64,000 nucleotides of DNA from assembly GCF_900110415.1 (NCBI RefSeq), contig NZ_FODR01000006.1, forward strand, positions 248,001-312,000. Reading direction: 5' to 3'. The notes under the pieces were generated by a model that was given only the letters and a program-made list of their open reading frames with translations, searched no databases and was not told where the DNA came from. Source of the DNA: Mucilaginibacter sp. OK283 (GTDB taxonomy: Bacteria > Bacteroidota > Bacteroidia > Sphingobacteriales > Sphingobacteriaceae). A program made the translations under genes and the position numbers. This document shows positions 1-64,000 of the stretch, piece after piece; within the stretch, counting starts at the first letter, position 1, and every line of letters begins with the position of its first letter.

Positions 1-529
1 GGTATTCATCATCGGTGGTATTGATATTGACGCCCATGTTAATGGGTTTAAATGGTACCGGATGTTGTAGAGCCTGTATGCTAAACTTTGTATCGGCTAT
101 TAGCTTTTGGGCCAATGCATTATTCTGGGGCGTTAAATCAGGATAGGTGAGGTATTTTTCCAGGTGCTGTTGTGCCTGTGTGTACTTAGCTTCAAAAATT
201 TCCGTTTCGCCAATTCGCAGGTAAATGGAACGGTTAAATTCGGGATTTAACTGTATTACTTTAAGATATTCATCAATTGCCTGCTTATAAAGGTGCCGCA
301 TCTTCAATACATCCGCCAGCTGTGCATGGGCCTCAACAAACTTCGAATCTTCGGCGATAGCTTTTTGCAGGTTCTCAATGGCATCATCGTAATAATGCTC
401 ATCCAGGTTTTGACCGGCCTGGGCAAAATATTTTATTGCCTCACTGTTTTTGGTGGAATATTGCCTTTGCTGAGACCATCCAGCAACAGAAAAGAACAAA
501 AACAGGGCGAAGACGATTACAACTCTCAT
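1..529 (-). CDS. N-terminal part of TPR protein, PorE-like (PD40/OmpA family), truncated by window edge
   Basis: Only the first 176 codons are present; the gene runs off the left edge. A Sec signal peptide (start MRVVIVFALFLFF, cleavage near AGWSQ) is followed by TPR-like helices (residues about 30-150). The last visible residues, INMGVNINTTDDEY, match the opening strand of the PD40/WD40-like repeats that follow the TPRs in PorE-type OmpA-family proteins of the type IX secretion system. In that family a C-terminal OmpA domain anchors the protein to peptidoglycan; that part lies outside the window, so PorE is an inference from architecture. A near-perfect palindrome ends one base before the ATG. 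Another TPR/PD40 periplasmic protein is the alternative. Confidence 0.7.
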   Translation of the reverse strand, partial: MRVVIVFALFLFFSVAGWSQQRQYSTKNSEAIKYFAQAGQNLDEHYYDDAIENLQKAIAEDSKFVEAHAQLADVLKMRHLYKQAIDEYLKVIQLNPEFNRSIYLRIGETEIFEAKYTQAQQHLEKYLTYPDLTPQNNALAQKLIADTKFSIQALQHPVPFKPINMGVNINTTDDEY

Positions 530-530
530 C

Positions 531-565
531 TGTAACAATACGATATATTTATATCGTAAGTTACA
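531..565. promoter_or_regulatory. Palindrome abutting the start codon of the PorE-like gene
   Basis: TACGATATA and TATATCGTA face each other across a TT loop (539-558), with flanking TGTAAC/GTTACA arms (531-536, 560-565). The structure fills the 40-base gap between the queE stop and the next start codon and ends one base before that ATG. It could be an operator, a hairpin in the leader or a weak terminator for queE; no U-tract supports the last. Confidence 0.5.
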
Positions 566-569
566 AATA

Positions 570-1193
570 TTACGGGATATTCAGGTATTTATGCGTTTGC
601 AACGAAATTTCCCATTGAGGATTATTCATCACATAGTCAACAATAAGCGGGGTCATTTCTTTTGATTTTGACCATTCGGGTTGTAAATACAGTTTACAAT
701 CGGGTGATACCATTTTGGCGTGATACTCGGCCCATTCAAAATCCGATTTGTTAAATACAATCACTTTTAATTCGTGGGCGTGCTCGGCAACCTGTTGCGT
801 TGGCGCTTTGAACTTTTTTGGCGACAGGCAAATCCAATCCCAATCGCCTGATAGCCGGTATGCACCGGATGTTTCAATAAAAGTTTTTATACCCCGGTCA
901 TGCAATTGTGTGGTCAGATAATCAAGATTGTAAATAAGCGGCTCGCCACCGGTTACCACAACAGCCTTTGAAGGATGTATGGATGCATTGGCAACAATCT
1001 GATCGGCAGCGGTAAGCGGATGCAGTTCGGCGTCCCAGCTTTCCTTTACGTCACACCAATGGCAGCCAACATCACAGCCGCCAAGACGGATAAAATAAGC
1101 GGCTTTGCCGGTGTTGTATCCTTCGCCCTGTATTGTATAAAACTCTTCCATTAAAGGAAGCAGCGTGCCATCGTCTGGAATTTGGTGTGCCAT
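570..1193 (-). CDS. queE: 7-carboxy-7-deazaguanine synthase
   Basis: Radical SAM enzyme that rearranges 6-carboxy-tetrahydropterin to 7-carboxy-7-deazaguanine in the queuosine (preQ0) pathway, cytoplasmic. The cluster ligands lie in CDVGCHWC (Cys 40, 44, 47), the CxxxCxxC spacing, preceded by the family motif EEFYTIQGEGYNTGKAAYFIRLGG. The length of 207 residues is normal. An upstream in-frame ATG at 1205 would add MQNI, but it falls inside a TACTTTTG promoter -7 element (1203-1210), so ATG 1193 (MAHQIP) is preferred. No other queuosine gene is adjacent; the downstream neighbour is the PorE-like gene. Confidence 0.93.
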   Translation of the reverse strand: MAHQIPDDGTLLPLMEEFYTIQGEGYNTGKAAYFIRLGGCDVGCHWCDVKESWDAELHPLTAADQIVANASIHPSKAVVVTGGEPLIYNLDYLTTQLHDRGIKTFIETSGAYRLSGDWDWICLSPKKFKAPTQQVAEHAHELKVIVFNKSDFEWAEYHAKMVSPDCKLYLQPEWSKSKEMTPLIVDYVMNNPQWEISLQTHKYLNIP

Positions 1194-1202
1194 AATATTT
1201 TG

Positions 1203-1210
1203 CAAAAGTA
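1203..1210 (-). promoter_or_regulatory. Bacteroidota -7 element for queE
   Basis: TACTTTTG on the minus strand fits the TAnnTTTG -7 consensus of Bacteroidota and ends 9 bases before the chosen ATG, implying a very short leader. No good TTTG -33 box is seen at the usual spacing. Confidence 0.45.
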
Positions 1211-1416
1211 CCTAAATAAGCCGAAAGCATGAAGCTGAATGGTAAACGCAGGGTAAAACGTTTATCCGTTTTGTACATCCGGCACGTCCGGCATATCGTT
1301 GTGAGCGGTTATTATTAAATAAACAATATTTAAGTACCTGTATCACTGCAATAATTGGTTTTGAATTGTAAATTAGCGTCATGAAATCATAATTAATCTA
1401 TAAAACAATTGTTACC

Positions 1417-2181
1417 ATGAAAAAACTATACGTTCCAATTATCTTTTTGGCTTTGTTATGTTTTAGCTCATGTGTTGACATTGAAGAGCATTATGACTTT
1501 AAAAGCGACGGCAGCTGCAACGTAGCGTATGGTTTTGACATGAGCAAAGCTGTTTCGGTGTTGGTAAACCTCGTATCCGATTCGTTGAAACAAACACCTC
1601 AGTTTAGTTTGATTAAGGATACTACGCTCAATTTTTACAGTGCTATGCCCGATAGTACCCAGCAAAAAATGAATGCCTCCGAAATTGAACTGGCAAAAAG
1701 CAGCGACCTTACCGTGCATATGAACCTGAAGAAAAGCATTATGAAAGTTGCTATTAATCATAAAGCCAAAGATGCTGCCGACCTTAAATATTACCTTCAA
1801 AACGTATCTAAAATAGCACTGAATAGTCAAATCAGCGGCCTATCAACAGGGGAAAAAAACAGTAAAACCCTTGATGCCAAACAAATGGTTGCAGGGCAGG
1901 ACTATTACTCGTACGAGATTACGCCACACCGCTTTTACCGCATAGTTGATAAAATAAAATTTAACGCATTTTTAAAGAAAACAAAATCAACTTTTATGAT
2001 GGCAAAAGCCATGTTGATAGATATGCCCTACAAGGTGGTGTTAAATTTTGCCAAACCGATAAAAAAACTCAATAACCCTAAAGCCGTACTCTCGGCCGAC
2101 AGGCGAAGCATCACCCTGGTAACAAATATGGACGAGGTGATTAAAAATCCCTCGGTTATGAATTTGAAGATCGATTTTTAG
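1417..2181 (+). CDS. Uncharacterised lipoprotein
   Basis: A 254-residue lipoprotein: a short charged start, a hydrophobic stretch and lipobox FSSC give lipidation at Cys19. The mature part opens VDIEEHYDFKSDGSC, a pattern seen in Bacteroidota lipoproteins of unknown role, and contains no catalytic motif I recognise. The residues after +1 give no clear clue to inner- or outer-membrane sorting. It is followed after three bases by the Rieske gene on the same strand, so the two are probably cotranscribed, but this does not reveal a function. A TAAATTAG -7-like box lies at 1369-1376. Confidence 0.8.
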   Translation: MKKLYVPIIFLALLCFSSCVDIEEHYDFKSDGSCNVAYGFDMSKAVSVLVNLVSDSLKQTPQFSLIKDTTLNFYSAMPDSTQQKMNASEIELAKSSDLTVHMNLKKSIMKVAINHKAKDAADLKYYLQNVSKIALNSQISGLSTGEKNSKTLDAKQMVAGQDYYSYEITPHRFYRIVDKIKFNAFLKKTKSTFMMAKAMLIDMPYKVVLNFAKPIKKLNNPKAVLSADRRSITLVTNMDEVIKNPSVMNLKIDF

Positions 2182-2184
2182 CAA

Positions 2185-2523
2185 ATGACCTGGTATAAAA
2201 TCGCCGAAATAAAAAATACTCCTGAGCCATTCATCAAAAAAGTAAAAGCCGGAAATAGAAGCATTTGCCTGGTAGGCTTTGAGGGCAAGATTTACGCAAC
2301 TGCAATTAACTGTCCGCATGCCGGGTTTGACCTAAGCCAGGGTTTGTGCGTTAAAGGAAAAATTGTTTGCCCTTATCATCGCTACACCTATAATCTAACC
2401 ACCGGCAAGGGCGGGGAGGGGCAGAATGATTATTTGGAGACTTACCCTGTCGACATCAGGGGCGATGATATTTACGTTGGTATTAATTCTTTTTGGGATA
2501 AGGTGAAGCAAGCATTTAAGTGA
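2185..2523 (+). CDS. Rieske [2Fe-2S] ferredoxin-like protein
   Basis: A 112-residue single-domain Rieske protein. The cluster ligands are Cys43 and His45 (CPH) and Cys62 and His65 (CPYH), spaced as in NirD and dioxygenase-type Rieske ferredoxins. There is no signal peptide and no membrane segment, so it is probably a cytoplasmic electron carrier or a small subunit; no reductase or oxygenase partner lies nearby. It begins three bases after the upstream lipoprotein. Its TGA is followed one base later by the left arm of a short-repeat intergenic element. Confidence 0.85.
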   Translation: MTWYKIAEIKNTPEPFIKKVKAGNRSICLVGFEGKIYATAINCPHAGFDLSQGLCVKGKIVCPYHRYTYNLTTGKGGEGQNDYLETYPVDIRGDDIYVGINSFWDKVKQAFK

Positions 2524-2524
2524 T

Positions 2525-2744
2525 AGGTTGATTAAGTTGGATTGTGTTGCTTATAATTGATGGAGTCGGTTTGCGCGATACTATGTATTACCAACAAACT
2601 GTGTGTACCACCTGATAATGAAACACCCAGATACACCCTGGTACGGGCTGAAACACCCTGGTACGGGGTGGTACAGTATGTCTATCTGATATTATTGCTG
2701 CTAACTTAATCTAACTTACTCACCCCAGTCAACTTACTCAACCT
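2525..2744. repeat. Convergent intergenic element with facing short-repeat arms
   Basis: The left arm AGGTTGATTAAGTTG (2525-2539) is the reverse complement, with one mismatch, of 2730-2744. The right arm extends back to about 2700 in related nonamers (GTTGAGTAA, GTTGACTGG, GGTGAGTAA). The arms start one base after the Rieske stop and overlap the folD stop, so the element spans the whole convergent gap. Its loop hosts a second repeat at 2577-2675. A bidirectional terminator role is plausible but unproven. Confidence 0.6.
2577..2675 (+). repeat. Dispersed intergenic repeat, copy A
   Basis: This stretch aligns over about 85 bases with the reverse complement of 61935-62017. The shared core runs 29 bases without mismatch (2602-2630), followed by a shared CACCCTGGTACGGGCTG. 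The ends TGTACCACC (2605-2613) and GGTGGTACA (2666-2674) form a 9-bp inverted pair. Inside, a 20-base unit starting CACCCTGGTACGGG is duplicated in tandem. It has no coding potential; see copy B. Confidence 0.75.
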
Positions 2745-3624
2745 AATTATACACTTCTTTATTGGCCGAAGCTAAAGTGTTTTTCAGTAGTCCAATAATG
2801 GTCATTAAGCCAACACCACCAGGTACGGGAGTAATCCACGATGCTTTGGGCGCCACATTATCAAAATCAACATCGCCATAAAGTTTAAAGCCCGATTTGG
2901 TTAGGGCCGATGTTTCGCGGTTCATGCCTACATCAATAACTACAACGCCATCTTTTACCATATCGGCAGTGATGAAATTCTTTTTGCCGATGGCCACAAT
3001 CAAAATATCTGCATCTAAGGTAAATTTTTTGATATCCGGTGTACGGCTATGGCAAATAGTTACGGTACAATTGCCGGGAGTAGTATTCCGCGCCATTAAG
3101 ATACTCATAGGGGAGCCAACAATGTTACTGCGGCCAACTACTACGCAATGCTTACCAGCGGTTTCAATGCCATATTCTTTCAGCATTAATGTGATGCCAT
3201 AAGGAGTAGCAGGAATAAATGATGGCAGGTTGCGCTGCATCCGGCCCAGATTTACCGGGTGAAATCCATCCACATCTTTCCTGTGGTCAATACGTTCTGT
3301 TACTTTTTCCGGATCGATGTGTTTTGGTAACGGGAGCTGCACAATAATGCCGTCTATATCGGCATCAGCATTTAGCTCTTCTACTTTCAAAAGCAGTTCA
3401 TCTTCGGTAACATCGTCTTCAAAACGCACCAGGGTTGATTTAAAACCAACCTTTTCGCAATTTTTGATCTTACTGGCTACGTAAGTTTCGCTTCCGCCAT
3501 CATGGCCAACTAATACTGCAACCAAATGTGGCTGCCTGCCGGTTTCATTTAATATTTTAGCTGCCGCTTCGGCAATTTCAACCTTAAGTTTTTCTGATAC
3601 GTATTTTCCGTCGAGTAATTGCAT
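2743..3624 (-). CDS. folD: Bifunctional methylenetetrahydrofolate dehydrogenase / methenyltetrahydrofolate cyclohydrolase
   Basis: This cytoplasmic one-carbon enzyme interconverts 5,10-methylene-, 5,10-methenyl- and 10-formyl-tetrahydrofolate. At 293 residues it is full length. The catalytic YxxxK appears as Tyr48/Lys52 in [15 protein letters not shown]. The motif [10 protein letters not shown] lies near residue 97, the NADP loop [13 protein letters not shown] near 163, and the C-terminal [11 protein letters not shown] is the family signature. It lies downstream of lepA on the same strand; the gap is filled by a GATATGA repeat hairpin, and a TATCTTCG -7-like box (3631-3638) overlaps that repeat. 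Its stop overlaps the arm of another repeat element. Confidence 0.96.
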
Positions 3625-3634
3625 TTTTATCGAA

Positions 3635-3713
3635 GATATGAGATATGAGATATGAGATATGAGAAAGGTTTAAGAGTTTTAATCTCAAATCTCATATCTA
3701 ACATCTCAAATCT
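3635..3713. repeat. Heptamer repeat hairpin (GATATGA)n
   Basis: The left arm is four perfect GATATGA units (3635-3662). The right arm (3681-3713), read on the other strand, is GATTTGA, GATGTTA, GATATGA, GATTTGA, so the two arms can pair imperfectly around an 18-base loop. It lies between the lepA stop (3717) and the folD start, with the right arm only a few bases from the stop codon. Confidence 0.7.
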
Positions 3714-3716
3714 AAA

Positions 3717-5504
3717 TTAATCTAATTTCAAAACCGCCATAAACGCCGATTGAGGTATCTCTACGTTACCTACCTGGCGCATGCGTTTTTTACCTTTTTT
3801 CTGTTTTTCCAGTAGTTTACGTTTACGCGAAATATCACCACCGTAACACTTGGCAGTAACATCTTTACGTAACGCCTTAACCGTTTCGCGGGCGATAATC
3901 TTGGCGCCAATAGAAGCCTGGATTATGATTTCAAATTGCTGGCGGGGTAAAAGTTCCTTCAGTTTTTCGCATATTTTTTTACCAAAATCATATGAATTAC
4001 CCCTGAATATCAACGATGATAAGGCATCAACAGGCTCGGCATTTAAACGAATATCCAAACGTACAAGATCCGACTGGCGATAGCCTATCTGGTGATAGTC
4101 AAAAGATGCATAACCCTTTGATATCGTTTTTAGCTTATCATAAAAGTCAAATACAATCTCGCCCATTGGCATCTCAAAAACAAGCTCCACGCGGTCAGAT
4201 GTTAAATATGACTGATTGGTAATACTGCCTCGTTTTTGGATACATAGAGACATTACCGGTCCAACAAATTCAGATTTGGTGATGATTGTGGCCTTAATAT
4301 ACGGCTCTTCAACAAAATCAATTTTACTTGGATCGGGCAAATCAGATGGGTTGTTTACTATAATGGGTTCCCCTTTGGTGGTATGGGCAATATACGATAC
4401 GTTAGGTACGGTAGTAATTACCGTCATGTTAAACTCGCGCTCTAATCGCTCCTGGATAATCTCCATGTGCAGCATACCCAGGAAACCGCAACGGAAACCA
4501 AAGCCCAAAGCAGCCGACGATTCCGGTTCAAAAACCAGGGATGCATCGTTAAGCTGTAATTTAGCCATTGATTCACGTAGTTCTTCATAGTCCTCGGTAT
4601 CAACCGGGTAAATGCCGGCAAACACCATTGGTTTCACCTCTTCAAAACCCTGGATACCAACTTCGCAAGGCCTATCAACATGTGTAATTGTATCACCTAC
4701 TTTTACCTCTCGCGCCTCTTTAATACCCGATATAATGTAGCCTACGTCGCCGGTTTTTATGACATCTTTAGCAAGCGGGCGAAGTTTTAACGTACCCACC
4801 TCATCGGCCAGGTATTGTTTTTCCGTAGCAACAAATTTTACTTTTTCGCCTTTTCTAATCTCGCCGTTAACTACTTTAAAATAGGCAATGATACCGCGGA
4901 ACGAGTTGAATACCGAATCGAAGATTAACGCCTGTAATGGCGCTTTAGGATCGCCAACCGGAGCGGGGACACGCTCTACTATAGCGCGCAGAATATCATG
5001 AACGCCCATGCCGGTTTTACCCGAAGCAGCAAGAATTTCTTCGCGCTTACATCCAATCAGGTCAACAATCTGGTCTTTAACCTCCTCGGGCATAGCGCCG
5101 GGAAGATCCATTTTATTAAGTACCGGGATAATTTCCAGGTCGTTTTCCAAAGCAAGGTACAAGTTGGATATGGTTTGTGCCTGGATACCTTGTGCCGCAT
5201 CAACAATAAGCAAAGCGCCTTCGCAGGCAGCAATGGAACGTGATACCTCGTATGAGAAATCTACGTGGCCGGGGGTATCTATCAGGTTGAGCGTGTATTT
5301 TTGACCATCAAGTACATAATCCATTTGGATTGCATGACTTTTTATGGTAATACCCCGCTCGCGTTCCAAATCCATATCGTCAAGCAATTGCGCCTGCGAT
5401 TCGCGTTGGGTTATAGTGTTAGTGTATTCTAATAACCTATCGGCAAGTGTGCTTTTGCCGTGGTCGATGTGCGCGATGATACAAAAATTACGAATATGCT
5501 CCAT
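3717..5504 (-). CDS. lepA: Elongation factor 4 (LepA), ribosome-associated translational GTPase
   Basis: Full-length (595 residues) EF4. The G motifs are [10 protein letters not shown] (G1, residues 11-20), the RERGITIKS switch I region, DTPGHVDF (G3) and NKMDLP (G4). The LepA-specific C-terminal domain ends [20 protein letters not shown]. LepA binds ribosomes during initiation and elongation and is generally conserved but conditionally important. A TATTTTTG -7 element (5512-5519) ends about 7 bases before the ATG, implying a very short leader. The next gene downstream on the same strand is folD. Confidence 0.97.
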
Positions 5505-5511
5505 TGAACGG

Positions 5512-5519
5512 CAAAAATA
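5512..5519 (-). promoter_or_regulatory. -7 element for lepA
   Basis: TATTTTTG on the minus strand matches TAnnTTTG exactly and lies 7 bases before the lepA ATG. A matching -33 box is not obvious. Confidence 0.4.
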
Positions 5520-5603
5520 GCTTTTTAGGATGATAAATTAGCAGGCTGTTTTTTATTTACAATTGTGTTGTTGCTGTATATCTTAAATATACTGTACAAT
5601 ATG

Positions 5604-6359
5604 CTATAGCAATTCAAATAAACAAGCCGTTAAATTAAAGCAGAAGTGAAAAAATATACCGTACCAAATGGTATTTTCACGGATACGCATGCGTCCGATA
5701 AATAACGCGAAAGGAATAAGCCAAAAAAGCGAAACAAAACTTAAATGTATTATGGCAAACAGGAATGCCGATATGTAAATCGCCTGCTCTTTATCAGCTA
5801 CCTTTAACAATACTTGCAACAGATACCCCCTGAAACCCAGTTCTTCAAACAAAGCGGGTAATACAGCAGTGAAAAAAACGATCCAGAACGCTGCACCGTA
5901 ACTGCCCGAAAAAAATGAATAAAAGTGCTCTTCTTTTGAAAATATGGTAACATTTAACCATCCCACCGCATAGTGCACCAAAAATGATCCCAACATAGCC
6001 AAGCCACAATACGCAGATAGCTTTTGTATCGAAAAGTCGGGCCACCTTAAAATTTGTTTAGTTTCGACCCAGTTGTAAGCAAAAAAGATAACAGCTGTGC
6101 CGGCAATAATTACTTCAATAACCAAACTCCATCCAAAGGTCTTAAAAATGTCGACAAAATTACCCAGCGAACATACAATGATGTATATGCTATAGAAAAT
6201 GGCAGATTGTTGGAGTAAGCGCCATTTATTTGCGGACGTAACAATTTGGCCAGCCTGGGCAGAGCCACAATTGTTACAAAATCTTATTTGCGGCAAAATC
6301 AAAGCCCCGCATTTGATGCAGGGCTTTTTATCAGGTAATTCTTCAGCGTCTAAAAACAA
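5604..6359 (-). CDS. CPBP-family intramembrane metalloprotease with N-terminal zinc ribbon
   Basis: This 251-residue polytopic membrane protein begins with a zinc ribbon (Cys14, Cys17, Cys28, Cys31). Several membrane segments follow, with the CPBP motif EELGFRG near residue 170 and conserved histidines further on (AIIHLSF, FFHFCFN). CPBP (Abi/Rce1-like) proteins are glutamate-dependent intramembrane peptidases; the substrate here is unknown. It starts four bases after the stop of the upstream gene, which carries the same N-terminal ribbon, so the two are very likely cotranscribed and may act together. Confidence 0.88.
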   Translation of the reverse strand: MFLDAEELPDKKPCIKCGALILPQIRFCNNCGSAQAGQIVTSANKWRLLQQSAIFYSIYIIVCSLGNFVDIFKTFGWSLVIEVIIAGTAVIFFAYNWVETKQILRWPDFSIQKLSAYCGLAMLGSFLVHYAVGWLNVTIFSKEEHFYSFFSGSYGAAFWIVFFTAVLPALFEELGFRGYLLQVLLKVADKEQAIYISAFLFAIIHLSFVSLFWLIPFALFIGRMRIRENTIWYGIFFHFCFNLTACLFELL

Positions 6360-6363
6360 AGGG

Positions 6364-6906
6364 TCAGGCTAAGTGGTTGTCTTTTTTTATTTTTTCGATG
6401 TCAATGGCCGATTTGATTCCTTTTATCAGGTATCCGATAATTGCTATTTTAAAAATGATACCCCTGGCAATATTAATCGGATCGTCAATAGCAAGCAAAA
6501 TCTGAACAATTACGTAAAGGCTTAAACCCGAAATTAGACAAGCCAAAGGCTTTTTTGCACTGTAGGCACCTAATATTAAAAAAAGTACAGCTAAAATAAA
6601 AATAGGAATTACTATAGCAAGTACTTCAGGATCATCCTTACTGAGGAAAAAGTTAACGAAACCGCTAAGCACAAAAATACCTGCTAAGTAATATAATGAC
6701 ATGCCTGCATTTTTAAGCTTCTTATTAAGGTCGGCCAGATCAATATCATTGAAATTGTGTTGGGTTACAAAGTTCTTTTGCTCAAGCTCGGTGCCTTTTA
6801 AAGGATATCCGCAATTAGTGCAAAAAATATCATCGGTTTCGGCTTTTGATTGGCAATAGGTACAAAGCTCTGTTTGTATTACCGGTGTAGATACAGAATT
6901 TTCCAT
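6364..6906 (-). CDS. Zinc-ribbon membrane protein of unknown function
   Basis: A 180-residue protein with an N-terminal zinc ribbon (Cys15, Cys18, Cys29, Cys32; CTYC...CTNC), a polar linker, and four hydrophobic segments in the C-terminal two thirds. It has no enzymatic motif. It is the first gene of a two-gene unit with the CPBP protease; both start with a four-cysteine ribbon, suggesting a shared cytoplasmic partner or assembly through the ribbons (inference). A TATATTCG -7-like sequence lies upstream. Confidence 0.75.
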   Translation of the reverse strand: MENSVSTPVIQTELCTYCQSKAETDDIFCTNCGYPLKGTELEQKNFVTQHNFNDIDLADLNKKLKNAGMSLYYLAGIFVLSGFVNFFLSKDDPEVLAIVIPIFILAVLFLILGAYSAKKPLACLISGLSLYVIVQILLAIDDPINIARGIIFKIAIIGYLIKGIKSAIDIEKIKKDNHLA

Positions 6907-6990
6907 TTAGTTTAAATTGTGATTAAGGAGAGTCGAATATAATTATAGAAATTTAATTTTTTAATAATTATTGTAAAAAAGTATATTAGG

Positions 6991-7857
6991 ATGCATAGCG
7001 TTGAAGATATTATCAAGGCCATTGAAACCTTTTTTGACACAAAGGTTTTGAGTGCTATGCCCTTAAGCGGCGGAAGCATTAATCGAGTTTACCGCCTGCA
7101 AACCGCTATGGAGCGTTTTGTACTTAAGGTTAACAATCGTTTTAATTTTCCCGGCATGTTTAACCTTGAAGCGCAAGGCCTGGAAACTATCTGTAGTACC
7201 CAAACCATAGCCGTACCAGAAGTTCTGCTACAAAGCGAGACGGATACGGAGAGCTATTTATTGATGGAATGGATAATACCCGGACATACCACGCAAAAGG
7301 CATCAGAGGCGTTGGGTGAGCAACTTGCCCAAATGCACAGGCATACATCACATAGTTTTGGCTTTTATACCGACAATTATATGGGCTCACTTCGGCAAAG
7401 CAATCAGTTGCATGAGCATTGGAGCGATTTTTTTATAGATGAGCGTTTAAAACCTATGGTAAGGATAGCTCAAACAAAACAGCTGCTTACAAATAATGAT
7501 TTGCGTTTATTTGAATTATTGTATCAAAAACTGCCCGGTTTGTTTACCGAAGAAACTCCGGCGCTTGTTCACTGCGATTTATGGAGCGGTAATTACATGA
7601 TAGACACTCATGAAAAGCCTTACCTGATTGATCCGGCAGTAAGTTATAGTAACCGGGAATTTGATATCGCTATGACCACGTTGTTTGGCGGTTTCGACAA
7701 AACTTTTTATGATGCTTACCACGCGGGCTATCCATTGCAAACAGGCTGGCAGCGGCGACTTAAACTATGGAACCTTTATCCCTTACTTGTTCATGTTAAC
7801 CTTTTCGGAAGTGCTTATACCAGCCAGGTACGTGAGTGTTTAGCCAGCTTTGTTTAA
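6991..7857 (+). CDS. Fructosamine / ketosamine-3-kinase family protein
   Basis: A 288-residue aminoglycoside-phosphotransferase-fold kinase of the FN3K family, which phosphorylates sugar-amine adducts (ketosamines) so that they fall off glycated proteins. The nucleotide-loop region is PLSGGSINRVYRL; the ATP lysine sits in FVLKVN; the catalytic loop is HCDLWSGN with the metal-binding aspartate in LIDPAVSYSNREFD. All key residues are present. Its stop overlaps by four bases the stop of the convergent glycosidase gene. Confidence 0.9.
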   Translation: MHSVEDIIKAIETFFDTKVLSAMPLSGGSINRVYRLQTAMERFVLKVNNRFNFPGMFNLEAQGLETICSTQTIAVPEVLLQSETDTESYLLMEWIIPGHTTQKASEALGEQLAQMHRHTSHSFGFYTDNYMGSLRQSNQLHEHWSDFFIDERLKPMVRIAQTKQLLTNNDLRLFELLYQKLPGLFTEETPALVHCDLWSGNYMIDTHEKPYLIDPAVSYSNREFDIAMTTLFGGFDKTFYDAYHAGYPLQTGWQRRLKLWNLYPLLVHVNLFGSAYTSQVRECLASFV

Positions 7858-9497
7858 TTTACCTGGTTAGTACCCTCAACAAATACGGGGGTTTCGGTTA
7901 CGTTAACAGTTAATTTACCGGCCACAGTTGCCACCTGGGTTTTTACCGCCGAAGCTAAGCCTGGTTTTAAATTGTAAATATTTGCTTTTGAGGTCCCCAA
8001 ATTAAGGATGTAAGTACCTGAGCGCCCTTTCGAGTCGGGAATAGTCAATACATACATTGCTTTTTTACCATTTACATATTTGTCAACCAAGGGGTCGCTA
8101 TTAATAGTCGATTTATAGGTGTAATGGCCCATTAATGTATTGGTTTGTAATATAAAATCGGCGGCAGGGCGGCGTTTACCGTTTTCTGACAGGCCGGCGG
8201 TGGCATACTGAACACTGCTAAATGGTTTATCATCCTGCAACTGGTAATAAAATACCCTTTTGATACTGTGCCTCATGTACAATAGCGATGTTCTTAATAT
8301 CCAATCGCCTTGCGTATCCAGGGCTGATTTATTGCCGATGTAGGCGGCTTTCTGATAACTGTATAGATTGATATCATACCCCGACTCGGTAACCCACACT
8401 TCCGGTGGTTTGCTTAATGAATTAGATAGTTTTACAAACGAATCGGCAATTTGCCCCGCCATTGAAAGTTCGGGTGCAACGCCGGTTGTTGCGCGTTCAT
8501 GCTTAAGTATGTCGCCATTATTGTTATAAAAATGGTAATTGATTATATCAAAACACAAGTTGATGCTGCCATCGGCACGGTAGCCCCGGTTAACTTTGCA
8601 CCAGTTTATCATTCGTTGTACAAAGTTAACATCGCAGCTTGCAAGGCCGCCCATTACTACCTGCATAGCCGGATCGGCTGTTTTTACACCTGCATTGGGG
8701 CCGAGTTTTCCTTTATTGCCATCATAAAAGGCCGACATGTTGGCTGCATACTCTTCTGGGCTCTGCTGCGTGGCAGGGCCTTTCCACCATTTATCGCGTT
8801 CGTTATCACATTCCATATATTTGATAAGGCCCATCCCGATTTTAACAACATTCACCTCGTCATTATTCCAGCGCGGACGGCTATCAACTTTTACCAAAGC
8901 CTTATCTATAGCGGTGTTATATCCATATCTGGCGGCAAATTGGAATGCAGTTCGTGCCTGGTCGGCGTATGACGCCGGATCGCTTTTATCCAAACCGTAT
9001 GGCGCGGGTACGTTTTCGTTGTCGCGCATCCCGGTAGGGTAGGTGGCTTCCATCCAGTTGGGGCAGTTTTTAAGATCGGCGAGTACTAAAATACCATCTT
9101 GTTTACAACGCGTATACATCAAATCGTAATCCCAGCTACCGTTGTTTGTGGGGTTATAGGTGTAGTTTCCCCTGGTATTTTCCAGCTTATTCCAGTTCAT
9201 ATAATGTCGTACCGAACTGAACGATTTAATGATAGCCATGTTGGCCTCGTAAATAGTATGGTGCTGGTTAATGTTTGCCGGGTCCTGTAAAAAATTCCAT
9301 TCGTAGGCGTTAATGCCAAACATATTTTTTAAGGCAATAGCATTGGGCTTTGCAGAGTTATCGCTAAGTATAAGTTTACTTATCTTCACGCTGTCCCTTG
9401 TATCCGCTTTTTTATCTTTTTCGGCATGGCAGTTGCCAAAAAACGATGTAACAGTAACAATGAGCATCAGGTACTTGTAATGAAATAATATATTCAT
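7854..9497 (-). CDS. Exported clan GH-A glycoside hydrolase (family uncertain)
   Basis: A 547-residue exported protein. The N-terminal segment ends FFGNCHAEKD, so it may be a lipoprotein (Cys23) or Sec-cleaved. The central region has a clan GH-A TIM-barrel pattern: an acid/base candidate at Glu233 in ECDNERDKWW and a nucleophile candidate at Glu371 in VWVTESGYD. A C-terminal beta-rich domain (from about residue 440) follows. GH39- or GH5-like families are the nearest guess; the substrate is unknown. A TAAATTTG -7 element (9528-9535) lies 30 bases upstream. Its stop overlaps that of the convergent kinase gene by four bases. Confidence 0.75.
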   Translation of the reverse strand: MNILFHYKYLMLIVTVTSFFGNCHAEKDKKADTRDSVKISKLILSDNSAKPNAIALKNMFGINAYEWNFLQDPANINQHHTIYEANMAIIKSFSSVRHYMNWNKLENTRGNYTYNPTNNGSWDYDLMYTRCKQDGILVLADLKNCPNWMEATYPTGMRDNENVPAPYGLDKSDPASYADQARTAFQFAARYGYNTAIDKALVKVDSRPRWNNDEVNVVKIGMGLIKYMECDNERDKWWKGPATQQSPEEYAANMSAFYDGNKGKLGPNAGVKTADPAMQVVMGGLASCDVNFVQRMINWCKVNRGYRADGSINLCFDIINYHFYNNNGDILKHERATTGVAPELSMAGQIADSFVKLSNSLSKPPEVWVTESGYDINLYSYQKAAYIGNKSALDTQGDWILRTSLLYMRHSIKRVFYYQLQDDKPFSSVQYATAGLSENGKRRPAADFILQTNTLMGHYTYKSTINSDPLVDKYVNGKKAMYVLTIPDSKGRSGTYILNLGTSKANIYNLKPGLASAVKTQVATVAGKLTVNVTETPVFVEGTNQVN

Positions 9498-9688
9498 CGT
9501 TTTTGTCGATTTTTTGCCGATCAGCTACAAATTTAAGTTTAAATTAATCAGAGGACAGGGGAATTGAAGTGTTTACGACCTGTGTATCTTCAAAGTTGCA
9601 TAGTTCAGCATTGTACCGGTATTTAAAAATGCAAATTATTGTTTATCAGAATATTAAAAACGCCTGGAGTGATGTTTTATCAATAGCG

Positions 9689-9728
9689 AAATAAATAAGG
9701 CCGAAAGATATTTCGGCCTTATTTATTT
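9689..9728. terminator. Perfect 18-bp hairpin terminator
   Basis: The arm AAATAAATAAGGCCGAAA (9689-9706), loop GATA and the fully complementary arm end at 9728, with A/T-rich flanks on both sides. It lies just downstream of the lipocalin-like gene on the minus strand and upstream of the glycosidase. Confidence 0.88.
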
Positions 9729-9747
9729 AAACAATTAAAATTAAGTG

Positions 9748-10209
9748 TTATTTAACTTTAACATAAGTTTCAATGATAACATGGTCTATTTTTAGGCTAT
9801 CTATTTTTTCAATGCCGGTTTGTATAAGCGTATCACCTTTAAATTGAACGGTAAATTTAAAATCCCTGTTTTCCCAATCACGGGCATCACAATAGGCCAG
9901 GTGTTCGGCATAATCATTCCCGGCAAGGGTATAAGTACCGCTACCCGAACTATAAACAGGCTTGGCGGTTTTGCCGTGCGCCAAATCATGAGTAAAGAAG
10001 GCGAAATTAGTTGCATTAAAAATTTTGACCATTTCTTCATCTTTTGATGGGGTAGTTGTCACGGTATCGCCTTTTGTAATGGCTTTGCTGTTGATCAAAT
10101 GCCAGGTGCCAATTAAAGGCTGATCTGGTTTTGGATCAGCTTTGGTCTCTTTTTGCTTACATGATGATAGTACAGCTGCGCAGATTAATACGGTATAATA
10201 AAGCTTCAT
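9748..10209 (-). CDS. Lipocalin-like lipoprotein of unknown function
   Basis: A 153-residue lipoprotein beginning MKLYYTVLICAAVLSSC (lipobox LSSC, Cys17). An in-frame ATG 21 bases upstream would add a non-hydrophobic MCKPTII, so the later start is preferred. The mature part starts LIGTWHLINSKAIT, a lipocalin-type opening GTW, and continues with alternating strands compatible with a small beta-barrel; no ligand is predicted. It stands alone, with a terminator on each side (9689-9728 downstream, 10252-10283 upstream). Confidence 0.78.
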   Translation of the reverse strand: MKLYYTVLICAAVLSSCKQKETKADPKPDQPLIGTWHLINSKAITKGDTVTTTPSKDEEMVKIFNATNFAFFTHDLAHGKTAKPVYSSGSGTYTLAGNDYAEHLAYCDARDWENRDFKFTVQFKGDTLIQTGIEKIDSLKIDHVIIETYVKVK

Positions 10210-10251
10210 AATAATGGTTGGTTTGCACAATATTACTATTAAATGCCGAAC

Positions 10252-10283
10252 AAAAAAAGCAGCTTACATTACTGTTCGCTGCT
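10252..10283 (-). terminator. Rho-independent terminator after the NtrC-type regulator
   Basis: On the minus strand AGCAGC, a 14-base loop and GCTGCT are followed by seven Ts. It lies 22 bases past the regulator's stop codon. The short stem makes it a moderate call. Confidence 0.6.
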
Positions 10284-10304
10284 CAAAAAACATTGTTTAT
10301 TTTG

Positions 10305-11684
10305 TTATTCTCCACGTTTTAAGCCAAACTTCTCGATCTTACTGTACAGGTGGCTACGCTGAATATCAATATCATCGGCAGTTTTTGATACGTTCCAATT
10401 GTTTTTTTCCAACTTGAATTTAATGTATTCCCGCTCGGCAAAATCCTTATACTCCTGGAAGTTATTGAACTGGTCGAAATCTGTTTGTGGTGCTGCATGG
10501 CTATCTGCTACTGCCGCTACCGGCGCCGTTGGATTGGCAAATGCCCTTACATCATTGTCTGTAATGGTTTTATCGCTCAAAATAATCAAACGCTCAACCA
10601 TGTTTCGCAACTCACGAATGTTTCCTGTCCATGGTAATGCTTTAAGGGCATCAAGGGCCGCGTCTGATATCTTTTTAACCGGCATACCGTATTCATTACA
10701 TATCTCATCAAGAAAACTTTGGGTAAGCAATGGAATATCGTCCTTCCTGTCAACCAATGGAGGTACGTGGATTAATATAACGCTAAGACGATGGTAAAGG
10801 TCCATACGGAAGTTGCCGGCTTCAATCTCCTTGAGCAAGTCTTTATTAGTCGCTGCTACAACGCGTACATCAACATCAATTTCTTTTTCCCCGCCTACAC
10901 GCGTAATCTTACTTTCCTGCAGGGCGCGCAATACCTTTGCCTGGGCAGATTGGCTCATGTCGCCTATTTCATCAAGGAAAAGCGTGCCACCGTTAGCCGA
11001 TTCAAATTTGCCAATACGTTGTTTTATAGCCGACGTAAATGAGCCTTTCTCGTGCCCAAACAATTCGCTTTCAATTAATTCAGAGGGGATGGCGGCGCAG
11101 TTAACCTCAATAATGGGCGCATTTGAGCGGTGCGATTTTTCATGCAGCCAGCGGGCCACTAATTCTTTACCGCTGCCGTTTGCGCCGGTAACCAGTACGC
11201 GGGCGTCTGTTGGGGCAACACGATCAATAGTTTCTTTTATTTTAAGTATGGCCTGGGAATTACCTAATATAGGGCGAACCTTGGATACTTTCCGTTTTAA
11301 TACTTTGGCTTCTACAACCAAACTTCCACGGTCGAGCGCGTTACGTACAGTTATAAGCAGGCGGTTTAAATCAGGTGGTTTCGATATAAAATCAAAGGCG
11401 CCTTTTTTGCTGGCTTCAACGGCAGTTTCAACGGTGCCGTGACCGCTTATCATGATGAACGGTAAATCGGGTTTCAGCGCCAAACCTTCGGTAAGCACTT
11501 CCATGCCATCCATCCGGTTCATTTTTATATCGCAAAGTACCAGGTCAAAATCTTTCTTTTCAATTAATTGCAGGCCGTCAATACCGTTATCTACGTCCTC
11601 AACCTCATAATCTTCATACTCCAGAATTTCCCGCAAAGTACTGCGTATTGCCCGTTCATCATCAATAATTAAAATTTTTGCCAT
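10305..11684 (-). CDS. NtrC-family sigma-54-dependent response regulator
   Basis: A 459-residue cytoplasmic transcription factor. The receiver domain (1-120) has Asp9/Asp10 and phospho-acceptor Asp52. The AAA+ domain (about 140-375) has Walker A GANGSGKE, Walker B GGTLFLDEIGDM and the arginine-finger region. A Fis-type HTH closes the protein (NVSKTADDIDIQRSHLYSKI). The sigma-54 contact loop, normally GAFTGA, reads GSFTSA here. No partner kinase is adjacent; the nearest are the TPR kinases at 16-20 kb. A TTTG-N18-TATATTAG promoter lies at 11721-11750. Confidence 0.92.
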   Translation of the reverse strand: MAKILIIDDERAIRSTLREILEYEDYEVEDVDNGIDGLQLIEKKDFDLVLCDIKMNRMDGMEVLTEGLALKPDLPFIMISGHGTVETAVEASKKGAFDFISKPPDLNRLLITVRNALDRGSLVVEAKVLKRKVSKVRPILGNSQAILKIKETIDRVAPTDARVLVTGANGSGKELVARWLHEKSHRSNAPIIEVNCAAIPSELIESELFGHEKGSFTSAIKQRIGKFESANGGTLFLDEIGDMSQSAQAKVLRALQESKITRVGGEKEIDVDVRVVAATNKDLLKEIEAGNFRMDLYHRLSVILIHVPPLVDRKDDIPLLTQSFLDEICNEYGMPVKKISDAALDALKALPWTGNIRELRNMVERLIILSDKTITDNDVRAFANPTAPVAAVADSHAAPQTDFDQFNNFQEYKDFAEREYIKFKLEKNNWNVSKTADDIDIQRSHLYSKIEKFGLKRGE

Positions 11685-11720
11685 GTTTTATATATGTAAT
11701 AGGTTGTAATTGTTCTGTCG

Positions 11721-11750
11721 CTAATATATCGTTTTGTATAGAAAAACAAA
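11721..11750 (-). promoter_or_regulatory. Promoter of the NtrC-type regulator
   Basis: On the minus strand TTTG, an 18-base spacer and TATATTAG fit the Bacteroidota -33/-7 consensus with one mismatch, giving a leader of about 30 bases. Confidence 0.5.
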
Positions 11751-11772
11751 CACTTTTGCTTGTAAACAAAAA

Positions 11773-11802
11773 TAACCCCTTCCTGTTTGCAGGAAAGGGT
11801 TA
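11773..11802 (-). terminator. Terminator of rnpB
   Basis: On the minus strand AACCCTTTCCTG pairs with CAGGAAGGGGTT around a CAAA loop, followed by ATTTTTG. It lies about 10 bases beyond the 3' end of the RNase P RNA. Confidence 0.82.
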
Positions 11803-11812
11803 TATAATTCAG

Positions 11813-12193
11813 CAGCAAACCTGTAAGCCGGGTTCTGTATTGCCCCTAAAGGCAACTTCTATCATTAATCTGGCCCTGCCATTGCTGACAGGTTTAAACA
11901 ACCTACCCATCTTAACGTCGCCAACAAGTTGGCGAGCGGGAGCGAGCAGCCCCACTTTCAAGACCTATTTGGTTTTTCAACTCCTGAGGTTTACCGTCAT
12001 CTCCGGTCGCCCGGAAAAGCCGTGAGCTCTTACCTCACGTTTTCACCCTTACCCCGGTTTGCACCGTGGCGGTATTTTCTCTGTGGCACTTTGCTGTCGC
12101 CGGCTGCCGGCGCCTTCCCGTTAGGAAGCAGGATGCTCTGTGTTGCCCGGACTTTCCTCCGCTAATAAATTAGCAGCGATAGAACGTTTTGCA
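11813..12193 (-). ncRNA. rnpB: RNase P RNA, bacterial type A
   Basis: The catalytic RNA that matures tRNA 5' ends. On the minus strand the 5' region holds the universal GAGGAAAGTCCGGGC followed by the AACACAGAGCATCC context (around 12120-12165). The 3' region holds ACAGAACCCGGCTTACAG (around 11820-11845), which pairs with it. GCAAAAC at the 5' end and GTTTGC at the 3' end can form helix P1, which sets the approximate boundaries. Open frames on the plus strand across this gene are spurious. Termini are estimated to within about 10 bases. Confidence 0.95.
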
Positions 12194-12213
12194 GGCGTAA
12201 AGGTAGCAGTTTT

Positions 12214-12245
12214 AGTTCATAGTTGATGGTTCATAGTTCATAGTC
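12214..12245. repeat. Single-arm heptamer repeat (AGTTCAT)n
   Basis: AGTTCAT, AGTTGAT, GGTTCAT and AGTTCAT run in tandem just upstream of the rnpB 5' end and before the cytochrome gene's stop. No complementary arm is found nearby, unlike most related elements in this window. Confidence 0.65.
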
Positions 12246-12288
12246 TGACCAGGAATCTATTGTTTAGCTAACGTGCAGAGCCAATTAT

Positions 12289-12705
12289 CTATTTACATTT
12301 CTCCAAATCGCCCTGCACTTGTTGCAGGTTTATAGTGCCTAATTTATTGCCGAATGAGTTGGTAACATAAGTAAGTACCTTGGCAATTTCAATGGGGGCA
12401 AGGCTATCAGCAGGCATTTCTCCATCAAAAGTTTTGTTATTGATATTAATTTGTCCCTTAAGCCCATTTTTAAGGAAGCAGGCCAAAGCGTTTTTGTTCT
12501 TTTTAAGATAGCCTGAATCTGTAAGCGGTGGTATCAGTGCCTGCAAACCCTCGCCTTTGGTGCCGTGGCAGTTTGCGCAGCGGGTAAGGTAAATGACGCT
12601 GCCACCAGAGTAATAGCGGTTAAATTCAAGCTGCCCATCGTTCTGGCATGAAAAAAAAATGACTATCAACAGTAATAAAATACCCCCTGTTACTTTGAAT
12701 TTCAT
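12289..12705 (-). CDS. Lipid-anchored c-type cytochrome
   Basis: A 138-residue lipoprotein (lipobox FFSC, Cys20) with one class I cytochrome c domain. The haem site is CANCH (Cys43, Cys46, His47) and the likely axial methionine is Met97 in GEMPAD. It should carry electrons on the outer face of the inner membrane. The start codon overlaps the stop of the SCO gene by four bases (ATGA), so the two are translationally coupled. The SCO pairing suggests a link to haem-copper oxidase assembly or electron supply, although no oxidase subunit is in the window. Confidence 0.88.
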   Translation of the reverse strand: MKFKVTGGILLLLIVIFFSCQNDGQLEFNRYYSGGSVIYLTRCANCHGTKGEGLQALIPPLTDSGYLKKNKNALACFLKNGLKGQININNKTFDGEMPADSLAPIEIAKVLTYVTNSFGNKLGTINLQQVQGDLEKCK

Positions 12706-13346
12706 TTGGCTGCGGCTTGGTCTGGTTCGGCCTTTAGTATTTTGATGTCGGCTATCATTTTATCCACTTCTTTGGGGTCGGTACCTTCGTACGTTCCGCG
12801 GATGCGTTTTTGTTTGTCTATCAATATAAAAAAACCATCATGTATATATTGCCCGGCGGGATTTTTTTCCTGTACTGTTTGCAGGTAGCTTTTGGCTATA
12901 GTATAAGTGCTGCCTTTATCGCCATGCAAAAGCCACCAGTTGTTACCACTAAGCCCCATTTTATCGGCATAGCGCTTAAGTACCTGAACGGTATCATATT
13001 TAGGGTCGATGGTGTGTGATATGATCCGGAAATTATCGTCGGCCTTAAACTCCTTATAAACATTGAGCATGTTGCGGTGCATTACCGGGCAGATAGAAGG
13101 GCAGGTGGTAAAAAAGAAATCGGCCACATATATTTTACCATCGAGGCTTTTTTGTGTTATAGTATCGCCATACTGGTTTACAAATTTAAAATCGGGAATA
13201 GTGGCGTAGGCCGTATCCACAACCGATTTTCCATCCACCGTTTTAGTAACAGGCTCGCGGTTGCCTAAAATAGGCAGTTTGCTTTGTTTATTGTTACAGG
13301 CATTTAACACCGATAATACGATAACGCCCAAAATTAATTTGCGCAT
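12702..13346 (-). CDS. SCO1/SenC family copper chaperone lipoprotein
   Basis: A 214-residue thioredoxin-fold lipoprotein (lipobox LNAC, Cys17). The copper ligands are CPSIC (Cys82, Cys86) in FFFTTCPSICPVMH and a distal histidine in ISHTIDP. SCO proteins insert copper into, or reduce, the CuA site of cytochrome oxidase on the periplasmic side. It sits between a small lipoprotein gene (no spacer) and the cytochrome c gene (4-base overlap), forming a compact three-gene operon. Confidence 0.92.
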   Translation of the reverse strand: MRKLILGVIVLSVLNACNNKQSKLPILGNREPVTKTVDGKSVVDTAYATIPDFKFVNQYGDTITQKSLDGKIYVADFFFTTCPSICPVMHRNMLNVYKEFKADDNFRIISHTIDPKYDTVQVLKRYADKMGLSGNNWWLLHGDKGSTYTIAKSYLQTVQEKNPAGQYIHDGFFILIDKQKRIRGTYEGTDPKEVDKMIADIKILKAEPDQAAAK

Positions 13347-13748
13347 TTATTTTTTATTTGGAGTAAGATATTTGTCAGATTCGGTTATCGCATTGCTGAT
13401 TTGAACGTCAATAGCCGCGATTTTCTTTTTTTGATCGCGCAGGTAGTCGATGATTTCCTGGTGCGATTTACCTTTGTTTTCCACGTCAAACTTGTGCATC
13501 CAATCGCTCATGGCGCCATCTGCGTCATCAACCAGCTTAAGGCAAACTTTTGCCGAATCGTTAATGTTAGCTACGTTTTTAACCAGGCTATCCAGCAACA
13601 TTTTGTTTTTCATCAGGTGCTCGTCATTAGCCATTACCTTGTCGTGCACGGCAATAACGCTATCCAGTAGCAATTTTTCCTGTTTTTTATTGTCGGCACA
13701 TCCCGATAAAATGGCAAGGCTTAATACAATCCCGATATACTTTTTCAT
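13347..13748 (-). CDS. Small coiled-coil lipoprotein, first gene of the SCO operon
   Basis: A 133-residue lipoprotein beginning MKKYIGIVLSLAILSGC (lipobox LSGC). The longer in-frame start adds a non-signal MPIQNAT and is rejected. The mature part is almost entirely helical and charged, with heptad-like leucines (KLLLDSVIAVHDKVMANDEHLM), resembling short Bacteroidota lipoproteins often labelled viral A-type inclusion protein. It has no catalytic motif. There is no spacer between its stop and the SCO start, so it belongs to the copper/cytochrome operon; a scaffold or metal-related role is inference only. Confidence 0.8.
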   Translation of the reverse strand: MKKYIGIVLSLAILSGCADNKKQEKLLLDSVIAVHDKVMANDEHLMKNKMLLDSLVKNVANINDSAKVCLKLVDDADGAMSDWMHKFDVENKGKSHQEIIDYLRDQKKKIAAIDVQISNAITESDKYLTPNKK

Positions 13749-13793
13749 GGTTGCGTTTTGTATTGGCAAATATTGTAAATAAAGCTATTAATG

Positions 13794-14261
13794 TTAACTA
13801 TTTAGTTGCCTTAAATAATAAACATAGTCGGTAATGGGTAAAGCTTCGGTGCCGGTAAGTTTCAACTGCTGGCCGGCCTGGGCCCTGGTATGTGTGCCAT
13901 GATTTATTACATGTGTAAGAATATCGCTTACAGAAGTTTGATTACTGCCCAATGCGTTTTGGTATATGATAACTCTGTTCAAATCGTCTTCGGTAATTCG
14001 TTCCAGGAAGCCAAGCCACTCTTCATTATATTCGTTTACCAGGTGGGTACAATGCTCAATGGTATACTCTTTGGGCCATAATTCGGCATTGGGATAAGGT
14101 TCCACATCATTTACCCTATCCAGCCAACGCCGTTCGGCAGCAAGCAAATGCGACATCAACTTTATAGGGCCCCTGGGATTGCCTGCTTCTGCAATTGCTT
14201 TTAATAAAGCATGGTTAGCGAAGTGGCCGTATTTGAACATTTTTATAAAATAGCTTTTCAT
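13794..14261 (-). CDS. DinB/YfiT-like four-helix-bundle protein
   Basis: A 155-residue cytoplasmic protein of the DinB superfamily: MFKYGHFANHALLKAI near the N-terminus, then a metal-binding histidine in SHLLAAERRW and the HVINHGTHTRAQ motif near the C-terminus, the typical three-histidine arrangement. Family members are metal-dependent thiol transferases or of unknown activity. The start MKSYFIK is preferred over an upstream ATG that lies in repeat DNA. A second, divergent DinB protein is at 60190. Confidence 0.85.
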   Translation of the reverse strand: MKSYFIKMFKYGHFANHALLKAIAEAGNPRGPIKLMSHLLAAERRWLDRVNDVEPYPNAELWPKEYTIEHCTHLVNEYNEEWLGFLERITEDDLNRVIIYQNALGSNQTSVSDILTHVINHGTHTRAQAGQQLKLTGTEALPITDYVYYLRQLNS

Positions 14262-14263
14262 AT

Positions 14264-14466
14264 AACACGAATTTATAAACACGAATGTCTCGAATTGAAT
14301 CGAATTTCACGAATTGAATGGACACGAATGTCTCCAATTGAGTTGAATTTCACTGATTAGGGTGGTTAACGCAGATAAAAAGTTGGTTAAATAATAAACT
14401 ATGCCTTTATAGTTCGTGGAATTGGCCTTAATTCGGGATATTCGTGTTAGTGAAATTCGTGTTTAA
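14264..14466. repeat. CACGAATT-rich tandem and inverted repeat
   Basis: A 43-base unit starting ACACGAATGTCTC is present twice in direct order (14279-14321 and 14322-14365) with strong similarity. A facing arm at 14411-14466 contains TTCGTG, ATTCGTG and GAAATTCGTG, complementary to the CACGAAT motifs of the left arm. The same motif reappears at 38272-38541. It fills most of the gap between the DinB gene and the beta-glucosidase. Confidence 0.65.
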
Positions 14467-14538
14467 CAATTTGATAATACAGTTGTTACAATTATGTTAT
14501 ATCCCCATGGTACCTTTAGATAATTAAACAACAAGGTT

Positions 14539-14628
14539 ATGAAATTTATCAATGTGTTTTCAAGGCTCATTAGTGGTATAAGGGAGTGGATGATGTTAAA
14601 AAGCATGAAATCATCCTTCATCCATTAA
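14539..14628 (+). CDS. Possible 29-residue small ORF
   Basis: An ATG-to-TAA frame encodes a short, basic, partly amphipathic peptide beginning MKFINVFSRLISGIREW. It lies 65 bases before the beta-glucosidase gene on the same strand. There is no family match I can name; it could be a leader peptide or chance. Confidence 0.25.
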   Translation: MKFINVFSRLISGIREWMMLKSMKSSFIH

Positions 14629-14693
14629 TAATAAAACTTTATACCCCGGTTTCGTAAATAATATTGCAATTTTGGACCCTCGTAGTCCATTTA

Positions 14694-16097
14694 ATGAAAT
14701 TCACTCCACAGCATACTGCTCTGAACAGAGAACTTTTTGGTCCCGATTTTAATTGGGGCGTATCTACTGCTGCATTCCAGATTGAGGGTGCTCATGATGC
14801 CGATGGCAAGGGCGAATCTGTTTGGGACAATTTTACAACGAAAAAAGGTAAAATATTAAATGACGATCATGCCCGTACCGCCTGCGATTTTTACAACAGG
14901 TACCAGGAGGACATCGATCTTATTAAAAAATTAAATATTCCTAATTTCCGGTTCTCGATATCGTGGACACGTTTGTTACCCAATGGTACGGGTGCAGTTA
15001 ACCAGGCTGGTATTGATTATTACAACCGCATTATTGATTATTGCCTCGAGCAAGGGGTAGAACCCTGGGTAACTATTTACCACTGGGATTTGCCATTAGT
15101 GCTTGAGCAAAAAGGAGGGTGGGCCAATCGTGATGTTATTACCTGGTTTAGTGAATTTACCACCTTATGTGCGCAAAACTTTGGCGACAGGGTAAAACAT
15201 TGGATGGTAATGAACGAACCGGTGGTTTTTACAGGCGCCGGTTATTTTTTTGGTATCCATGCTCCGGGACGTAGTGGTATCAGGAGTTTTACATCGGTAA
15301 TTCACCATGTTGTTTTAAGCATAGTTGCAGGGGCAAAAATATTGCGTAAACTGGTACCCAATTCGCAAATTGGCAACACATTTTCTTGTTCGCAGGTTGA
15401 GCCTTTAACCAATAAGCCGCGCGATGTGGCAGCAGCTGTTCGGGTTGATGCCCTGATAAACCGCCTTTTTATCGAGCCGCTTTTAGGAATGGGCTACCCG
15501 ATTAAAGATTTACCCGCTTTAAAGGGAATACAAAAATACATTTTGCCGGGCGATGAGGACAACATGAAGTTTGATTTCGATTTTATCGGAGTGCAAAATT
15601 ATACCCGCGAGATTGTTCAATATTCCTTTTTTACGCCTTACGTAAACGCACGCATTGTTAAAGCCGAAAACCGCAAGGTTGAATTAACAGCAATGCGCTG
15701 GGAAATTCATCCCCCGGCTATTTATCATATGATAAAAAAGTTTGCCGCTTATCCGCAAATAAAGAACATCATTATTACTGAAAACGGCTCGGCCTTTCCT
15801 GACGAGGTTACCGACGGCGAAGTAAACGATCCCAAGCGCCTCCAATACCTGCAGGATTATTTGAGCCAGGTTTTAAAAGCAAAAAATGAAGGCAGTAATG
15901 TTAACGGCTATTTTGTTTGGACACTTACCGATAATTTTGAATGGGCCGAAGGATATCACCCGCGGTTTGGTTTAGTCCACGTAGACCATACTACGCAAAA
16001 ACGGATTATAAAGGCATCGGGTAAATGGTTCGCGGAGTTTTTAAAAAAGCCCGTTAAACACGAAGAGTTTACTTTGGAAGCGAGAAGTAGAATGTAG
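14694..16097 (+). CDS. GH1 beta-glucosidase
   Basis: A 467-residue retaining beta-glycosidase of family GH1. The N-terminal motif FNWGVSTAAFQIEGAHDADGKG is followed by the acid/base Glu165 in VMNEPVVF and the nucleophile Glu353 in IIITENGSAF. The glucose-binding C-terminal motif FVWTLTDNFEWAEGY is present. No signal peptide is seen, so it probably cleaves imported disaccharides in the cytoplasm. A start at 14664 would add MQFWTLVVHL and overlap a promoter-like CAATTTTG (14667-14674); ATG 14694 (MKFTPQ) is preferred. Its 3' end overlaps the convergent sensor-kinase gene by 29 bases. Confidence 0.95.
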   Translation: MKFTPQHTALNRELFGPDFNWGVSTAAFQIEGAHDADGKGESVWDNFTTKKGKILNDDHARTACDFYNRYQEDIDLIKKLNIPNFRFSISWTRLLPNGTGAVNQAGIDYYNRIIDYCLEQGVEPWVTIYHWDLPLVLEQKGGWANRDVITWFSEFTTLCAQNFGDRVKHWMVMNEPVVFTGAGYFFGIHAPGRSGIRSFTSVIHHVVLSIVAGAKILRKLVPNSQIGNTFSCSQVEPLTNKPRDVAAAVRVDALINRLFIEPLLGMGYPIKDLPALKGIQKYILPGDEDNMKFDFDFIGVQNYTREIVQYSFFTPYVNARIVKAENRKVELTAMRWEIHPPAIYHMIKKFAAYPQIKNIIITENGSAFPDEVTDGEVNDPKRLQYLQDYLSQVLKAKNEGSNVNGYFVWTLTDNFEWAEGYHPRFGLVHVDHTTQKRIIKASGKWFAEFLKKPVKHEEFTLEARSRM

Positions 16098-18147
16098 TAC
16101 CGTGTTCGGTATCGCTTTGAAACCAAATACGCCCATTATGCTTTTCGATTATTTGCCGGCATATTGAAAGGCCCAGTCCAAATGATTTTTCACCCTCGGT
16201 ACCAGGGCGCTTTGCATCTGTAAACATATTGAAAACCTGGCTTTTAAGTTTGTCTGGAATACCAATGCCATTATCTTTTACCGAAATTTGCACTTCCCGT
16301 TCAAAAACTTCAACCTTAACAAATATTGGCGCACCGGCCGGGCTGAATTTTATAGCATTGCTAATTAAATTACTTACTACCCGCCATATTTTTTCGCGGC
16401 TTATCATAAGTTCAAGGGGGCCGGGTAATAATTCAAGGCTGATGGTCTGGCTTTTCTCTGCAGCTTTAAAGCGTAGCAGTTCAACACTGTTGGTAAGCAG
16501 GCCGTTAATTTCAACTTGCTCAAGATTTAATCCTGTATTGGTCGAATTTGTTGCTTCCAATATCTCATTTATCAGTTCTAACGAGTTAAAGGAAGTTTCT
16601 TTGATCAGGTTGAGCATTTCTTTTTGCTCATCAGTATAATCATCTTCGCCCATTACAGAAGTTAGCGATGCTATACCGCCAATAGGGTTACGCAGGTCAT
16701 GAGCTACTGTACGTAAAATTCTATCTTTCTCCTGGCTGTTTAATTTAAGTTCGTTCAACGCATGTTCAAGATGGGTGTTTTGTTCGTTTATCTGTTGGTT
16801 TAGCCTTCCAAGTGTTTGAATGTTCTTTTTTGATTTCTGCCAATTCAGGAACACCAGCGAAATGATCATAACCAGCATCACCACAAAAACTATGGTTACA
16901 TTAAGATAAATATTTTGTTGCTGATTGTTCTTTTTAAGTTTGTCAAACTCATTATCCTTTTCAAGGCGCTTTATCTGCTCGGCTATGTCCGCTTCCTTAA
17001 GTGCCTTGTTTTTTTGATTGATGGAATCTTTTAACGCATCATACTGTATAAAATATTTAATCGCTTCGTCCGGCTTACTTTTTTTTACCAAATATTCCGA
17101 CATCAAGTAATTCCAATCCGCCCTGGCATCCTGCTGGTGTAAATATTCAAACTGTTTTTTTATTACATTTAATATGTTTAGCAGCGAATCTGCCTGGTTT
17201 AGATTGTTGTACACGGCGGCCAGCTTTAACTCTGCATATTGCGCATCCTGGTTGTCGTTACCTTTCCGCAAATTAATACGGATGCTTTTTTTTAGCAAAG
17301 TTTTAGCCTGGCTATACTTTTTAAGGCCAATATACACATTGGCAAGGTTGCCGTAAATAACACCGCGGGCCACATCAAGCATTTCTCTTCGGTCGCGATA
17401 TTGTATTTGGTGCTGGTCAATGTAGTCAAGTGCTTTGTTATAAAAAAAAAGAGCGCTATCGGTTAAGTTTACGGCACTATAGCTTAAGCCTATGTTATCC
17501 GTTAGTTCCTGCGTACGATAAAATGCACCGAAATTGCCAGCACACGCGGCGCTTTCTTTTGCACTGTTTTTAAAGTATGCTGCCGCCAGCCGGTAGTGTT
17601 CTTGTTTATACATGATCATACCCATCCGGTAGCTGTAGTCGCTCAAAACGCACTCATCTAAGTTATTGTTACCAATTATTTTGCCGTGATAAAAGTTTTC
17701 ATATGCCTCGTTATACCTGTTTTGGTCAAATAAAACATCGCCTTTATAAAAATATGACTGCCCGTATTCGGTGGCATATTTTGACTTTTTATCAGGTGTG
17801 TTAAACAGGCTGAGCATGCTATCTGCATATAACAAGGAGGTGTTTTTATCGGCCTTTACAGAATAAAAGTAGTTGTAATTAAACCGGTAATAGCTATAAG
17901 TTTGAAGCAGGTTAAGGTTTTTTGAATGGCGGTACGCCGAATCCAGGTAGTGGATGGCTTCTTCTTTTTTGCCGCCATCGTTCATATTGCTTACCGAATC
18001 AAGTACCTTGTTAAACGCCGCCGACGACAAAAACGAATTTGCAGCCCGGTTGCAGGAAAAAATTATGATAACGAAGCAAATGAAAAGCAACCTCGTCAGC
18101 ATGTTGATGTGAAGCCCGTTTCGGAATATGCTTTTATAGTTGAACAT
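16069..18147 (-). CDS. TPR sensor histidine kinase (paralogue 1)
   Basis: A 692-residue kinase. The N-terminus is lipoprotein-like (IIFSC, Cys32), followed by TPR-like helices to about residue 395, one transmembrane segment (YLNVTIVFVVMLVMIISLVFL), a coiled coil, then HisKA with H-box AHDLRNPIGG and HATPase_c with the N-box SNLISNAIKF and G-boxes DNGIGIPD and SFGLGLSICRQII. The TPR part should be periplasmic and may bind a partner protein. There is no receiver or output domain and no adjacent regulator, so it is an orphan kinase. It shares its whole architecture with the next gene, implying tandem duplication. Alternative start at Met16. Confidence 0.9.
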   Translation of the reverse strand: MFNYKSIFRNGLHINMLTRLLFICFVIIIFSCNRAANSFLSSAAFNKVLDSVSNMNDGGKKEEAIHYLDSAYRHSKNLNLLQTYSYYRFNYNYFYSVKADKNTSLLYADSMLSLFNTPDKKSKYATEYGQSYFYKGDVLFDQNRYNEAYENFYHGKIIGNNNLDECVLSDYSYRMGMIMYKQEHYRLAAAYFKNSAKESAACAGNFGAFYRTQELTDNIGLSYSAVNLTDSALFFYNKALDYIDQHQIQYRDRREMLDVARGVIYGNLANVYIGLKKYSQAKTLLKKSIRINLRKGNDNQDAQYAELKLAAVYNNLNQADSLLNILNVIKKQFEYLHQQDARADWNYLMSEYLVKKSKPDEAIKYFIQYDALKDSINQKNKALKEADIAEQIKRLEKDNEFDKLKKNNQQQNIYLNVTIVFVVMLVMIISLVFLNWQKSKKNIQTLGRLNQQINEQNTHLEHALNELKLNSQEKDRILRTVAHDLRNPIGGIASLTSVMGEDDYTDEQKEMLNLIKETSFNSLELINEILEATNSTNTGLNLEQVEINGLLTNSVELLRFKAAEKSQTISLELLPGPLELMISREKIWRVVSNLISNAIKFSPAGAPIFVKVEVFEREVQISVKDNGIGIPDKLKSQVFNMFTDAKRPGTEGEKSFGLGLSICRQIIEKHNGRIWFQSDTEHGTTFYFSLPK

Positions 18148-18282
18148 TAATTTTAATAACCAGGGAATTGGGGCTATGCGTTTTAAATACTTCCTAAACT
18201 TAAATAAAATATTTCAGCAGCACATTTTTAACGAGAATTTTGTCGTTCGCAGCGGCTGGTGTCTGCATATTGTGTTATAAAA

Positions 18283-20385
18283 CTAAACCGCCGGGGCCTC
18301 AAAGGGCAGAAAAACGTAAAAAGTTGTGCCATCGGTTGGATTACTTTGCAACCAAATTTTTCCATTGTGCTTTTCTATAATTTGCTGGCATATGGAAAGG
18401 CCCAGGCCGAATGATTTCTCGCCGGCTGTGCCAATCCGCTTGGCATCGGTAAACATATTAAAAACCTGTTGTTTTAGCTTGTCGGGGATGCCTATCCCAT
18501 TGTCGTTTACTGTTATCTCAACACCGCCTTCGTGATTTTTTAAGCCTACTGTTATACTGCCACCATCGTAGCTGAATTTAATAGCATTGGTGACCAGGTT
18601 GCTGATAACACGCCAAATTTTTTCCCGGCTTATAAATACCTGCGCCGGATTTTCGGGCATGTGAAGTTTTATAGACTGGTGTTTTTCGGCAGCTTTAAAA
18701 CGCAATAATTCTACACTATTGGTTGTCAGTGCGTTAATATCAACCCATTCCTTCTTAATGGGCGCGGCGGCTGAATTAGTAGCTTCTAATATCTCGTTAA
18801 TAAGGTCGAGCGAATTGTAAGAGGTATCTTTTATAAGGCTAAGCATTTCCAGCTGATCAGGCGTATAATCTTCGGTTACCATGACCGCCGAAAGTGACGC
18901 TATGCCACCAAGCGGGTTCCTGAGGTCATGTGCAACAGTTCTTAATATGCGGTCTTTTTCCCGGCTTCCGCGGTGCAGTTCATTAAGGGTATGCACCAGG
19001 TTTTCTTTTTGATAGTTTATTTGCTCATTTAACGTCTTTATAGCCAGCATATCCCTTTTTGATTGCTTCATGTTTCTGAAAATCAGGAATATAATTATTA
19101 CCGCCATAACAGATAATAAAACAGCAATGTAAATGAATATTAGCTGTCGTTTATTGTTGTTTTTCAGGCTGTCTATCTCGCTTTGCTTGTCGTAATTGGC
19201 TTGCTGCGTTGTTACATCGGTACGCTTAAGTGAATTGGCCAGCTTTACTAATGAATCCTTTTGTGCCGAGTACTTTTTTAAATAAGTTAGTGCCGCAGTG
19301 TTATCATTATTTTGCTGGCTGTATTTACTCATTAAATAATTCCAACCGGCTTCTGCATCGTTATTAGGGAGGCTGTCTAATTGAGTGCGCAGATTTTTAA
19401 GTAGCAGGTAAAGATCCTTTTGCCGGTTTAATTTAAGGTACAGGCGTGCGAGCTTTATTTCAGTTAATTGAGCGTCTTTGTTATCATTACCCTTTTTAAA
19501 ATTTATGGCGATGCTGCTTTTAAGCATCTGTTCGGCCAGTGTATAGTTGCCTGTTATCAAAGCCATATCCCCCTGGTTGCCATAAACCACCCCACGGGCA
19601 GTCTCCAGCATTCCGGCCAGGTTGTTAAATCTTGCATTATTGCTATCGATATATTCAAGTGTTTTTTTGAAGTACACAGATGCGCTATCTGCTTTTCCCG
19701 CGTTTTTATAACTTTCGCCAATATTATCCAGCAGCTCCTGTCGTTGATAAAATGCCCTGAAATCATCTTTATAAGCCCGGCTTTGGCTATAACTAAGCTT
19801 AAAAAAATTGGCCGCATCCAGGTAGTGCGCCTGTTTAAACATCACCATGCCCATCCGGTAGGTATATTCGGCCAGTATTTGATTGCTAATCAGCCTTTTG
19901 CCAATATAATATCCCTGATAAAAGCATTTATAAGCGTTGCTGAACTGCGAAAGGTCAAAATAAGCATCGCCGAGGGCGAAATTGGCCTCGGCATAATTAA
20001 CCTGATATTGGCGTCGCGTTACGCTTTGTTTGGCCATAGCCAGCATACTGTCAGCATAAGCAAGAGCCTTTTTTGAGTTATGGGCAACTTTTCTTTCGTA
20101 AACAAAATGAAAACTATAAAAACGGAACCTATCATTTACAAAAGGATTTTTAAGCCTTTTAAAAGCGGAATCGAGATATCGCGTGCCGACAAGCTGCCGT
20201 TTTGTTAGCTGATGGTAGTTATTAATAGTGTCGTAAATGGCGTTAAACTGCTTTGAATAGTTACCGTCATCTTTATTGTTATAGTTACAAGCTCCAAAAA
20301 GTAAGGCACAAAAAAAAGCTATGCATAACATTAAATTATGCGAATAACTTTTACCGCAGAAAACAATAGGTTTAATCGAACACAT
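18283..20385 (-). CDS. TPR sensor histidine kinase (paralogue 2)
   Basis: A 700-residue paralogue of the downstream gene with the same layout: lipobox-like LFGAC (Cys33), TPR-like repeats, a single membrane segment (LIFIYIAVLLSVMAVIIIFLI), coiled coil, H-box AHDLRNPLGG, N-box SNLVTNAIKF, DNGIGIPD and SFGLGLSICQQII. Long stretches of the kinase domain are identical between the two (VNDNGIGIPDKLKQQ against VKDNGIGIPDKLKSQ, QVFNMFTDAKR in both), while the TPR regions are more divergent. The matching distance from Met1 to the lipobox in both supports the longer start. The 135-base gap to paralogue 1 contains no obvious terminator. Confidence 0.9.
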   Translation of the reverse strand: MCSIKPIVFCGKSYSHNLMLCIAFFCALLFGACNYNNKDDGNYSKQFNAIYDTINNYHQLTKRQLVGTRYLDSAFKRLKNPFVNDRFRFYSFHFVYERKVAHNSKKALAYADSMLAMAKQSVTRRQYQVNYAEANFALGDAYFDLSQFSNAYKCFYQGYYIGKRLISNQILAEYTYRMGMVMFKQAHYLDAANFFKLSYSQSRAYKDDFRAFYQRQELLDNIGESYKNAGKADSASVYFKKTLEYIDSNNARFNNLAGMLETARGVVYGNQGDMALITGNYTLAEQMLKSSIAINFKKGNDNKDAQLTEIKLARLYLKLNRQKDLYLLLKNLRTQLDSLPNNDAEAGWNYLMSKYSQQNNDNTAALTYLKKYSAQKDSLVKLANSLKRTDVTTQQANYDKQSEIDSLKNNNKRQLIFIYIAVLLSVMAVIIIFLIFRNMKQSKRDMLAIKTLNEQINYQKENLVHTLNELHRGSREKDRILRTVAHDLRNPLGGIASLSAVMVTEDYTPDQLEMLSLIKDTSYNSLDLINEILEATNSAAAPIKKEWVDINALTTNSVELLRFKAAEKHQSIKLHMPENPAQVFISREKIWRVISNLVTNAIKFSYDGGSITVGLKNHEGGVEITVNDNGIGIPDKLKQQVFNMFTDAKRIGTAGEKSFGLGLSICQQIIEKHNGKIWLQSNPTDGTTFYVFLPFEAPAV

Positions 20386-20464
20386 TAACTGTATAGCAGC
20401 AACAAATATAGTGTTTGGAAAACGCCAATACTATATTTCGGAACTTAAATAATTGCTGCCTATA

Positions 20465-21646
20465 CTATTTAAATGCATCAAGGCCAGTGATATCCATTCC
20501 TGTTATCAACAAGTGAATGTCATGTGTGCCTTCATAAGTAATTACCGATTCAAGGTTCATCATATGCCGCATAATAGGGTACTCGCCGGTGATGCCCATG
20601 CCACCCAGTATTTGCCGGGCTTCGCGGGCTATATTGATGGCGGTTTCTACACTGTTACGCTTGGCCATCGAAATTTGGGCAGCAGTAGCCCTGTTCTCAT
20701 TTTTGAGCACACCTAAACGCCAAACCAATAACTGGGCTTTGGTTATCTCGGTTATCATCTCGGCCAATTTTTTTTGCTGTAGCTGAAATGCCGCTATTGG
20801 TTTCCCAAACTGAACACGCTCTTTCGAATATCTTAAAGCGGTATCATAACAATCCATAGCGGCACCAAGTGCACCCCAGGCAATACCGTAGCGTGCCTGG
20901 TTAAGGCAACCGAGCGGGCCTTTTAAACCGATGGCATTGGGCAATAAGTTTTCCTTTGGTACCTTAACATTATCAAAAACCAATTCGCCAGTAGCCGATG
21001 CTCTTAACGACCATTTGTTGTGCGTTGTAGGTGTAGTAAAGCCCTCCATACCGCGCTCCACTATTAATCCTCGTACTTTCTTATTCTCGTCGCGGGCCCA
21101 AACAACAGCAATATCGGCAAATGGAGCGTTGGAAATCCACATTTTGGCGCCATTCAGGATATAATGATCGCCGGCATCTTTTATATTGGTGGTCATCCCG
21201 CCAGGGTTTGATCCGTGATCGGGCTCGGTGAGCCCAAAACAGCCCATGATTTCGCCGGATGCTAAGCGGGGCAGGTATTTTTTACGTTGTTCTTCAGAGC
21301 CGTAGGCATAAATAGGGTACATTACCAATGAGCCTTGCACAGATGATGCCGACCGAATGCCCGAATCGCCACGCTCAATTTCCTGCATAATGATACCGTA
21401 AGCCATATAATCCAGCCCTGCACCGCCATACTCAACCGGGATTGTCGGGCCAAATGCGCCAATTTCGGCAAGGCCTTTTACCAGCTGCATCGGGAACTCT
21501 GCTTTTTGGGCATAATCTTCAATTATGGGGCTTAATTCCTTTTTTACCCAATCGCGTACCGACGAGCGGATAAGCTTATGTTCTTCGGTAAGCAATTCAT
21601 CTAATTGATAATAATCGGGCGATTCGTACAGATCTGTTTTAGCCAT
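20465..21646 (-). CDS. gcdH: Glutaryl-CoA dehydrogenase-type acyl-CoA dehydrogenase
   Basis: A 393-residue flavoenzyme. The FAD/substrate motifs CFGLTEPDHGSNPGGM and MWISNAPFADIAVVWA are followed by the catalytic-base region VITYEGTHDIHLLITGMDITGLDAF, which is the glutaryl-CoA dehydrogenase signature (catalytic Glu in YEGTHD). It oxidatively decarboxylates glutaryl-CoA to crotonyl-CoA in lysine and tryptophan breakdown. A TATATTTG -7 element at 21665-21672 overlaps the longer possible start, so ATG 21646 (MAKTD) is chosen. It is monocistronic as far as can be seen. Confidence 0.92.
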   Translation of the reverse strand: MAKTDLYESPDYYQLDELLTEEHKLIRSSVRDWVKKELSPIIEDYAQKAEFPMQLVKGLAEIGAFGPTIPVEYGGAGLDYMAYGIIMQEIERGDSGIRSASSVQGSLVMYPIYAYGSEEQRKKYLPRLASGEIMGCFGLTEPDHGSNPGGMTTNIKDAGDHYILNGAKMWISNAPFADIAVVWARDENKKVRGLIVERGMEGFTTPTTHNKWSLRASATGELVFDNVKVPKENLLPNAIGLKGPLGCLNQARYGIAWGALGAAMDCYDTALRYSKERVQFGKPIAAFQLQQKKLAEMITEITKAQLLVWRLGVLKNENRATAAQISMAKRNSVETAINIAREARQILGGMGITGEYPIMRHMMNLESVITYEGTHDIHLLITGMDITGLDAFK

Positions 21647-21997
21647 AATGTTATACTTGGTGGGCAAATATATAGCATTTAAAGTGGACTTATTTAATTC
21701 AAAAATGCTGTTTTTAGATACTACAAGCCACTTTATATCAAAAACTATGTTTAGATAGTTTAAACATGGTTTTTGACGAAGTTATTTTTTTTGAAAAAAA
21801 ATCAGGCATAAAAAAATATGCGTTTTATGTACCGGTTTTGCCACAAAACGTTTTAAAATCAATTGGTAAATAAAGCACAAAAAAGAGCTAAAAAACTGCA
21901 CTTTTTAGTTAGTAATTTTCAATTTATATCAAGTTTTGTGCAAGTTTTTGACAAATAAATCAATTTTTAAACCAACAAAATCTGCTACTTTTGAACC
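21647..21997. other. Divergent intergenic region between gcdH and folB
   Basis: A/T-rich and without coding potential. It holds a TATATTTG -7 box for gcdH (21665-21672, minus) and a TACTTTTG box (21986-21993, plus) four bases before the folB ATG. A 7-bp dyad ATGTTTA/TAAACAT (21747-21767) could be an operator. No hairpin terminator is seen. Confidence 0.5.
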
Positions 21998-22357
21998 ATG
22001 ACTACTATTGCCCTGCAGGGTGCAGAATTTTTTGCATACCATGGATTTTATCCCGAAGAACAAAAAATAGGCTGCCGTTTCCTGGTAGATATAACTGTTG
22101 ATTTTATCCCCCAGAGTGAGCCGGCCGACGACGAGCTTAAACACACTGTTGATTACGAAAAGGTTTATTATATGGCCTGCGAGGAAATGAAACATTCGCG
22201 CAAACTGATAGAAACCGTAGCACAAGCTATCTTAGACAGAATAAAAAGAAAATACCCATACGTGGACAGCATTAGTGTGGAAATAAAAAAGTTAAACCCA
22301 CCGTTGTTGGGTAAGGTAACACACTCGGCTGTTACTGTTAACTATAACAAGCAGTAA
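21998..22357 (+). CDS. folB: Dihydroneopterin aldolase
   Basis: A 119-residue enzyme of folate synthesis that cleaves 7,8-dihydroneopterin to 6-hydroxymethyl-dihydropterin. The N-terminal AEFFAYHGFYPEEQKIG is the FolB signature, and DYEKVYYMACEEMKHSRKLIETVAQ holds the conserved glutamate and the helix that packs the octamer. Length is normal. A TACTTTTG -7 element ends four bases before the ATG, so the message may be nearly leaderless. The GlcD-like gene begins one base after its stop, so they form one transcript. Confidence 0.94.
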   Translation: MTTIALQGAEFFAYHGFYPEEQKIGCRFLVDITVDFIPQSEPADDELKHTVDYEKVYYMACEEMKHSRKLIETVAQAILDRIKRKYPYVDSISVEIKKLNPPLLGKVTHSAVTVNYNKQ

Positions 22358-22358
22358 A

Positions 22359-23756
22359 ATGGAATATAATAAAATAACACCATCGATATTAGATGCCATT
22401 ATAGCTATTGTTGGCGCCGGCAACGTTATCAGCCGGCATGACGAGCTTGAAAAATATAGTCACGACGAAACGGAAGACCTGGTTTATTATCCGGAAGTGG
22501 TTGCCCGGCCACAAATGCCCGGGGAGGTTTCGGCATTAATGAAACTTTGTTATGACAACCTGATCCCTGTTACCCCGCGTGGTGCCGGTACTGGCTTAAG
22601 CGGCGGCGCCCTGGCTATTAAAGGCGGTTTGCTGATAGCGATGGAACGCTTTAATAAGGTGCTGGAGATTGATGAGGCTAATTTACAGGCCACGGTTGAG
22701 CCAGGTGTTATTACCGAAGAGTTTATGAACCAGGCTGCTGCTAAAGGCCTGCTTTACCCTGTTGACCCCGCAAGCAAAGGGAGTTGTTTTATTGGCGGCA
22801 ACGTATCCCATGGTTCGGGCGGGCCAAGGGTGGTTAAGTATGGCACCATTCGCGAATATATATTGAACCTGCAGGTGGTTTTACCATCTGGGGAAATTAT
22901 CTGGACAGGGGCAAATACCCTTAAATATGCGTCGGGGTATAATTTAACCCAGTTATTCATCGGGTCGGAAGGTACGCTGGGGATTATTACCAAAATTGTG
23001 GTGAAGCTGATTCCATTGCCTACGTTGGACGCCTTGATGCTGGCCTCATTTGCTACTAATGAAGCTGCCTGCGCAGCTGTTTCTGCCATATTTCGTGCAG
23101 GTATTGTACCATCGGCATTGGAGTTTATGGAGCGGAGAGGAGTGGAGTGGGTGAAAGAGCATGATGATATCGCGTTTGATTTACAAGATGATATCCAGGC
23201 TTTTTTGCTGATTGAAGTAGATGGTAATAACCAGGACGTGATTTTTGCCGACTGCGAAAAAATTAACGCGGTATTAGAAGCGTATGATTGCAAAGATGTG
23301 CTCTTTGCCGATTCATCGGCCCAAAAAGAGGAGCTTTGGCGGCTGCGCCGGACTATGGCTGTATCAGTAAAATCAAACTCGGTTTATAAAGAAGAAGATA
23401 CCGTAGTGCCCCGCGCCGAACTGCCCCAGCTGATTAAAGGAATAAAAGAGATTGGTGTTAAATATGGCTTTAAATCAGTTTGTTATGGCCACGCGGGTGA
23501 TGGAAATCTTCATGTAAATATTATTAAAGCCAACATGAGCGATGAGGACTGGAACAGCAAACTCAAATTCGGTATCAAGGAGATTTTTGAACTTACAGTA
23601 GGGTTGGGTGGTACCCTATCCGGTGAGCATGGCATCGGTTTGGTTCAAAAAGATTTTATGCCGATAAAGTACTCGGAGGTGCATTTTGCCCTTTGGCGCG
23701 GTATCAAGAGTATATTTGACCCGAAGGGGATTTTAAATCCGGGGAAGATATTTTAA
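22359..23756 (+). CDS. FAD-linked oxidase, GlcD / D-lactate dehydrogenase type
   Basis: A 465-residue cytoplasmic flavoprotein. The FAD_binding_4 domain contains VTPRGAGTGLSGGALAIKGG and GGNVSHGSGGPRVVKYG; the C-terminal FAD-oxidase domain ends with the metal/substrate motifs CYGHAGDGNLHVN and SGEHGIGLVQK. The family oxidises 2-hydroxy acids such as glycolate or D-lactate; the exact substrate cannot be told. No GlcE/GlcF subunits are adjacent, which favours the single-subunit D-lactate dehydrogenase-like type. Cotranscribed with folB. Its stop is followed immediately by an ATTTGARR repeat arm. Confidence 0.88.
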   Translation: MEYNKITPSILDAIIAIVGAGNVISRHDELEKYSHDETEDLVYYPEVVARPQMPGEVSALMKLCYDNLIPVTPRGAGTGLSGGALAIKGGLLIAMERFNKVLEIDEANLQATVEPGVITEEFMNQAAAKGLLYPVDPASKGSCFIGGNVSHGSGGPRVVKYGTIREYILNLQVVLPSGEIIWTGANTLKYASGYNLTQLFIGSEGTLGIITKIVVKLIPLPTLDALMLASFATNEAACAAVSAIFRAGIVPSALEFMERRGVEWVKEHDDIAFDLQDDIQAFLLIEVDGNNQDVIFADCEKINAVLEAYDCKDVLFADSSAQKEELWRLRRTMAVSVKSNSVYKEEDTVVPRAELPQLIKGIKEIGVKYGFKSVCYGHAGDGNLHVNIIKANMSDEDWNSKLKFGIKEIFELTVGLGGTLSGEHGIGLVQKDFMPIKYSEVHFALWRGIKSIFDPKGILNPGKIF

Positions 23757-23837
23757 ATTTGAGAGTTTGAAGATTTGAAAATGGTAAAACCGAAGAAAAA
23801 CTAATTTTCAAATTCTCAAATCTTCAAATTCTCAAAT
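23757..23837. repeat. Octamer repeat hairpin (ATTTGARR)n, copy 1
   Basis: The left arm ATTTGAGA, GTTTGAAG, ATTTGAAA begins on the first base after the GlcD-like stop. The right arm (23804-23837) reads ATTTGAGA, ATTTGAAG, ATTTGAGA, ATTTGAAA on the other strand. The arms pair around a loop of about 20 bases between two convergent genes. Confidence 0.7.
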
Positions 23838-23842
23838 TATTT

Positions 23843-24649
23843 TTAAATTACTATCCCTGTGTTCAAATCAACTGTGTAAGCTGTGCCGTTGTAAGTTATT
23901 TTAACTTTCCAGTTTCCTAAAAACTCAACAGTTCCTGTATATTTATCGGTATTGTAAGATGCCGAACCGCCATCGTAAACATGCTCGCCGCTAAAATCGG
24001 CTGTACCCTCATATATATTGGGGCTTATTACATTAGGATCTGTGCCTGTATTGAATTTTACCCCCTTAAGAATGTAATTGGTTGAAAAGGAATTGTATTT
24101 AACCGTCTTGCTGCCGTTCAGCGGATAATCTGACGTTTTAAAACTTGATTTACCATTTAACGAAAATTGGGTATAAGCTAAATCGATACCATATACAGCA
24201 AAATGCTGGGTAGCCACCCTGGTAAAGCCAAAAGTTGGTGTTTTGCCAATAATTGTAGTGCTGTCGTCAAAGGTATAACCGCGTAGTAAGCTGGCGGTTT
24301 TACATAACGAAATGAATTTAATTTTATCAGTAAGCGTAGTTATGCTGTCTCCTCTGCTCAAATCGAAAGAAACAGTAGTATCCATCATTAGCCCGCATTC
24401 GCCAACATAAAAGGAGTTAACAGCAAGCTTACTATTCTTTTTATTTATATTACTGTAGGCGTTCAGGCCGTTTTGTATGTTCGCTCCACCGTTACTGCCA
24501 CTTAGCGATTTATATAGGTTTATGGCAATCTGTGCGGCTATTTTGGAGTCAGTTTTTTTGTCAGCAGATGTGTTTTCTTTTTTACAAGCCGGGTAAACAA
24601 TGCTCACAAATACGGATAAGATCAATAGGTTTTTAACGGTATATTTCAT
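23843..24649 (-). CDS. Uncharacterised lipoprotein
   Basis: A 268-residue protein with a Sec/lipoprotein signal (YPAC, Cys22) and a long serine-, threonine- and asparagine-rich beta-type sequence such as GSNGGANIQNGLNAYSN. I do not recognise a family or an active-site motif. It is probably surface or periplasmic. It is bracketed by two nearly identical ATTTGARR repeat hairpins (23757-23837 and 24699-24787), which sets it apart from its neighbours as a unit. Confidence 0.75.
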   Translation of the reverse strand: MKYTVKNLLILSVFVSIVYPACKKENTSADKKTDSKIAAQIAINLYKSLSGSNGGANIQNGLNAYSNINKKNSKLAVNSFYVGECGLMMDTTVSFDLSRGDSITTLTDKIKFISLCKTASLLRGYTFDDSTTIIGKTPTFGFTRVATQHFAVYGIDLAYTQFSLNGKSSFKTSDYPLNGSKTVKYNSFSTNYILKGVKFNTGTDPNVISPNIYEGTADFSGEHVYDGGSASYNTDKYTGTVEFLGNWKVKITYNGTAYTVDLNTGIVI

Positions 24650-24698
24650 TTTTTATGTACTGATAAGGTTGTAAAGCGCCTTAAAGGTAGGTGTTTTA

Positions 24699-24787
24699 AT
24701 TTGAGAATTTGAAGATTTGAGAATTTGAAAATGAATTCTTCTTCCAACCTGGCATTTTCAAATCTTCAAATTTTCAAATCTTCAAAT
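24699..24787. repeat. Octamer repeat hairpin (ATTTGARR)n, copy 2
   Basis: The left arm is ATTTGAGA, ATTTGAAG, ATTTGAGA, ATTTGAAA (24699-24730). The right arm (24754-24787) reads ATTTGAAG, ATTTGAAA, ATTTGAAG, ATTTGAAA on the other strand and ends at the first base of the thioesterase stop codon. The units are the same as in copy 1 at 23757. Confidence 0.72.
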
Positions 24788-25242
24788 TAATTCGTATTCA
24801 ATATCAATCTCGGCTCATCATATGCAATCATGCTCCTGCGTTCATCCGGCGGGATAGAAACTGATTTATTGGCGGCGTAATCATAGCTGATGCAAACTGT
24901 TTTGCCGGTTGTTACAATTTCTTCGCCCTGCGGGGTTATTTTTACCAATACGTGCATCACATCAAAGCTGCTGTTGCCTATACGTATGGTGCGCACGTAG
25001 CAGGCTATTTTATCTTGAACGGTAATTTGTTTTAGGTAATTGATTTCTGAGCGACCTATAATAATACCGGCGTTATTCCAATCCCAACCTATGGCGTCTT
25101 TCCAATAGTTGGTCCTTGCTATTTCAAAGTAAGTTAAATATATGGCGTTGTTAACGTGTCCTAATGAATCAATATCCGAAAAACGGATAGGTATGTCAGT
25201 TTTAAATTTGTAATCGCTGAGTTTTTCGGCCATTTGTGTCAT
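24787..25242 (-). CDS. Acyl-CoA thioesterase, 4HBT (YbgC/FadM) family
   Basis: A 151-residue hotdog-fold thioesterase. The N-terminal IRFSDIDSLGHVNNAIYLTYFEIAR carries the catalytic aspartate and the GHVNN motif of the 4-hydroxybenzoyl-CoA thioesterase family. It hydrolyses short or medium acyl-CoA; the exact substrate is unknown. Start at Met1 or Met4 (MAEKL). Its stop codon touches the arm of an octamer repeat hairpin. Confidence 0.9.
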   Translation of the reverse strand: MTQMAEKLSDYKFKTDIPIRFSDIDSLGHVNNAIYLTYFEIARTNYWKDAIGWDWNNAGIIIGRSEINYLKQITVQDKIACYVRTIRIGNSSFDVMHVLVKITPQGEEIVTTGKTVCISYDYAANKSVSIPPDERRSMIAYDEPRLILNTN

Positions 25243-25368
25243 TTTGTCGGTAGTAAATCTTTATCAATGACAAATAGTCATATAGAATATTGATTTTCCC
25301 TGTTGGTATAACAGTTGATTAATACTTCACGAAGTTAACAAAAACAAAAACTTATAAATATACATATC

Positions 25369-25809
25369 ATGACTTTAGTAAAATTTAACAACGGATTAAA
25401 AAACAACGCGAGAGGCCCATTCTTTAACGATGTATTCGATTCAATTTTAAACGATTCGTTCCTTGGCGATAAACTGGTAGCCCGCATACCTGCCGTAAAC
25501 ATCAGCGAAACTGAAAATGAGTTCCAGGTTGAATTGGCTGTACCAGGCTTAAAGAAAGAAGACTTGAAGATCAGTTTGGATAAAAACGTATTAACCGTAG
25601 CAGCTGAAAAGAAAACTGAAAACGTTGAGGAAGGTAAAAAATTCAGCAAACGCGAATACAGCTACAACTCATTCAGCAGGTCGTTTACCTTACCCGAAAG
25701 TGCTGATCATTCAAAAATCGAAGCAGACTATACCGATGGTATCCTGACTTTGACCATTACCAAAAAAGAAGAAGCTAAATTTCAATCAAGAGAAATAGCT
25801 GTAAAATAA
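25369..25809 (+). CDS. Small heat shock protein, Hsp20/alpha-crystallin family
   Basis: A 146-residue ATP-independent holdase chaperone. The alpha-crystallin domain (about 38-135) contains VNISETENEFQVELAVPGLKKEDLKISLDKNVLTV and ends with ADYTDGILTLTITKKEE. It is a single gene with a terminator at 25847-25877. No CIRCE or other heat-shock operator is recognisable upstream. Confidence 0.93.
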   Translation: MTLVKFNNGLKNNARGPFFNDVFDSILNDSFLGDKLVARIPAVNISETENEFQVELAVPGLKKEDLKISLDKNVLTVAAEKKTENVEEGKKFSKREYSYNSFSRSFTLPESADHSKIEADYTDGILTLTITKKEEAKFQSREIAVK

Positions 25810-25846
25810 TTAAAGACTGTTTTCATAAAGTAGTTAGTTTGGTTTG

Positions 25847-25877
25847 AAGGCCGTTCCCGCAAGGGGCGGCCTTTTTT
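25847..25877 (+). terminator. Rho-independent terminator after hsp20
   Basis: AAGGCCGTTCCC and GGGGCGGCCTT pair around GCAA, followed by a run of Ts, 38 bases after the hsp20 stop. Confidence 0.88.
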
Positions 25878-26014
25878 GGCTTGAAAAGCTGCTTAAATTG
25901 GTGTTAGTTTTAATATTTTATTGTATTTTACGCTGTGTGATAGTCGCTGCGTACCTGCAAACGCGTACATGAAAAAGACTCGTCACCGCGTTATGCAATA
26001 AATATATTTTCAAC

Positions 26015-26908
26015 ATGATTAAAAAGCTACTTACCATTCTTTTAATTTCAATTACCGGTTTATCCTATGCCCAAAACAAAATTGTAGTTTTCCAATCCGA
26101 TTTTGGCGTAAAAGATGGCGCTGTCTCGGCCATGAAGGGCGTTGCTACCGGTGTTTCTGCCGATTTAAAACTTTATGATCTCACACACGAGATTCCTGCT
26201 TATAACATCTGGGAAGCATCATACCGTCTCTATCAAACTGTAAATTACTGGCCTGCAGGTACGGTATTTGTTTCGGTAGTGGATCCTGGGGTAGGTACCG
26301 CCCGTAAATCTGTTGTGCTCAAGACCAGAACGGGCCAATATATTGTTACGCCTGATAATGGCACATTAACGTTGATAGCTGAATCGCTGGGAATAGCCGA
26401 AATCAGGCAGATTGATGAGTCCCGCAATCGTCGTAAAGGGTCCGAAAAATCATACACTTTTCATGGCCGCGACGTATATGCCTACACCGCCGCACGCCTC
26501 GCGGCCGGTGTTATTACCTATGAGCAGGTAGGGCCCGAACTGCCTAAACAAGTGGTGAAAATTCCGTATCAAAAAGCAATATTGGAAGGCGGAACCCTGA
26601 AAGGTACCATTGATATCCTTGATATTCAATATGGCAACCTGTGGACAAATATAGGCGATGACTTGGTAAAACAACTGAACGTTAAAGTAGGAGATACCCT
26701 CCACCTGGTAATTTACCAAAATGGCGAAAAGAAATTTGAGGGTGATGCCCCATACAGCGATACCTTTGGCGAGGTAGCGAAAGGCAAGCCCCTGGCTTAT
26801 ATGAATAGCCTGATGCAATTATCTTTTGCCTTAAACCAGGGCAGTTTTGCCGACATTTATAAAATAGGCAGCGGAAGCGACTGGAGCGTGGTAGTGAGCA
26901 AGAAGTAG
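26015..26908 (+). CDS. Exported SAM hydroxide adenosyltransferase (DUF62 / SAM hydrolase)
   Basis: A 297-residue member of the fluorinase/chlorinase-like DUF62 family, whose common bacterial members split S-adenosylmethionine to adenosine and methionine using water. Family motifs are all present: VFQSDFGVKDGAVSAMKG, VVDPGVGTARKSVV, TPDNGTLT and the C-terminal YSDTFGEVAKGKPLAYMNS. Unusually, it begins with a clear Sec signal peptide (MIKKLLTILLISITGLSYAQ), placing it in the periplasm, where SAM is not expected. The start is well supported because no later ATG precedes the core. A hairpin terminator follows at 26961-27006. Confidence 0.88.
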   Translation: MIKKLLTILLISITGLSYAQNKIVVFQSDFGVKDGAVSAMKGVATGVSADLKLYDLTHEIPAYNIWEASYRLYQTVNYWPAGTVFVSVVDPGVGTARKSVVLKTRTGQYIVTPDNGTLTLIAESLGIAEIRQIDESRNRRKGSEKSYTFHGRDVYAYTAARLAAGVITYEQVGPELPKQVVKIPYQKAILEGGTLKGTIDILDIQYGNLWTNIGDDLVKQLNVKVGDTLHLVIYQNGEKKFEGDAPYSDTFGEVAKGKPLAYMNSLMQLSFALNQGSFADIYKIGSGSDWSVVVSKK

Positions 26909-26960
26909 TAGTGAGTGGTCAGTTGTGAGTGGTGTGTTGGGCTCTCGAGTAGTTTTTTTC

Positions 26961-27006
26961 AATAAACACAAATGGCGTATCGAAAGATGCGCCATTTGTG
27001 TTTATT
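26961..27006. terminator. 20-bp bidirectional hairpin terminator
   Basis: AATAAACACAAATGGCGTAT and its complement (one G-T pair) flank a CGAAAG loop. It lies between convergent genes and is flanked by facing arms of a CCACTGA-type heptamer repeat. Confidence 0.85.
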
Positions 27007-27007
27007 T

Positions 27008-27105
27008 CCACTGACCACTGACCACTGACCACTGACCACTGACCACTGACCACTGACCACTGACCACTGACCACTGACCACTGACCACTGACCACTGACC
27101 ACTAC
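27008..27105. repeat. Tandem heptamer array (CCACTGA)13
   Basis: Thirteen perfect CCACTGA units (27008-27098) and one partial unit that overlaps the TAG stop of the desaturase gene. The other side of the terminator hairpin (26909-26940, AGTGAGTGGTCAGTTGTGAGTGG) carries degenerate complementary units. There are no spacers, so this is not CRISPR. Confidence 0.92.
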
Positions 27106-28112
27106 GCCATCTCCCGGCTTCGCTTCATTTCTTCGGCCATTTTTATTCCTTGCTTTCTCACCTGTTCTGTTCGTACGTAACGTTTATCCGCGCCTAAATT
27201 GGGCTTGGTAATAAAATCATAAAACATTCGCGTCCAGGAGTGGGTCGAATCCAGGTGCTGGTAAAACTCTTTGGTAATTTTATAATACTTAGGCAAAAAA
27301 CGGCCCGGTATGTTCATAATATCGTGGTGTTCATTATGGTAGCCTACATTAAAACAAACCCAGTTGAGCCAGCCATAGTACGAATTGGTTTCCTGTCCTT
27401 CTTCAAATATAAAATGCTCATGAATAAAATGCCCGGCTGCGGGATGCAGGCTGAATCCCCATAAGGTGGATAGGAAGAGGTAGATAATGGCAATTTTCCC
27501 TAAAAACACAAATATCAATACATCGGTAATAATCAGCGTAACGATGTTGGCCCATTCCCATTTGGTTGGCCTGGTATCAAATCCCCTTACCAAAAACAGG
27601 AAGAATATGTAAAAAAACAGCCAGATGAATTTCCGGATCCCCGATTTGCCTACCATTTTCACTTCCCAATGGCTCGGGAAATCATTATCAACATGCTCGA
27701 TGCCCAGGTGGGAGTGATGCTTCATATGGTGTGTACGAAAGGCGATAGCGCCCGGCACCAAAACCGGGATATTGGCAAATATGGCCAGTGCCTTATTTTG
27801 TGCAGGCGTTTTCAGCATCAGGTTATGTGCCATTTCGTGTACGGCCATGGCCGACCAATGGTTCATCGTGCCGCCCACCACGTATGATAGCAGGATAATT
27901 TGCCACCAATATGTTCCAAACGAAGGAAACCATATACTAACACCCCATGCAAAACTAATTTGCCCTGACACAATAAAAAAGGTAAGCACTGCCGCCCAGG
28001 GATCGTAGCCCATTAATTGTTTTACTTCCGGGTGTTTTTTTAATACTTCTATCCGGCGCAAAAAATGTATATCCGGCGTTTCAATTGGTTCAAAAGGAGT
28101 ATCGGTTTTCAT
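27102..28112 (-). CDS. Fatty-acid desaturase-superfamily protein, sphingolipid delta-4-desaturase-like
   Basis: A 336-residue polytopic membrane di-iron enzyme. The three histidine boxes are HEMAH (92-96), HHMKHH (128-133) and HNEHH (259-263). The tail (GYHNEHHDIMNIPGRFLPKYYKITKEFYQHLDSTHSW) closely matches eukaryotic dihydroceramide desaturase (DEGS1) in order and spacing. If it acts on sphinganine-based lipids it would introduce the 4,5-double bond; this fits a bacterial group known to make sphingolipids, but the substrate is inference. No serine palmitoyltransferase is nearby. The stop codon lies in a CCACTGA repeat. Confidence 0.85.
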   Translation of the reverse strand: MKTDTPFEPIETPDIHFLRRIEVLKKHPEVKQLMGYDPWAAVLTFFIVSGQISFAWGVSIWFPSFGTYWWQIILLSYVVGGTMNHWSAMAVHEMAHNLMLKTPAQNKALAIFANIPVLVPGAIAFRTHHMKHHSHLGIEHVDNDFPSHWEVKMVGKSGIRKFIWLFFYIFFLFLVRGFDTRPTKWEWANIVTLIITDVLIFVFLGKIAIIYLFLSTLWGFSLHPAAGHFIHEHFIFEEGQETNSYYGWLNWVCFNVGYHNEHHDIMNIPGRFLPKYYKITKEFYQHLDSTHSWTRMFYDFITKPNLGADKRYVRTEQVRKQGIKMAEEMKRSREMA

Positions 28113-28432
28113 GTTGATGTGTTTTAGGATTATTGCTAAATAACATAATCAGCTTTAAATTACTCCCGGTAGTTGTACGTATTTAGCTGCGTAGAATTAC
28201 TTAAATATTAATAAAAACACTGCGATTAATCCGAAATAAACATTGGGGTAATATACAAGGCGTCTTAACTTAATAATACTTATCCAGGCAATTTCCCGTT
28301 CTAACTGGCAGTTAAGGATCATGCGCATGCCAAACAAATTGTCATTTAAATCCTTTTTTTAATAATGCCGTATGGGCATTAAAGCCATGTGGCAAATATT
28401 TTTTTATGTTTACCGAAAAATCAAAACCAACT
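28113..28432. other. Divergent intergenic region, no gene seen
   Basis: About 320 A/T-rich bases between the desaturase and the OmpA-like gene. A short dyad AATGCC/GGGCATT lies at 28364-28380. A TATGTTTA -7-like box (28405-28412) lies 20 bases before the OmpA start. No RNA gene or terminator is recognised. Confidence 0.4.
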
Positions 28433-28966
28433 ATGAAGTTTTTAAAAGCCCCTTTATTTTTATCGCTTATTGCTTTAGTAGCCGTCACTTTTCCTGCTTG
28501 TAAAGCCAAGAAATTAGCCGAAAAACCTGCTCCTGTTGAAACCGAGAAAATGTACGCGCCGGCACCGAAGCCAACCCCGCCGCCTGCTGCTGCACCTGCG
28601 CCAACCCCGCCGCCTGCACCTGCTAAGCCAAATTATAATTTTACCAATATCCAGTTTGAATTTAATTCGGCAGTGTTAAAAACCGCGTCATACCAGGCGC
28701 TTGACCAGGCTGTTATAGAAATGAAGAAAGATCCATCGGCAAAATTCGTTTTAAATGGAAATTCATCTGCCGAAGGTACCGACGAACGTAATATGGAATT
28801 ATCTGTTCAGCGTGCCAACTCGGTTAAAACCTACCTGGCAAATAGCGGCATCAGTGCAGATAACTTAACAGTTAAGGGCTATGGCGAAAGCAAACCCATT
28901 GCCGATAACACAACCGAAGAAGGCCGTGTTTTGAACCGCAGGGTGGAGATTAAGCTTGTGCAATAG
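28433..28966 (+). CDS. OmpA-family peptidoglycan-associated lipoprotein (Pal-like)
   Basis: A 177-residue lipoprotein: signal MKFLKAPLFLSLIALVAVTFPAC (Cys23), a proline/alanine-rich linker (APAPKPTPPPAAAPAPTPPP) and a C-terminal OmpA domain (NIQFEFNSAVLK ... NGNSSAEGTDERNMELSVQRANSVKTYL ... GYGESKPIADNTTEEGRVLNRRVEIKL). It should tether the outer membrane to peptidoglycan. No Tol genes are adjacent. The start at 28406 would add a non-signal MFTEKSKPT and is rejected. Confidence 0.92.
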   Translation: MKFLKAPLFLSLIALVAVTFPACKAKKLAEKPAPVETEKMYAPAPKPTPPPAAAPAPTPPPAPAKPNYNFTNIQFEFNSAVLKTASYQALDQAVIEMKKDPSAKFVLNGNSSAEGTDERNMELSVQRANSVKTYLANSGISADNLTVKGYGESKPIADNTTEEGRVLNRRVEIKLVQ

Positions 28967-29046
28967 TTCGAAGTCTTGAGTTCTAAGTCTGAAGTCTGAA
29001 ATGTCATTTTTAACTTAAGACTTCAGAGTTAGGACTCAAGACTTAA
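28966..29046. repeat. Heptamer repeat hairpin (GTCTKRA)n after the OmpA gene
   Basis: Starting on the G of the TAG stop, GTTCGAA, GTCTTGA, GTTCTAA, GTCTGAA and GTCTGAA run in tandem. The facing arm 29015-29046 reads GTCTTGA, GTCCTAA, CTCTGAA, GTCTTAA on the other strand. Confidence 0.7.
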
Positions 29047-29072
29047 CACACGGGCAACCATTACGCGCCTGG

Positions 29073-29114
29073 TGCCGTAATGATAAAGTACTAAAATACT
29101 TTATCATTACGGCA
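29073..29114. promoter_or_regulatory. Perfect 18-bp palindrome directly before the ABC exporter start
   Basis: TGCCGTAATGATAAAGTA and its exact complement flank a 6-base CTAAAA loop. The hairpin ends two bases before the TTG start codon. It may terminate readthrough from the OmpA gene or control access to the start; the short T run after it (TTTT, broken by GA) is compatible with the first. Confidence 0.7.
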
Positions 29115-29116
29115 TT

Positions 29117-30793
29117 TTGAAACACGTTTTTAAGGGAATTCTTTCGCTGCTTAGCGTAACCGAAAAAAACAGGTTGTACAGGCTTATCCTGCTCGATCTG
29201 CTTATCAGCGTACTGGATATTGCCTTTTTAGGGGCATTGCTTATCATCATAGGGCTTTATACCTCGGGCACGCCTGTTCAACATCATTTATTACAGCTTA
29301 ACTGGCTTAAACAGCAATCTATACTGCCAATCGGTTTATTTATGCTGCTGTATTGCGGCAAAAACTGGCTGGGCTACCTGATTACCCGATTTCAGCATCA
29401 TTTTTTTTACGGAGTAGCGTCGCGATTGTCGAAAAGGAATATCCTTCACTACCTGAAAGATGATTATATCAAATTTATTAATGTCGATTCATCTGTACAC
29501 ATCCGCCAGGTAAGTCAGCAGCCTATCGAATTTAGCCATTACATCCTCAATAATGTACAGCAAATTATATCGCAAAGCCTGCTCATTTCATTTACCATCG
29601 GCGCTATATTGATTTACCAGCCATTGCTGTTTTTTTTATTGCTGCTGGTGCTGTTACCGCCCATAATTATCCTGGCGTATTTTATCAAACGGAAATCGAA
29701 ACAGGTGCGCGAACAAACAAAAATAACGAGCGAAAAAAGTATCCAGTATCTACAGGAGTCGTTAGCCGGGTTTATAGAAGGAAACATTTATGATAAGCGC
29801 ACTTTCCTGGCCGATAGGTACGCAGGTTACCAGGAGCAGCTTAATAACAATATTGCGGCCCAACAAACGTTGCAGGGGCTGCCTGCAAGATTGGTAGAGA
29901 TTTTTGCCATTTTTGGTTTTTTTATCCTGGTGCTGGTTAACAAATGGGCGGCACGTGGGGCAGTGGTTGATGTGCTTACTATTGGCGTTTTTATTACAGC
30001 TGCCTACAAAATCATCCCCGGTATTATCAAAATCCTGAACAGTATGGGGCAAATAAAAACCTATGAATTTACCCTGAATGATTTACTTGCTGTAAAAGAA
30101 CCCGACGCGTTGCAAAAAGCAGGCACACTTAATATTGTTGAACCCATTGGCTCTATCCGTTTTCACAACGTCTGTTTTAGTTATGTAGACCAACCGGTAG
30201 TGGCCGGCATTAGCTTCGATGTTTACGCAGGCGATTTTGTTGGCTTATCGGCAGCCTCGGGCAGTGGCAAAACAACCATCATTAATTTATTGCTTGGTTT
30301 TTTGACGCCTCAGTCGGGTTATATTTATATAGATGGGAAACAAACTGATACCCATAAAAGACAGCAGTACTGGAAAAAAATAGCTTATGTAAAACAACAG
30401 AACTATTTTATTCACGATACCATCCTTAAAAACATTACGCTTACTGATGATCAGGAATATGATACCGCGAAACTGGAGGAGGCCATATCCTTTTGCGGAC
30501 TTGCCCCCTTGCTAGCCGGCTATCCCGAAGGCATAAATAAAATAGTGCGCGAAAATGGCAAAAACCTGAGCGGCGGACAAAGGCAACGCATAGCCCTGGC
30601 AAGGGCCTTGTACCACGATTTTGATGTGCTGATCATGGACGAACCGTTTGGCGAAATGGACCAACAGGCAGAGGAGGCTATACTTACCCAACTAAAGCAG
30701 TTAACAGCCCAGGGCAAGATCATATTTTTTATAACACACAACATTGCAAGCCTGAGCCATTGCAACAAAATAATCCCTTTAATAAATGAGTAA
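29117..30793 (+). CDS. ABC exporter (permease fused to ATPase), glycan or lipid flippase type
   Basis: A 558-residue half-transporter: six membrane helices (about 20-300) followed by an ATPase with Walker A SAASGSGKTT, signature LSGGQRQRIALARAL, Walker B VLIMDEPFGEMD and H-loop ITHN. The start codon is TTG, with no in-frame ATG for over 70 codons and an in-frame stop upstream inside the palindrome. It overlaps the following GT4 gene by 8 bases, so it probably exports or flips a lipid-linked glycan made by that enzyme (inference), in the manner of PglK or MsbA-like transporters. Confidence 0.88.
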   Translation: MKHVFKGILSLLSVTEKNRLYRLILLDLLISVLDIAFLGALLIIIGLYTSGTPVQHHLLQLNWLKQQSILPIGLFMLLYCGKNWLGYLITRFQHHFFYGVASRLSKRNILHYLKDDYIKFINVDSSVHIRQVSQQPIEFSHYILNNVQQIISQSLLISFTIGAILIYQPLLFFLLLLVLLPPIIILAYFIKRKSKQVREQTKITSEKSIQYLQESLAGFIEGNIYDKRTFLADRYAGYQEQLNNNIAAQQTLQGLPARLVEIFAIFGFFILVLVNKWAARGAVVDVLTIGVFITAAYKIIPGIIKILNSMGQIKTYEFTLNDLLAVKEPDALQKAGTLNIVEPIGSIRFHNVCFSYVDQPVVAGISFDVYAGDFVGLSAASGSGKTTIINLLLGFLTPQSGYIYIDGKQTDTHKRQQYWKKIAYVKQQNYFIHDTILKNITLTDDQEYDTAKLEEAISFCGLAPLLAGYPEGINKIVRENGKNLSGGQRQRIALARALYHDFDVLIMDEPFGEMDQQAEEAILTQLKQLTAQGKIIFFITHNIASLSHCNKIIPLINE

Positions 30794-31841
30794 GCCTGAA
30801 GCATTGGTCATATTAACGCCGGGTTTCCCTGCCAACGTTAACGATACCATCTGGGTACCGCCTATGCAGGGTTTTGTCAGGACTTTAAAACAGCATAATC
30901 CAAACATGCATATCGTTGTTATCAGTTTTCAGTACCCTAATACAGCTTCAACATATAACTGGTGCGGAGTCGAAGTTATAGCCATTGCGGGCAGGGGCAG
31001 GGGGCAGGTATTCAGGTTAATAACCTGGCAACGGGTATGGCAAAACTTAAAAAAGCTTCATGCCAGTTACAAACTTATTGGTTTATTAAGCTTTTGGATG
31101 GGGGAGTGTTCCTTTATGGGCAACCGCTTTGCAAAAAAATACGGTTTGCCGCATTATGCATGGCTGCTCGGGCAGGATGCGAAAGCCGGTAATGATTATG
31201 TTAACAGGATAAAACCCGACGGCAGTTCAGTAATCGCGATATCAGATTTTGTGGCAAAAGAGTTCAGGTTAAATTATGGCATTCAACCGGCGCATGTTAT
31301 CCCTACAGGTATCGATGTAACGCTTTTTGGCGCCGGTGCAGCCCATCGCGACATCGATATTATGGGTGCAGGTTCGCTTATTCCGCTTAAGCAATATGAT
31401 CTTTTTGTAAAAGTGATCAAAAGCCTGGTTACCGAATTTCCGGGATTAAAAACGGTGATATGTGGCAACGGCCCCGAAATGGATAATTTGAAAAAACAAA
31501 TAAGCAGGCTTGGGCTGGAGAATAACATCGAACTAAAAGGCGAGTTGCCACACCCGGAAGTATTGGCCATGATGCAACGTTCCAAAATATTTTTACATAC
31601 ATCACGCTATGAAGGTTACAGCACCGTTTTAAGCGAGGCTTTATACGCGGGCTGCCAGGTGTTGAGCCTGGTTAATGGAATGAATACAAGGCCATCTCAG
31701 CACCTCGTACCCGATAATGTCGAAGACTTACCGCTTATTATTAAAAAACTGTTAAACGATAAAGAATTAAAGCACGAACCTGTGCTAATTTACACCACCG
31801 AAACAATAGCGGCCCGCATTACCAGCTTATTTATCCATTAA
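30786..31841 (+). CDS. Glycosyltransferase family 4
   Basis: A 351-residue GT-B fold glycosyltransferase. The N-terminal domain begins EALVILTPGFPANVNDTIWVPP; the C-terminal nucleotide-sugar domain contains PTGIDVTLF, VICGNGPEMDNLK and the EX7E motif EGYSTVLSEAL. It overlaps the ABC exporter by 8 bases (translational coupling) and its 3' end overlaps the convergent GT4 gene by 15 bases. Donor and acceptor sugars are unknown. Confidence 0.88.
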   Translation: MSKPEALVILTPGFPANVNDTIWVPPMQGFVRTLKQHNPNMHIVVISFQYPNTASTYNWCGVEVIAIAGRGRGQVFRLITWQRVWQNLKKLHASYKLIGLLSFWMGECSFMGNRFAKKYGLPHYAWLLGQDAKAGNDYVNRIKPDGSSVIAISDFVAKEFRLNYGIQPAHVIPTGIDVTLFGAGAAHRDIDIMGAGSLIPLKQYDLFVKVIKSLVTEFPGLKTVICGNGPEMDNLKKQISRLGLENNIELKGELPHPEVLAMMQRSKIFLHTSRYEGYSTVLSEALYAGCQVLSLVNGMNTRPSQHLVPDNVEDLPLIIKKLLNDKELKHEPVLIYTTETIAARITSLFIH

Positions 31842-32939
31842 TTGATGACAAATATCAACCAGGTCGTCGGCTATGGTTTTAAAGCTTAGCCTTTGGGTAA
31901 AATGGCTTAAAACAGCTGCCGAGAGCTCTTGCAAATCTACCCCCTCAAGCCCCTTAAGGGTTTCGCCTAATGCCCCGGCATTCCCCGGTGGATATAAAAA
32001 TCCATATTGGCCATTTAAGGTGATTTTTTTATACGATGGGATGGTGGTAACAACAGGGATGCAGCCGCAGGCCATAGCTTCTAACAAGGCGTAGCCGCTG
32101 CCTTCTTTATGACTGCCCGATATATAATAATCTGCTGCGCTAAACCAGTAAGGCAAGTCGGTATTAGCTACCTGACCCACTAAAGTGACCGAATTTGATA
32201 GCAGGGCAGAAGATGTTATTAACTGCTTTATATCATTTAACAGTGCATCGGTTTGGTAAATCATGTACAACTTTGCAGCGGGATTAACGTGCAGGTAATC
32301 ATGAAAACCGTTCAAAACGGTTAAAGGGTCTTTATTTTTATTCAGGTGACCCACCCAAATGAAGTTTGCTTTACCGGCAATGCCGGTATGTTGTTTTGCC
32401 AGGGCTTTATCAATAGGTTTAAAAACGGTAGAAGCTTCTAATAATTCAAATATCCGGGCATCAGGTTTAATAATGTTCTTTTTTTTCCAGGCATCCGCAT
32501 TGCCGGCCGAAGTGAAAAGGAAGGCATCTGTCATATTGCAGGCTATCTTTTGCAGCCGGCCTTTTAAGCCATCCGAGGGTAATTCGCCATGATGCTGTAT
32601 AACCAGTTTGAACTTGTTGCCACAAAACAATTTTAAAAACATTACTTGTAAAGGGAATACCAGGCCTTGTACCAGCACAATATCAGGCTTTAATTTCCAG
32701 ATAAGAACATGGGTTTTTATAGTGAGAGACCAGAACCTGTTGCGGCCTTTAAAAAAATAATAGGGTACGCCGTTCATTACAATATCCTGTTCAAATGTTG
32801 TATGCTTTACGAAAGCAAAATCAAGCCTGTCCTTAAGGTATATAGCAAAGGTGAGCGCCGGGGCATGGTTTTCTGTTACCTGCTGCGGGCGGGTATAATT
32901 TAGATGGGAATAATAAACAAGATCGATCAGCTTTATCAA
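31827..32939 (-). CDS. Glycosyltransferase family 4
   Basis: A 370-residue GT-B enzyme. The acceptor-side domain includes VLVQGLVFPLQVMFLK and IQHHGELPSDG; the donor side has FIWVGHLNKNKDPLTVL and the EX7E motif EGSGYALLEAMACG. It is the last gene of the minus-strand block methyltransferase, amidohydrolase, GT4, with two bases between it and the amidohydrolase start, so it belongs to that unit and not to the convergent ABC/GT4 pair. Confidence 0.87.
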   Translation of the reverse strand: MIKLIDLVYYSHLNYTRPQQVTENHAPALTFAIYLKDRLDFAFVKHTTFEQDIVMNGVPYYFFKGRNRFWSLTIKTHVLIWKLKPDIVLVQGLVFPLQVMFLKLFCGNKFKLVIQHHGELPSDGLKGRLQKIACNMTDAFLFTSAGNADAWKKKNIIKPDARIFELLEASTVFKPIDKALAKQHTGIAGKANFIWVGHLNKNKDPLTVLNGFHDYLHVNPAAKLYMIYQTDALLNDIKQLITSSALLSNSVTLVGQVANTDLPYWFSAADYYISGSHKEGSGYALLEAMACGCIPVVTTIPSYKKITLNGQYGFLYPPGNAGALGETLKGLEGVDLQELSAAVLSHFTQRLSFKTIADDLVDICHQLMDK

Positions 32940-32941
32940 TT

Positions 32942-34111
32942 TCAGATAATTTGATGTTGTATAAAGGTAACCGGGAAAACAACACCTGGCAAATACGATT
33001 GAATGGAGGCCATCAACTCCCCGATATTTCCTTCGACATATTTATAGGACTCACCCACCTTTATCAAACTGAACGATTTTCCTTTTAATGCACCGGCCAG
33101 CACAGGCAACAGTTCCTGGTCAAACAACCTGATGTTCCCTTTCTGGATCACTATTTGGATGTTTGTTGGCCGTGTAGCAAAAAAGGCGTCATAACGGCCA
33201 GCGCCATGGTTTGCTTTCGCGATAACCAGGTCGGCCTGCCTGCTGGCAGCAATTTCGCCGGTATTAATTGCCCATGTTTTTGCTGCAGTTTTATTGAGCG
33301 ATTGGTATAGTTCCTCGTCGGTAAGCATCCCTATGCTACGGGCCATACTAACGTGGTCCCACATATTCCAGTTACCTGTAAGGGTGGAATCTGACCCGAA
33401 AAGAATATCAGCAAACGCTTTTAGTTTATGTATATCTGCCGTTTTGTTCAATAGGTAAAAGTTCGATTCGGGGCACCAAACAATGGCCTTAAAATAAGGG
33501 GCCTGTTCTTTGCTCATAGCTACAGCGTGAACGCCAACCAAAGCACGTCCTAATTTATTCCAGCTAATCAGTTCATCTATTTCGCGGGTGGCCAGTTCAT
33601 CTGTCCCTTCACCCGTATGGATAACTACCGGTAGTTTGCGTTTTAATGGATTGTTGAGCCTAAGCTTCCAAAATTTTTCGAGCGCTGCGGAGTGCAGGTC
33701 ATGCGTTTCCTCAAATATGTTAATCAGGGCATTATCAACATGTACTTGTTGCCCGTGATTTACAACGGTAGTAACGCCGCACAGTAAATTTTTATAGATT
33801 CCCCAAAGTATACGCTGGTGTCGGGGGATATTGAGCACCGCAGCAATTTCGGCTTTAAACTCCTGGTGAATATGTGCTCCCCATTCAATATAGTTATTAT
33901 AAATGTGATTGCCCAGTTGCGGGAAGAGGTCAAAATCAAGATGATCGTGCGAGTTAATCAGGCCGGGTAAAATGATGGAGTTTTCAAAATACAGCGATAG
34001 CTGATCATCGGCGTTTATCATCGATAAACTAACCTGATCAATCTTTTCGCCTTCAATTTTGATATCAACTGCCCGCCCGCCATCAGCCGGTTTTACATTC
34101 CTCAGTATCAT
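32942..34111 (-). CDS. Amidohydrolase-superfamily protein
   Basis: A 389-residue metal hydrolase of the chlorohydrolase/cytosine-deaminase-like branch. A small beta-sandwich at the start (MILRNVKPADGGRAVDIKIEGEKI) precedes the barrel with metal ligands HDH in LPGLINSHDHLDFD, His in VIHTGEG, His in LVGVHAVA and Asp in FGSDSTLTG. These enzymes deaminate, deamidate or dehalogenate small rings. Finding one directly next to a methyltransferase and GT4 in a glycan region is odd; a deaminated or deacetylated small-molecule precursor is one possibility. There is no gap to the methyltransferase upstream. Confidence 0.85.
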   Translation of the reverse strand: MILRNVKPADGGRAVDIKIEGEKIDQVSLSMINADDQLSLYFENSIILPGLINSHDHLDFDLFPQLGNHIYNNYIEWGAHIHQEFKAEIAAVLNIPRHQRILWGIYKNLLCGVTTVVNHGQQVHVDNALINIFEETHDLHSAALEKFWKLRLNNPLKRKLPVVIHTGEGTDELATREIDELISWNKLGRALVGVHAVAMSKEQAPYFKAIVWCPESNFYLLNKTADIHKLKAFADILFGSDSTLTGNWNMWDHVSMARSIGMLTDEELYQSLNKTAAKTWAINTGEIAASRQADLVIAKANHGAGRYDAFFATRPTNIQIVIQKGNIRLFDQELLPVLAGALKGKSFSLIKVGESYKYVEGNIGELMASIQSYLPGVVFPVTFIQHQII

Positions 34112-34849
34112 TTACGCTCTTTTTAAATAAATGCCATAAATAACCGGGAAGCCAACGTATTTTTCGTAAACATGCAGGGCGTTGGCATCGGCGTAAAATT
34201 GTTTCATGGTTTCATCAATTTTTATTTCCTGCTGTGTTATCAGGTTAAAACCATCGTTTGATAGCGCTTGCTTTATGGTAAATATAGGATGTAAATAGTT
34301 ACGCACTGCTATTAATGCATTACCATGTTTAAAGGTACGCTTACCGCCAAGTGCCAGCATATGCGGGTGAAAATCGGTGATGATGATTTCGCCACCCGGT
34401 TTAAGCAAACGGCACCAGGCATGCAGGGCTTCGTCTATATCTTCAATATGGGCAACGGTAAGTGTTGACACTATCATATCGAAAGAAGCATCCGGGATAT
34501 CAGAAAATAAATTATCGGCAATTTTTAAGGTACTTGCCTTCGGATATTTTTCTTTTAATTTTTTTAACATTCCGGCCGATACATCAAAGCCTGTTAGCGC
34601 AGCCGGCTGTTTATTAAATATAGCGGGCCATTGCCTGCCGGTACCACAGCCTATATCAGCTATAAATTTGCCTTTCAGCTCCAATCCTTCCAACAGGCCT
34701 TTAAAAAGTTTTTCGTCAAGGTGCAGCATTAAGTTGCCCGGCTGCATATCGTGGTCAGAAGCCCACAGGTCGTAAGCCTCTATAACGCCTTTTTCGGTTA
34801 CAGGGGGGGCTATTTTGCTTTTTATATAGTTTTTGGCGGTTGCCAGCAT
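34112..34849 (-). CDS. Class I SAM-dependent methyltransferase
   Basis: A 245-residue cytoplasmic methyltransferase (UbiE/Methyltransf_11 type): motif I FIADIGCGTGRQWPAI (about 75-90), acidic residue after strand 2 in LTGFDVSAGM, post I DNLFSDIPDASFDMIVSTLTVAHI and the LKPGGEIIITDFHPHM strand. The substrate is unknown. First gene of the minus-strand unit, with its stop adjoining the amidohydrolase start. A divergent unit on the plus strand begins 270 bases away. Confidence 0.88.
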   Translation of the reverse strand: MLATAKNYIKSKIAPPVTEKGVIEAYDLWASDHDMQPGNLMLHLDEKLFKGLLEGLELKGKFIADIGCGTGRQWPAIFNKQPAALTGFDVSAGMLKKLKEKYPKASTLKIADNLFSDIPDASFDMIVSTLTVAHIEDIDEALHAWCRLLKPGGEIIITDFHPHMLALGGKRTFKHGNALIAVRNYLHPIFTIKQALSNDGFNLITQQEIKIDETMKQFYADANALHVYEKYVGFPVIYGIYLKRA

Positions 34850-35031
34850 CGCGCGCGTTTTTATAACAATAACGGATACCGGGGCTTTAGGGTTGCCCCG
34901 CCCTTTTTATTTTGCCACAGGCAACCCCGGCAGTTTGGCTGTCGTAATATATGATGAATGGTTTAATTATCGATCTGGGTTGGCAGTGGTGGGAGTGAAG
35001 CCCGTCGCTGCTGTTTAACTGCGAATGCTAC
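34850..35031. other. Divergent promoter region of the methyltransferase block
   Basis: No confident gene. GGGTTGCC (34890-34897) and GGCAACCC (34920-34927) form an 8-bp dyad within a longer CCGGGG...CCCCGG context, a possible operator or small hairpin between the two divergent units. A small ORF starts at 35032. Confidence 0.4.
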
Positions 35032-35115
35032 ATGAATAAGATATTACTTTATAGCCCTAAAAGCACCGATGCCAGGCGTCGCGTACAAAACTATATTTTA
35101 AACTTAGCCCAATAA
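35032..35115 (+). CDS. Small ORF (27 residues) before the second methyltransferase
   Basis: An ATG-to-TAA frame beginning MNKILLYSPKSTDARRR, ending three bases before the TTG start of the methyltransferase. The opening KILLYSPKS resembles the first strand of B12-binding radical SAM proteins or glycosyltransferases, so it may be the remnant of a decayed gene; it could also be a leader peptide. Confidence 0.35.
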   Translation: MNKILLYSPKSTDARRRVQNYILNLAQ

Positions 35116-35118
35116 CAA

Positions 35119-35865
35119 TTGAACCCCGAAAGAAACGATATTGCCATAAACCAGAGTCCGATAGCTAATGATGCATTTGAGGCCATGTACGTTGCTGTGC
35201 GCGATAAAGAAGGCAGGCTGTATAGCGATAAACAAGTAACGCGCCTGCCGGATGTTGATTCCGGTCACCGGTATTATAAAGAATGGAAAATGAGAAAGCA
35301 TTCTGCCGAACAGCTAATCGCTTTCCTTAAAAAACAACGGGGCCCATTGGATATCCTGGAGGTTGGTTGCGGCAATGGCTGGCTTTCGGCTAAACTTGCT
35401 AACATCCCCAAAGCTAAAGTAACCGGGATAGACCCTAACAGGATAGAGATTGAGCAGGCCAATAGGGTTTTTAAAAAAAGGAACCTTAAATTTATCCATG
35501 CCCCGTTCAGCGGCACTGCGTTTAACGAAGGAATTAAATTTGACGTGATTATTTTTGCCGCATCCATCCAATACTTTCCATCGCTTAAGGAAGTTATGAA
35601 TAATGCATTTGGTTTGCTGACCTCCACCGGGCGGGTACATGTACTCGATACCCATTTTTATCATTCGGGTGAAGTTGAAACAGCAGCCGAAAGGAGTAAG
35701 GATTATTTTACATCAATAGGTTTTCCGGAAATGGCGCAGTATTATTTTCATCATCCTTTAAAACAGGTAATGCATCTTAAGCACAAGGTAATGTTTAATC
35801 CTACTGCGTTTTTTAATAAGATATTCAAAAAAAGTGTTTTTTACTGGATAAAAATAAAATCCTGA
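35119..35865 (+). CDS. Class I SAM-dependent methyltransferase
   Basis: A 248-residue methyltransferase with a TTG start; an in-frame stop lies immediately upstream (35113-35115). The next ATG (Met23, 35185) would cut into the region EAMYVAVRDKEGRLYSD, which looks like a genuine N-terminal domain, so TTG is kept. Motif I is ILEVGCGNGWLSAKL (about 79-93), followed by VTGIDPNRIEIEQA and FDVIIFAASIQYF. The C-terminus is basic and amphipathic (FFNKIFKKSVFYWIKIKS), perhaps membrane associated. First enzyme of the plus-strand unit leading to the radical SAM enzyme. Confidence 0.85.
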   Translation: MNPERNDIAINQSPIANDAFEAMYVAVRDKEGRLYSDKQVTRLPDVDSGHRYYKEWKMRKHSAEQLIAFLKKQRGPLDILEVGCGNGWLSAKLANIPKAKVTGIDPNRIEIEQANRVFKKRNLKFIHAPFSGTAFNEGIKFDVIIFAASIQYFPSLKEVMNNAFGLLTSTGRVHVLDTHFYHSGEVETAAERSKDYFTSIGFPEMAQYYFHHPLKQVMHLKHKVMFNPTAFFNKIFKKSVFYWIKIKS

Positions 35866-35868
35866 CTA

Positions 35869-35982
35869 ATGAACAGCCAAAGTGTATTACAAACTTTTAA
35901 GGGTAATGAAAATCAAAAGCAGCTTACCAAAGTAAAACTTGTTTGCTCGCTTAACCTGTCGCCATTAACCCGTCTATCTTAA
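35869..35982 (+). CDS. Small ORF (37 residues) between methyltransferase and radical SAM genes
   Basis: An ATG starts 3 bases after the methyltransferase stop and the TAA ends 4 bases before the radical SAM ATG, so the frame fills the gap exactly. The peptide begins MNSQSVLQTFKGNENQKQ and ends CSLNLSPLTRLS, with a charged first half and a short Ser/Leu/Cys-containing tail. The fit is what a true coupled small gene or a modified-peptide precursor would show, but chance cannot be excluded. Confidence 0.4.
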   Translation: MNSQSVLQTFKGNENQKQLTKVKLVCSLNLSPLTRLS

Positions 35983-35986
35983 TTTT

Positions 35987-37459
35987 ATGGACCAGCTAAA
36001 TAATATATTGTTCACTCATTCCTACTTTTTACGGTTCGATCCCAAGCAATGGGCAATAGGGCAGCCGTACGCACCGCTGGGTACACTATATGCCGCATCC
36101 AATATGCGGATGCATGGTTATAACGTATCTTTTTTTGATAACATGTTTTCGTATACGGCGCATGATGTTGTGCCCGCCATAGCGCAAAATAAACCCGGTT
36201 TTTTTGTGATTTACGATGATGGGTTTAACTATCTCACCAAAATGTGCCTCACCAATATGCGCGAGGCCGCGTTTAAAATGTGCAAGCTGGCCAAAAAGTA
36301 TGGTTGCACCGTAATTGTCTCCAGTTCCGACTCGACAGACCGTTATAAAGAATATTTGAACGAAGGCGCCGATTTTGTAATCATAGGCGAGGCTGAACAA
36401 ACGCTGTTGGAACTTACCAACGCCATCAAAAGCGGTATTGAAGATATTGCGCAAATACAGGGACTTGCTTATATCAAAAATAACATCCCCTTTAAAACCA
36501 TCGCAAGGCCGGTATTGAAAGATCTGGATACCTTGCCACTGCCCGCCTGGGATTTGATTGATATTACCCCTTACCGCGAAAGCTGGCTTAAACATGCGGG
36601 ATATTTCTCGATGAACGTTGGTACTACCCGCGGCTGCCCTTTTAAATGCAACTGGTGCGCTAAACCGATTTATGGCAACCGCTATAATTCGCGCAGTGCC
36701 GAAAATGTGATTGCCGAGCTTAAGCTTTTAAAAACCATGTTCAACATGGACCATATTTGGTTTTGCGACGACATTTTTGGATTGAAACCCGGCTGGGTAA
36801 AACAGTTTGCCCAACTGGTAAAAAAGGAGGGGCTGAAGTTCAGGTACAAGCTCCAATCACGGGCAGATTTGTTGCTGGACGATGAAGATGTGGCTGCGCT
36901 GGCTGCATCCGGCTGCGAAAATGTATGGATAGGCGCCGAGAGCGGTTCGCAAAAGATACTGGACGCGATGGATAAAGGCACCAGTATTGAACAGATAGCG
37001 ACAGCCACAAAACTGATGAAAAAGCATGGCATCAGGCCATCCTTCTTTATTCAGTTTGGCTACCCCGGCGAAACAAAAGATGATATCGCCCTTACTATCA
37101 ATATGATCAATAACCTGTTGCCCCATGAAATCGGGATATCTGTATCGTACCCATTGCCAGGGACTTTATTTTATGAAAAAGTAAAAGCCGACCTGCGCCA
37201 AAAAACAAACTGGACAGACTCCGACGAGATGGCGCTGATGTTTAGCAACACGTTTAGCGCTGCGTATTATAAGCAGCTGCATCGCTACGTGCATCAAAAT
37301 TACCATGCCCACCTGGCCAAAAACAGCCTGGTAAAACTCCTGAAAAATCCATTTAAACCCAGTTTAAAACGTATCAGGAAGGCCGCGTCGTTTATTTACC
37401 ATGCCCCGGCAACTTTGATAGAAGGGTTTAAACTTCAAAAACTGGAAAACACCGTATGA
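35987..37459 (+). CDS. B12-binding-domain radical SAM protein
   Basis: A 490-residue enzyme. The N-terminal Rossmann domain (1-150) has the layout of cobalamin-binding class B radical SAM proteins (PLGTLYAASNMRMHGYNVSFFDN ... GADFVIIGEAEQTLLEL). The radical SAM core carries Cys217, Cys221 and Cys224 (TTRGCPFKCNWCAKP) and the VWIGAESGSQKIL and FFIQFGYPGET strands. Class B enzymes do C- or P-methylation or ring rearrangements; the substrate is unknown. It is flanked by two class I methyltransferases, overlapping the second by 4 bases. Confidence 0.9.
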   Translation: MDQLNNILFTHSYFLRFDPKQWAIGQPYAPLGTLYAASNMRMHGYNVSFFDNMFSYTAHDVVPAIAQNKPGFFVIYDDGFNYLTKMCLTNMREAAFKMCKLAKKYGCTVIVSSSDSTDRYKEYLNEGADFVIIGEAEQTLLELTNAIKSGIEDIAQIQGLAYIKNNIPFKTIARPVLKDLDTLPLPAWDLIDITPYRESWLKHAGYFSMNVGTTRGCPFKCNWCAKPIYGNRYNSRSAENVIAELKLLKTMFNMDHIWFCDDIFGLKPGWVKQFAQLVKKEGLKFRYKLQSRADLLLDDEDVAALAASGCENVWIGAESGSQKILDAMDKGTSIEQIATATKLMKKHGIRPSFFIQFGYPGETKDDIALTINMINNLLPHEIGISVSYPLPGTLFYEKVKADLRQKTNWTDSDEMALMFSNTFSAAYYKQLHRYVHQNYHAHLAKNSLVKLLKNPFKPSLKRIRKAASFIYHAPATLIEGFKLQKLENTV

Positions 37460-38304
37460 GCCAAATCAGCTTTGTAAATAATGAAGCAAGCGCATCAGAT
37501 GCCTTTAGCAGGCAATCTGCGGTATTTGACGAAATTTATTCGGGCAATACCATTATCAATTACAAAAGGGCAAGGGTAAGGGAACATGTACTTCAATATT
37601 TAAAACCGGAGGGCAGTATACTCGAATTGAACAGCGGGACAGGGGAGGATGCCATTTTTTTTGCCCAACAAGGGCATTATGTTCATGCTACAGATATATC
37701 AACAGGGATGCAACACGAGCTTCGGCAAAAAGCAATGCCCTATAAAAACCGTATAAGCACCGAAATTTGCTCATTTACCCAACTGGATCAATTAAAACAA
37801 AGAGGCCCGTATGATCATATATTTTCCAACTTTGGCGGCCTGAACTGTACCGGTGAGCTGGAAAAAGTTTTGTTATCATTCGATAGTCTTTTAAAACCCG
37901 GCGGTAAGGTAACGTTAGTTATCATATCGCCATTTTGCCTGTGGGAAACATTGCTTGTTTTTAAAGGACGGTTCAAAACCGCGTTCCGGCGATTTTTTAG
38001 CAGCAAAGGGAGATCTGCCCATATTGAAGGTGCTTACTTTAAGTGTTTTTATTATAAGCCATCATTCATTATCAATACTTTACAAAAGTCATTTAAAGTA
38101 TTAGGTATTGAAGGCCTGTGTACAATAGTGCCACCATCATACATAGAGGGTTTTGCCGAAAAGCACCCTAAAGCATATAAATTCCTGAGCAGCAAAGAAG
38201 ACCGGCTAAAAAGCGCCTGGCCCTGGAAGTATATCGGCGATTACTTTATTATTTCGCTGGAGAAAAACAGCACACACGAATTTCACGAATTTACATCGGT
38301 TTAA
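37456..38304 (+). CDS. Class I SAM-dependent methyltransferase with repeat-encoded C-terminus
   Basis: A 282-residue methyltransferase overlapping the radical SAM gene by 4 bases. Motif I is degenerate (SILELNSGTGEDAIFF), followed by VHATDISTGM and YDHIFSNFGGLNC; the LLKPGGKVTLVII strand is intact. The long C-terminal half is rich in Phe/Tyr and Lys. The final residues, THEFHEFTSV, are encoded by a CACGAATTT repeat whose complementary arm lies 230 bases downstream, so the original stop was probably displaced. The substrate is unknown. Confidence 0.83.
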   Translation: MSQISFVNNEASASDAFSRQSAVFDEIYSGNTIINYKRARVREHVLQYLKPEGSILELNSGTGEDAIFFAQQGHYVHATDISTGMQHELRQKAMPYKNRISTEICSFTQLDQLKQRGPYDHIFSNFGGLNCTGELEKVLLSFDSLLKPGGKVTLVIISPFCLWETLLVFKGRFKTAFRRFFSSKGRSAHIEGAYFKCFYYKPSFIINTLQKSFKVLGIEGLCTIVPPSYIEGFAEKHPKAYKFLSSKEDRLKSAWPWKYIGDYFIISLEKNSTHEFHEFTSV

Positions 38305-38541
38305 TGTTAACCTTGTTAAAATATAAGGCATTGGTTATTAAATAGTTATATCCTATCGTATTTAAAATGTGTTAAGTTATGTTAACCTACTTTAAATGCG
38401 TTGCCCCTGCCTGCACAATTAGGCCCTAAACCAGAGAATTAACTATTTACTTTAGAGTTCTTGTCTATAATATCCATTCGGATAGCCGGAGAACCTGCCA
38501 TGTTATTCGTGAAATTCGAAAAAATACGTGTGAATTCGTGT
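38272..38541. repeat. CACGAATT inverted repeat overlapping a gene end
   Basis: CGAATTTCACGAAT (38277-38290) is exactly complementary to 38504-38517, and a further GTGTGAATTCGTGT follows at 38528-38541. The left arm lies inside the methyltransferase reading frame. The motif is the same as in 14264-14466. The 210-base loop contains no gene I can support. Confidence 0.65.
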
Positions 38542-38561
38542 CTCTAAATTGGTGTTTATCC

Positions 38562-38569
38562 TACCTTTG
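38562..38569 (+). promoter_or_regulatory. -7 element for the EamA gene
   Basis: TACCTTTG matches TAnnTTTG and lies 18 bases before the chosen ATG at 38588, which argues against the longer start at 38549. Confidence 0.45.
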
Positions 38570-38587
38570 CGGCCATATAATACGCCC

Positions 38588-39466
38588 ATGGTAAAAAAAA
38601 TCCTTCCTGGTTTATTGTTTAGTATTCTTTGGGCAACCGGGTCTGTCGCTGTAAAATTCGGAATCCGCTCGGCAGATGCACTAATATTGGCCAGCATCCG
38701 GTTTATTGCCACCGGCTTCATATTCGGTCCTTTTTTTGGCCTGGTCAGGAATGAACGTTTCTGGCCGCTAAAAAGCGAATGGAAAAGCATCGTCATTTAC
38801 GGCTTTTTATGCACCACTTTAACTTTAGGTTCGTTTTTTGCCGCCCAGCGATACGCATCGGCCGGTATCAGTATGTTGTTTATAGCGGTTGCGCCTTTAC
38901 TAATCGCCCTTTTTTCGTCAATAATTGTTAAACGGAAACTTACCAGGTTCGAAATTATTGGGATGCTGATTGCATTTACCGGCCTGGTGCTGGCTTCTGC
39001 AGCGGCGCTGCCTAATGCCAGTATAAAACCCCTTGGTATCATATTGCTGCTTATTTACATTTTTGCCTATGCATCAAGCAGCGTTTACTTCTCTACATTA
39101 ACTATGCGCTTGCCTAATGTATCGTTCAATATTTGGCAGGTATTTGTCGGTGGTATAATTTTGCTGCCGTTTTGCCCGCTATTTGGGCAGCAACATGTAC
39201 ACCACATTAACGTCAACCTGTTTTTATCCCTTTTTTGGCTAATTGTGGTGCTCTCATTTATCGCCAACCAATTGTGGCTATACCTGGTTGGCCAGGATGC
39301 TGTAACCGCCGGGACCTGGCTTTATCTTACGCCTGTATTTGGGTACGGTTTTGGTTACCTTTTACTTGGCGAACAAATCTCGGTTTACGCTATAGCGGGA
39401 ACTATTTTGGTGGTAACCGGGCTTGTGGTATCTAAAATTAAAGCTGTACAGCAGGTTTCAGAATAA
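38588..39466 (+). CDS. EamA-family (DMT superfamily) membrane transporter
   Basis: A 292-residue protein with about ten membrane segments in two EamA repeats. It opens ILPGLLFSILWATGSVAVKFGIRSADALILASIRFIATG, the family's typical start, and the second half repeats the pattern from about residue 150. Members export amino acids, nucleobases or other metabolites; the substrate is unknown. The start at MVKKIL is preferred because a TACCTTTG box lies just upstream and the longer frame adds a non-hydrophobic tail. It sits between the methyltransferase block and the second glycan operon but is not clearly in either. Confidence 0.87.
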   Translation: MVKKILPGLLFSILWATGSVAVKFGIRSADALILASIRFIATGFIFGPFFGLVRNERFWPLKSEWKSIVIYGFLCTTLTLGSFFAAQRYASAGISMLFIAVAPLLIALFSSIIVKRKLTRFEIIGMLIAFTGLVLASAAALPNASIKPLGIILLLIYIFAYASSSVYFSTLTMRLPNVSFNIWQVFVGGIILLPFCPLFGQQHVHHINVNLFLSLFWLIVVLSFIANQLWLYLVGQDAVTAGTWLYLTPVFGYGFGYLLLGEQISVYAIAGTILVVTGLVVSKIKAVQQVSE

Positions 39467-39475
39467 ACTATCTTT

Positions 39476-40438
39476 TCAATGGGCTACACTATGCTGGTTT
39501 TCGGCAAGCAATTGTATTATTTTATTTTGAAAGCGCCTAATCAGGTTCGACTGAAAATTTCCCGGATCGGGTTTGGCACAATGTTTACCGGTAACTATGG
39601 CCAGTAATACGCCATGATCATTAAGCTTCTTTTGCCTGGTTTTCTCACTCCACCTGCGCGATGTTATATTCATAAAGCCATCATCCAGTAAATCGCCCAG
39701 CTTATTGTTAAGTAAAAATTCAGCCAGGCTTTTTAACCAATTATTTTTTAGCGACTTAGCTGTTGATACCCGCATAATATGATTAGGCAGGTATTTGCGC
39801 GTCCAAACGTTGGCTGCAAAAAAATCAGCAAAAGTAGTGTCGCCCTGGATGGGTATCAGGGTAACTACTTCTGTAGCGGTATATATATTTTTTTCGGCTA
39901 TTTCAAGCGCTTGTTCATCTACATAATAGTTCATGCAAAAGCAATGTTGCTTATTTACCAGGAAGGTTAGCTTCTTAAAAAAATGCATCAGGGTACGCGC
40001 TACCCAAAGGCGATTTGCCGCAGTAATTATAAACAGGTCGATATCTGATCGGTCGTCGGCATAATTTTTAGATAGTGAGCCCGAAATAGCGATACCCCGC
40101 ACGTAAGGGAAATTAATAAGTAAGCTGCCAACCTTGCGTGCTGTATTAATCATTTCAATAGCCTTTTGGTTTCCTTTGTTACGGCGCTGCGCCAGGTATT
40201 GATCGTTTTTTAAACAGTAAAACTTATCAAAACGGTATACCATCCGGGTTTCTATCAAGCAGGTCATGGCGTCGTCAAAAGTCTTGCGTTCATATTTTAC
40301 CTGCAAAAACAAACATATCTCTTCGCGCGTAAGCGGGTAATTAAACACATCAAAGTAGGCCAGCGTAGTTAATATGTTCTTTTTAATTTCTGACACAGTA
40401 TTGATGCTTGGTTGATTAAAAACGGACCTGATCTGCAT
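39476..40438 (-). CDS. Nucleotidyltransferase-domain protein of a surface-glycan locus
   Basis: A 320-residue protein with a minimal nucleotidyltransferase core, IAISGSLSKNYADDRSDIDLFIIT (about 115-138), giving the GS...DxD pattern of pol-beta-type transferases. The N-terminal region ILTTLAYFDVFNYPLTREEICLFLQ is a winged-helix-like segment. Similar proteins occur in Bacteroidota polysaccharide loci, but their reaction is not established. It is separated from the O-antigen-ligase-like gene upstream by a heptamer repeat element. Confidence 0.75.
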   Translation of the reverse strand: MQIRSVFNQPSINTVSEIKKNILTTLAYFDVFNYPLTREEICLFLQVKYERKTFDDAMTCLIETRMVYRFDKFYCLKNDQYLAQRRNKGNQKAIEMINTARKVGSLLINFPYVRGIAISGSLSKNYADDRSDIDLFIITAANRLWVARTLMHFFKKLTFLVNKQHCFCMNYYVDEQALEIAEKNIYTATEVVTLIPIQGDTTFADFFAANVWTRKYLPNHIMRVSTAKSLKNNWLKSLAEFLLNNKLGDLLDDGFMNITSRRWSEKTRQKKLNDHGVLLAIVTGKHCAKPDPGNFQSNLIRRFQNKIIQLLAENQHSVAH

Positions 40439-40450
40439 TATTTATAGTAT

Positions 40451-40538
40451 TAAGTCTTAAGTTCTGAGTCTTGAGTTCTGAATTTTATCTCGCCGTTGTT
40501 GTAGGCTTGTAACTTAGGACTTTCTACTAAGAACTATC
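40451..40538. repeat. Heptamer repeat hairpin (GTYYTGA)n
   Basis: The left arm GTCTTAA, GTTCTGA, GTCTTGA, GTTCTGA (40454-40481) faces 40507-40538, which reads GTTCTTA, GTAGAAA, GTCCTAA, GTTACAA on the other strand. It separates two genes of the same orientation within the glycan cluster. Confidence 0.65.
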
Positions 40539-40562
40539 TACCATTTTATAGGCGGCACAACA

Positions 40563-41879
40563 TTAGTATGACGTAAGTGCTAAACTGTTGGTTGCCACTT
40601 CATCTAAATATTCCGGGCTTTTATTTTTGACGATTTCTTCAGGCTTCACTTCGCCGCCGGAAAACAACAGCAAGGCAAAAAACAAGCTGTAAAACATAAC
40701 ACCCTTATCGGCATCCAGCACATTTTCTGAAAGCGAAACAATGGCAATCAGTAGCATAAAGCTGATAAATACCACGTCCTTTTTTAGGATAGCGGTTTTA
40801 AAACCGTATGCCAGCGTTATCAAATAAACAAGCAGCCCCCAAATGCCCGATTTTACCAGGAAGCTGAGGTATTGGTTGTGCGAATTCAAGTTGGCTAAAA
40901 ATGAGTCGTACATTTTAGCCTTAAAAAATTCATCGTGTAACAATTTCTGCTCAGAACCGGAGCCATGACCAATTAAAGGCTTCTGCTTAATAAGTTGGGC
41001 TACCACGTGCCAGCGGGCCAGGCGCGAGTCGGTACTCTCGCCGGGTTTAAATGCCGAAAAATCATCTGTCAAACTGGTTAAGTAACGTTCTTTGAATGAG
41101 GACACATTTAAAATTGTTGCAAAAGCCAACGCCGATATTGCTGCGCCGGCCATTATAAACTTCAGCCTGCTTTTACCCTTAAGCAGGCAATACGGGAGTA
41201 CCAGGTTAATAATTATAAATAAAATCGCCAGAATTGATTTTGAACTTAGCTGGATAAGTCCGCATAACAATATGAAGCTGCAAATACCGCAAATTAATTT
41301 TACAGGCAATGTTAGCGGTTTAAACAATAGCGTTAACAGGTATACCAATGCTACCACCAACTGTAATGAAAAAAAAGTGGCATGTATATCAAGCGGCTCC
41401 GAGAAATTATGATTGGTAAATGCCGGCGAAAAAATGGTTTTAAGCGGCAGATGATAATATTTAATGGTGATAAGGGCATCAATATATAGGTAGATGATGG
41501 TTGCCGTACACACAATGGCAAAAGCAAATAAAAAATTAGCCCGATATTTTTTTAAGTCGAGGCCGTTTAATAAAAATACTGGCGGCAAAATCAGAATGGG
41601 TAAGCGCAATACCCATTCGTTAAACGCTTCGGAACGGTAAAGGGAGTAAATCGTGGCAACAAGCGTAACAAAAAAAACAGATTGCAGTACTACAGTTTTT
41701 AATGTGAGCATAATCCTTAGCTTTTCCTTTTGCAAATGGATAAACGTATGCACAATAAAACTAATGAGTATAATATGGCTGTAAAACCTGTCAAACGGCA
41801 GGCTTGCCATAAGTAACATGATGTGGTAATAACTTACCTTATTAGCGTTATTATCATTTATCAGCAATAATTGCTTCAT
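40563..41879 (-). CDS. O-antigen ligase / Wzy-like polytopic membrane protein
   Basis: A 438-residue protein with about ten to twelve membrane helices and a large loop bearing the Wzy_C-type motif TDSRLARWHVVAQLIKQKPLIGHGSGSEQKLL followed by NSHNQYLSFLVKSGIWGLL, characteristic of O-antigen ligases and polymerases. It would join or polymerise glycan repeat units on the periplasmic side. The start MKQLLLIN is chosen over an upstream ATG; it overlaps the end of the upstream glycosyltransferase by 26 bases. Confidence 0.85.
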   Translation of the reverse strand: MKQLLLINDNNANKVSYYHIMLLMASLPFDRFYSHIILISFIVHTFIHLQKEKLRIMLTLKTVVLQSVFFVTLVATIYSLYRSEAFNEWVLRLPILILPPVFLLNGLDLKKYRANFLFAFAIVCTATIIYLYIDALITIKYYHLPLKTIFSPAFTNHNFSEPLDIHATFFSLQLVVALVYLLTLLFKPLTLPVKLICGICSFILLCGLIQLSSKSILAILFIIINLVLPYCLLKGKSRLKFIMAGAAISALAFATILNVSSFKERYLTSLTDDFSAFKPGESTDSRLARWHVVAQLIKQKPLIGHGSGSEQKLLHDEFFKAKMYDSFLANLNSHNQYLSFLVKSGIWGLLVYLITLAYGFKTAILKKDVVFISFMLLIAIVSLSENVLDADKGVMFYSLFFALLLFSGGEVKPEEIVKNKSPEYLDEVATNSLALTSY

Positions 41880-42984
41880 GGTTTTTGTGTTTATAGCTTT
41901 CGATAATAAACTCCTCGTATTGGTCAATTACCCGCTCCCAATTAAACTGGTACTGAATTTTATGCAGGTTATTCATTACCATATTTTTTTCGGGCGCTTT
42001 ACGCTGCACATTCTCTACCAGGTGGGTTACTTCGGTCGCATTTGAAAAATAAAAAGCATCCGTATTTAATACCGACTTATTAAAGGGGTTATTATGCGCC
42101 GCTATCAGGGCCTCGCTGGCCATCGCTTCTAACAAGGATGGATTGGTGCCTCCAACGCTATGCCCATGAAAATACAGGTAAGAGTTATTTTGCAACGAAC
42201 GTACCTTGGGCGTATCAAAAATGGCGCCTTTAAATTGAATGCGTTGGTCGTTGGCAAATTTATTGGTGATGAACTTGCCAAAACGATTGCTGGTATCGCC
42301 CAAAACTTTAAACTTTTTGCCCGAATTACTCCTGTTAAAACCTTCCAGGATGGCTTCGATGTTATTTTCGGGTTCCATGCGTGCCATCAGCAAAAAATAA
42401 TCCTCCTTTAGCGCTTCGCTTACATCATATTGCTCGCGCTCAAAATCGGTAAAAATATCTGCACCATAGGGGATGTATTTACTGTTGATGTTATACTTAT
42501 CCTTCAGATACGACTTTATCACCCTTGAATCGGCAACATAATAGTCGCTGTGTTTAACTGCCAGCTTTTCGGCATATTTTAAAAACTGCTGTACTGGTTT
42601 GGAGTATTTAGTCCGTTTCCACTCCATGCCGTCCATATTGGTAATAATGGTGCTGTGTTTAGGATAAAGCTGTCCCCAAACCGAACTGCTGGTATAGCCC
42701 ATAAGCATTACCACATCAAAATTTCGTTTACGGGCATCTAACAGGCAGTTCATGTCATAAACAAATTGCCCTGCGGTACCAACCAGGTACTCAGGATCAT
42801 AACAATGCCTTATTTCGACACCGTTCCAGCTATCCTGCTGATATGGATGATTGTGTGAGTTATAAACCGTTACCGAGTGGCCGCGCTTTACAAGGCCGGC
42901 CGATACATATTCCGAAATATGTTCAAACCCACCGTAGTAATTTGGTACACCCCTGGTCCCTAATATGGCTATGCGTAGTTTCAT
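41854..42984 (-). CDS. DUF1972-type glycosyltransferase (rhamnosyltransferase-like)
   Basis: A 376-residue GT-B enzyme. The N-terminus RIAILGTRGVPNYYGGFEHISEYVS is the DUF1972 signature found in bacterial rhamnosyl- and glucosyltransferases of exopolysaccharide loci. The C-terminal domain contains YYVADSRVIKSYL, PYGADIF, FLLMARMEPENNIEAILEGF and GGTNPSLLEAMA (EX7E-like region). One base separates it from the preceding GT4 gene. Confidence 0.9.
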   Translation of the reverse strand: MKLRIAILGTRGVPNYYGGFEHISEYVSAGLVKRGHSVTVYNSHNHPYQQDSWNGVEIRHCYDPEYLVGTAGQFVYDMNCLLDARKRNFDVVMLMGYTSSSVWGQLYPKHSTIITNMDGMEWKRTKYSKPVQQFLKYAEKLAVKHSDYYVADSRVIKSYLKDKYNINSKYIPYGADIFTDFEREQYDVSEALKEDYFLLMARMEPENNIEAILEGFNRSNSGKKFKVLGDTSNRFGKFITNKFANDQRIQFKGAIFDTPKVRSLQNNSYLYFHGHSVGGTNPSLLEAMASEALIAAHNNPFNKSVLNTDAFYFSNATEVTHLVENVQRKAPEKNMVMNNLHKIQYQFNWERVIDQYEEFIIESYKHKNHEAIIADK

Positions 42985-42985
42985 G

Positions 42986-44056
42986 TTATAATACAGATTG
43001 GTATGCTTTTAAAGTTTCAGTAGCAGCCTGTTTCCAGGTATATTTTTGTAAAATCTTATCGCGTAAATCTTCGTTAACGGGGGCCTGGCTGGCTTTTTCA
43101 ATGGCAGCCAAAATGCTTTTAGGCATTGCCGGATCGCAATAAAATGCATCGTCGGCAAAATATTCCCTTACATCGCCTTTGTCGCTGATAACCAGGCTGC
43201 AGCCCATTAAGGCGGCTTCTATCGAACTAAGGCCGGTGGTTTCAAACCAACTTGGTAATACATGTACTTTGGCCTGTGCATAGTACTTTACCAGTTCATA
43301 TTGCGGTATCTGCTCAATGAAGGTGATGTTATCTGCCGCTGTTTTGCGGCATTCCTGGTAATAAGCTGCCTGGTTGGGAGAATGGGTTCCGATAAGCAGC
43401 AAACGGTAAGGCGTGTTATTTAATGCTTTTATCAGGTTCAGCTGGTTTTTAATGCCTTCTATCCTGGCAACACAAAGCACCAGTTTATCATCTTTTGTTA
43501 CCGAGGCATCGTATTTAAACAAATGCTGATCGGTGCCGTTCGGTACCACCATGTGCCTTACTTCGCCCGGGTAATTGTTTAATACCCGGTGATACTCCGA
43601 GCGGGAGTTGGGCAATATCATAGCCGCCCGGCTTAAAATATCCAATATACTTTTGCGCTGTCCCTTCCAGGTATAAGCCAAACTGGCCAGTTTATCGCGG
43701 CCAAGCAGGTAACGGGCTATGGTTTTAACATATTCCACACCATCTGCCGGCAAATACTTGAAAATTCTGCCCAAACCTTTACGATGCTGCTGATCATACT
43801 CGCTGTAATTACATAGTATGGTTGATATCACGAATGGCTTTTCGGCCTTATGGCTATGGTATAAAATATCGGCAGGACGGCTGAGGTTAAAAAAATGCAG
43901 CAGGTCGTAATTGTTGTAATTAATGTGCTCGTTTGCCAGTTTTATATCGGTGGTAATGCCCATAAAAGTAAGATGGCGCGCGGTTTGCACCACCTGCACG
44001 GTATCGCCGCCGGGCACGGTATACAAGGTTGACCGGGTGATGAATGCTACTTTCAT
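42986..44056 (-). CDS. Glycosyltransferase family 4
   Basis: A 356-residue GT-B enzyme beginning FITRSTLYTVPGGDTVQVVQTARHL, with NSRSEYHRVLNNY, VPNGTDQHLF, LCVARIEGIKNQLNLIKAL and the EX7E motif ETTGLSSIEAALMG. It overlaps the GT2 gene upstream by four bases and is followed one base later by the DUF1972 enzyme, within the long minus-strand operon 40.5-49 kb. Confidence 0.9.
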   Translation of the reverse strand: MKVAFITRSTLYTVPGGDTVQVVQTARHLTFMGITTDIKLANEHINYNNYDLLHFFNLSRPADILYHSHKAEKPFVISTILCNYSEYDQQHRKGLGRIFKYLPADGVEYVKTIARYLLGRDKLASLAYTWKGQRKSILDILSRAAMILPNSRSEYHRVLNNYPGEVRHMVVPNGTDQHLFKYDASVTKDDKLVLCVARIEGIKNQLNLIKALNNTPYRLLLIGTHSPNQAAYYQECRKTAADNITFIEQIPQYELVKYYAQAKVHVLPSWFETTGLSSIEAALMGCSLVISDKGDVREYFADDAFYCDPAMPKSILAAIEKASQAPVNEDLRDKILQKYTWKQAATETLKAYQSVL

Positions 44057-45021
44057 ATCGCAGCACCTCCTGATACTAATTTATGCAGCCAAATAATTAC
44101 TCGTTCCGGAAGGTAGCTAACAGTATACAGCAGGTAGTTATCTAACCTTAAGGGCGAGATGCTGATAGCCCTGGCCACATGAACGCGGGCCTTTTGTGGC
44201 TGAAAGTTATTAAGCAGTAGTTTTTTACCGCAAAGCGCATAATAAGAGCCTTGTTTTATTTTAGCCGAATATTGTTTTTCGCCTATTTCTGCCAGTAAAC
44301 TGCCTTCCCGTTTACTTATAGCGCGGTTTTTAAGCGTAGCATATTTGATATCCCTGAACTTACGGGGCCTCCATTTTTCATCAATGGTGATTGATTCGGG
44401 GTTTAGCCTTACTTTAATTAAGGGTAGGGCAAGGTTGCAGGCCTTTTGATCTTTTAAAATATTAACCCATAAAAAATGATCTTCAAAGCTATAGGCATGC
44501 TCATTATACCCCCCCTTGCTAATTACCATATCTTTTTTGTAAAAAACACAGGAGTGAATGAAAGGGCAAACCGAATATTTTAACTGCTGAATCTCGTCGT
44601 TATCAAAAGCCGGGGGCTTATGGGTAAACAAAAAGTGCCCCTCCATGTCAATATAGTCAGCAGCAGATCCAATTACGCTGTACTCTGGATTCGCTACCAT
44701 AAAATCATACTGCAGTTGCAGGCGTTCGGGGTAGCAAATATCATCGGCATCAAAGCGCGCTATATATGGCGCACGGGCATACTTCAGTCCGTTGTTAAGC
44801 GCACCGGCAATACCTTTGTTATCCTGGTAAATTACTACAATGCGCTGGTCGTCAAATGAACGGACAACGTCGATCGTATTGTCTGTCGATCCGTCATTTA
44901 TTATAAGTAATTCAAAATCCGCAAAAGTTTGTTCCAGTACCGATGTTATGGCATCGCCAATATATTTACCGGCGTTGTAGGCAGGCATCAATACCGTTAT
45001 TTGTGGGATGCTAAAGTTCAT
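44053..45021 (-). CDS. Glycosyltransferase family 2
   Basis: A 322-residue GT-A enzyme: ITVLMPAYNAGKYIGDAITSVLEQTFADFELLIINDGSTDNT at the N-terminus, the metal-binding DxD in ARFDADDICYPERL and the later EDHFLWVNI motif carrying the catalytic base. Donor unknown. A basic C-terminal tail may contact the membrane. It overlaps its neighbours by 4 and 11 bases. Confidence 0.92.
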   Translation of the reverse strand: MNFSIPQITVLMPAYNAGKYIGDAITSVLEQTFADFELLIINDGSTDNTIDVVRSFDDQRIVVIYQDNKGIAGALNNGLKYARAPYIARFDADDICYPERLQLQYDFMVANPEYSVIGSAADYIDMEGHFLFTHKPPAFDNDEIQQLKYSVCPFIHSCVFYKKDMVISKGGYNEHAYSFEDHFLWVNILKDQKACNLALPLIKVRLNPESITIDEKWRPRKFRDIKYATLKNRAISKREGSLLAEIGEKQYSAKIKQGSYYALCGKKLLLNNFQPQKARVHVARAISISPLRLDNYLLYTVSYLPERVIIWLHKLVSGGAAI

Positions 45022-46675
45022 GTGCCAACAGTTTAGGGGATTTGGTTTCTTTGATGTTTAGCAACAGCAACAGTTCGAAAAATACGATAACCGAAAGCTG
45101 TTCAAACCAGTACTCGATAAAAAATGCTGCCAGCATTAACAGCAAAAGGGGCAGGCCATAAGTTAAAGCTTTATAATGCCTGGCAAAAAAGCCAAGGTAG
45201 TAAACGGCAAATACGAGTAAACCAATAATGCCATATTCGGCTAATAACTGGTCATAAACCGAAAACGGACTATTGGTTAACGAATGAAAGCCCGCCCTTT
45301 TGCTGAAATAATTGAGGTACAGGTCGAGATGATTTACCATAAAATCATGCCCGATGTAGGTGAATTTATGCGGATAGCCTCCGGCAAACCCCAGGCCGGT
45401 AGCCCTAAAAGCCAGCTTCGACGAAAAATTGCCCATACCTGCGCCGGTTATTATTTTATTAATATGGTGACGCAAAAAATTGGTTGTTTGTAAAAAGCCA
45501 ATCAGCTTGCCGGGCCTATCCAGCCTGGGCACTACAATTTCCTGCCCGGCAACCGGCAACGCCGTCTTGTGTGCATCAATAAACTGCACCAGTTGTTTTT
45601 GCTCGGGAGGGGTTTGGGTACTGCTTTGATAAGGCGCCGAATTAATATCGGGCCCCTTAATGGCTATCCGGCCGCCTTCGGTTTCGTAGGGCTTGTCCTG
45701 TGGCTTTATAATCTCCGTTCTTTTGGGATGGGCTGCCTTATAAACGCTATCCCTGAAAATGATGGCCTGTTTTTGCCTGTGTTCATCAAAGCTTAATACA
45801 CTATCCGGTCTCGCTTCTACAGGTACATTTGCCCACACCGGGGGGGTGGGCGGGCTTGGATCTTTATGCAGCAGGATCGAAATTGCGTTAGTTGTATATT
45901 GATTATTTTGAGGCGAGATTTTCGCCATAAAAACGCCTAAAAAAACCAGGCAAACTACAATCAGGCTTTTTTGATAACGATCTGTTTTGAAAATAAATAA
46001 CATTAAAAAAACGAGAACTATAACAATATTGATAAAATTGCTGCCCGTAAACAATAAGGTAGCCATACACACAAAAAGCATGGGGGCGTTTTTGCGCGTT
46101 AAAAAGTAGATTACGCCAAAAGCATTTAGCATAGCGTTGGTTGTGGAGGTATCAAAAGTTACACCCCTTATATAATCGCCGGTGTTTAAAAAATACTTTT
46201 GCAGCTGACCCTGGTAGGTATAAGGGTTAATGGCATGGGTCTCTAAAAATATGGCAGCCAGGTTGCCGGCCGAGAATAATGCATTGATAATAAAAAAAAC
46301 CAGAATGGTTTGATGTATTACGACAGGCTGGTTTTGCTCAACAGCCAGCTTTACCTGGTGAATGGCAAGGATGCATAATATCCAAAACCCTATACCAGCC
46401 GATAACATAATGTTATAATTAAGTTGCGTATAATTTTTGCCTATAAACCAGTTAATAACCGCTATAGCTATTACTAATGGATAAAACAGGGGCAACCGGG
46501 AGTTTTTGAAACTAAAACCGAACTTGAAATTAAATTGAAGGAGTGTGAACAGGATGATAACCGGGATCTTGATGCCGATTTTTACGTTCAAAAATAAAAG
46601 CAAAAAGGCCAGTAGCTTCCAATCCACCTTTTGCTTTAATTTATCAATGTAAAAAACTGCTTTGTTAACCAACAT
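45011..46675 (-). CDS. O-antigen polymerase-like polytopic membrane protein with a long soluble loop
   Basis: A 554-residue membrane protein with about eleven hydrophobic segments. Between residues about 265 and 405 lies a hydrophilic, proline- and lysine-rich insertion (DPSPPTPPVWANVPVEARPD and onwards) that should be periplasmic; short Wzy/WaaL proteins usually have a smaller loop. After it comes GAGMGNFSSKLAFRATGLGF and DQLLAEYGIIGLLVFAVYY, the ligase-type ending. It is probably the repeat-unit polymerase, with the 40563 gene as a ligase or second polymerase (inference). Overlaps the GT2 gene by 11 bases. Confidence 0.78.
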   Translation of the reverse strand: MLVNKAVFYIDKLKQKVDWKLLAFLLLFLNVKIGIKIPVIILFTLLQFNFKFGFSFKNSRLPLFYPLVIAIAVINWFIGKNYTQLNYNIMLSAGIGFWILCILAIHQVKLAVEQNQPVVIHQTILVFFIINALFSAGNLAAIFLETHAINPYTYQGQLQKYFLNTGDYIRGVTFDTSTTNAMLNAFGVIYFLTRKNAPMLFVCMATLLFTGSNFINIVIVLVFLMLFIFKTDRYQKSLIVVCLVFLGVFMAKISPQNNQYTTNAISILLHKDPSPPTPPVWANVPVEARPDSVLSFDEHRQKQAIIFRDSVYKAAHPKRTEIIKPQDKPYETEGGRIAIKGPDINSAPYQSSTQTPPEQKQLVQFIDAHKTALPVAGQEIVVPRLDRPGKLIGFLQTTNFLRHHINKIITGAGMGNFSSKLAFRATGLGFAGGYPHKFTYIGHDFMVNHLDLYLNYFSKRAGFHSLTNSPFSVYDQLLAEYGIIGLLVFAVYYLGFFARHYKALTYGLPLLLLMLAAFFIEYWFEQLSVIVFFELLLLLNIKETKSPKLLAHEL

Positions 46676-46751
46676 TATCCTTGGGCATTTAAAGTCATTA
46701 CGACCTGAAAACCGTATTGGTTGCCTGCGTAAAGCAGGAAGATGCCTTATT

Positions 46752-48170
46752 TTACCAGTTTAACAGCCCGATTAGGCCAGCTCTGTCATCCCGCTTTAAT
46801 TGCATCGTGATCAATAACGAAACACCGTAAAATACAACCGCCATTATCGCGGCCAGCCATAGGTTTGGGAATAGGGCTTTGGCTGCCAATCCGCTAAAAA
46901 AGGCACATGCGGTACAAATGGCGAGTGTATAAAAAGAACCCTTAAGCCCCGATTTGTCATTGGCGAGGTAGAAAACACCCTGCACCAGGCAGGCCAATAA
47001 AAACGCGAGGGCAGCCCCTTCGTTTTTGTAAAAAGGGATTAATACAAGGTCGCCAACTACATTTACGGCAAAAGTGAGCAAAAACGAATTGAAGATCATT
47101 TTTAACCTGTTTTGCGCAAAAAAAATCGTCCACAAAAAATTATTTAAATACAGCAGGGGTAAACAAAGCGAGAGGATAAATATGGTTGTTGTATTAACCG
47201 CGCCATACCTGCCATGGGTTATGTTGTCAACCACAGGGTTCCAACACATATTTAAAATCAAAGCAGTAAATGCTGCTATTATAAGTTCTATCCGGATGAG
47301 CAATTTAAGATCGGCCCGGCGATGGTTATCAGTTTTAAATAATTTGGTAAAACGGGGAAGAATTAAGGGGGCGATAGCTAATAAGGGGAGGGTAGAGATC
47401 TCAAATATCTTGTATGCGAAACTATACTCTGCCAAACTAACTGCCGATACCATAAACCCGATGAACAACCAATCGAACCGGGCCAGGGCCGAAGTAATTA
47501 AGACCACTCCAACCTGTGGCAATGATTGGCGCAGTAAGGCAAAGTAAGGTGATTTTCTCCAGGCGGGAAGTACGGGCACCCGTACATAGCGCCTGAAAAG
47601 ATAAAAGGACGCCGTTAATTCAAGTACATCGCCACCAATAAATACCCATATTATGGTGCCTATGCTTACCTGGTGCAAAACGGCCAAAATGAGCAGGCTG
47701 ATGCCCCTTACCATATTGGATATGACCAGCATGCATGCCAGTAATTTAAAACGCTCCATGCCGCTAGAAACCTGCTTTAATGGTGTGGAAAAGAAGATCA
47801 TAAGCTTGCCCAGGCCCAACAGCAGCATCAGGCGGTATACTTCATTGTCATGTATGAAAAACGTGCGGCCCAATAACAGGATGCCATAAAATAGCCCTCC
47901 GGCAAACAACACATGGAAAGCATAAAGCGACAAAACTGTTTGAACATCATCGCCATGCGCTACTTTTTTAATAATTACCTGGTCGATACCAAAAGAAAGG
48001 ATGTTGAATGCAGATAGCAGTACCGCTAAGGCCAGATTAACCTGGCCAAAGCTGTTTTTATCAAGATTTACAGATAATACATAAAAAATAATCACCCCAA
48101 ACAGCTGGTTGATGACAAGCTGCAATGTATTTGCCGAAAGATCAATTACCAGCTTTTTTTTCATGAACAA
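46752..48170 (-). CDS. Wzx-like polysaccharide flippase (MOP superfamily)
   Basis: A 472-residue protein with about 12-14 membrane segments. The N-terminus DLSANTLQLVINQLFGVIIFYVLSVNLDKNSFGQVNLALAVLLSAF is the polysaccharide-synthase/RfbX opening, and SLPQVGVVLITSALARFDWLFIGFMVSAVSLAEYSFAYKI is the conserved central part. It would flip lipid-linked repeat units across the inner membrane. Two start codons (MFM/MKK) are two codons apart. It lies downstream of a GT2 gene with a 9-base gap. Confidence 0.9.
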   Translation of the reverse strand: MFMKKKLVIDLSANTLQLVINQLFGVIIFYVLSVNLDKNSFGQVNLALAVLLSAFNILSFGIDQVIIKKVAHGDDVQTVLSLYAFHVLFAGGLFYGILLLGRTFFIHDNEVYRLMLLLGLGKLMIFFSTPLKQVSSGMERFKLLACMLVISNMVRGISLLILAVLHQVSIGTIIWVFIGGDVLELTASFYLFRRYVRVPVLPAWRKSPYFALLRQSLPQVGVVLITSALARFDWLFIGFMVSAVSLAEYSFAYKIFEISTLPLLAIAPLILPRFTKLFKTDNHRRADLKLLIRIELIIAAFTALILNMCWNPVVDNITHGRYGAVNTTTIFILSLCLPLLYLNNFLWTIFFAQNRLKMIFNSFLLTFAVNVVGDLVLIPFYKNEGAALAFLLACLVQGVFYLANDKSGLKGSFYTLAICTACAFFSGLAAKALFPNLWLAAIMAVVFYGVSLLITMQLKRDDRAGLIGLLNW

Positions 48171-48179
48171 TGCTGTGGT

Positions 48180-49007
48180 TTATTCAACACGCGCATGGGT
48201 ATTAAGTTTATATGCCACGGTAGGTACGTCATGCTGGTAAATCGGCTTATTCTTTAGGCTTTGTGTAGCTTTACTAAGGTAATGATATTTTAGCCATGTA
48301 TTTTTAAATGCCATCCGCGAAATGATGAAGCCTTCTCTGCCATCTAAAAACCCCAATAAAAACAAGTAGGTCTTCACAAAATGAAATACCGGCGCCAAAT
48401 ACTGCTTTACAAGGCCCGCCTTTTTTCCGGCTTTCAGGTACTTTATGGCGCTTAATTGCGAATAGTGAATTGTTTTCTTCTCATACTCGGCCTGGTTTTC
48501 CACAGAATAATGGTGCAGGTTACCGTCCAGTTTTTTTACAACAACGTTTTGCGGCAGTTGCAATGTTTCGTGTACCGGCGTTTCGTTCCATTTAACATGC
48601 TGCCTGTTGAACAGGCGGATATGGTGATCGCGACCCCAGTTACCAAAGCGGATGAGCTTTTTGCCAAAATAAGTTTTAAAGGCTATATCGTAAACGGTTT
48701 TATCATCGCCCGGAGCCGTTGCCTTTATAGAGTTGATCAGGGCCTGGTCGGGTATCTCATCACCATCAACGCTTAGTATCCAGTTATATCGCGCCAGCTG
48801 AATGCCTTTATTTTTGTTGGCGCCGTAGCCAATCCATGCCTTTTGATATACTTTGCAGCCATATGCCGTGGCTATAGTTACGGTTTGATCGGTACTGTTA
48901 TTGTCAATCACAATAATGTCGTCGCTGATCTGTTTCAGCAGCGGGATACTTTTAACAAGGGTACCGGCCTCGTTTTTGGTAATGATCACAACAGAAATTG
49001 GATTCAT
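48180..49007 (-). CDS. Glycosyltransferase family 2, WaaE/KdtX-like
   Basis: A 275-residue GT-A enzyme: ISVVIITKNEAGTLVKSIPLLKQISDDIIVIDNNSTDQT, then QKAWIGYGANKNKGIQLARYNWILSVDGDE with the DGD metal site. These features match LPS core beta-1,4-glucosyltransferase-like (WaaE/KdtX) proteins. First gene of the minus-strand glycan operon; the promoter should lie in 49008-49182, where I see no clear consensus. Confidence 0.9.
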   Translation of the reverse strand: MNPISVVIITKNEAGTLVKSIPLLKQISDDIIVIDNNSTDQTVTIATAYGCKVYQKAWIGYGANKNKGIQLARYNWILSVDGDEIPDQALINSIKATAPGDDKTVYDIAFKTYFGKKLIRFGNWGRDHHIRLFNRQHVKWNETPVHETLQLPQNVVVKKLDGNLHHYSVENQAEYEKKTIHYSQLSAIKYLKAGKKAGLVKQYLAPVFHFVKTYLFLLGFLDGREGFIISRMAFKNTWLKYHYLSKATQSLKNKPIYQHDVPTVAYKLNTHARVE

Positions 49008-49182
49008 GTTATATTAATGTTAATCGGTGTCTGTTGCTTTAAGTAATACAAAAAGCAAAGGGCATCTATTAACTATATCGTTATTTTAGGCGGGAGGGTT
49101 GCCCGCGCACCAAAAACTTATTTCAAAAAGCGCGTGCGGCCTCATGTTAAAGCATTAATTTTATGCAAATACATTTTACCAT

Positions 49183-49845
49183 ATGAAAGCAGGAATAAAA
49201 GCCATTGTTACCGGCGCAACCGGAATGGTAGGCGAGGGGCTTATGCACCAATGTTTACAAAACCCGGATGTTGAGCAGGTATTAGTGATTAACCGGAAGC
49301 CGTCGGGGGTATCGCATCCCAAATTAAAAGAGATTATTCATGCCGATTTTTTTGATCTCTCGCCAATCAGTGATCAGCTTACCGGTTATAATGCGTGCTT
49401 TTTTTGCCTGGGTGTTACTTCGGTAGGTAAAAAGGCCGATGAATATTATAGGCTTACTTATACACTCACCATGCACATGGCTCAAATATTGGCAAAACAG
49501 GATCCGGAGATGACCTTTTGCTATGTATCGGGCGCTGGCACCGATAGTAATGAAAAAGGCAACGGGTGGGCCGCGGTAAAAGGTAAAACAGAAAACGACC
49601 TGATGAAACTGCCCTTTAAACAAGTTTACGCCTTTAGGCCCGGTTTTATAAAACCAATAAAGGGTTTAAAAAATGCCCATAACTTTTACAAGTATATCAA
49701 CTGGCTGTTCCCGGTTGGCCGTGCGCTTTACCCGGCGGGTTTTTGCACCCTGGAGGAATTGGCTACCGCCATGATAAAGGTGGTTAACCAACCGTATCCC
49801 AAAAAAGTGATAGAAGGAAAGGATATCATAGCATTGGCAAGGTAA
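49183..49845 (+). CDS. NAD(P)-binding Rossmann protein (NmrA/atypical SDR-like)
   Basis: A 220-residue protein beginning KAIVTGATGMVGEGLMHQCLQNPDVEQVLVINRKP, with the glycine-rich TGATGMVG loop near residue 10 and FCLGVTSVGK and FRPGFIKP further on. It resembles the atypical SDRs annotated as epimerases or oxidoreductases in Bacteroidota. No catalytic YxxxK is clear, so substrate and activity are open. A TACATTTT -7-like box lies 12 bases before the ATG. Confidence 0.83.
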   Translation: MKAGIKAIVTGATGMVGEGLMHQCLQNPDVEQVLVINRKPSGVSHPKLKEIIHADFFDLSPISDQLTGYNACFFCLGVTSVGKKADEYYRLTYTLTMHMAQILAKQDPEMTFCYVSGAGTDSNEKGNGWAAVKGKTENDLMKLPFKQVYAFRPGFIKPIKGLKNAHNFYKYINWLFPVGRALYPAGFCTLEELATAMIKVVNQPYPKKVIEGKDIIALAR

Positions 49846-49924
49846 TACTGCTGCCAGATCGATTAAAAAGGGTATCTTTAACAACATGCCTGCATTTGCC
49901 GGATAACATGCTAACTCACCTTTA

Positions 49925-50521
49925 TTGGAAGATTCATTCAATTGCCTTATCGATAGTTACCTTGCCGATAAGGTTGGCATAGCCGATCATTTTTTAAGTG
50001 ACACGCTTGCTGCCGATCTTAAGCTAAACCTACTGGCACTTGTTCAATCGAGCTTGCTGTTATCTGCCGGAACCGGTAACGATAGAGCCGTGAACCATGA
50101 CACTAAAGTTAGGGGCGACCACATCTACTGGCTCGACCGCAAGCATGACACCCCTTGCGAAAATGATTTTCTCGACCTGATGGATAGCTTTGTTGCCTAT
50201 CTTAATAAAACCTGTTATACTGGTATCACCGGCTATGAATTTCATTATACGTTGTATGAAAAGGGCGCTTTCTACAAAAAACATCTTGATCAGTTCAGGA
50301 ATAACGATAGCCGTAAATATTCAATGATCATGTATTTAAATACCGGGTGGTTAGCTGCCGATGGTGGCGAATTGCGTATACACCATTTAACTCGTGAACA
50401 AAACATCGGCCCTGAAAACGGGCGCACGGTATTCTTTAAAAGTAATGAGCTTGTTCACGAGGTTTTATGTACTCAAAAACCAAGAATGAGTATTACTGGC
50501 TGGTTAAAGGTAGATCATTAA
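49925..50521 (+). CDS. 2-oxoglutarate/Fe(II) oxygenase, prolyl-4-hydroxylase-like
   Basis: A 198-residue P4Hc-domain protein. Iron ligands are His and Asp in FYKKHLDQF (about 119-121) and the distal His in SNELVHEVL; the 2-oxoglutarate arginine is in KPRMSITGWLKV. The jelly-roll strands GYEFHYTLYEKGAF and YSMIMYLNTGW lie between. The start is TTG (49925): upstream ATGs are out of frame. It may hydroxylate proteins or small molecules; a ribosomal or elongation-factor target is known for some bacterial relatives. Followed by a heptamer repeat. Confidence 0.85.
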   Translation: MEDSFNCLIDSYLADKVGIADHFLSDTLAADLKLNLLALVQSSLLLSAGTGNDRAVNHDTKVRGDHIYWLDRKHDTPCENDFLDLMDSFVAYLNKTCYTGITGYEFHYTLYEKGAFYKKHLDQFRNNDSRKYSMIMYLNTGWLAADGGELRIHHLTREQNIGPENGRTVFFKSNELVHEVLCTQKPRMSITGWLKVDH

Positions 50522-50525
50522 ATAA

Positions 50526-50613
50526 GTCTGAAGTCGAAAGTACTAAGCCCTAAGTCAAAAAATCGAAATCCATTTTACGACTTAAAGTGCTCTACTTAGT
50601 ACTTCAGACTTCG
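50526..50613. repeat. Heptamer repeat hairpin (GTCTGAA)n between convergent genes
   Basis: The left arm GTCTGAA, GTCGAAA, GTACTAA, GCCCTAA, GTCAAAA starts 4 bases after the oxygenase stop. The facing arm reads GTCTGAA, GTACTAA, GTAGAGC, ACTTTAA, GTCGTAA on the other strand and ends about 6 bases before the stop of the convergent gene. Confidence 0.7.
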
Positions 50614-50618
50614 GCCTA

Positions 50619-52028
50619 TCATGGCTTAAACCCTGAACCAATGTTCCAGTTTATACCAAGGGCAACGCCGGTTGATTTGAGGTCGACCTTGCCATTGCCA
50701 ATACCGGTAATCGGTAGTTTCATGTAGGGTTGTAAAACGGCGCTAAACTTTGAATTTATTCTTCGCTGGTAATTAACATTAACGTTCAACACGCCAAACA
50801 GGTGTGTATTTTTATTTCGTATTTCCAGGTTATAGGGTTTCCAGCCGCTTTCGGCCGAGTAATCAAACCTGTAATTTTCTTTAAGCATAAAGTACGATGA
50901 TAACCCCGTACCAACACCAATAGCGTTGCTCCCTTTTGAATACAATTGGTAACTGAGGTTCAAAGGAACATCAAGCACCTTACAATTTGCCTGGATATTG
51001 GTAGGCGTTATTGATGGATTGTAAGACGCAGACGAATAACTGGTAGGTGTTGATGAATAAGGCTTAATAGCGTATGCTGCACCCGTGCTTATAGTTAACT
51101 TTTTTGTAATCCGTAATGAAAGCTGCAATCCATAATTAGTACCTGTTTGGCTATGCCCAAATGAATTTACCGCATTAGCGTCAGATGCGGCCAACACGCT
51201 GATAGAAAACTGTGGCCTGTTTTTTATTGCTGATGCCTTAACAATAGCCATTTGTTTTTTTGCCTCCCGCTCTGCTTTCTTATTCGCTGTCGTATCTGCA
51301 TTTTGATTTGCTGCCATGTTGTTTTTAACCTGGTTGCCTGCCGGGGCTATTTTACCGTCATTATCAGGTGTATCAATACCGGCTGTTTGGCCATCAGGTG
51401 CTTTATTTGCACTTGGTGTTTTATTATCGGCCAGTTGGGCTGCATTGCTGCCTGGTATGGCTTTATTAATTGTTTCCGTTTTTTGCGCGTTATTTTTAGG
51501 CCGCACATCGTTGGCAGCCATGTTAGTAGCTTTATCGTTAAGATTATTTCCCGTGCTTACTTTAACTTTTGATGCCCGGTTGTTATTGGCTGAATTGTTT
51601 ACGGCCATGTTTTCGGCTTTATTGTTAATCGTATCTTTTTTTGCAGATTTAACGCTATTGGATTGCCCGCCCGGCGCGGTTACCGCGAGATCATCAGTTT
51701 TATTGTTGAGGCTGTTGCCGGTATCGCGATCAGGTGAACCTGAATGTTTTTGACTGTAGCCTGTTTTATTAACCTTTCCGTGTAATTTAGCTGGATCTGT
51801 AGTATCGTTTTTGCTGTAAAAATATAAACCTAAGGCCAGCAGCAATAAAGCTGCAATGCCGGATGCATAATACATAATACGGAAGAAGCCTGCTTTTTTA
51901 TTGGATTTTTTATCCAGCAGCTGCTCCATAGACTCCCAATCCTCCTCACGAAAAGCAAAGTGGTCTCCAGGGCCGGATAACCCGTCCCTGAATAATTGAT
52001 CCAGCTTATTTTCGTCTTTCTCTTTCAT
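50619..52028 (-). CDS. Anti-sigma-factor-like protein fused to outer-membrane beta-barrel domain
   Basis: A 469-residue protein. The N-terminal 50 residues (EDENKLDQLFRDGLSGPGDHFAFREEDWESM-type) resemble Bacteroidota anti-sigma segments. One transmembrane helix (about 50-69) leads to a long Asn/Lys/Ala-rich linker of repeated NKA/NNK motifs (about 85-260). The C-terminal 200 residues (FSISVLAASDANAVNSFGHSQTGTNYGLQLSLRIT onwards) look like a small outer-membrane beta-barrel of porin/OmpW type. Its start overlaps the sigma factor by four bases. This suggests an envelope-spanning sensor for that sigma factor (inference). Confidence 0.8.
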   Translation of the reverse strand: MKEKDENKLDQLFRDGLSGPGDHFAFREEDWESMEQLLDKKSNKKAGFFRIMYYASGIAALLLLALGLYFYSKNDTTDPAKLHGKVNKTGYSQKHSGSPDRDTGNSLNNKTDDLAVTAPGGQSNSVKSAKKDTINNKAENMAVNNSANNNRASKVKVSTGNNLNDKATNMAANDVRPKNNAQKTETINKAIPGSNAAQLADNKTPSANKAPDGQTAGIDTPDNDGKIAPAGNQVKNNMAANQNADTTANKKAEREAKKQMAIVKASAIKNRPQFSISVLAASDANAVNSFGHSQTGTNYGLQLSLRITKKLTISTGAAYAIKPYSSTPTSYSSASYNPSITPTNIQANCKVLDVPLNLSYQLYSKGSNAIGVGTGLSSYFMLKENYRFDYSAESGWKPYNLEIRNKNTHLFGVLNVNVNYQRRINSKFSAVLQPYMKLPITGIGNGKVDLKSTGVALGINWNIGSGFKP

Positions 52029-52657
52029 TTCATTATTAATTCTATCAATACCGACATACTGATGCTTATAGTGCCAATAGCCACAATGGTATGTTGCCCG
52101 CTGCCGGAATTACTATCCGGCAGCCTGCCGGAGTTGATTACCATATTTTTCAATTTTTCACGCGCTTTAAACAAATTTGATTTTGATGTACCTGTACTTA
52201 TATTTAGTTTCGACGCTATCTCCTCGTGCGAAAATCCCTCAATAGCAAAAAGGTTAAACACTGTCCGGTAGGCGTTTGGCAGTTGTTGCACCATGCCAAT
52301 AAGATCATCGTAATTTAACTTCCGATCGGGGAGTTCATTATGTCCTATGTCCTCGGCGGCGTCAAGGTCATCGGTAAGTGAGAGCTTTAGGTTACTTCTG
52401 TAATAATCAACGGAGGTGTTCATCATAATCCTGCCAACCCATGCAATAAAGGGGCGGCTGGTATCATATTTTTGCAAGTTGGTAAACACTTTTAAAAAGC
52501 CCTGGTTCATAATCTCAGCAGCTTCGTACCTATTGCCGGCGTATCGCAGGCATATACTCATAGCAAAGCCATAAAATGCTTTGTAAAGCATCTTCTGGTC
52601 TTTTCGGCTATGCTGTAAACAGCCTGCAATCAATTGTTGTAGTTCTGCTTCTCCCAT
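52025..52657 (-). CDS. ECF RNA polymerase sigma factor
   Basis: A 210-residue sigma-70-family factor. Region 2 contains YGFAMSICLRYAGNRYEAAEIMNQGFLKVF and RPFIAWVGRIMMNTSVDYYR. Region 4 contains MVQQLPNAYRTVFNLFAIEGFSHEEIASKLNISTGTSKSNLFKAREKL. After region 4 comes an extension ending in a hydrophobic stretch (HTIVAIGTISISMSVLIELI), which is not usual for ECF factors. Its stop overlaps the anti-sigma-like gene by four bases, so the two are translationally coupled. Confidence 0.93.
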   Translation of the reverse strand: MGEAELQQLIAGCLQHSRKDQKMLYKAFYGFAMSICLRYAGNRYEAAEIMNQGFLKVFTNLQKYDTSRPFIAWVGRIMMNTSVDYYRSNLKLSLTDDLDAAEDIGHNELPDRKLNYDDLIGMVQQLPNAYRTVFNLFAIEGFSHEEIASKLNISTGTSKSNLFKAREKLKNMVINSGRLPDSNSGSGQHTIVAIGTISISMSVLIELIMK

Positions 52658-52855
52658 ATATACGGGCTACCTGTTTAATTAATTCCTGTTTGCAACTAAC
52701 ACGTATTTATAGTTGAAAGGGTTGCCTTTGGTTTTACTTTTTTTTCAGAAAGCTTATTTATGATAAATCCAGTTCGCTTTTAAAAGTAAAAGAACCGTAA
52801 AGCAGGTATTATTAATGTGTTTTGCAGATCGCAAATTACCCTGAATAATGATGCA

Positions 52856-53302
52856 TTACTCCGTTACTTCATTCACATCAATCATCGTCCAGTTATCCTG
52901 TACTGCCTTGGGGCCTCCGTTGTATTTTAATGTGATCTGAAAATTGGTTTTTACTTTTTCTCCTTTTTTATCAATTGAAGTTACGTATGATTTAATGACA
53001 AACACCGAATCTGATTTTTTTGCAAACTGATAGTGATCTTCGGCAAAAGTTAAATTGCCCGATTTGATGGTAGGTGCAATGTACTGCTTGGCTGCCTGGT
53101 ATGCATCATCGCTGTTTGGGAACATGGTAAACGTAAGCATATCAGATGATCCTCCCGATGTGGCAAACTTTACAACTATCATCATAAAAATAATTCCAAA
53201 AATCGCCAGCATCCATGCACCTATCATGGCTGTTTTCTTTTTATGTCGTTTGTCTTTAAGATAAGACTGGTCGGGTCTTGCTTTGTGATAGATTCTCTCC
53301 AT
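52856..53302 (-). CDS. Small inner-membrane protein of unknown function
   Basis: A 148-residue protein with a basic N-terminus (about 25 residues, many Lys/Arg/His), one transmembrane segment (AMIGAWMLAIFGIIFMMIVVKFA, about 25-47) and a periplasmic domain of mixed strands (YIAPTIKSGNLTFAEDHYQFAKKSDSVFVIKSYVTS). The domain resembles small cystatin-like or DUF-type lipoprotein folds, but I cannot name a family. It lies alone between the PorP gene and the sigma factor. Confidence 0.65.
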   Translation of the reverse strand: MERIYHKARPDQSYLKDKRHKKKTAMIGAWMLAIFGIIFMMIVVKFATSGGSSDMLTFTMFPNSDDAYQAAKQYIAPTIKSGNLTFAEDHYQFAKKSDSVFVIKSYVTSIDKKGEKVKTNFQITLKYNGGPKAVQDNWTMIDVNEVTE

Positions 53303-53344
53303 CGTAATTCAGGATATATAACTTGATAAAGGTATATAAAATTC

Positions 53345-54382
53345 TTAATAAAAATCATAACAGCGCCTTGCCCCTTCAAATTTATGATAGGTATCCACAC
53401 GGGAGGGCAAGGTGGTTTCATAACCGATACTTCCTTCGGTTGTGCCGCTGGTATTACTATAATTAAGGCCCGAAATTGGTGCATCATGGCTTACACCCAT
53501 CCGGAGTTTCTCTCCACTTTCTTTGTTTAAAAACAAGTCGAATATCAACGAGAACGTGATAGCAGATGGCCCGCCCGATCCGGCAGTACGCACCCATAAA
53601 CCAGCATTAAGGTTATGTCTTTTATACTGTAGCCCTATATTTATTGATTGCGCCGTTGATTGTTTATAAAAAACAACTGATGGAATAAAAAAAGATTTCT
53701 CGTCCTCATCAAGATTTTCATCCTTGTTAAGGTCCCATCTATAGCTTATATGTGCCGTGCCGCGCATAGGCAATTTTGCGGGCGTACCGGTAAATGATTC
53801 ATTGGGGCGGTTAATATGCTGCAATGCACCGCCAATATTAAAATCGCTTAAAGCAAGGTTTATACCCGCGCCTGAATCAAAGTAGAACCGGCTGTCGAAT
53901 CTTGGCGACTCGGCATTTGTTGGCGATCCGGGGATGTACCCTAAACGCGGGTCAATCTGGTCGCTGAAAATCAGTTTACCATAATCAACCGAGCGGTTGG
54001 TTACCCCTGCCTGCACGCCAAACGATAATACAAAATCATCGGAACCAACACTATAGGAATAAATGCCGGCTATATTGTTTTTTGTAAGCCCGGCGGTACC
54101 CTCATTGCCCCGGGTAAATATTAAACCAACCCCGCCGCCAAATTGCGGAATATTATAATCTACCGATGCTGTAAGATAGTTAAACCCGCCAGGCACCGAT
54201 GTAAATTGATTGCGATAAATAAGGTTCATCCGCAAATCGCCCTGGAATTGCCCGTTTAATGCAGGGTTAAGATACACGGGCGAATTAAAAAACTGAGAGT
54301 ACATATGATCCTGGGCAACCGCCACGCTAACAAACAACAGCATTAACAACCCTAAAACATATCCTTTAAGCAAAACGCGCAT
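53345..54382 (-). CDS. Type IX secretion system membrane protein, PorP/SprF family
   Basis: A 345-residue outer-membrane beta-barrel. A signal peptide (LLMLLFVSVAVAQD) leads into HMYSQFFNSPVYLNPALNGQFQGDLRMNLIYRNQF, the PorP/SprF opening. Alternating strands continue to a C-terminal aromatic end (RRCYDFY). SprF-type proteins help to secrete one partner adhesin, usually encoded next door; here that is the giant PKD protein, three bases upstream on the same strand. The pair fits one operon. Confidence 0.92.
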   Translation of the reverse strand: MRVLLKGYVLGLLMLLFVSVAVAQDHMYSQFFNSPVYLNPALNGQFQGDLRMNLIYRNQFTSVPGGFNYLTASVDYNIPQFGGGVGLIFTRGNEGTAGLTKNNIAGIYSYSVGSDDFVLSFGVQAGVTNRSVDYGKLIFSDQIDPRLGYIPGSPTNAESPRFDSRFYFDSGAGINLALSDFNIGGALQHINRPNESFTGTPAKLPMRGTAHISYRWDLNKDENLDEDEKSFFIPSVVFYKQSTAQSINIGLQYKRHNLNAGLWVRTAGSGGPSAITFSLIFDLFLNKESGEKLRMGVSHDAPISGLNYSNTSGTTEGSIGYETTLPSRVDTYHKFEGARRCYDFY

Positions 54383-54385
54383 TAT

Positions 54386-57300
54386 TTATCTTATTAAATG
54401 AACAACACCCGTTCGTTTGGGTAATGAATTATTGTACGACATTCCTTTCCACTCGCTGCCGTTTATAAATGTTGCCGAAGCCTGCCACACGTAAACGCCC
54501 TGCTCTACGGGTACTCCTTTAAAAGTACCGTCCCAGCCATCGCCATCAACTGGGGTGCCTTTAGGGGCCGATAGTTTCGTGGTTTCCCAAATCAGCTGGC
54601 CAAAGCCATTAAATATTTGCAGGTGCCATTGCTTAATACCCGATCCTTTGGCCGCAAACTTTCTTAGTTCGGTTGTACCGCTGGTAGGCATAAAGGCGTT
54701 AGGCAAATACAGTTCGCCGGGAATACCTGTTATACGTACATAGTGTGTTACCGCGCTATCGCAAAAATCTTTGGTGCTGGTTACCAGCGTCACCTTATAT
54801 TTTCCGGTATCCGCATAAGTATGGGGCGGGTTGCGAAGAACACTTACAGTTCCGTCTCCAAAATCCCACATCCAATTGGCCGGCGTTCCGGTAGTTTGAT
54901 CAACAAACTGAAACTGGTAATTTGGTATGCTGGTGATAGTATCTGGATTGGCTGTAAAAGCAGTGCCCGGTGGCGACGTAACTTTTATATAATCTTTTTT
55001 TACCAAACTGTCTGTACAGCCTGTTAATGGGTTAAGGGCCACAAGTTTAACGGTGTAAGGCGAATTTTTATAATTGTAGGTATGTGGTGGTGGCGTAAAT
55101 CCGGTGGCTGTAGCCCCATCTCCGTAATACCAGGTATAGGATAGGGCTACCGGCTGTGTGTTAGGATCGGCGTAGGTAGTATTTGTAAACGACGCGGTAA
55201 CATTTCGGCAACCCGTGGTATCTGATGCTGCAAAGCCGGCTTTGGGTATATCATATACCATAACCCGGTTTGTTGATTTGGATGATTCATTGCCCGACGA
55301 ACATGTACTTGAAGCGGTGATGGTTACGTAATACAGGCCTGGTTTGGTAAACACATAAGGCAGGTTACCAGTACCGGCTGCTACATTGGTTACTACTGCG
55401 TATTTATTATCATAAATGGTGTAATAAAAGGTATCGCCGCCGGATGAATTATTTACAAACGTTAAATTTAAAGGCGCACACCCGCTGTTTTTATTATTCA
55501 GAAAAAACATATCCGGCGTAATAGTTGGGGCCGATACCGTGATGGTGCGTTTGAGCGTGGTATCGGTATTGCCACAGTAATTTTGGGCAACCATAAATAT
55601 GGTGTACTGCTTTGTACGGGTGGTATTTAATGGCGTATCAAACTTAAAATCGCTTTTATCGGTATATACTTTTGATTCCAGCATCAGCGGCCCATCATAC
55701 AGATAGTAGGTGTACTGTAAGTTTTTACCGGGCGATGAGTTTTTGCCTGTTACAATAAAAGGCGAGCAACCTTCAACTCTATCAGGAATTAGCCTTGCAA
55801 TTGGTTTTTGTGGGCTTATTCTTACCGAATCGAGGTAAGGAGGGGCTATATTACAATTGCTTACAATGCTTAAACTGATGTGATAAACAGTATCCCGACC
55901 GTCTGTTTTTGCCAAAAATGTGTGTTGGGGATTGGTCCCTGTATCTGTTGAGCCGTCGCCAAAATCCCATAAAAAAACACTGTTTATTGGCTTAGATGTA
56001 TTAGTGAACTGAACCAGCAGATTACCGCAGGCCGTGCTGTTATCCTTGGTAAACGAAGGGGTAGCAATAGCCGGGGGGATAGTTACCGTAAGCACAAATA
56101 CATCGCTAACACAATCCTGGCTGGTTGATATAATATTATACGTTACAGTTGCATTGCCGTTTAAATCGCTGTTGGTTAAAACATCGTTTATAAAGCTACC
56201 GCTGCCACTTACCGTATAACCACCAGCAGTTGCGCTGGTTTTTGATGCATCAACTGCCCACGTAAACGTTGTTGCAGGTTTCGTTGCTGTGATAGTATAA
56301 CCAAGCGATTTTCCTGCACAGGACGTTACTGTATTTTTACTTGTAATTGAATCGGCTTTATTGATAATGATTGTTGCTGGGTCGGTTATGGTATCGCAGG
56401 GTGCGGCCAGGGTTGTTATCCCCTGAAAAAGGAGGGTAACCTTGCCCGCCTTTATTTCGGCGGCTGAAGGCGTATAAACTGTCTGCGCCAAATTTCGGTC
56501 GGTAAAGGTGCCGGTACCGCCAGCCCAACGCATTTTTATTGAAGGATTATTTGATGTGCCATTCAAATTAACAGGTGTTCCGGCGCAAACGGCAGGGTAG
56601 GTGCCTGCGGTAACTGTTGGCGCAGCAATAAATTGTAAATGCTGGCTGCTGGTGGCCGGGGCTCCGCAAGCGTTGGTATTTGTTACGGTAACGGTATACT
56701 TAGCAAAATCGTTAAATTTTATGACCGGATATTGTGAAACGTCGGTAGTATTATTAATAAAAGAAAATGCCCCGCCGGTTACCGTCCATTTGTAGGTTGC
56801 ACCGGTGTTTTGTGCCGATCCGGAAAATGTTACTTTAGTTGCGCTGTTATTGGTATTATCAAATTTAAGTGTGGTATTTGTTCCGCAAAACACGGTATCT
56901 TTTGATAATGTGGCTGTGGGCGCATCATCAACCACAACCGTTTGTGTAGTAGCATCGGTTATCAGTCCGCAACTTATCGTCGAGATTGCCAGTTTAATAT
57001 TATAAACACCTGTTTTGTTAAATAAAAACTGTGGCGTTTGGCTGTTTGCATCAGTTCCGCTTGCATAAGCTACGGGTGCTGGGCCGGTAACCGTCCACAC
57101 ATATTTATTTGTATTATTACAGTTTGCGTCAATTTTTGATGTGTTTACGGGAGTAACCGTAAGGGGGATGCAACCCGAATTAACAGGCAGCGAAAAGACA
57201 GGCACAGGAGCTTCCTGGATACAAATATCCTGCGTAACATCGGCAACAGCGCATGAGCCTGTGTTGTTTTGCAGTTGCAAGGTTACTGTATGTGTACCGG

Positions 57301-58513
57301 TGGTTGTAAAAGTATAAATGAAAGCATCAGATAGTTTGTAATTAACTTGTTTGGTTACGCCGTCAACAAGCCACGTATACCGGGCTTTGCTGTTTGTACA
57401 ACTTGCCGACGTACTGTTGGGGTCGTCGCCCGGAAAAGAATTGTTTACAAATTTAACCGCAGTATTTACACAGGCGGCCACCGGCACAACCGGCAGGTTA
57501 ATTGGCGGCGCTATAACTTTTGCGTAACTGGCAACGGGGGTGCCTACATTGCCGCAAAACGGGCTTACTAATTGCAGTTTTACTTCAAATGAATTGTTTT
57601 GGCCTTTAACTATGTTTCCGCATGATGCCTTAACATATTGGTGAGAAACTTTTCCGCCGGCAGCAAGTATCTGGCAATAGGTATAAGATACCGATGGCGT
57701 ACCATCGCCCCAGGAAACATTATAAAGCAACCCGGGATAGTTGCTTTTTATAACATTAGGGTCGATGTTGTACGTTAAATTAGTAGCCCCACTGCCAAGG
57801 CAGGCTGTTGTGCTACCCTCAACACCGAAACTATTGTTAACCAGGTTATTGACCAGGGTATAAGTATAAGTACCTATAATACCTCCTAAAACAGCTTTTA
57901 CGCTAACTGTATAATTGGCAGTTTTGGCAGCAAAATTACCATTATTGGTAAAATTAACATTGGATGCTTCAGTCACCTGCGAAAGCTCGTTGTAAAAGCT
58001 CGCGGTGACTGTGGCACCCGCAGTTGATGTATTTATAAAATTATAAGAAGAATTGCCAGAACCCGAACAAGTGCCAAACACTTCGGGATAATTGGCATCT
58101 ATCGATTGCGAATTTAACGCCGCAACAGTGCCTGCGCCGGCAACAATTGATATGGCAGCTGATGACCCGCTTGTAACCGATGGTGTGGTTGCAGTCACCC
58201 TAATCAAATAACCGGTGCCGGGAGTAGTGCCGGCTGGTATAATGCCATTTACAAAAGTAGCATAGTTGCCCGTGAACTTGCCAATTAGTTTTTGCGACGC
58301 GAAACTACCGCTGGCATTTGAAAGGTAAAGATTGTAGGTATTAGCAGGATCGATGCATGCCCCCGTTACCTGGATGGGAACGCTTATTGTCGACCCTGGC
58401 GCATAGGGGCCGGCATCTACATTGCCAATAGTTATAGTTTGCGCTAAGGCCGAAAAAGCAACTAAATTAAATAAAGTAAAAAAAAATAAATTTGTAGTAA
58501 ATATTTTATTCAT
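54386..58513 (-). CDS. Giant PKD-domain surface protein with gliding-motility C-terminal domain
   Basis: A 1375-residue secreted protein. A signal peptide (TTNLFFFTLFNLVAFSALAQ) is followed by many Ig-like/PKD repeats with motifs such as VSWGDGTPSVSY, FLWDFGDGSTDTG, TWYYGDGATATG and WMWDFGDGTVS. The end, from GELYLPNAFMPTSGTTELRKF to GVVHLIR, is the type B (CHU_C/gliding-motility) C-terminal domain that directs type IX export and surface attachment. Together with the downstream PorP it forms an adhesin and its cognate secretion partner. The ligand is unknown. Confidence 0.93.
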   Translation of the reverse strand: MNKIFTTNLFFFTLFNLVAFSALAQTITIGNVDAGPYAPGSTISVPIQVTGACIDPANTYNLYLSNASGSFASQKLIGKFTGNYATFVNGIIPAGTTPGTGYLIRVTATTPSVTSGSSAAISIVAGAGTVAALNSQSIDANYPEVFGTCSGSGNSSYNFINTSTAGATVTASFYNELSQVTEASNVNFTNNGNFAAKTANYTVSVKAVLGGIIGTYTYTLVNNLVNNSFGVEGSTTACLGSGATNLTYNIDPNVIKSNYPGLLYNVSWGDGTPSVSYTYCQILAAGGKVSHQYVKASCGNIVKGQNNSFEVKLQLVSPFCGNVGTPVASYAKVIAPPINLPVVPVAACVNTAVKFVNNSFPGDDPNSTSASCTNSKARYTWLVDGVTKQVNYKLSDAFIYTFTTTGTHTVTLQLQNNTGSCAVADVTQDICIQEAPVPVFSLPVNSGCIPLTVTPVNTSKIDANCNNTNKYVWTVTGPAPVAYASGTDANSQTPQFLFNKTGVYNIKLAISTISCGLITDATTQTVVVDDAPTATLSKDTVFCGTNTTLKFDNTNNSATKVTFSGSAQNTGATYKWTVTGGAFSFINNTTDVSQYPVIKFNDFAKYTVTVTNTNACGAPATSSQHLQFIAAPTVTAGTYPAVCAGTPVNLNGTSNNPSIKMRWAGGTGTFTDRNLAQTVYTPSAAEIKAGKVTLLFQGITTLAAPCDTITDPATIIINKADSITSKNTVTSCAGKSLGYTITATKPATTFTWAVDASKTSATAGGYTVSGSGSFINDVLTNSDLNGNATVTYNIISTSQDCVSDVFVLTVTIPPAIATPSFTKDNSTACGNLLVQFTNTSKPINSVFLWDFGDGSTDTGTNPQHTFLAKTDGRDTVYHISLSIVSNCNIAPPYLDSVRISPQKPIARLIPDRVEGCSPFIVTGKNSSPGKNLQYTYYLYDGPLMLESKVYTDKSDFKFDTPLNTTRTKQYTIFMVAQNYCGNTDTTLKRTITVSAPTITPDMFFLNNKNSGCAPLNLTFVNNSSGGDTFYYTIYDNKYAVVTNVAAGTGNLPYVFTKPGLYYVTITASSTCSSGNESSKSTNRVMVYDIPKAGFAASDTTGCRNVTASFTNTTYADPNTQPVALSYTWYYGDGATATGFTPPPHTYNYKNSPYTVKLVALNPLTGCTDSLVKKDYIKVTSPPGTAFTANPDTITSIPNYQFQFVDQTTGTPANWMWDFGDGTVSVLRNPPHTYADTGKYKVTLVTSTKDFCDSAVTHYVRITGIPGELYLPNAFMPTSGTTELRKFAAKGSGIKQWHLQIFNGFGQLIWETTKLSAPKGTPVDGDGWDGTFKGVPVEQGVYVWQASATFINGSEWKGMSYNNSLPKRTGVVHLIR

Positions 58514-58711
58514 TCACTTGCTTTTACTGTAGATAATTGCTTAAAATTCAATAGATTGGTCGAAAATAATAATAATTTTCAAATAATAATTGAATTTATT
58601 GCAAAAAGTAAAATTTTAGGGCCGAAGATTTTTCGCCAAAAACGAACAAAATAATTGCCGGTAACAGCAATAAAAAAGATTGCTAAATAATGAATGATGG
58701 CGGTACTAAGC

Positions 58712-59959
58712 TTACTTTAAATTTCCAAAAAATAAATAAGAGATGAATATTGCAGCTATGATACCGGCTGCATCGGCAAATAAACCGGCGGGTATGGCGT
58801 ACCGTGATTTTTTTATCCCCACGGTACCAAAATATAAGGCAACTATATAAAATGTAGTATCGGCCGAACCGTTGAATACACTACCCAGTCGACCTGCAAA
58901 ACTATCGGGGCCAAAGGTTTTCATTACATCTATCATCATTGCTTTTGAACCAGATCCGCTGAGTGGTTTCATGTAGGCTACGGGCATAGCATCTACAAAC
59001 CTGGTATCAAGGTTGGCCTTTATACAAACCCAACGCAAACCCTCGTTCATATAATCCAGTGCACCGCAACTACGGAACACGCTAATACCTACTAACATTG
59101 CCACCAGGTAAGGGATTATCTTTACCGACGTTTCAAATCCACTTTTTGCTCCTTCTACAAAAACATCAAATACATTTATTTTTTTTATCAATCCGCCTAC
59201 GATAAATACTACCGGGATAAAAAACAATAAAAAGTTACTAACTACTTTAGATACTACGCTTATTTCTTCGTTAGTTAAGTACTTTGTAAAATACCATACC
59301 ACTATCGTAATAAAAGCGGTTACCCCGCCCAGCCAGGCAATGATAACCTTATCCCAAAGGTTTATCTTTTGTTTTATAGCTACAATTAATAAACCAACAA
59401 CCGTTGCTACGTAGGTTGCTATAACGCATGGTAAAAATATATCTGCAGGATCTTTGGCATTTAAAATGGCACGTTGCGCTATGATAGTAACCGGCAACAT
59501 TTGCAGGCCCGAAGTATGCAGCACCAGGAACATGATCTGCGCGTTTGAAGCCGATTCCTTATCTTTATTTAACTCCTGCAGGCTCCCCATAGCTTTTAAA
59601 CCCAGCGGGGTGGCCGCATTATCAAGCCCAAGTAAATTGGCCGAGAAGTTCATGAGCATTTGACCAACGGCCGGGTGCTTTTTAGGTACATCAGGAAACA
59701 GGCGGCTAAAAAACGGACCTACCAGGCGCGATAGAAAATTTATGGCGCCTGCCTTTTCGCCCACATTTAATATACCCAGCCAAAAAGCCATAGCGCCAAT
59801 CAATGGTAAAGCAATATCCATTACCGATGATTTTGACGAATTGAAAATACCGTCGACAAGCAATTTAAAAGCCTCTACGTCGCCAAAAAAAATAAGCTTG
59901 ATGAGTGCTACAACAAAAGCGATCAAAAAAAATGCTATCCAGATATAATTAAGAGCCAT
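58712..59959 (-). CDS. Fused SpmA-SpmB nucleoside-recognition membrane protein
   Basis: A 415-residue polytopic protein. The N-terminal half (ALNYIWIAFFLIAFVVALIKLIFFGD ... MDIALPLIGAMAFWLGILNVGEKAG) matches spore maturation protein A and the C-terminal half (VFVEGAKSGFETSVKIIPYLVAMLVGISVFRSCGAL ... FNGSADTTFYIVALYFGTVG) matches SpmB. In this phylum the two are commonly fused and no sporulation occurs; the role is probably transport linked to nucleoside-recognition (Gate) domains. Start at MALNYI is preferred over a 14-residue longer form. Confidence 0.88.
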   Translation of the reverse strand: MALNYIWIAFFLIAFVVALIKLIFFGDVEAFKLLVDGIFNSSKSSVMDIALPLIGAMAFWLGILNVGEKAGAINFLSRLVGPFFSRLFPDVPKKHPAVGQMLMNFSANLLGLDNAATPLGLKAMGSLQELNKDKESASNAQIMFLVLHTSGLQMLPVTIIAQRAILNAKDPADIFLPCVIATYVATVVGLLIVAIKQKINLWDKVIIAWLGGVTAFITIVVWYFTKYLTNEEISVVSKVVSNFLLFFIPVVFIVGGLIKKINVFDVFVEGAKSGFETSVKIIPYLVAMLVGISVFRSCGALDYMNEGLRWVCIKANLDTRFVDAMPVAYMKPLSGSGSKAMMIDVMKTFGPDSFAGRLGSVFNGSADTTFYIVALYFGTVGIKKSRYAIPAGLFADAAGIIAAIFISYLFFGNLK

Positions 59960-60036
59960 ACGTGTCTTTAAGGCTTTGAAGTTAATGGTTTTGTATTTCA
60001 ATATGAAATAATACTTAACTTGGACAGTGGGAAGAT

Positions 60037-60164
60037 AGAGTCAAGAGTCAAGAATTAAGATAGCGCGAATTGGCTAAGAATAGGATCGAAGCTGTTTCTT
60101 CATTAAAATTAATCCTAAATTAGCCTTTATAGTTTTTGTCTTGATTCTTGACTCTTGATTCTCT
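60037..60164. repeat. Heptamer repeat element (AGAGTCA)n in a divergent promoter region
   Basis: The left arm AGAGTCA, AGAGTCA, AGAATTA (60037-60057) faces 60139-60164, which reads AGAATCA, AGAGTCA, AGAATCA on the other strand. Unlike most related elements, it lies between two divergent starts, not after a stop codon. About 80 bases of non-repeat DNA separate the arms. Confidence 0.65.
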
Positions 60165-60189
60165 CCCCATGTATTAAAAAAACAACACC

Positions 60190-60621
60190 ATGACCACTAC
60201 TTCGGCCATTTTAAACACCGCTATAACCGATTTTTTGCAAACCAGGTCACCCGATGATAATTGGGATTTAAAACCCGCACCCGGTAAATGGTCAAAAAAA
60301 GAGGTCATTGGCCACCTGATTGACAGTGCCCAGATAAACCTGCAGCGCTTTGTACGCTGCACTTACGAGGAGAACTTTAAACTGGTTTATGAGCAGGATA
60401 TTTATGTTGCTGTACAACATTACCAGGATGTTGATACTAAAGAACTGCTTGATCTATGGATTTTGCTTAACAGGCAAATAATAAGGGTTTGGGAAAATTA
60501 CCCGGCAGATAGGCTGACCGCCCGTTGCGATAACAGCAAAGGCGAACCCAACCTTCAAACTGTTGAATGGCTGGCTAATGATTATGTTGAACATTTAATG
60601 CATCATTTAAAAACTATTTAA
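60190..60621 (+). CDS. DinB-family protein
   Basis: A 143-residue four-helix-bundle protein. The first helices contain NWDLKPAPGKWSKKEVIGHLIDSAQINLQRFVR, with the metal histidine in GHLIDS, and the end VEWLANDYVEHLMHHLKTI carries the C-terminal histidines. Function unknown; the family includes bacillithiol-type transferases. It precedes the DUF3052 gene by four bases, forming an apparent operon. Confidence 0.87.
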   Translation: MTTTSAILNTAITDFLQTRSPDDNWDLKPAPGKWSKKEVIGHLIDSAQINLQRFVRCTYEENFKLVYEQDIYVAVQHYQDVDTKELLDLWILLNRQIIRVWENYPADRLTARCDNSKGEPNLQTVEWLANDYVEHLMHHLKTI

Positions 60622-60625
60622 TTAT

Positions 60626-61042
60626 ATGGCAGGATACTCCGGTACACCGTTGGCAAAAAAGCTGGGCATAAAGGCTTCGGCAACAGTAATGCTGATTAAC
60701 GCCCCCGATTATTATTTGCAGTTATTTACCGACATGCCGGCCGAAGTTTACTTTGTGGATGATGCCGGTGTTAAAAAAGATCTTATCCATTTTTTCACAA
60801 AAAGCCAGGACGAGTTTTTAATTAATTTGCCGCAATTGATGAAGCAAATAAAACCCGATGGCATGATCTGGGTGTCGTGGCCCAAAAAAGCATCAAAAGT
60901 GGTTACCGATATTACTGAAGACGTAATCCGCAATTTCGCACTTAAAATAGGGCTGGTTGATATAAAAGTTTGTGCCGTGGACGAGATTTGGTCTGGTTTA
61001 AAATTGGTTATTCCGGTAAAGGACAGGAAATCATTGGCTTAA
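60626..61042 (+). CDS. DUF3052-family protein
   Basis: A 138-residue cytoplasmic protein beginning AGYSGTPLAKKLGIKASATVMLINAPDYY, followed by the PDGMIWVSWPKKASKV motif and a final strand WSGLKLVIPVKDR, the pattern of DUF3052. No enzymatic role is established. It starts four bases after the DinB gene, so the two are probably translated from one message. Confidence 0.87.
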   Translation: MAGYSGTPLAKKLGIKASATVMLINAPDYYLQLFTDMPAEVYFVDDAGVKKDLIHFFTKSQDEFLINLPQLMKQIKPDGMIWVSWPKKASKVVTDITEDVIRNFALKIGLVDIKVCAVDEIWSGLKLVIPVKDRKSLA

Positions 61043-61084
61043 AACTTTTTTGGTAATAACAGCGTAAACAATCATCAGCTATTA

Positions 61085-61114
61085 TTTGCAAACGCCAACA
61101 ATTACCTAACTTAG
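61085..61114 (+). promoter_or_regulatory. Promoter of the OsmC gene
   Basis: TTTG, an 18-base spacer and TAACTTAG (one mismatch to TAnnTTTG) lie 22 bases before the OsmC ATG. The fit in both boxes and spacing makes it one of the clearest promoters in the window. Confidence 0.6.
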
Positions 61115-61135
61115 CATCATCATAAATTTAATACT

Positions 61136-61570
61136 ATGGCCACAATAGAACTTAAACGTGTGCATGGCGATTTCGGCTTTGAGGCCGTGGATTCCATTGG
61201 TCACACAGTAAAAATGGATAGCAGCCCCGAAAGTGGTGGCGAAGATTTTGGGATACGCCCGATGCAAATGCTGTTAATGGGCCTTGCAGGCTGCTCGGCA
61301 ATTGATGTTATCAGCATTTTAAAAAAACAACGCCAGGAAGTAAAGGACTATAAAATGGTAGTTAACGGCGAACGCGAAGCCGGCAAAGAACCTTCGTTAT
61401 GGCAGGATATCGAAGTTGAATTTCACTTGTATGGCGATATTGATGAAGATAAAGCAGCCCGCGCGGTTGAATTATCATTAAACAAATATTGCTCTGTAGC
61501 TGCTACGCTTGGTAAAGCCGGTGCCGATATTAAATCGAAGGTGTTTGTTCACCCGGCGGTAGAGATATAA
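61136..61570 (+). CDS. OsmC/Ohr-family peroxide-resistance protein
   Basis: A 144-residue protein. The motifs RPMQMLLMGLAGCSAIDVISILKKQRQ, with the conserved resolving-site region around AGCSAIDV, and NKYCSVAATLGKAGADI carry the two cysteines used by OsmC-type peroxidases (AGC and NKYC). It would reduce organic hydroperoxides in the cytoplasm. It has its own promoter and ends at a 21-bp bidirectional hairpin. Confidence 0.92.
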   Translation: MATIELKRVHGDFGFEAVDSIGHTVKMDSSPESGGEDFGIRPMQMLLMGLAGCSAIDVISILKKQRQEVKDYKMVVNGEREAGKEPSLWQDIEVEFHLYGDIDEDKAARAVELSLNKYCSVAATLGKAGADIKSKVFVHPAVEI

Positions 61571-61616
61571 CGACAACAAAATCTATTAAAGTTCCGGGGA
61601 AATTAAAGGGACTTAT

Positions 61617-61665
61617 TTAAAACGTAAAAAGCGATGGCTATAAACCATCGCTTTTTACGTTTTAA
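61617..61665. terminator. Perfect 21-bp bidirectional hairpin terminator
   Basis: The arm 61617-61637 (TTAAAACGTAAAAAGCGATG and a final G) pairs exactly with 61645-61665 around a 7-base loop; the A/T-rich outer stem gives T-runs in both directions. It lies between the OsmC gene and the convergent SRPBCC pseudogene. Confidence 0.9.
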
Positions 61666-61675
61666 CCTCAGGCTC

Positions 61676-61910
61676 TCACTCGCCTTCAAAAAAATCTATT
61701 AATCCGCCAAAGTAGCTATGGGTCCAGCCATCGGTTATATCGTCAAAATCCTCATCGGGAATGTTGGTGTGCTCAATTTCGGCAAATGTGACTTGTTTAT
61801 CGGGGCGTATTTTATGGTAACTACAAAATCATCTGATTTACCTTCAGGATACCATTGCCGTACAATTTTTTCGGGATGATAAATGGTTGGCAGCCGATTA
61901 GGTTTAAAAC
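61676..61910 (-). pseudogene. Decayed SRPBCC/AHSA1-domain gene (5' truncated, frameshifted)
   Basis: On the minus strand one frame reads YHPEKIVRQWYPEGKSDDFV and continues VTIKYAP; the reading then continues only after a -1 shift at a C4 run (GCCCCGATAAA), as DKQVTFAEIEHTNIPDEDFD and DITDGWTHSYFGGLIDFFEGE followed by TGA. Together these match the C-terminal half of AHSA1/START-like SRPBCC domains (IEHTNIP...GW...YFGGL). The N-terminal half is missing; in its place the dispersed repeat copy B begins. Both defects make this a remnant. Confidence 0.7.
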
Positions 61911-61934
61911 AGTGTTTGCTGCCGGCATTTTTCA

Positions 61935-62017
61935 ATGGTGTACCAGCCCGTACCAGGGTGCGACAGGGTGTTTCATTATCAGGTGGTACACACACTTTAT
62001 TGGTTATGCATAGTACC
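61935..62017 (-). repeat. Dispersed intergenic repeat, copy B
   Basis: The reverse complement of this stretch aligns with 2577-2661, including a 29-base exact core and a shared CACCCTGGTACGGGCTG. Its ends GTGTACCA and TGGTACAC form an 8-bp inverted pair, as in copy A. It directly adjoins the truncated end of the SRPBCC pseudogene. Confidence 0.75.
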
Positions 62018-62168
62018 TAAAATAAGTAAAAAACAACCCGTTTTTCAATTAGTATCCATTTGGTGAGCCACGTGGTCAGTTTTATTATAGATCCTTGATT
62101 GACGGTTATTTAAGTAATCCCAATTAAATTAAACAGCTATTTAATAAAGGCAGTTAGCCGGATAATTT

Positions 62169-62199
62169 TTTGGATAAAGAAAAATAAAAGCTACCTTTC
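62169..62199 (+). promoter_or_regulatory. Promoter upstream of the DUF1080 gene
   Basis: TTTG, a 19-base spacer and TACCTTTC (one mismatch to TAnnTTTG) lie 48 bases before the ATG. Confidence 0.5.
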
Positions 62200-62246
62200 A
62201 ACCTGTAGTCTCAAATACTTTAACCAATAAATGCTTAAAATAAAAC

Positions 62247-63233
62247 ATGAAAAATTTATTAATAATGGGTAATAGTCCACTTTGCCGTTTCCTTCGGCTA
62301 CAAGTAATGCTAATGTTATTTGCGTTCCCGGTCTTAAAAGTATCAGCCGGAGAAATCGGGCCATCGAAAGACCCTGATGTGATAGGCAGATGGGATATCA
62401 CCATCACCAAAGGCGGTAAAAGCCTGCCATCATGGCTGGAGGTGCAAAAATCCGGTACCCATACTTTAATCGGTCGCTTTGTGTATGCCTTTGGAAGCGC
62501 GCGCCCGATTTCGGAAGTTAAACCGGATAATGGAAAATACAGCTTTTCTATTCCCCCGCAATGGGAAGAAGGAACCCGGAATATGGATTTTCAATTTGAA
62601 GTTAGCGGCGATAAACTGACAGGTACCATGGTTTACACCGACGGTGCTTCTTATGAGTTTACTGGTGTACGTGCCCCATTGCTTGTGAGAACTAAAAGCC
62701 CGGTTTGGGGTGCGCCTGTGAAATTGTTTAACGGAAAAAGCGTTAAGGGCTGGCATACAGATGGCAAGAATCAATGGATAGCGGAGGGTGGAATTTTGAG
62801 AAGCCCGCATTCGGGAGCTAACCTGATAACTGATAAAACTTTTACCGATTTTAAACTCCATATTGAATTCAGGTATCCGCAGGGAAGCAACAGTGGCGTT
62901 TACCTGAGGGGCCGGTATGAATTGCAGGTGATTGATACCAAAAGCGGCGACCCTGAGCCTATTAACAACCAGTTCAGCTCGATCTATGGTTTTCTGCCGC
63001 CAAATAAAATGATGGCGAAAAACCCCGGTGACTGGCAATCGTATGACGTTACGCTGGTTGGCAGAATGGTAACTATCGTAGCTAATGGGAAAACGGTAAT
63101 ATGCGACCAGATAATCCCCGGGATAACCGGCGGCGCTATAAATAGCCAGGAAGGCGAACCTGGCCCGATATTGATCCAGGGGGATCACGGACCGATTGAT
63201 TACAGGAATATTATTATAACTCCTGCCAAATAA
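62247..63233 (+). CDS. DUF1080 (3-keto-disaccharide hydrolase) domain protein
   Basis: A 328-residue exported protein: a hydrophobic signal (LQVMLMLFAFPVLKVSA) is followed by an N-terminal beta domain (to about residue 140) and the DUF1080/concanavalin-like domain, with FNGKSVKGWHTDGKNQWIAEGGIL, FKLHIEFRYPQGSNSGVYLRG and GPILIQGDHGPIDYRNI, the family's signature strands. Family members include enzymes that cleave 3-keto-glycosides, so a role in sugar breakdown in the periplasm is likely. A stem-loop terminator follows. Confidence 0.9.
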   Translation: MKNLLIMGNSPLCRFLRLQVMLMLFAFPVLKVSAGEIGPSKDPDVIGRWDITITKGGKSLPSWLEVQKSGTHTLIGRFVYAFGSARPISEVKPDNGKYSFSIPPQWEEGTRNMDFQFEVSGDKLTGTMVYTDGASYEFTGVRAPLLVRTKSPVWGAPVKLFNGKSVKGWHTDGKNQWIAEGGILRSPHSGANLITDKTFTDFKLHIEFRYPQGSNSGVYLRGRYELQVIDTKSGDPEPINNQFSSIYGFLPPNKMMAKNPGDWQSYDVTLVGRMVTIVANGKTVICDQIIPGITGGAINSQEGEPGPILIQGDHGPIDYRNIIITPAK

Positions 63234-63248
63234 AGGATACTAACAAGT

Positions 63249-63284
63249 AAGAAAGCCTTCCTGAATAATCAGGAGGGCTTTCTT
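63249..63284 (+). terminator. Terminator after the DUF1080 gene
   Basis: AAGAAAGCCTTCCTG and CAGGAGGGCTTTCTT (one G-T pair) flank an AATAAT loop, 15 bases after the stop codon. Confidence 0.85.
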
Positions 63285-63542
63285 GCAATACGCCGGGAAT
63301 GTTTTCGGCGTTGGGGCCCCTTTTATATCTATCTTATTTTGTGTTTAATTATGGTAGTTCATCTGTTAAAAGCAACCAATGGTCGGTAGTCTTCAGCTGA
63401 TCGTCGATTCACCTGCCGCCTTTGCAGAAAGCCCGGTTTGAGTTCTGTATATTTGTTTTCGGGAAGATCATTTCTAATGATTGACTTTGATGCCAGCGTA
63501 TAAACAAAATTTATTACAGTTTCTTTTAATTCATCGTCATAT
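63285..63542. other. Intergenic region before the last gene
   Basis: No gene is supported here; an open frame on the minus strand (63359-63598) mostly shadows the start of the next gene and has no family features. No clear promoter consensus is found. Confidence 0.4.
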
Positions 63543-64000
63543 ATGAACAAGTTCCTGTGTAACTCAATTTTTAAAGCCACAAAGTTTAATCTGGCCAAAT
63601 TAGTTGTTATAAACGTTTTATGTACATTGTTGATTTTTGCGGCAACAGGATGCGCCGCGCAGACTACGCCGGCGCGTTTCCTGCTTGCGCTTTCAAAAAC
63701 CGATCATATTCTGGCGATCATTGACCCCGTTACACTAAAGATTATCGCCCGTGTACCTGTGGGCTCCGATCCTCATGAGGTTATTGCATCAACTGATGGA
63801 AAGGTCGCTTATGTTTCTATTTACGGCGGCGGCAGTTTGCACGAGCTTAGTGTGGTTGACCTGGTAGCACAAAAGCCTTTACCTGCAATTGATACCAGGC
63901 CACTAATGGGGCCACACGGACTAACGTTCGCCAACGATAAGGTGTGGTTCACAGCGGAGGGATCAAAGGCAGTTGGTCGATATGATCCGGCGATAACCAA
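63543..64000 (+). CDS. Beta-propeller lipoprotein (YncE/YVTN-like), truncated by window edge
   Basis: The first 152 codons are present. A basic N-terminus, a hydrophobic stretch (LAKLVVINVLCTLLIFAATGC) and lipobox ATGC are followed by repeated propeller blades: LLALSKTDHILAIIDPVTLKII, VPVGSDPHEVIASTDGKVAYVSIYGGG, LSVVDLVAQK and PHGLTFANDKVWFTAEGSKAVGRYDP. The pattern matches YVTN/YncE-type seven-bladed propellers, often periplasmic or surface binding proteins. It follows the DUF1080 gene on the same strand after a terminator, so it is probably transcribed on its own. Confidence 0.82.
   Translation, partial: MNKFLCNSIFKATKFNLAKLVVINVLCTLLIFAATGCAAQTTPARFLLALSKTDHILAIIDPVTLKIIARVPVGSDPHEVIASTDGKVAYVSIYGGGSLHELSVVDLVAQKPLPAIDTRPLMGPHGLTFANDKVWFTAEGSKAVGRYDPAIT

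Follow-up and report, generated by a model that had tools for sequence, protein, structure and literature searches.

A radical SAM and methyltransferase cassette of Bacteroidota, probably tailoring a surface glycan, and its shortened copy in Mucilaginibacter sp. OK283

The window, i.e. the whole stretch of 64,000 nucleotides from Mucilaginibacter sp. OK283 analysed here, contains a block of two divergent gene groups, one coding for a glycosyltransferase (GT4b), an amidohydrolase (AMH) and a methyltransferase (MT1), the other for two further methyltransferases (MT2 and MT3) and a radical SAM enzyme (RSAMb), with glycan-related genes on both sides (Table 1). The six genes of a preliminary description of this DNA were all confirmed by the ORF map, the coordinates, families and tight spacings being in agreement—0 bases between MT1 and AMH, 2 bases between AMH and GT4b, and a 4-base overlap of RSAMb with MT3. 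None of the genes in the block reached a specific NCBIfam equivalog, and matches to sigma-70-type promoters showed no excess over shuffled sequence. The EamA gene at 38549 was considered as a part of the block and rejected, being recognised, besides the window, in the relative L031 only.

Table 1 Genes and other features of the block and its surroundings in the window
Feature	Position	Strand	Basis and remarks
ABC exporter, half transporter resembling PglK/MsbA; glycan gene associated with the block	29117..30793	+	Pfam ABC_tran; NCBIfam PglK/MsbA below cut-off; adjoins cassette in most genus loci
GT4a, glycosyltransferase; associated	30786..31841	+	Pfam Glycos_transf_1; conserved neighbour
GT4b, glycosyltransferase	31827..32939	-	Pfam Glycos_transf_1; position conserved
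AMH, amidohydrolase with predicted deaminase-type metal site	32942..34111	-	Pfam Amidohydro_1; H55-x-H57, H165-xx-E168, H195, D241
MT1, class I SAM methyltransferase	34112..34849	-	Pfam Methyltransf_11; adjoins AMH wherever intact
Divergent intergenic (promoter) region, 182 bp	34850..35031	no strand	ORF map and RSAMa remnant
RSAMa remnant, 27 codons (MNKILLYSPKSTDARRRVQNYILNLAQ, then stop), remainder deleted	35032..35115	+	tblastn and DNA comparison
MT2, class I SAM methyltransferase starting with TTG; optional, many relatives having lost it	35119..35865	+	
SPASM radical SAM deletion scar, in-frame 37-aa ORF	35869..35982	+	tblastn and DNA comparison
RSAMb, class-B radical SAM enzyme with predicted B12-type Rossmann domain; cassette core	35987..37459	+	Pfam Radical_SAM; CxxxCxxC at 217-224; fold match
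MT3, class I SAM methyltransferase; cassette core	37456..38304	+	
NTase, Pol-beta-type nucleotidyltransferase-like; core partner of RSAMb and MT3	39476..40438	-	Polbeta below cut-off; GSLSKNYAD...DID motif
Wzy/O-antigen-ligase-like polymerase; associated	40563..41927	-	Pfam Wzy_C; conserved neighbour

Two stretches among the plus-strand genes represent remnants of radical SAM genes found intact in relatives. The first one encodes the initial 27 residues of RSAMa (tblastn against the RSAMa N-terminus of relatives, E about 1e-8), followed by a stop 3 bases ahead of the conserved TTG start of MT2, the start kept also in L031. In the second one, the opening codons of SPASM are fused in frame to the last 20 or so of that gene (tblastn against the SPASM C-terminus, E about 5e-7), the cysteines of the SPASM tail being replaced by K and L, as seen from the DNA comparison with the intact genes. 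Both deletions leave the downstream starts untouched, the second one being in frame. The 270-base promoter region assumed previously between the divergent units thus holds an intergenic region of 182 bp, about a third of the supposed promoter being the RSAMa remnant, and the formerly noted small ORF, which does exist, is the scar of the deleted SPASM gene with its two ends joined. Elsewhere in the genome neither gene was found, the sole match of the RSAMa search being RSAMb itself. A misassembly can be dismissed as the reason why the two genes are missing, since the scar sequences have diverged from those of the intact genes and the genome contains neither gene at another place. Compared with the loci of the relatives, the block in the window is an abridged form of a conserved cassette that has lost two radical SAM genes, RSAMa and SPASM.

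The survey of AMH covered 61 genomes of Mucilaginibacter, 36 of which have the gene, and 39 genomes of the class belonging to other families, where it was not found; by AMH, the nearest named relatives are MAGs, one of Mucilaginibacter and one of Chitinophagaceae. The genome-wide contig scan for AMH yielded 3 loci only, including a Clostridium match that proved spurious. Both AMH and RSAMb were searched for in 37 genomes of the genus, which are related to each other and hence not independent; 21 possess both genes and 16 neither, this all-or-none pattern pointing to strong co-inheritance. Most of the about 35 AMH loci share the order ABC-GT4a / GT4b-AMH-MT1 / RSAMa-MT2-SPASM-RSAMb-MT3 / NTase-Wzy-GT, with the trio GT4b-AMH-MT1 on the strand opposite to the ABC exporter and GT4a. 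The co-occurrence in other genomes, put forward in the preliminary description as a check, was thus found, and since the arrangement is conserved in about 35 other genomes, it is not due to chance. The idea of co-expression holds as a prediction from the tight spacings. The view that the set stands apart from the flanking modules has to be abandoned: the ABC exporter, GT4a, GT4b, NTase and the Wzy-like polymerase occupy fixed places beside the block in most Mucilaginibacter loci and belong to the conserved unit.

Many of the genus loci contain, in addition, a polysaccharide deacetylase, a GNAT acetyltransferase and a 305-residue protein. In many relatives these three are positioned between GT4b and AMH; they are absent from the window. 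The 305-residue protein (e.g. L044:6461-7375, minus strand) has a Flavin_Reduct match at E 0.005, i.e. below the cut-off.

As far as the gene content is concerned, AMH, RSAMb and MT3 are kept in every locus with a long enough contig; losses of MT2 have occurred on many occasions among the relatives. The locus L058 is without MT1, RSAMa and SPASM, and L066 without MT2 and SPASM. In the RSAMb tree, the window clusters together with L031 and L034, both with the full set, while L058 is located elsewhere with good support; because of these separate positions, the losses in the window and in L058 are independent. Converged estimates of dN/dS for the retained genes lie at about 0.05-0.15, the values being rough because many synonymous distances are saturated; these genes evolve no faster than in the full-set relatives and remain under purifying selection.

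Concerning AMH, the residues H55-x-H57, H165-xx-E168, H195 and D241 are invariant in 15 sequences and align with the site of TM0936, the nearest PDB relative, and the protein is predicted to carry the metal and catalytic residues of the deaminase-type amidohydrolases. The pattern of HxH, HxxE, H and D is common to AMH and the cytosine/adenosine-deaminase-like amidohydrolases, such as TM0936 and aminofutalosine deaminase, from which AMH differs as a separate family with its own invariant motifs. Its stretch between HxH and H165 is shorter than in TM0936 and without alignment there, and its NCBIfam scores for aminofutalosine deaminase (45 bits, cut-off 320) and 5'-deoxyadenosine deaminase (24 bits, cut-off 522) do not assign it to either. 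In type, the NTase differs from the usual sugar-1-phosphate nucleotidylyltransferases; its structure model (pLDDT 47.7) was too poor and was left out of the analysis.

RSAMb matches Pfam Radical_SAM with 78 bits, the cysteines C217, C221 and C224 being invariant, and scores 25.7 bits against Pfam B12-binding, where the cut-off is 32.1. Its structure model, of moderate confidence (pLDDT 68.7), found as its best 12 solved matches OxsB, MgmA, CysS, TsrM, AprD4 and TokK, with Z 14-17 over most of the length, and an N-terminal B12-type Rossmann domain is thus predicted ahead of the radical SAM core, as in the class-B enzymes. The earlier label of a B12 radical SAM enzyme accordingly stands for the fold of that class, but not for the Pfam match. 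The PDB sequence nearest to RSAMb is that of AprD4 (E 1.5e-20), a radical SAM diol-dehydratase of the apramycin pathway acting on the aminosugar paromamine, with the same fold (Z 16.4); the two differ in gene context, and RSAMb scores 93.6 against the NCBIfam cut-off of 500. As AprD4 acts as a dehydratase and does not methylate, RSAMb with this fold may, but need not, use cobalamin and transfer methyl groups. The best NCBIfam model for both RSAMb (135 bits) and RSAMa (111 bits) is the hopanoid-associated radical SAM protein HpnJ; both stay far below the cut-off of this equivalog (TIGR03471, 577.6 bits), and no hopanoid genes were seen in the neighbourhoods. The PDB matches of the SPASM enzyme are SkfB and cytosylglucuronate decarboxylase.

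On the wider scale of Bacteroidota, the RSAMb profile search revealed orthologues (E 1e-90 or better) in 27 of 395 genomes (21/170 genera); AMH is rare in a draw of 395 genomes of the class (8 genomes, 5/196 genera). In 20 distant loci, RSAMb is accompanied by NTase in 19 and by MT3 in about 19, some of the latter being weak, as well as by RSAMa (10), AMH (6), MT2 (6), MT1 (5) and SPASM (4); NTase, RSAMb and MT3 thus emerge as an ancient triad recurring across Bacteroidota. The 102 non-core flanking proteins of the distant loci include, in raw counts, GT4 (15), GT87 (5), GT9 (5), GT2 (4), Wzy_C (3) and Bac_transf (2). One distant locus, L134, has all eight genes in a single operon in the order NTase, RSAMb, MT3, RSAMa, MT1, AMH, MT2 and SPASM; it is flanked by housekeeping genes with no glycan cluster, and genes named by eye as cytidine-deaminase-like, thymidine-kinase-like and nucleoside-transporter-like lie downstream. 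Its MT3 homologue (L134:10450-12153, plus strand) has a C-terminal domain weakly similar to GT29 sialyltransferases (Pfam E 3e-4, below the cut-off). A second radical SAM subfamily, RSAMc, sharing about 34% with RSAMb, was seen near RSAMb in several other families, mostly in loci without the RSAMa/AMH modules (L085:11674-13068, L084:10029-11417, L124, L127, L129 and L135). The plasmid search gave no orthologue, the best hits being 28% for RSAMb (Rhizobium acidisoli) and 27% for AMH (Massilia, in unrelated context). The search for such a cassette in the literature available without subscription brought nothing relevant. The genes thus occur together elsewhere and match no described pathway in the literature searched, so that the proposal of a candidate pathway is not overturned.

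Several other genes around the cluster deserve mention. The 554-aa protein at 45011-46675 (minus strand), without a Pfam match, is a member of an unknown family tied to the glycan cluster in which it lies, with counterparts in L058 (65%) and L117 (48%). A sphingolipid delta-4-desaturase-like fatty acid desaturase (27102-28112, minus strand; Pfam Lipid_DES above the cut-off) is found close to the cluster and adjoins it also in L031, L035 and L036. A SAM hydroxide adenosyltransferase, i.e. a SAM-hydrolysing enzyme (26015-26908, plus strand), is positioned a few kb from the SAM-rich cassette, probably by coincidence. Finally, a PorP/SprF-like gene beside a 1375-aa ORF (53345-58513, minus strand) is likely to represent a surface protein pair linked to type IX secretion.

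Based on the linkage to the exporter, glycosyltransferases and polymerase, together with the radical SAM relatives that act on sugars, the best reading is that this Bacteroidota cassette probably serves to make or modify an unusual sugar, or a group linked to a sugar, in a surface glycan. Genes for glycosyltransferases, a flippase or exporter and a polymerase, as expected for a surface-glycan cluster, are indeed in conserved linkage with it. The class-B radical SAM enzymes would perform C-methylation, deoxygenation or ring remodelling of a saccharide, the class I methyltransferases would add O- or N-methyl groups, and AMH would hydrolyse a C-N bond at its mononuclear deaminase-type site; GT4a and GT4b would assemble the chain, the ABC exporter would flip it, and the Wzy-like protein would polymerise or ligate it, the sugar substrate and the order of steps being what we infer. 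With RSAMa and the SPASM enzyme gone, the window strain may make a simpler product. The glycan decoration suggested in the preliminary description near the ABC exporter and GT4 is thus probably right, given the genus-wide linkage to glycan genes; a lipid or peptide product, suggested there as an alternative, may be conceived, with nothing found in its favour. Several points speak against the glycan reading: the likeness of the radical SAM enzymes and methyltransferases is at the superfamily level and names no substrate, AMH resembles enzymes deaminating heteroaromatic rings, which fits poorly to a sugar, the NTase type is unlike that usual for activating sugars as 1-phosphates, and the complete operon of L134 sits among housekeeping genes.

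According to the main rival, the cassette would produce a small molecule of its own, nucleoside- or aminoglycoside-like, with AMH deaminating a heteroaromatic base, the NTase adenylylating or transferring a nucleotide and the radical SAM enzymes remodelling the sugar, while the glycan genes would be mere neighbours or the source of an exporter. TM0936, of the cytosine/adenosine-deaminase type, as the closest solved relative of AMH, cytosylglucuronate decarboxylase among the matches of the SPASM enzyme, the likeness of RSAMb to AprD4 and OxsB, and the nucleoside-type genes (named by eye) after the L134 operon, with its non-glycan flanks, are all consistent with it. We nevertheless consider it unlikely, since all these matches are superfamily-level and far under the equivalog cut-offs, neither a resistance gene nor a scaffold synthase was seen, the genus-wide linkage is to flippase, glycosyltransferase and polymerase genes, and glycosyltransferases occur in most of the distant loci.

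The deaminase-type site of AMH, which is complete, and its relatedness to TM0936 would also suit a clean-up role, in which AMH takes no step in the pathway and removes the amino group from S-adenosylhomocysteine or 5'-deoxyadenosine released by the SAM-consuming enzymes of the cassette, the more so as AMH adjoins MT1 in a cassette with six SAM-using enzymes. The score against the 5'-deoxyadenosine deaminase model, the shorter, unaligned segment behind HxH and the retention of AMH despite the loss of radical SAM genes in the window and L058 make this rather improbable. It could be proposed, too, that the block of the window strain is decaying and its product no longer made, the deletions being the first steps of loss, as 2 of the 8 genes are deleted and L058 is also without MT1; with the retained ORFs all intact, low dN/dS, rates not elevated over the full-set relatives, and both deletions sparing the downstream starts, the second in frame, this has very little probability.

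Returning to the glycan-tailoring reading, a further step, which is only tentatively suggested, would be an undescribed Bacteroidota pathway that unites three radical SAM enzymes and three methyltransferases with a Pol-beta-type NTase and a deaminase-type hydrolase to form a surface sugar or sugar-like unit of a new class, the strains lacking RSAMa and SPASM making a simpler variant; such a unit may be a C-branched, ring-remodelled or nucleoside-like residue. If true, a patchy but widespread Bacteroidota cassette would bring to surface glycans a radical chemistry so far known mainly from antibiotics and cofactors, and the natural series of gene losses—the window, L058, L066 and the many loci without MT2—would be ready for the assignment of enzymes to chemical groups.

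With regard to known systems, the surroundings of the block share GT4 and GT2 glycosyltransferases, a flippase or ABC exporter and a Wzy-like polymerase with the Wzx/Wzy- and PglK-type glycan clusters of Bacteroidota; to our knowledge, the standard clusters of these types lack such a set of three radical SAM enzymes together with three methyltransferases and a hydrolase of the deaminase type. A precedent for joint action on one saccharide is gentamicin, tailored by the cobalamin radical SAM C-methylase GenD1 and the N-methyltransferase GenN (PMC4340712). The likeness lies in the pairing of a class-B radical SAM enzyme with a class I methyltransferase, which in gentamicin serve a single saccharide; gentamicin is, however, a secreted antibiotic of actinomycetes, with no orthology shown, whereas the cassette of the window is tied to surface-glycan genes.
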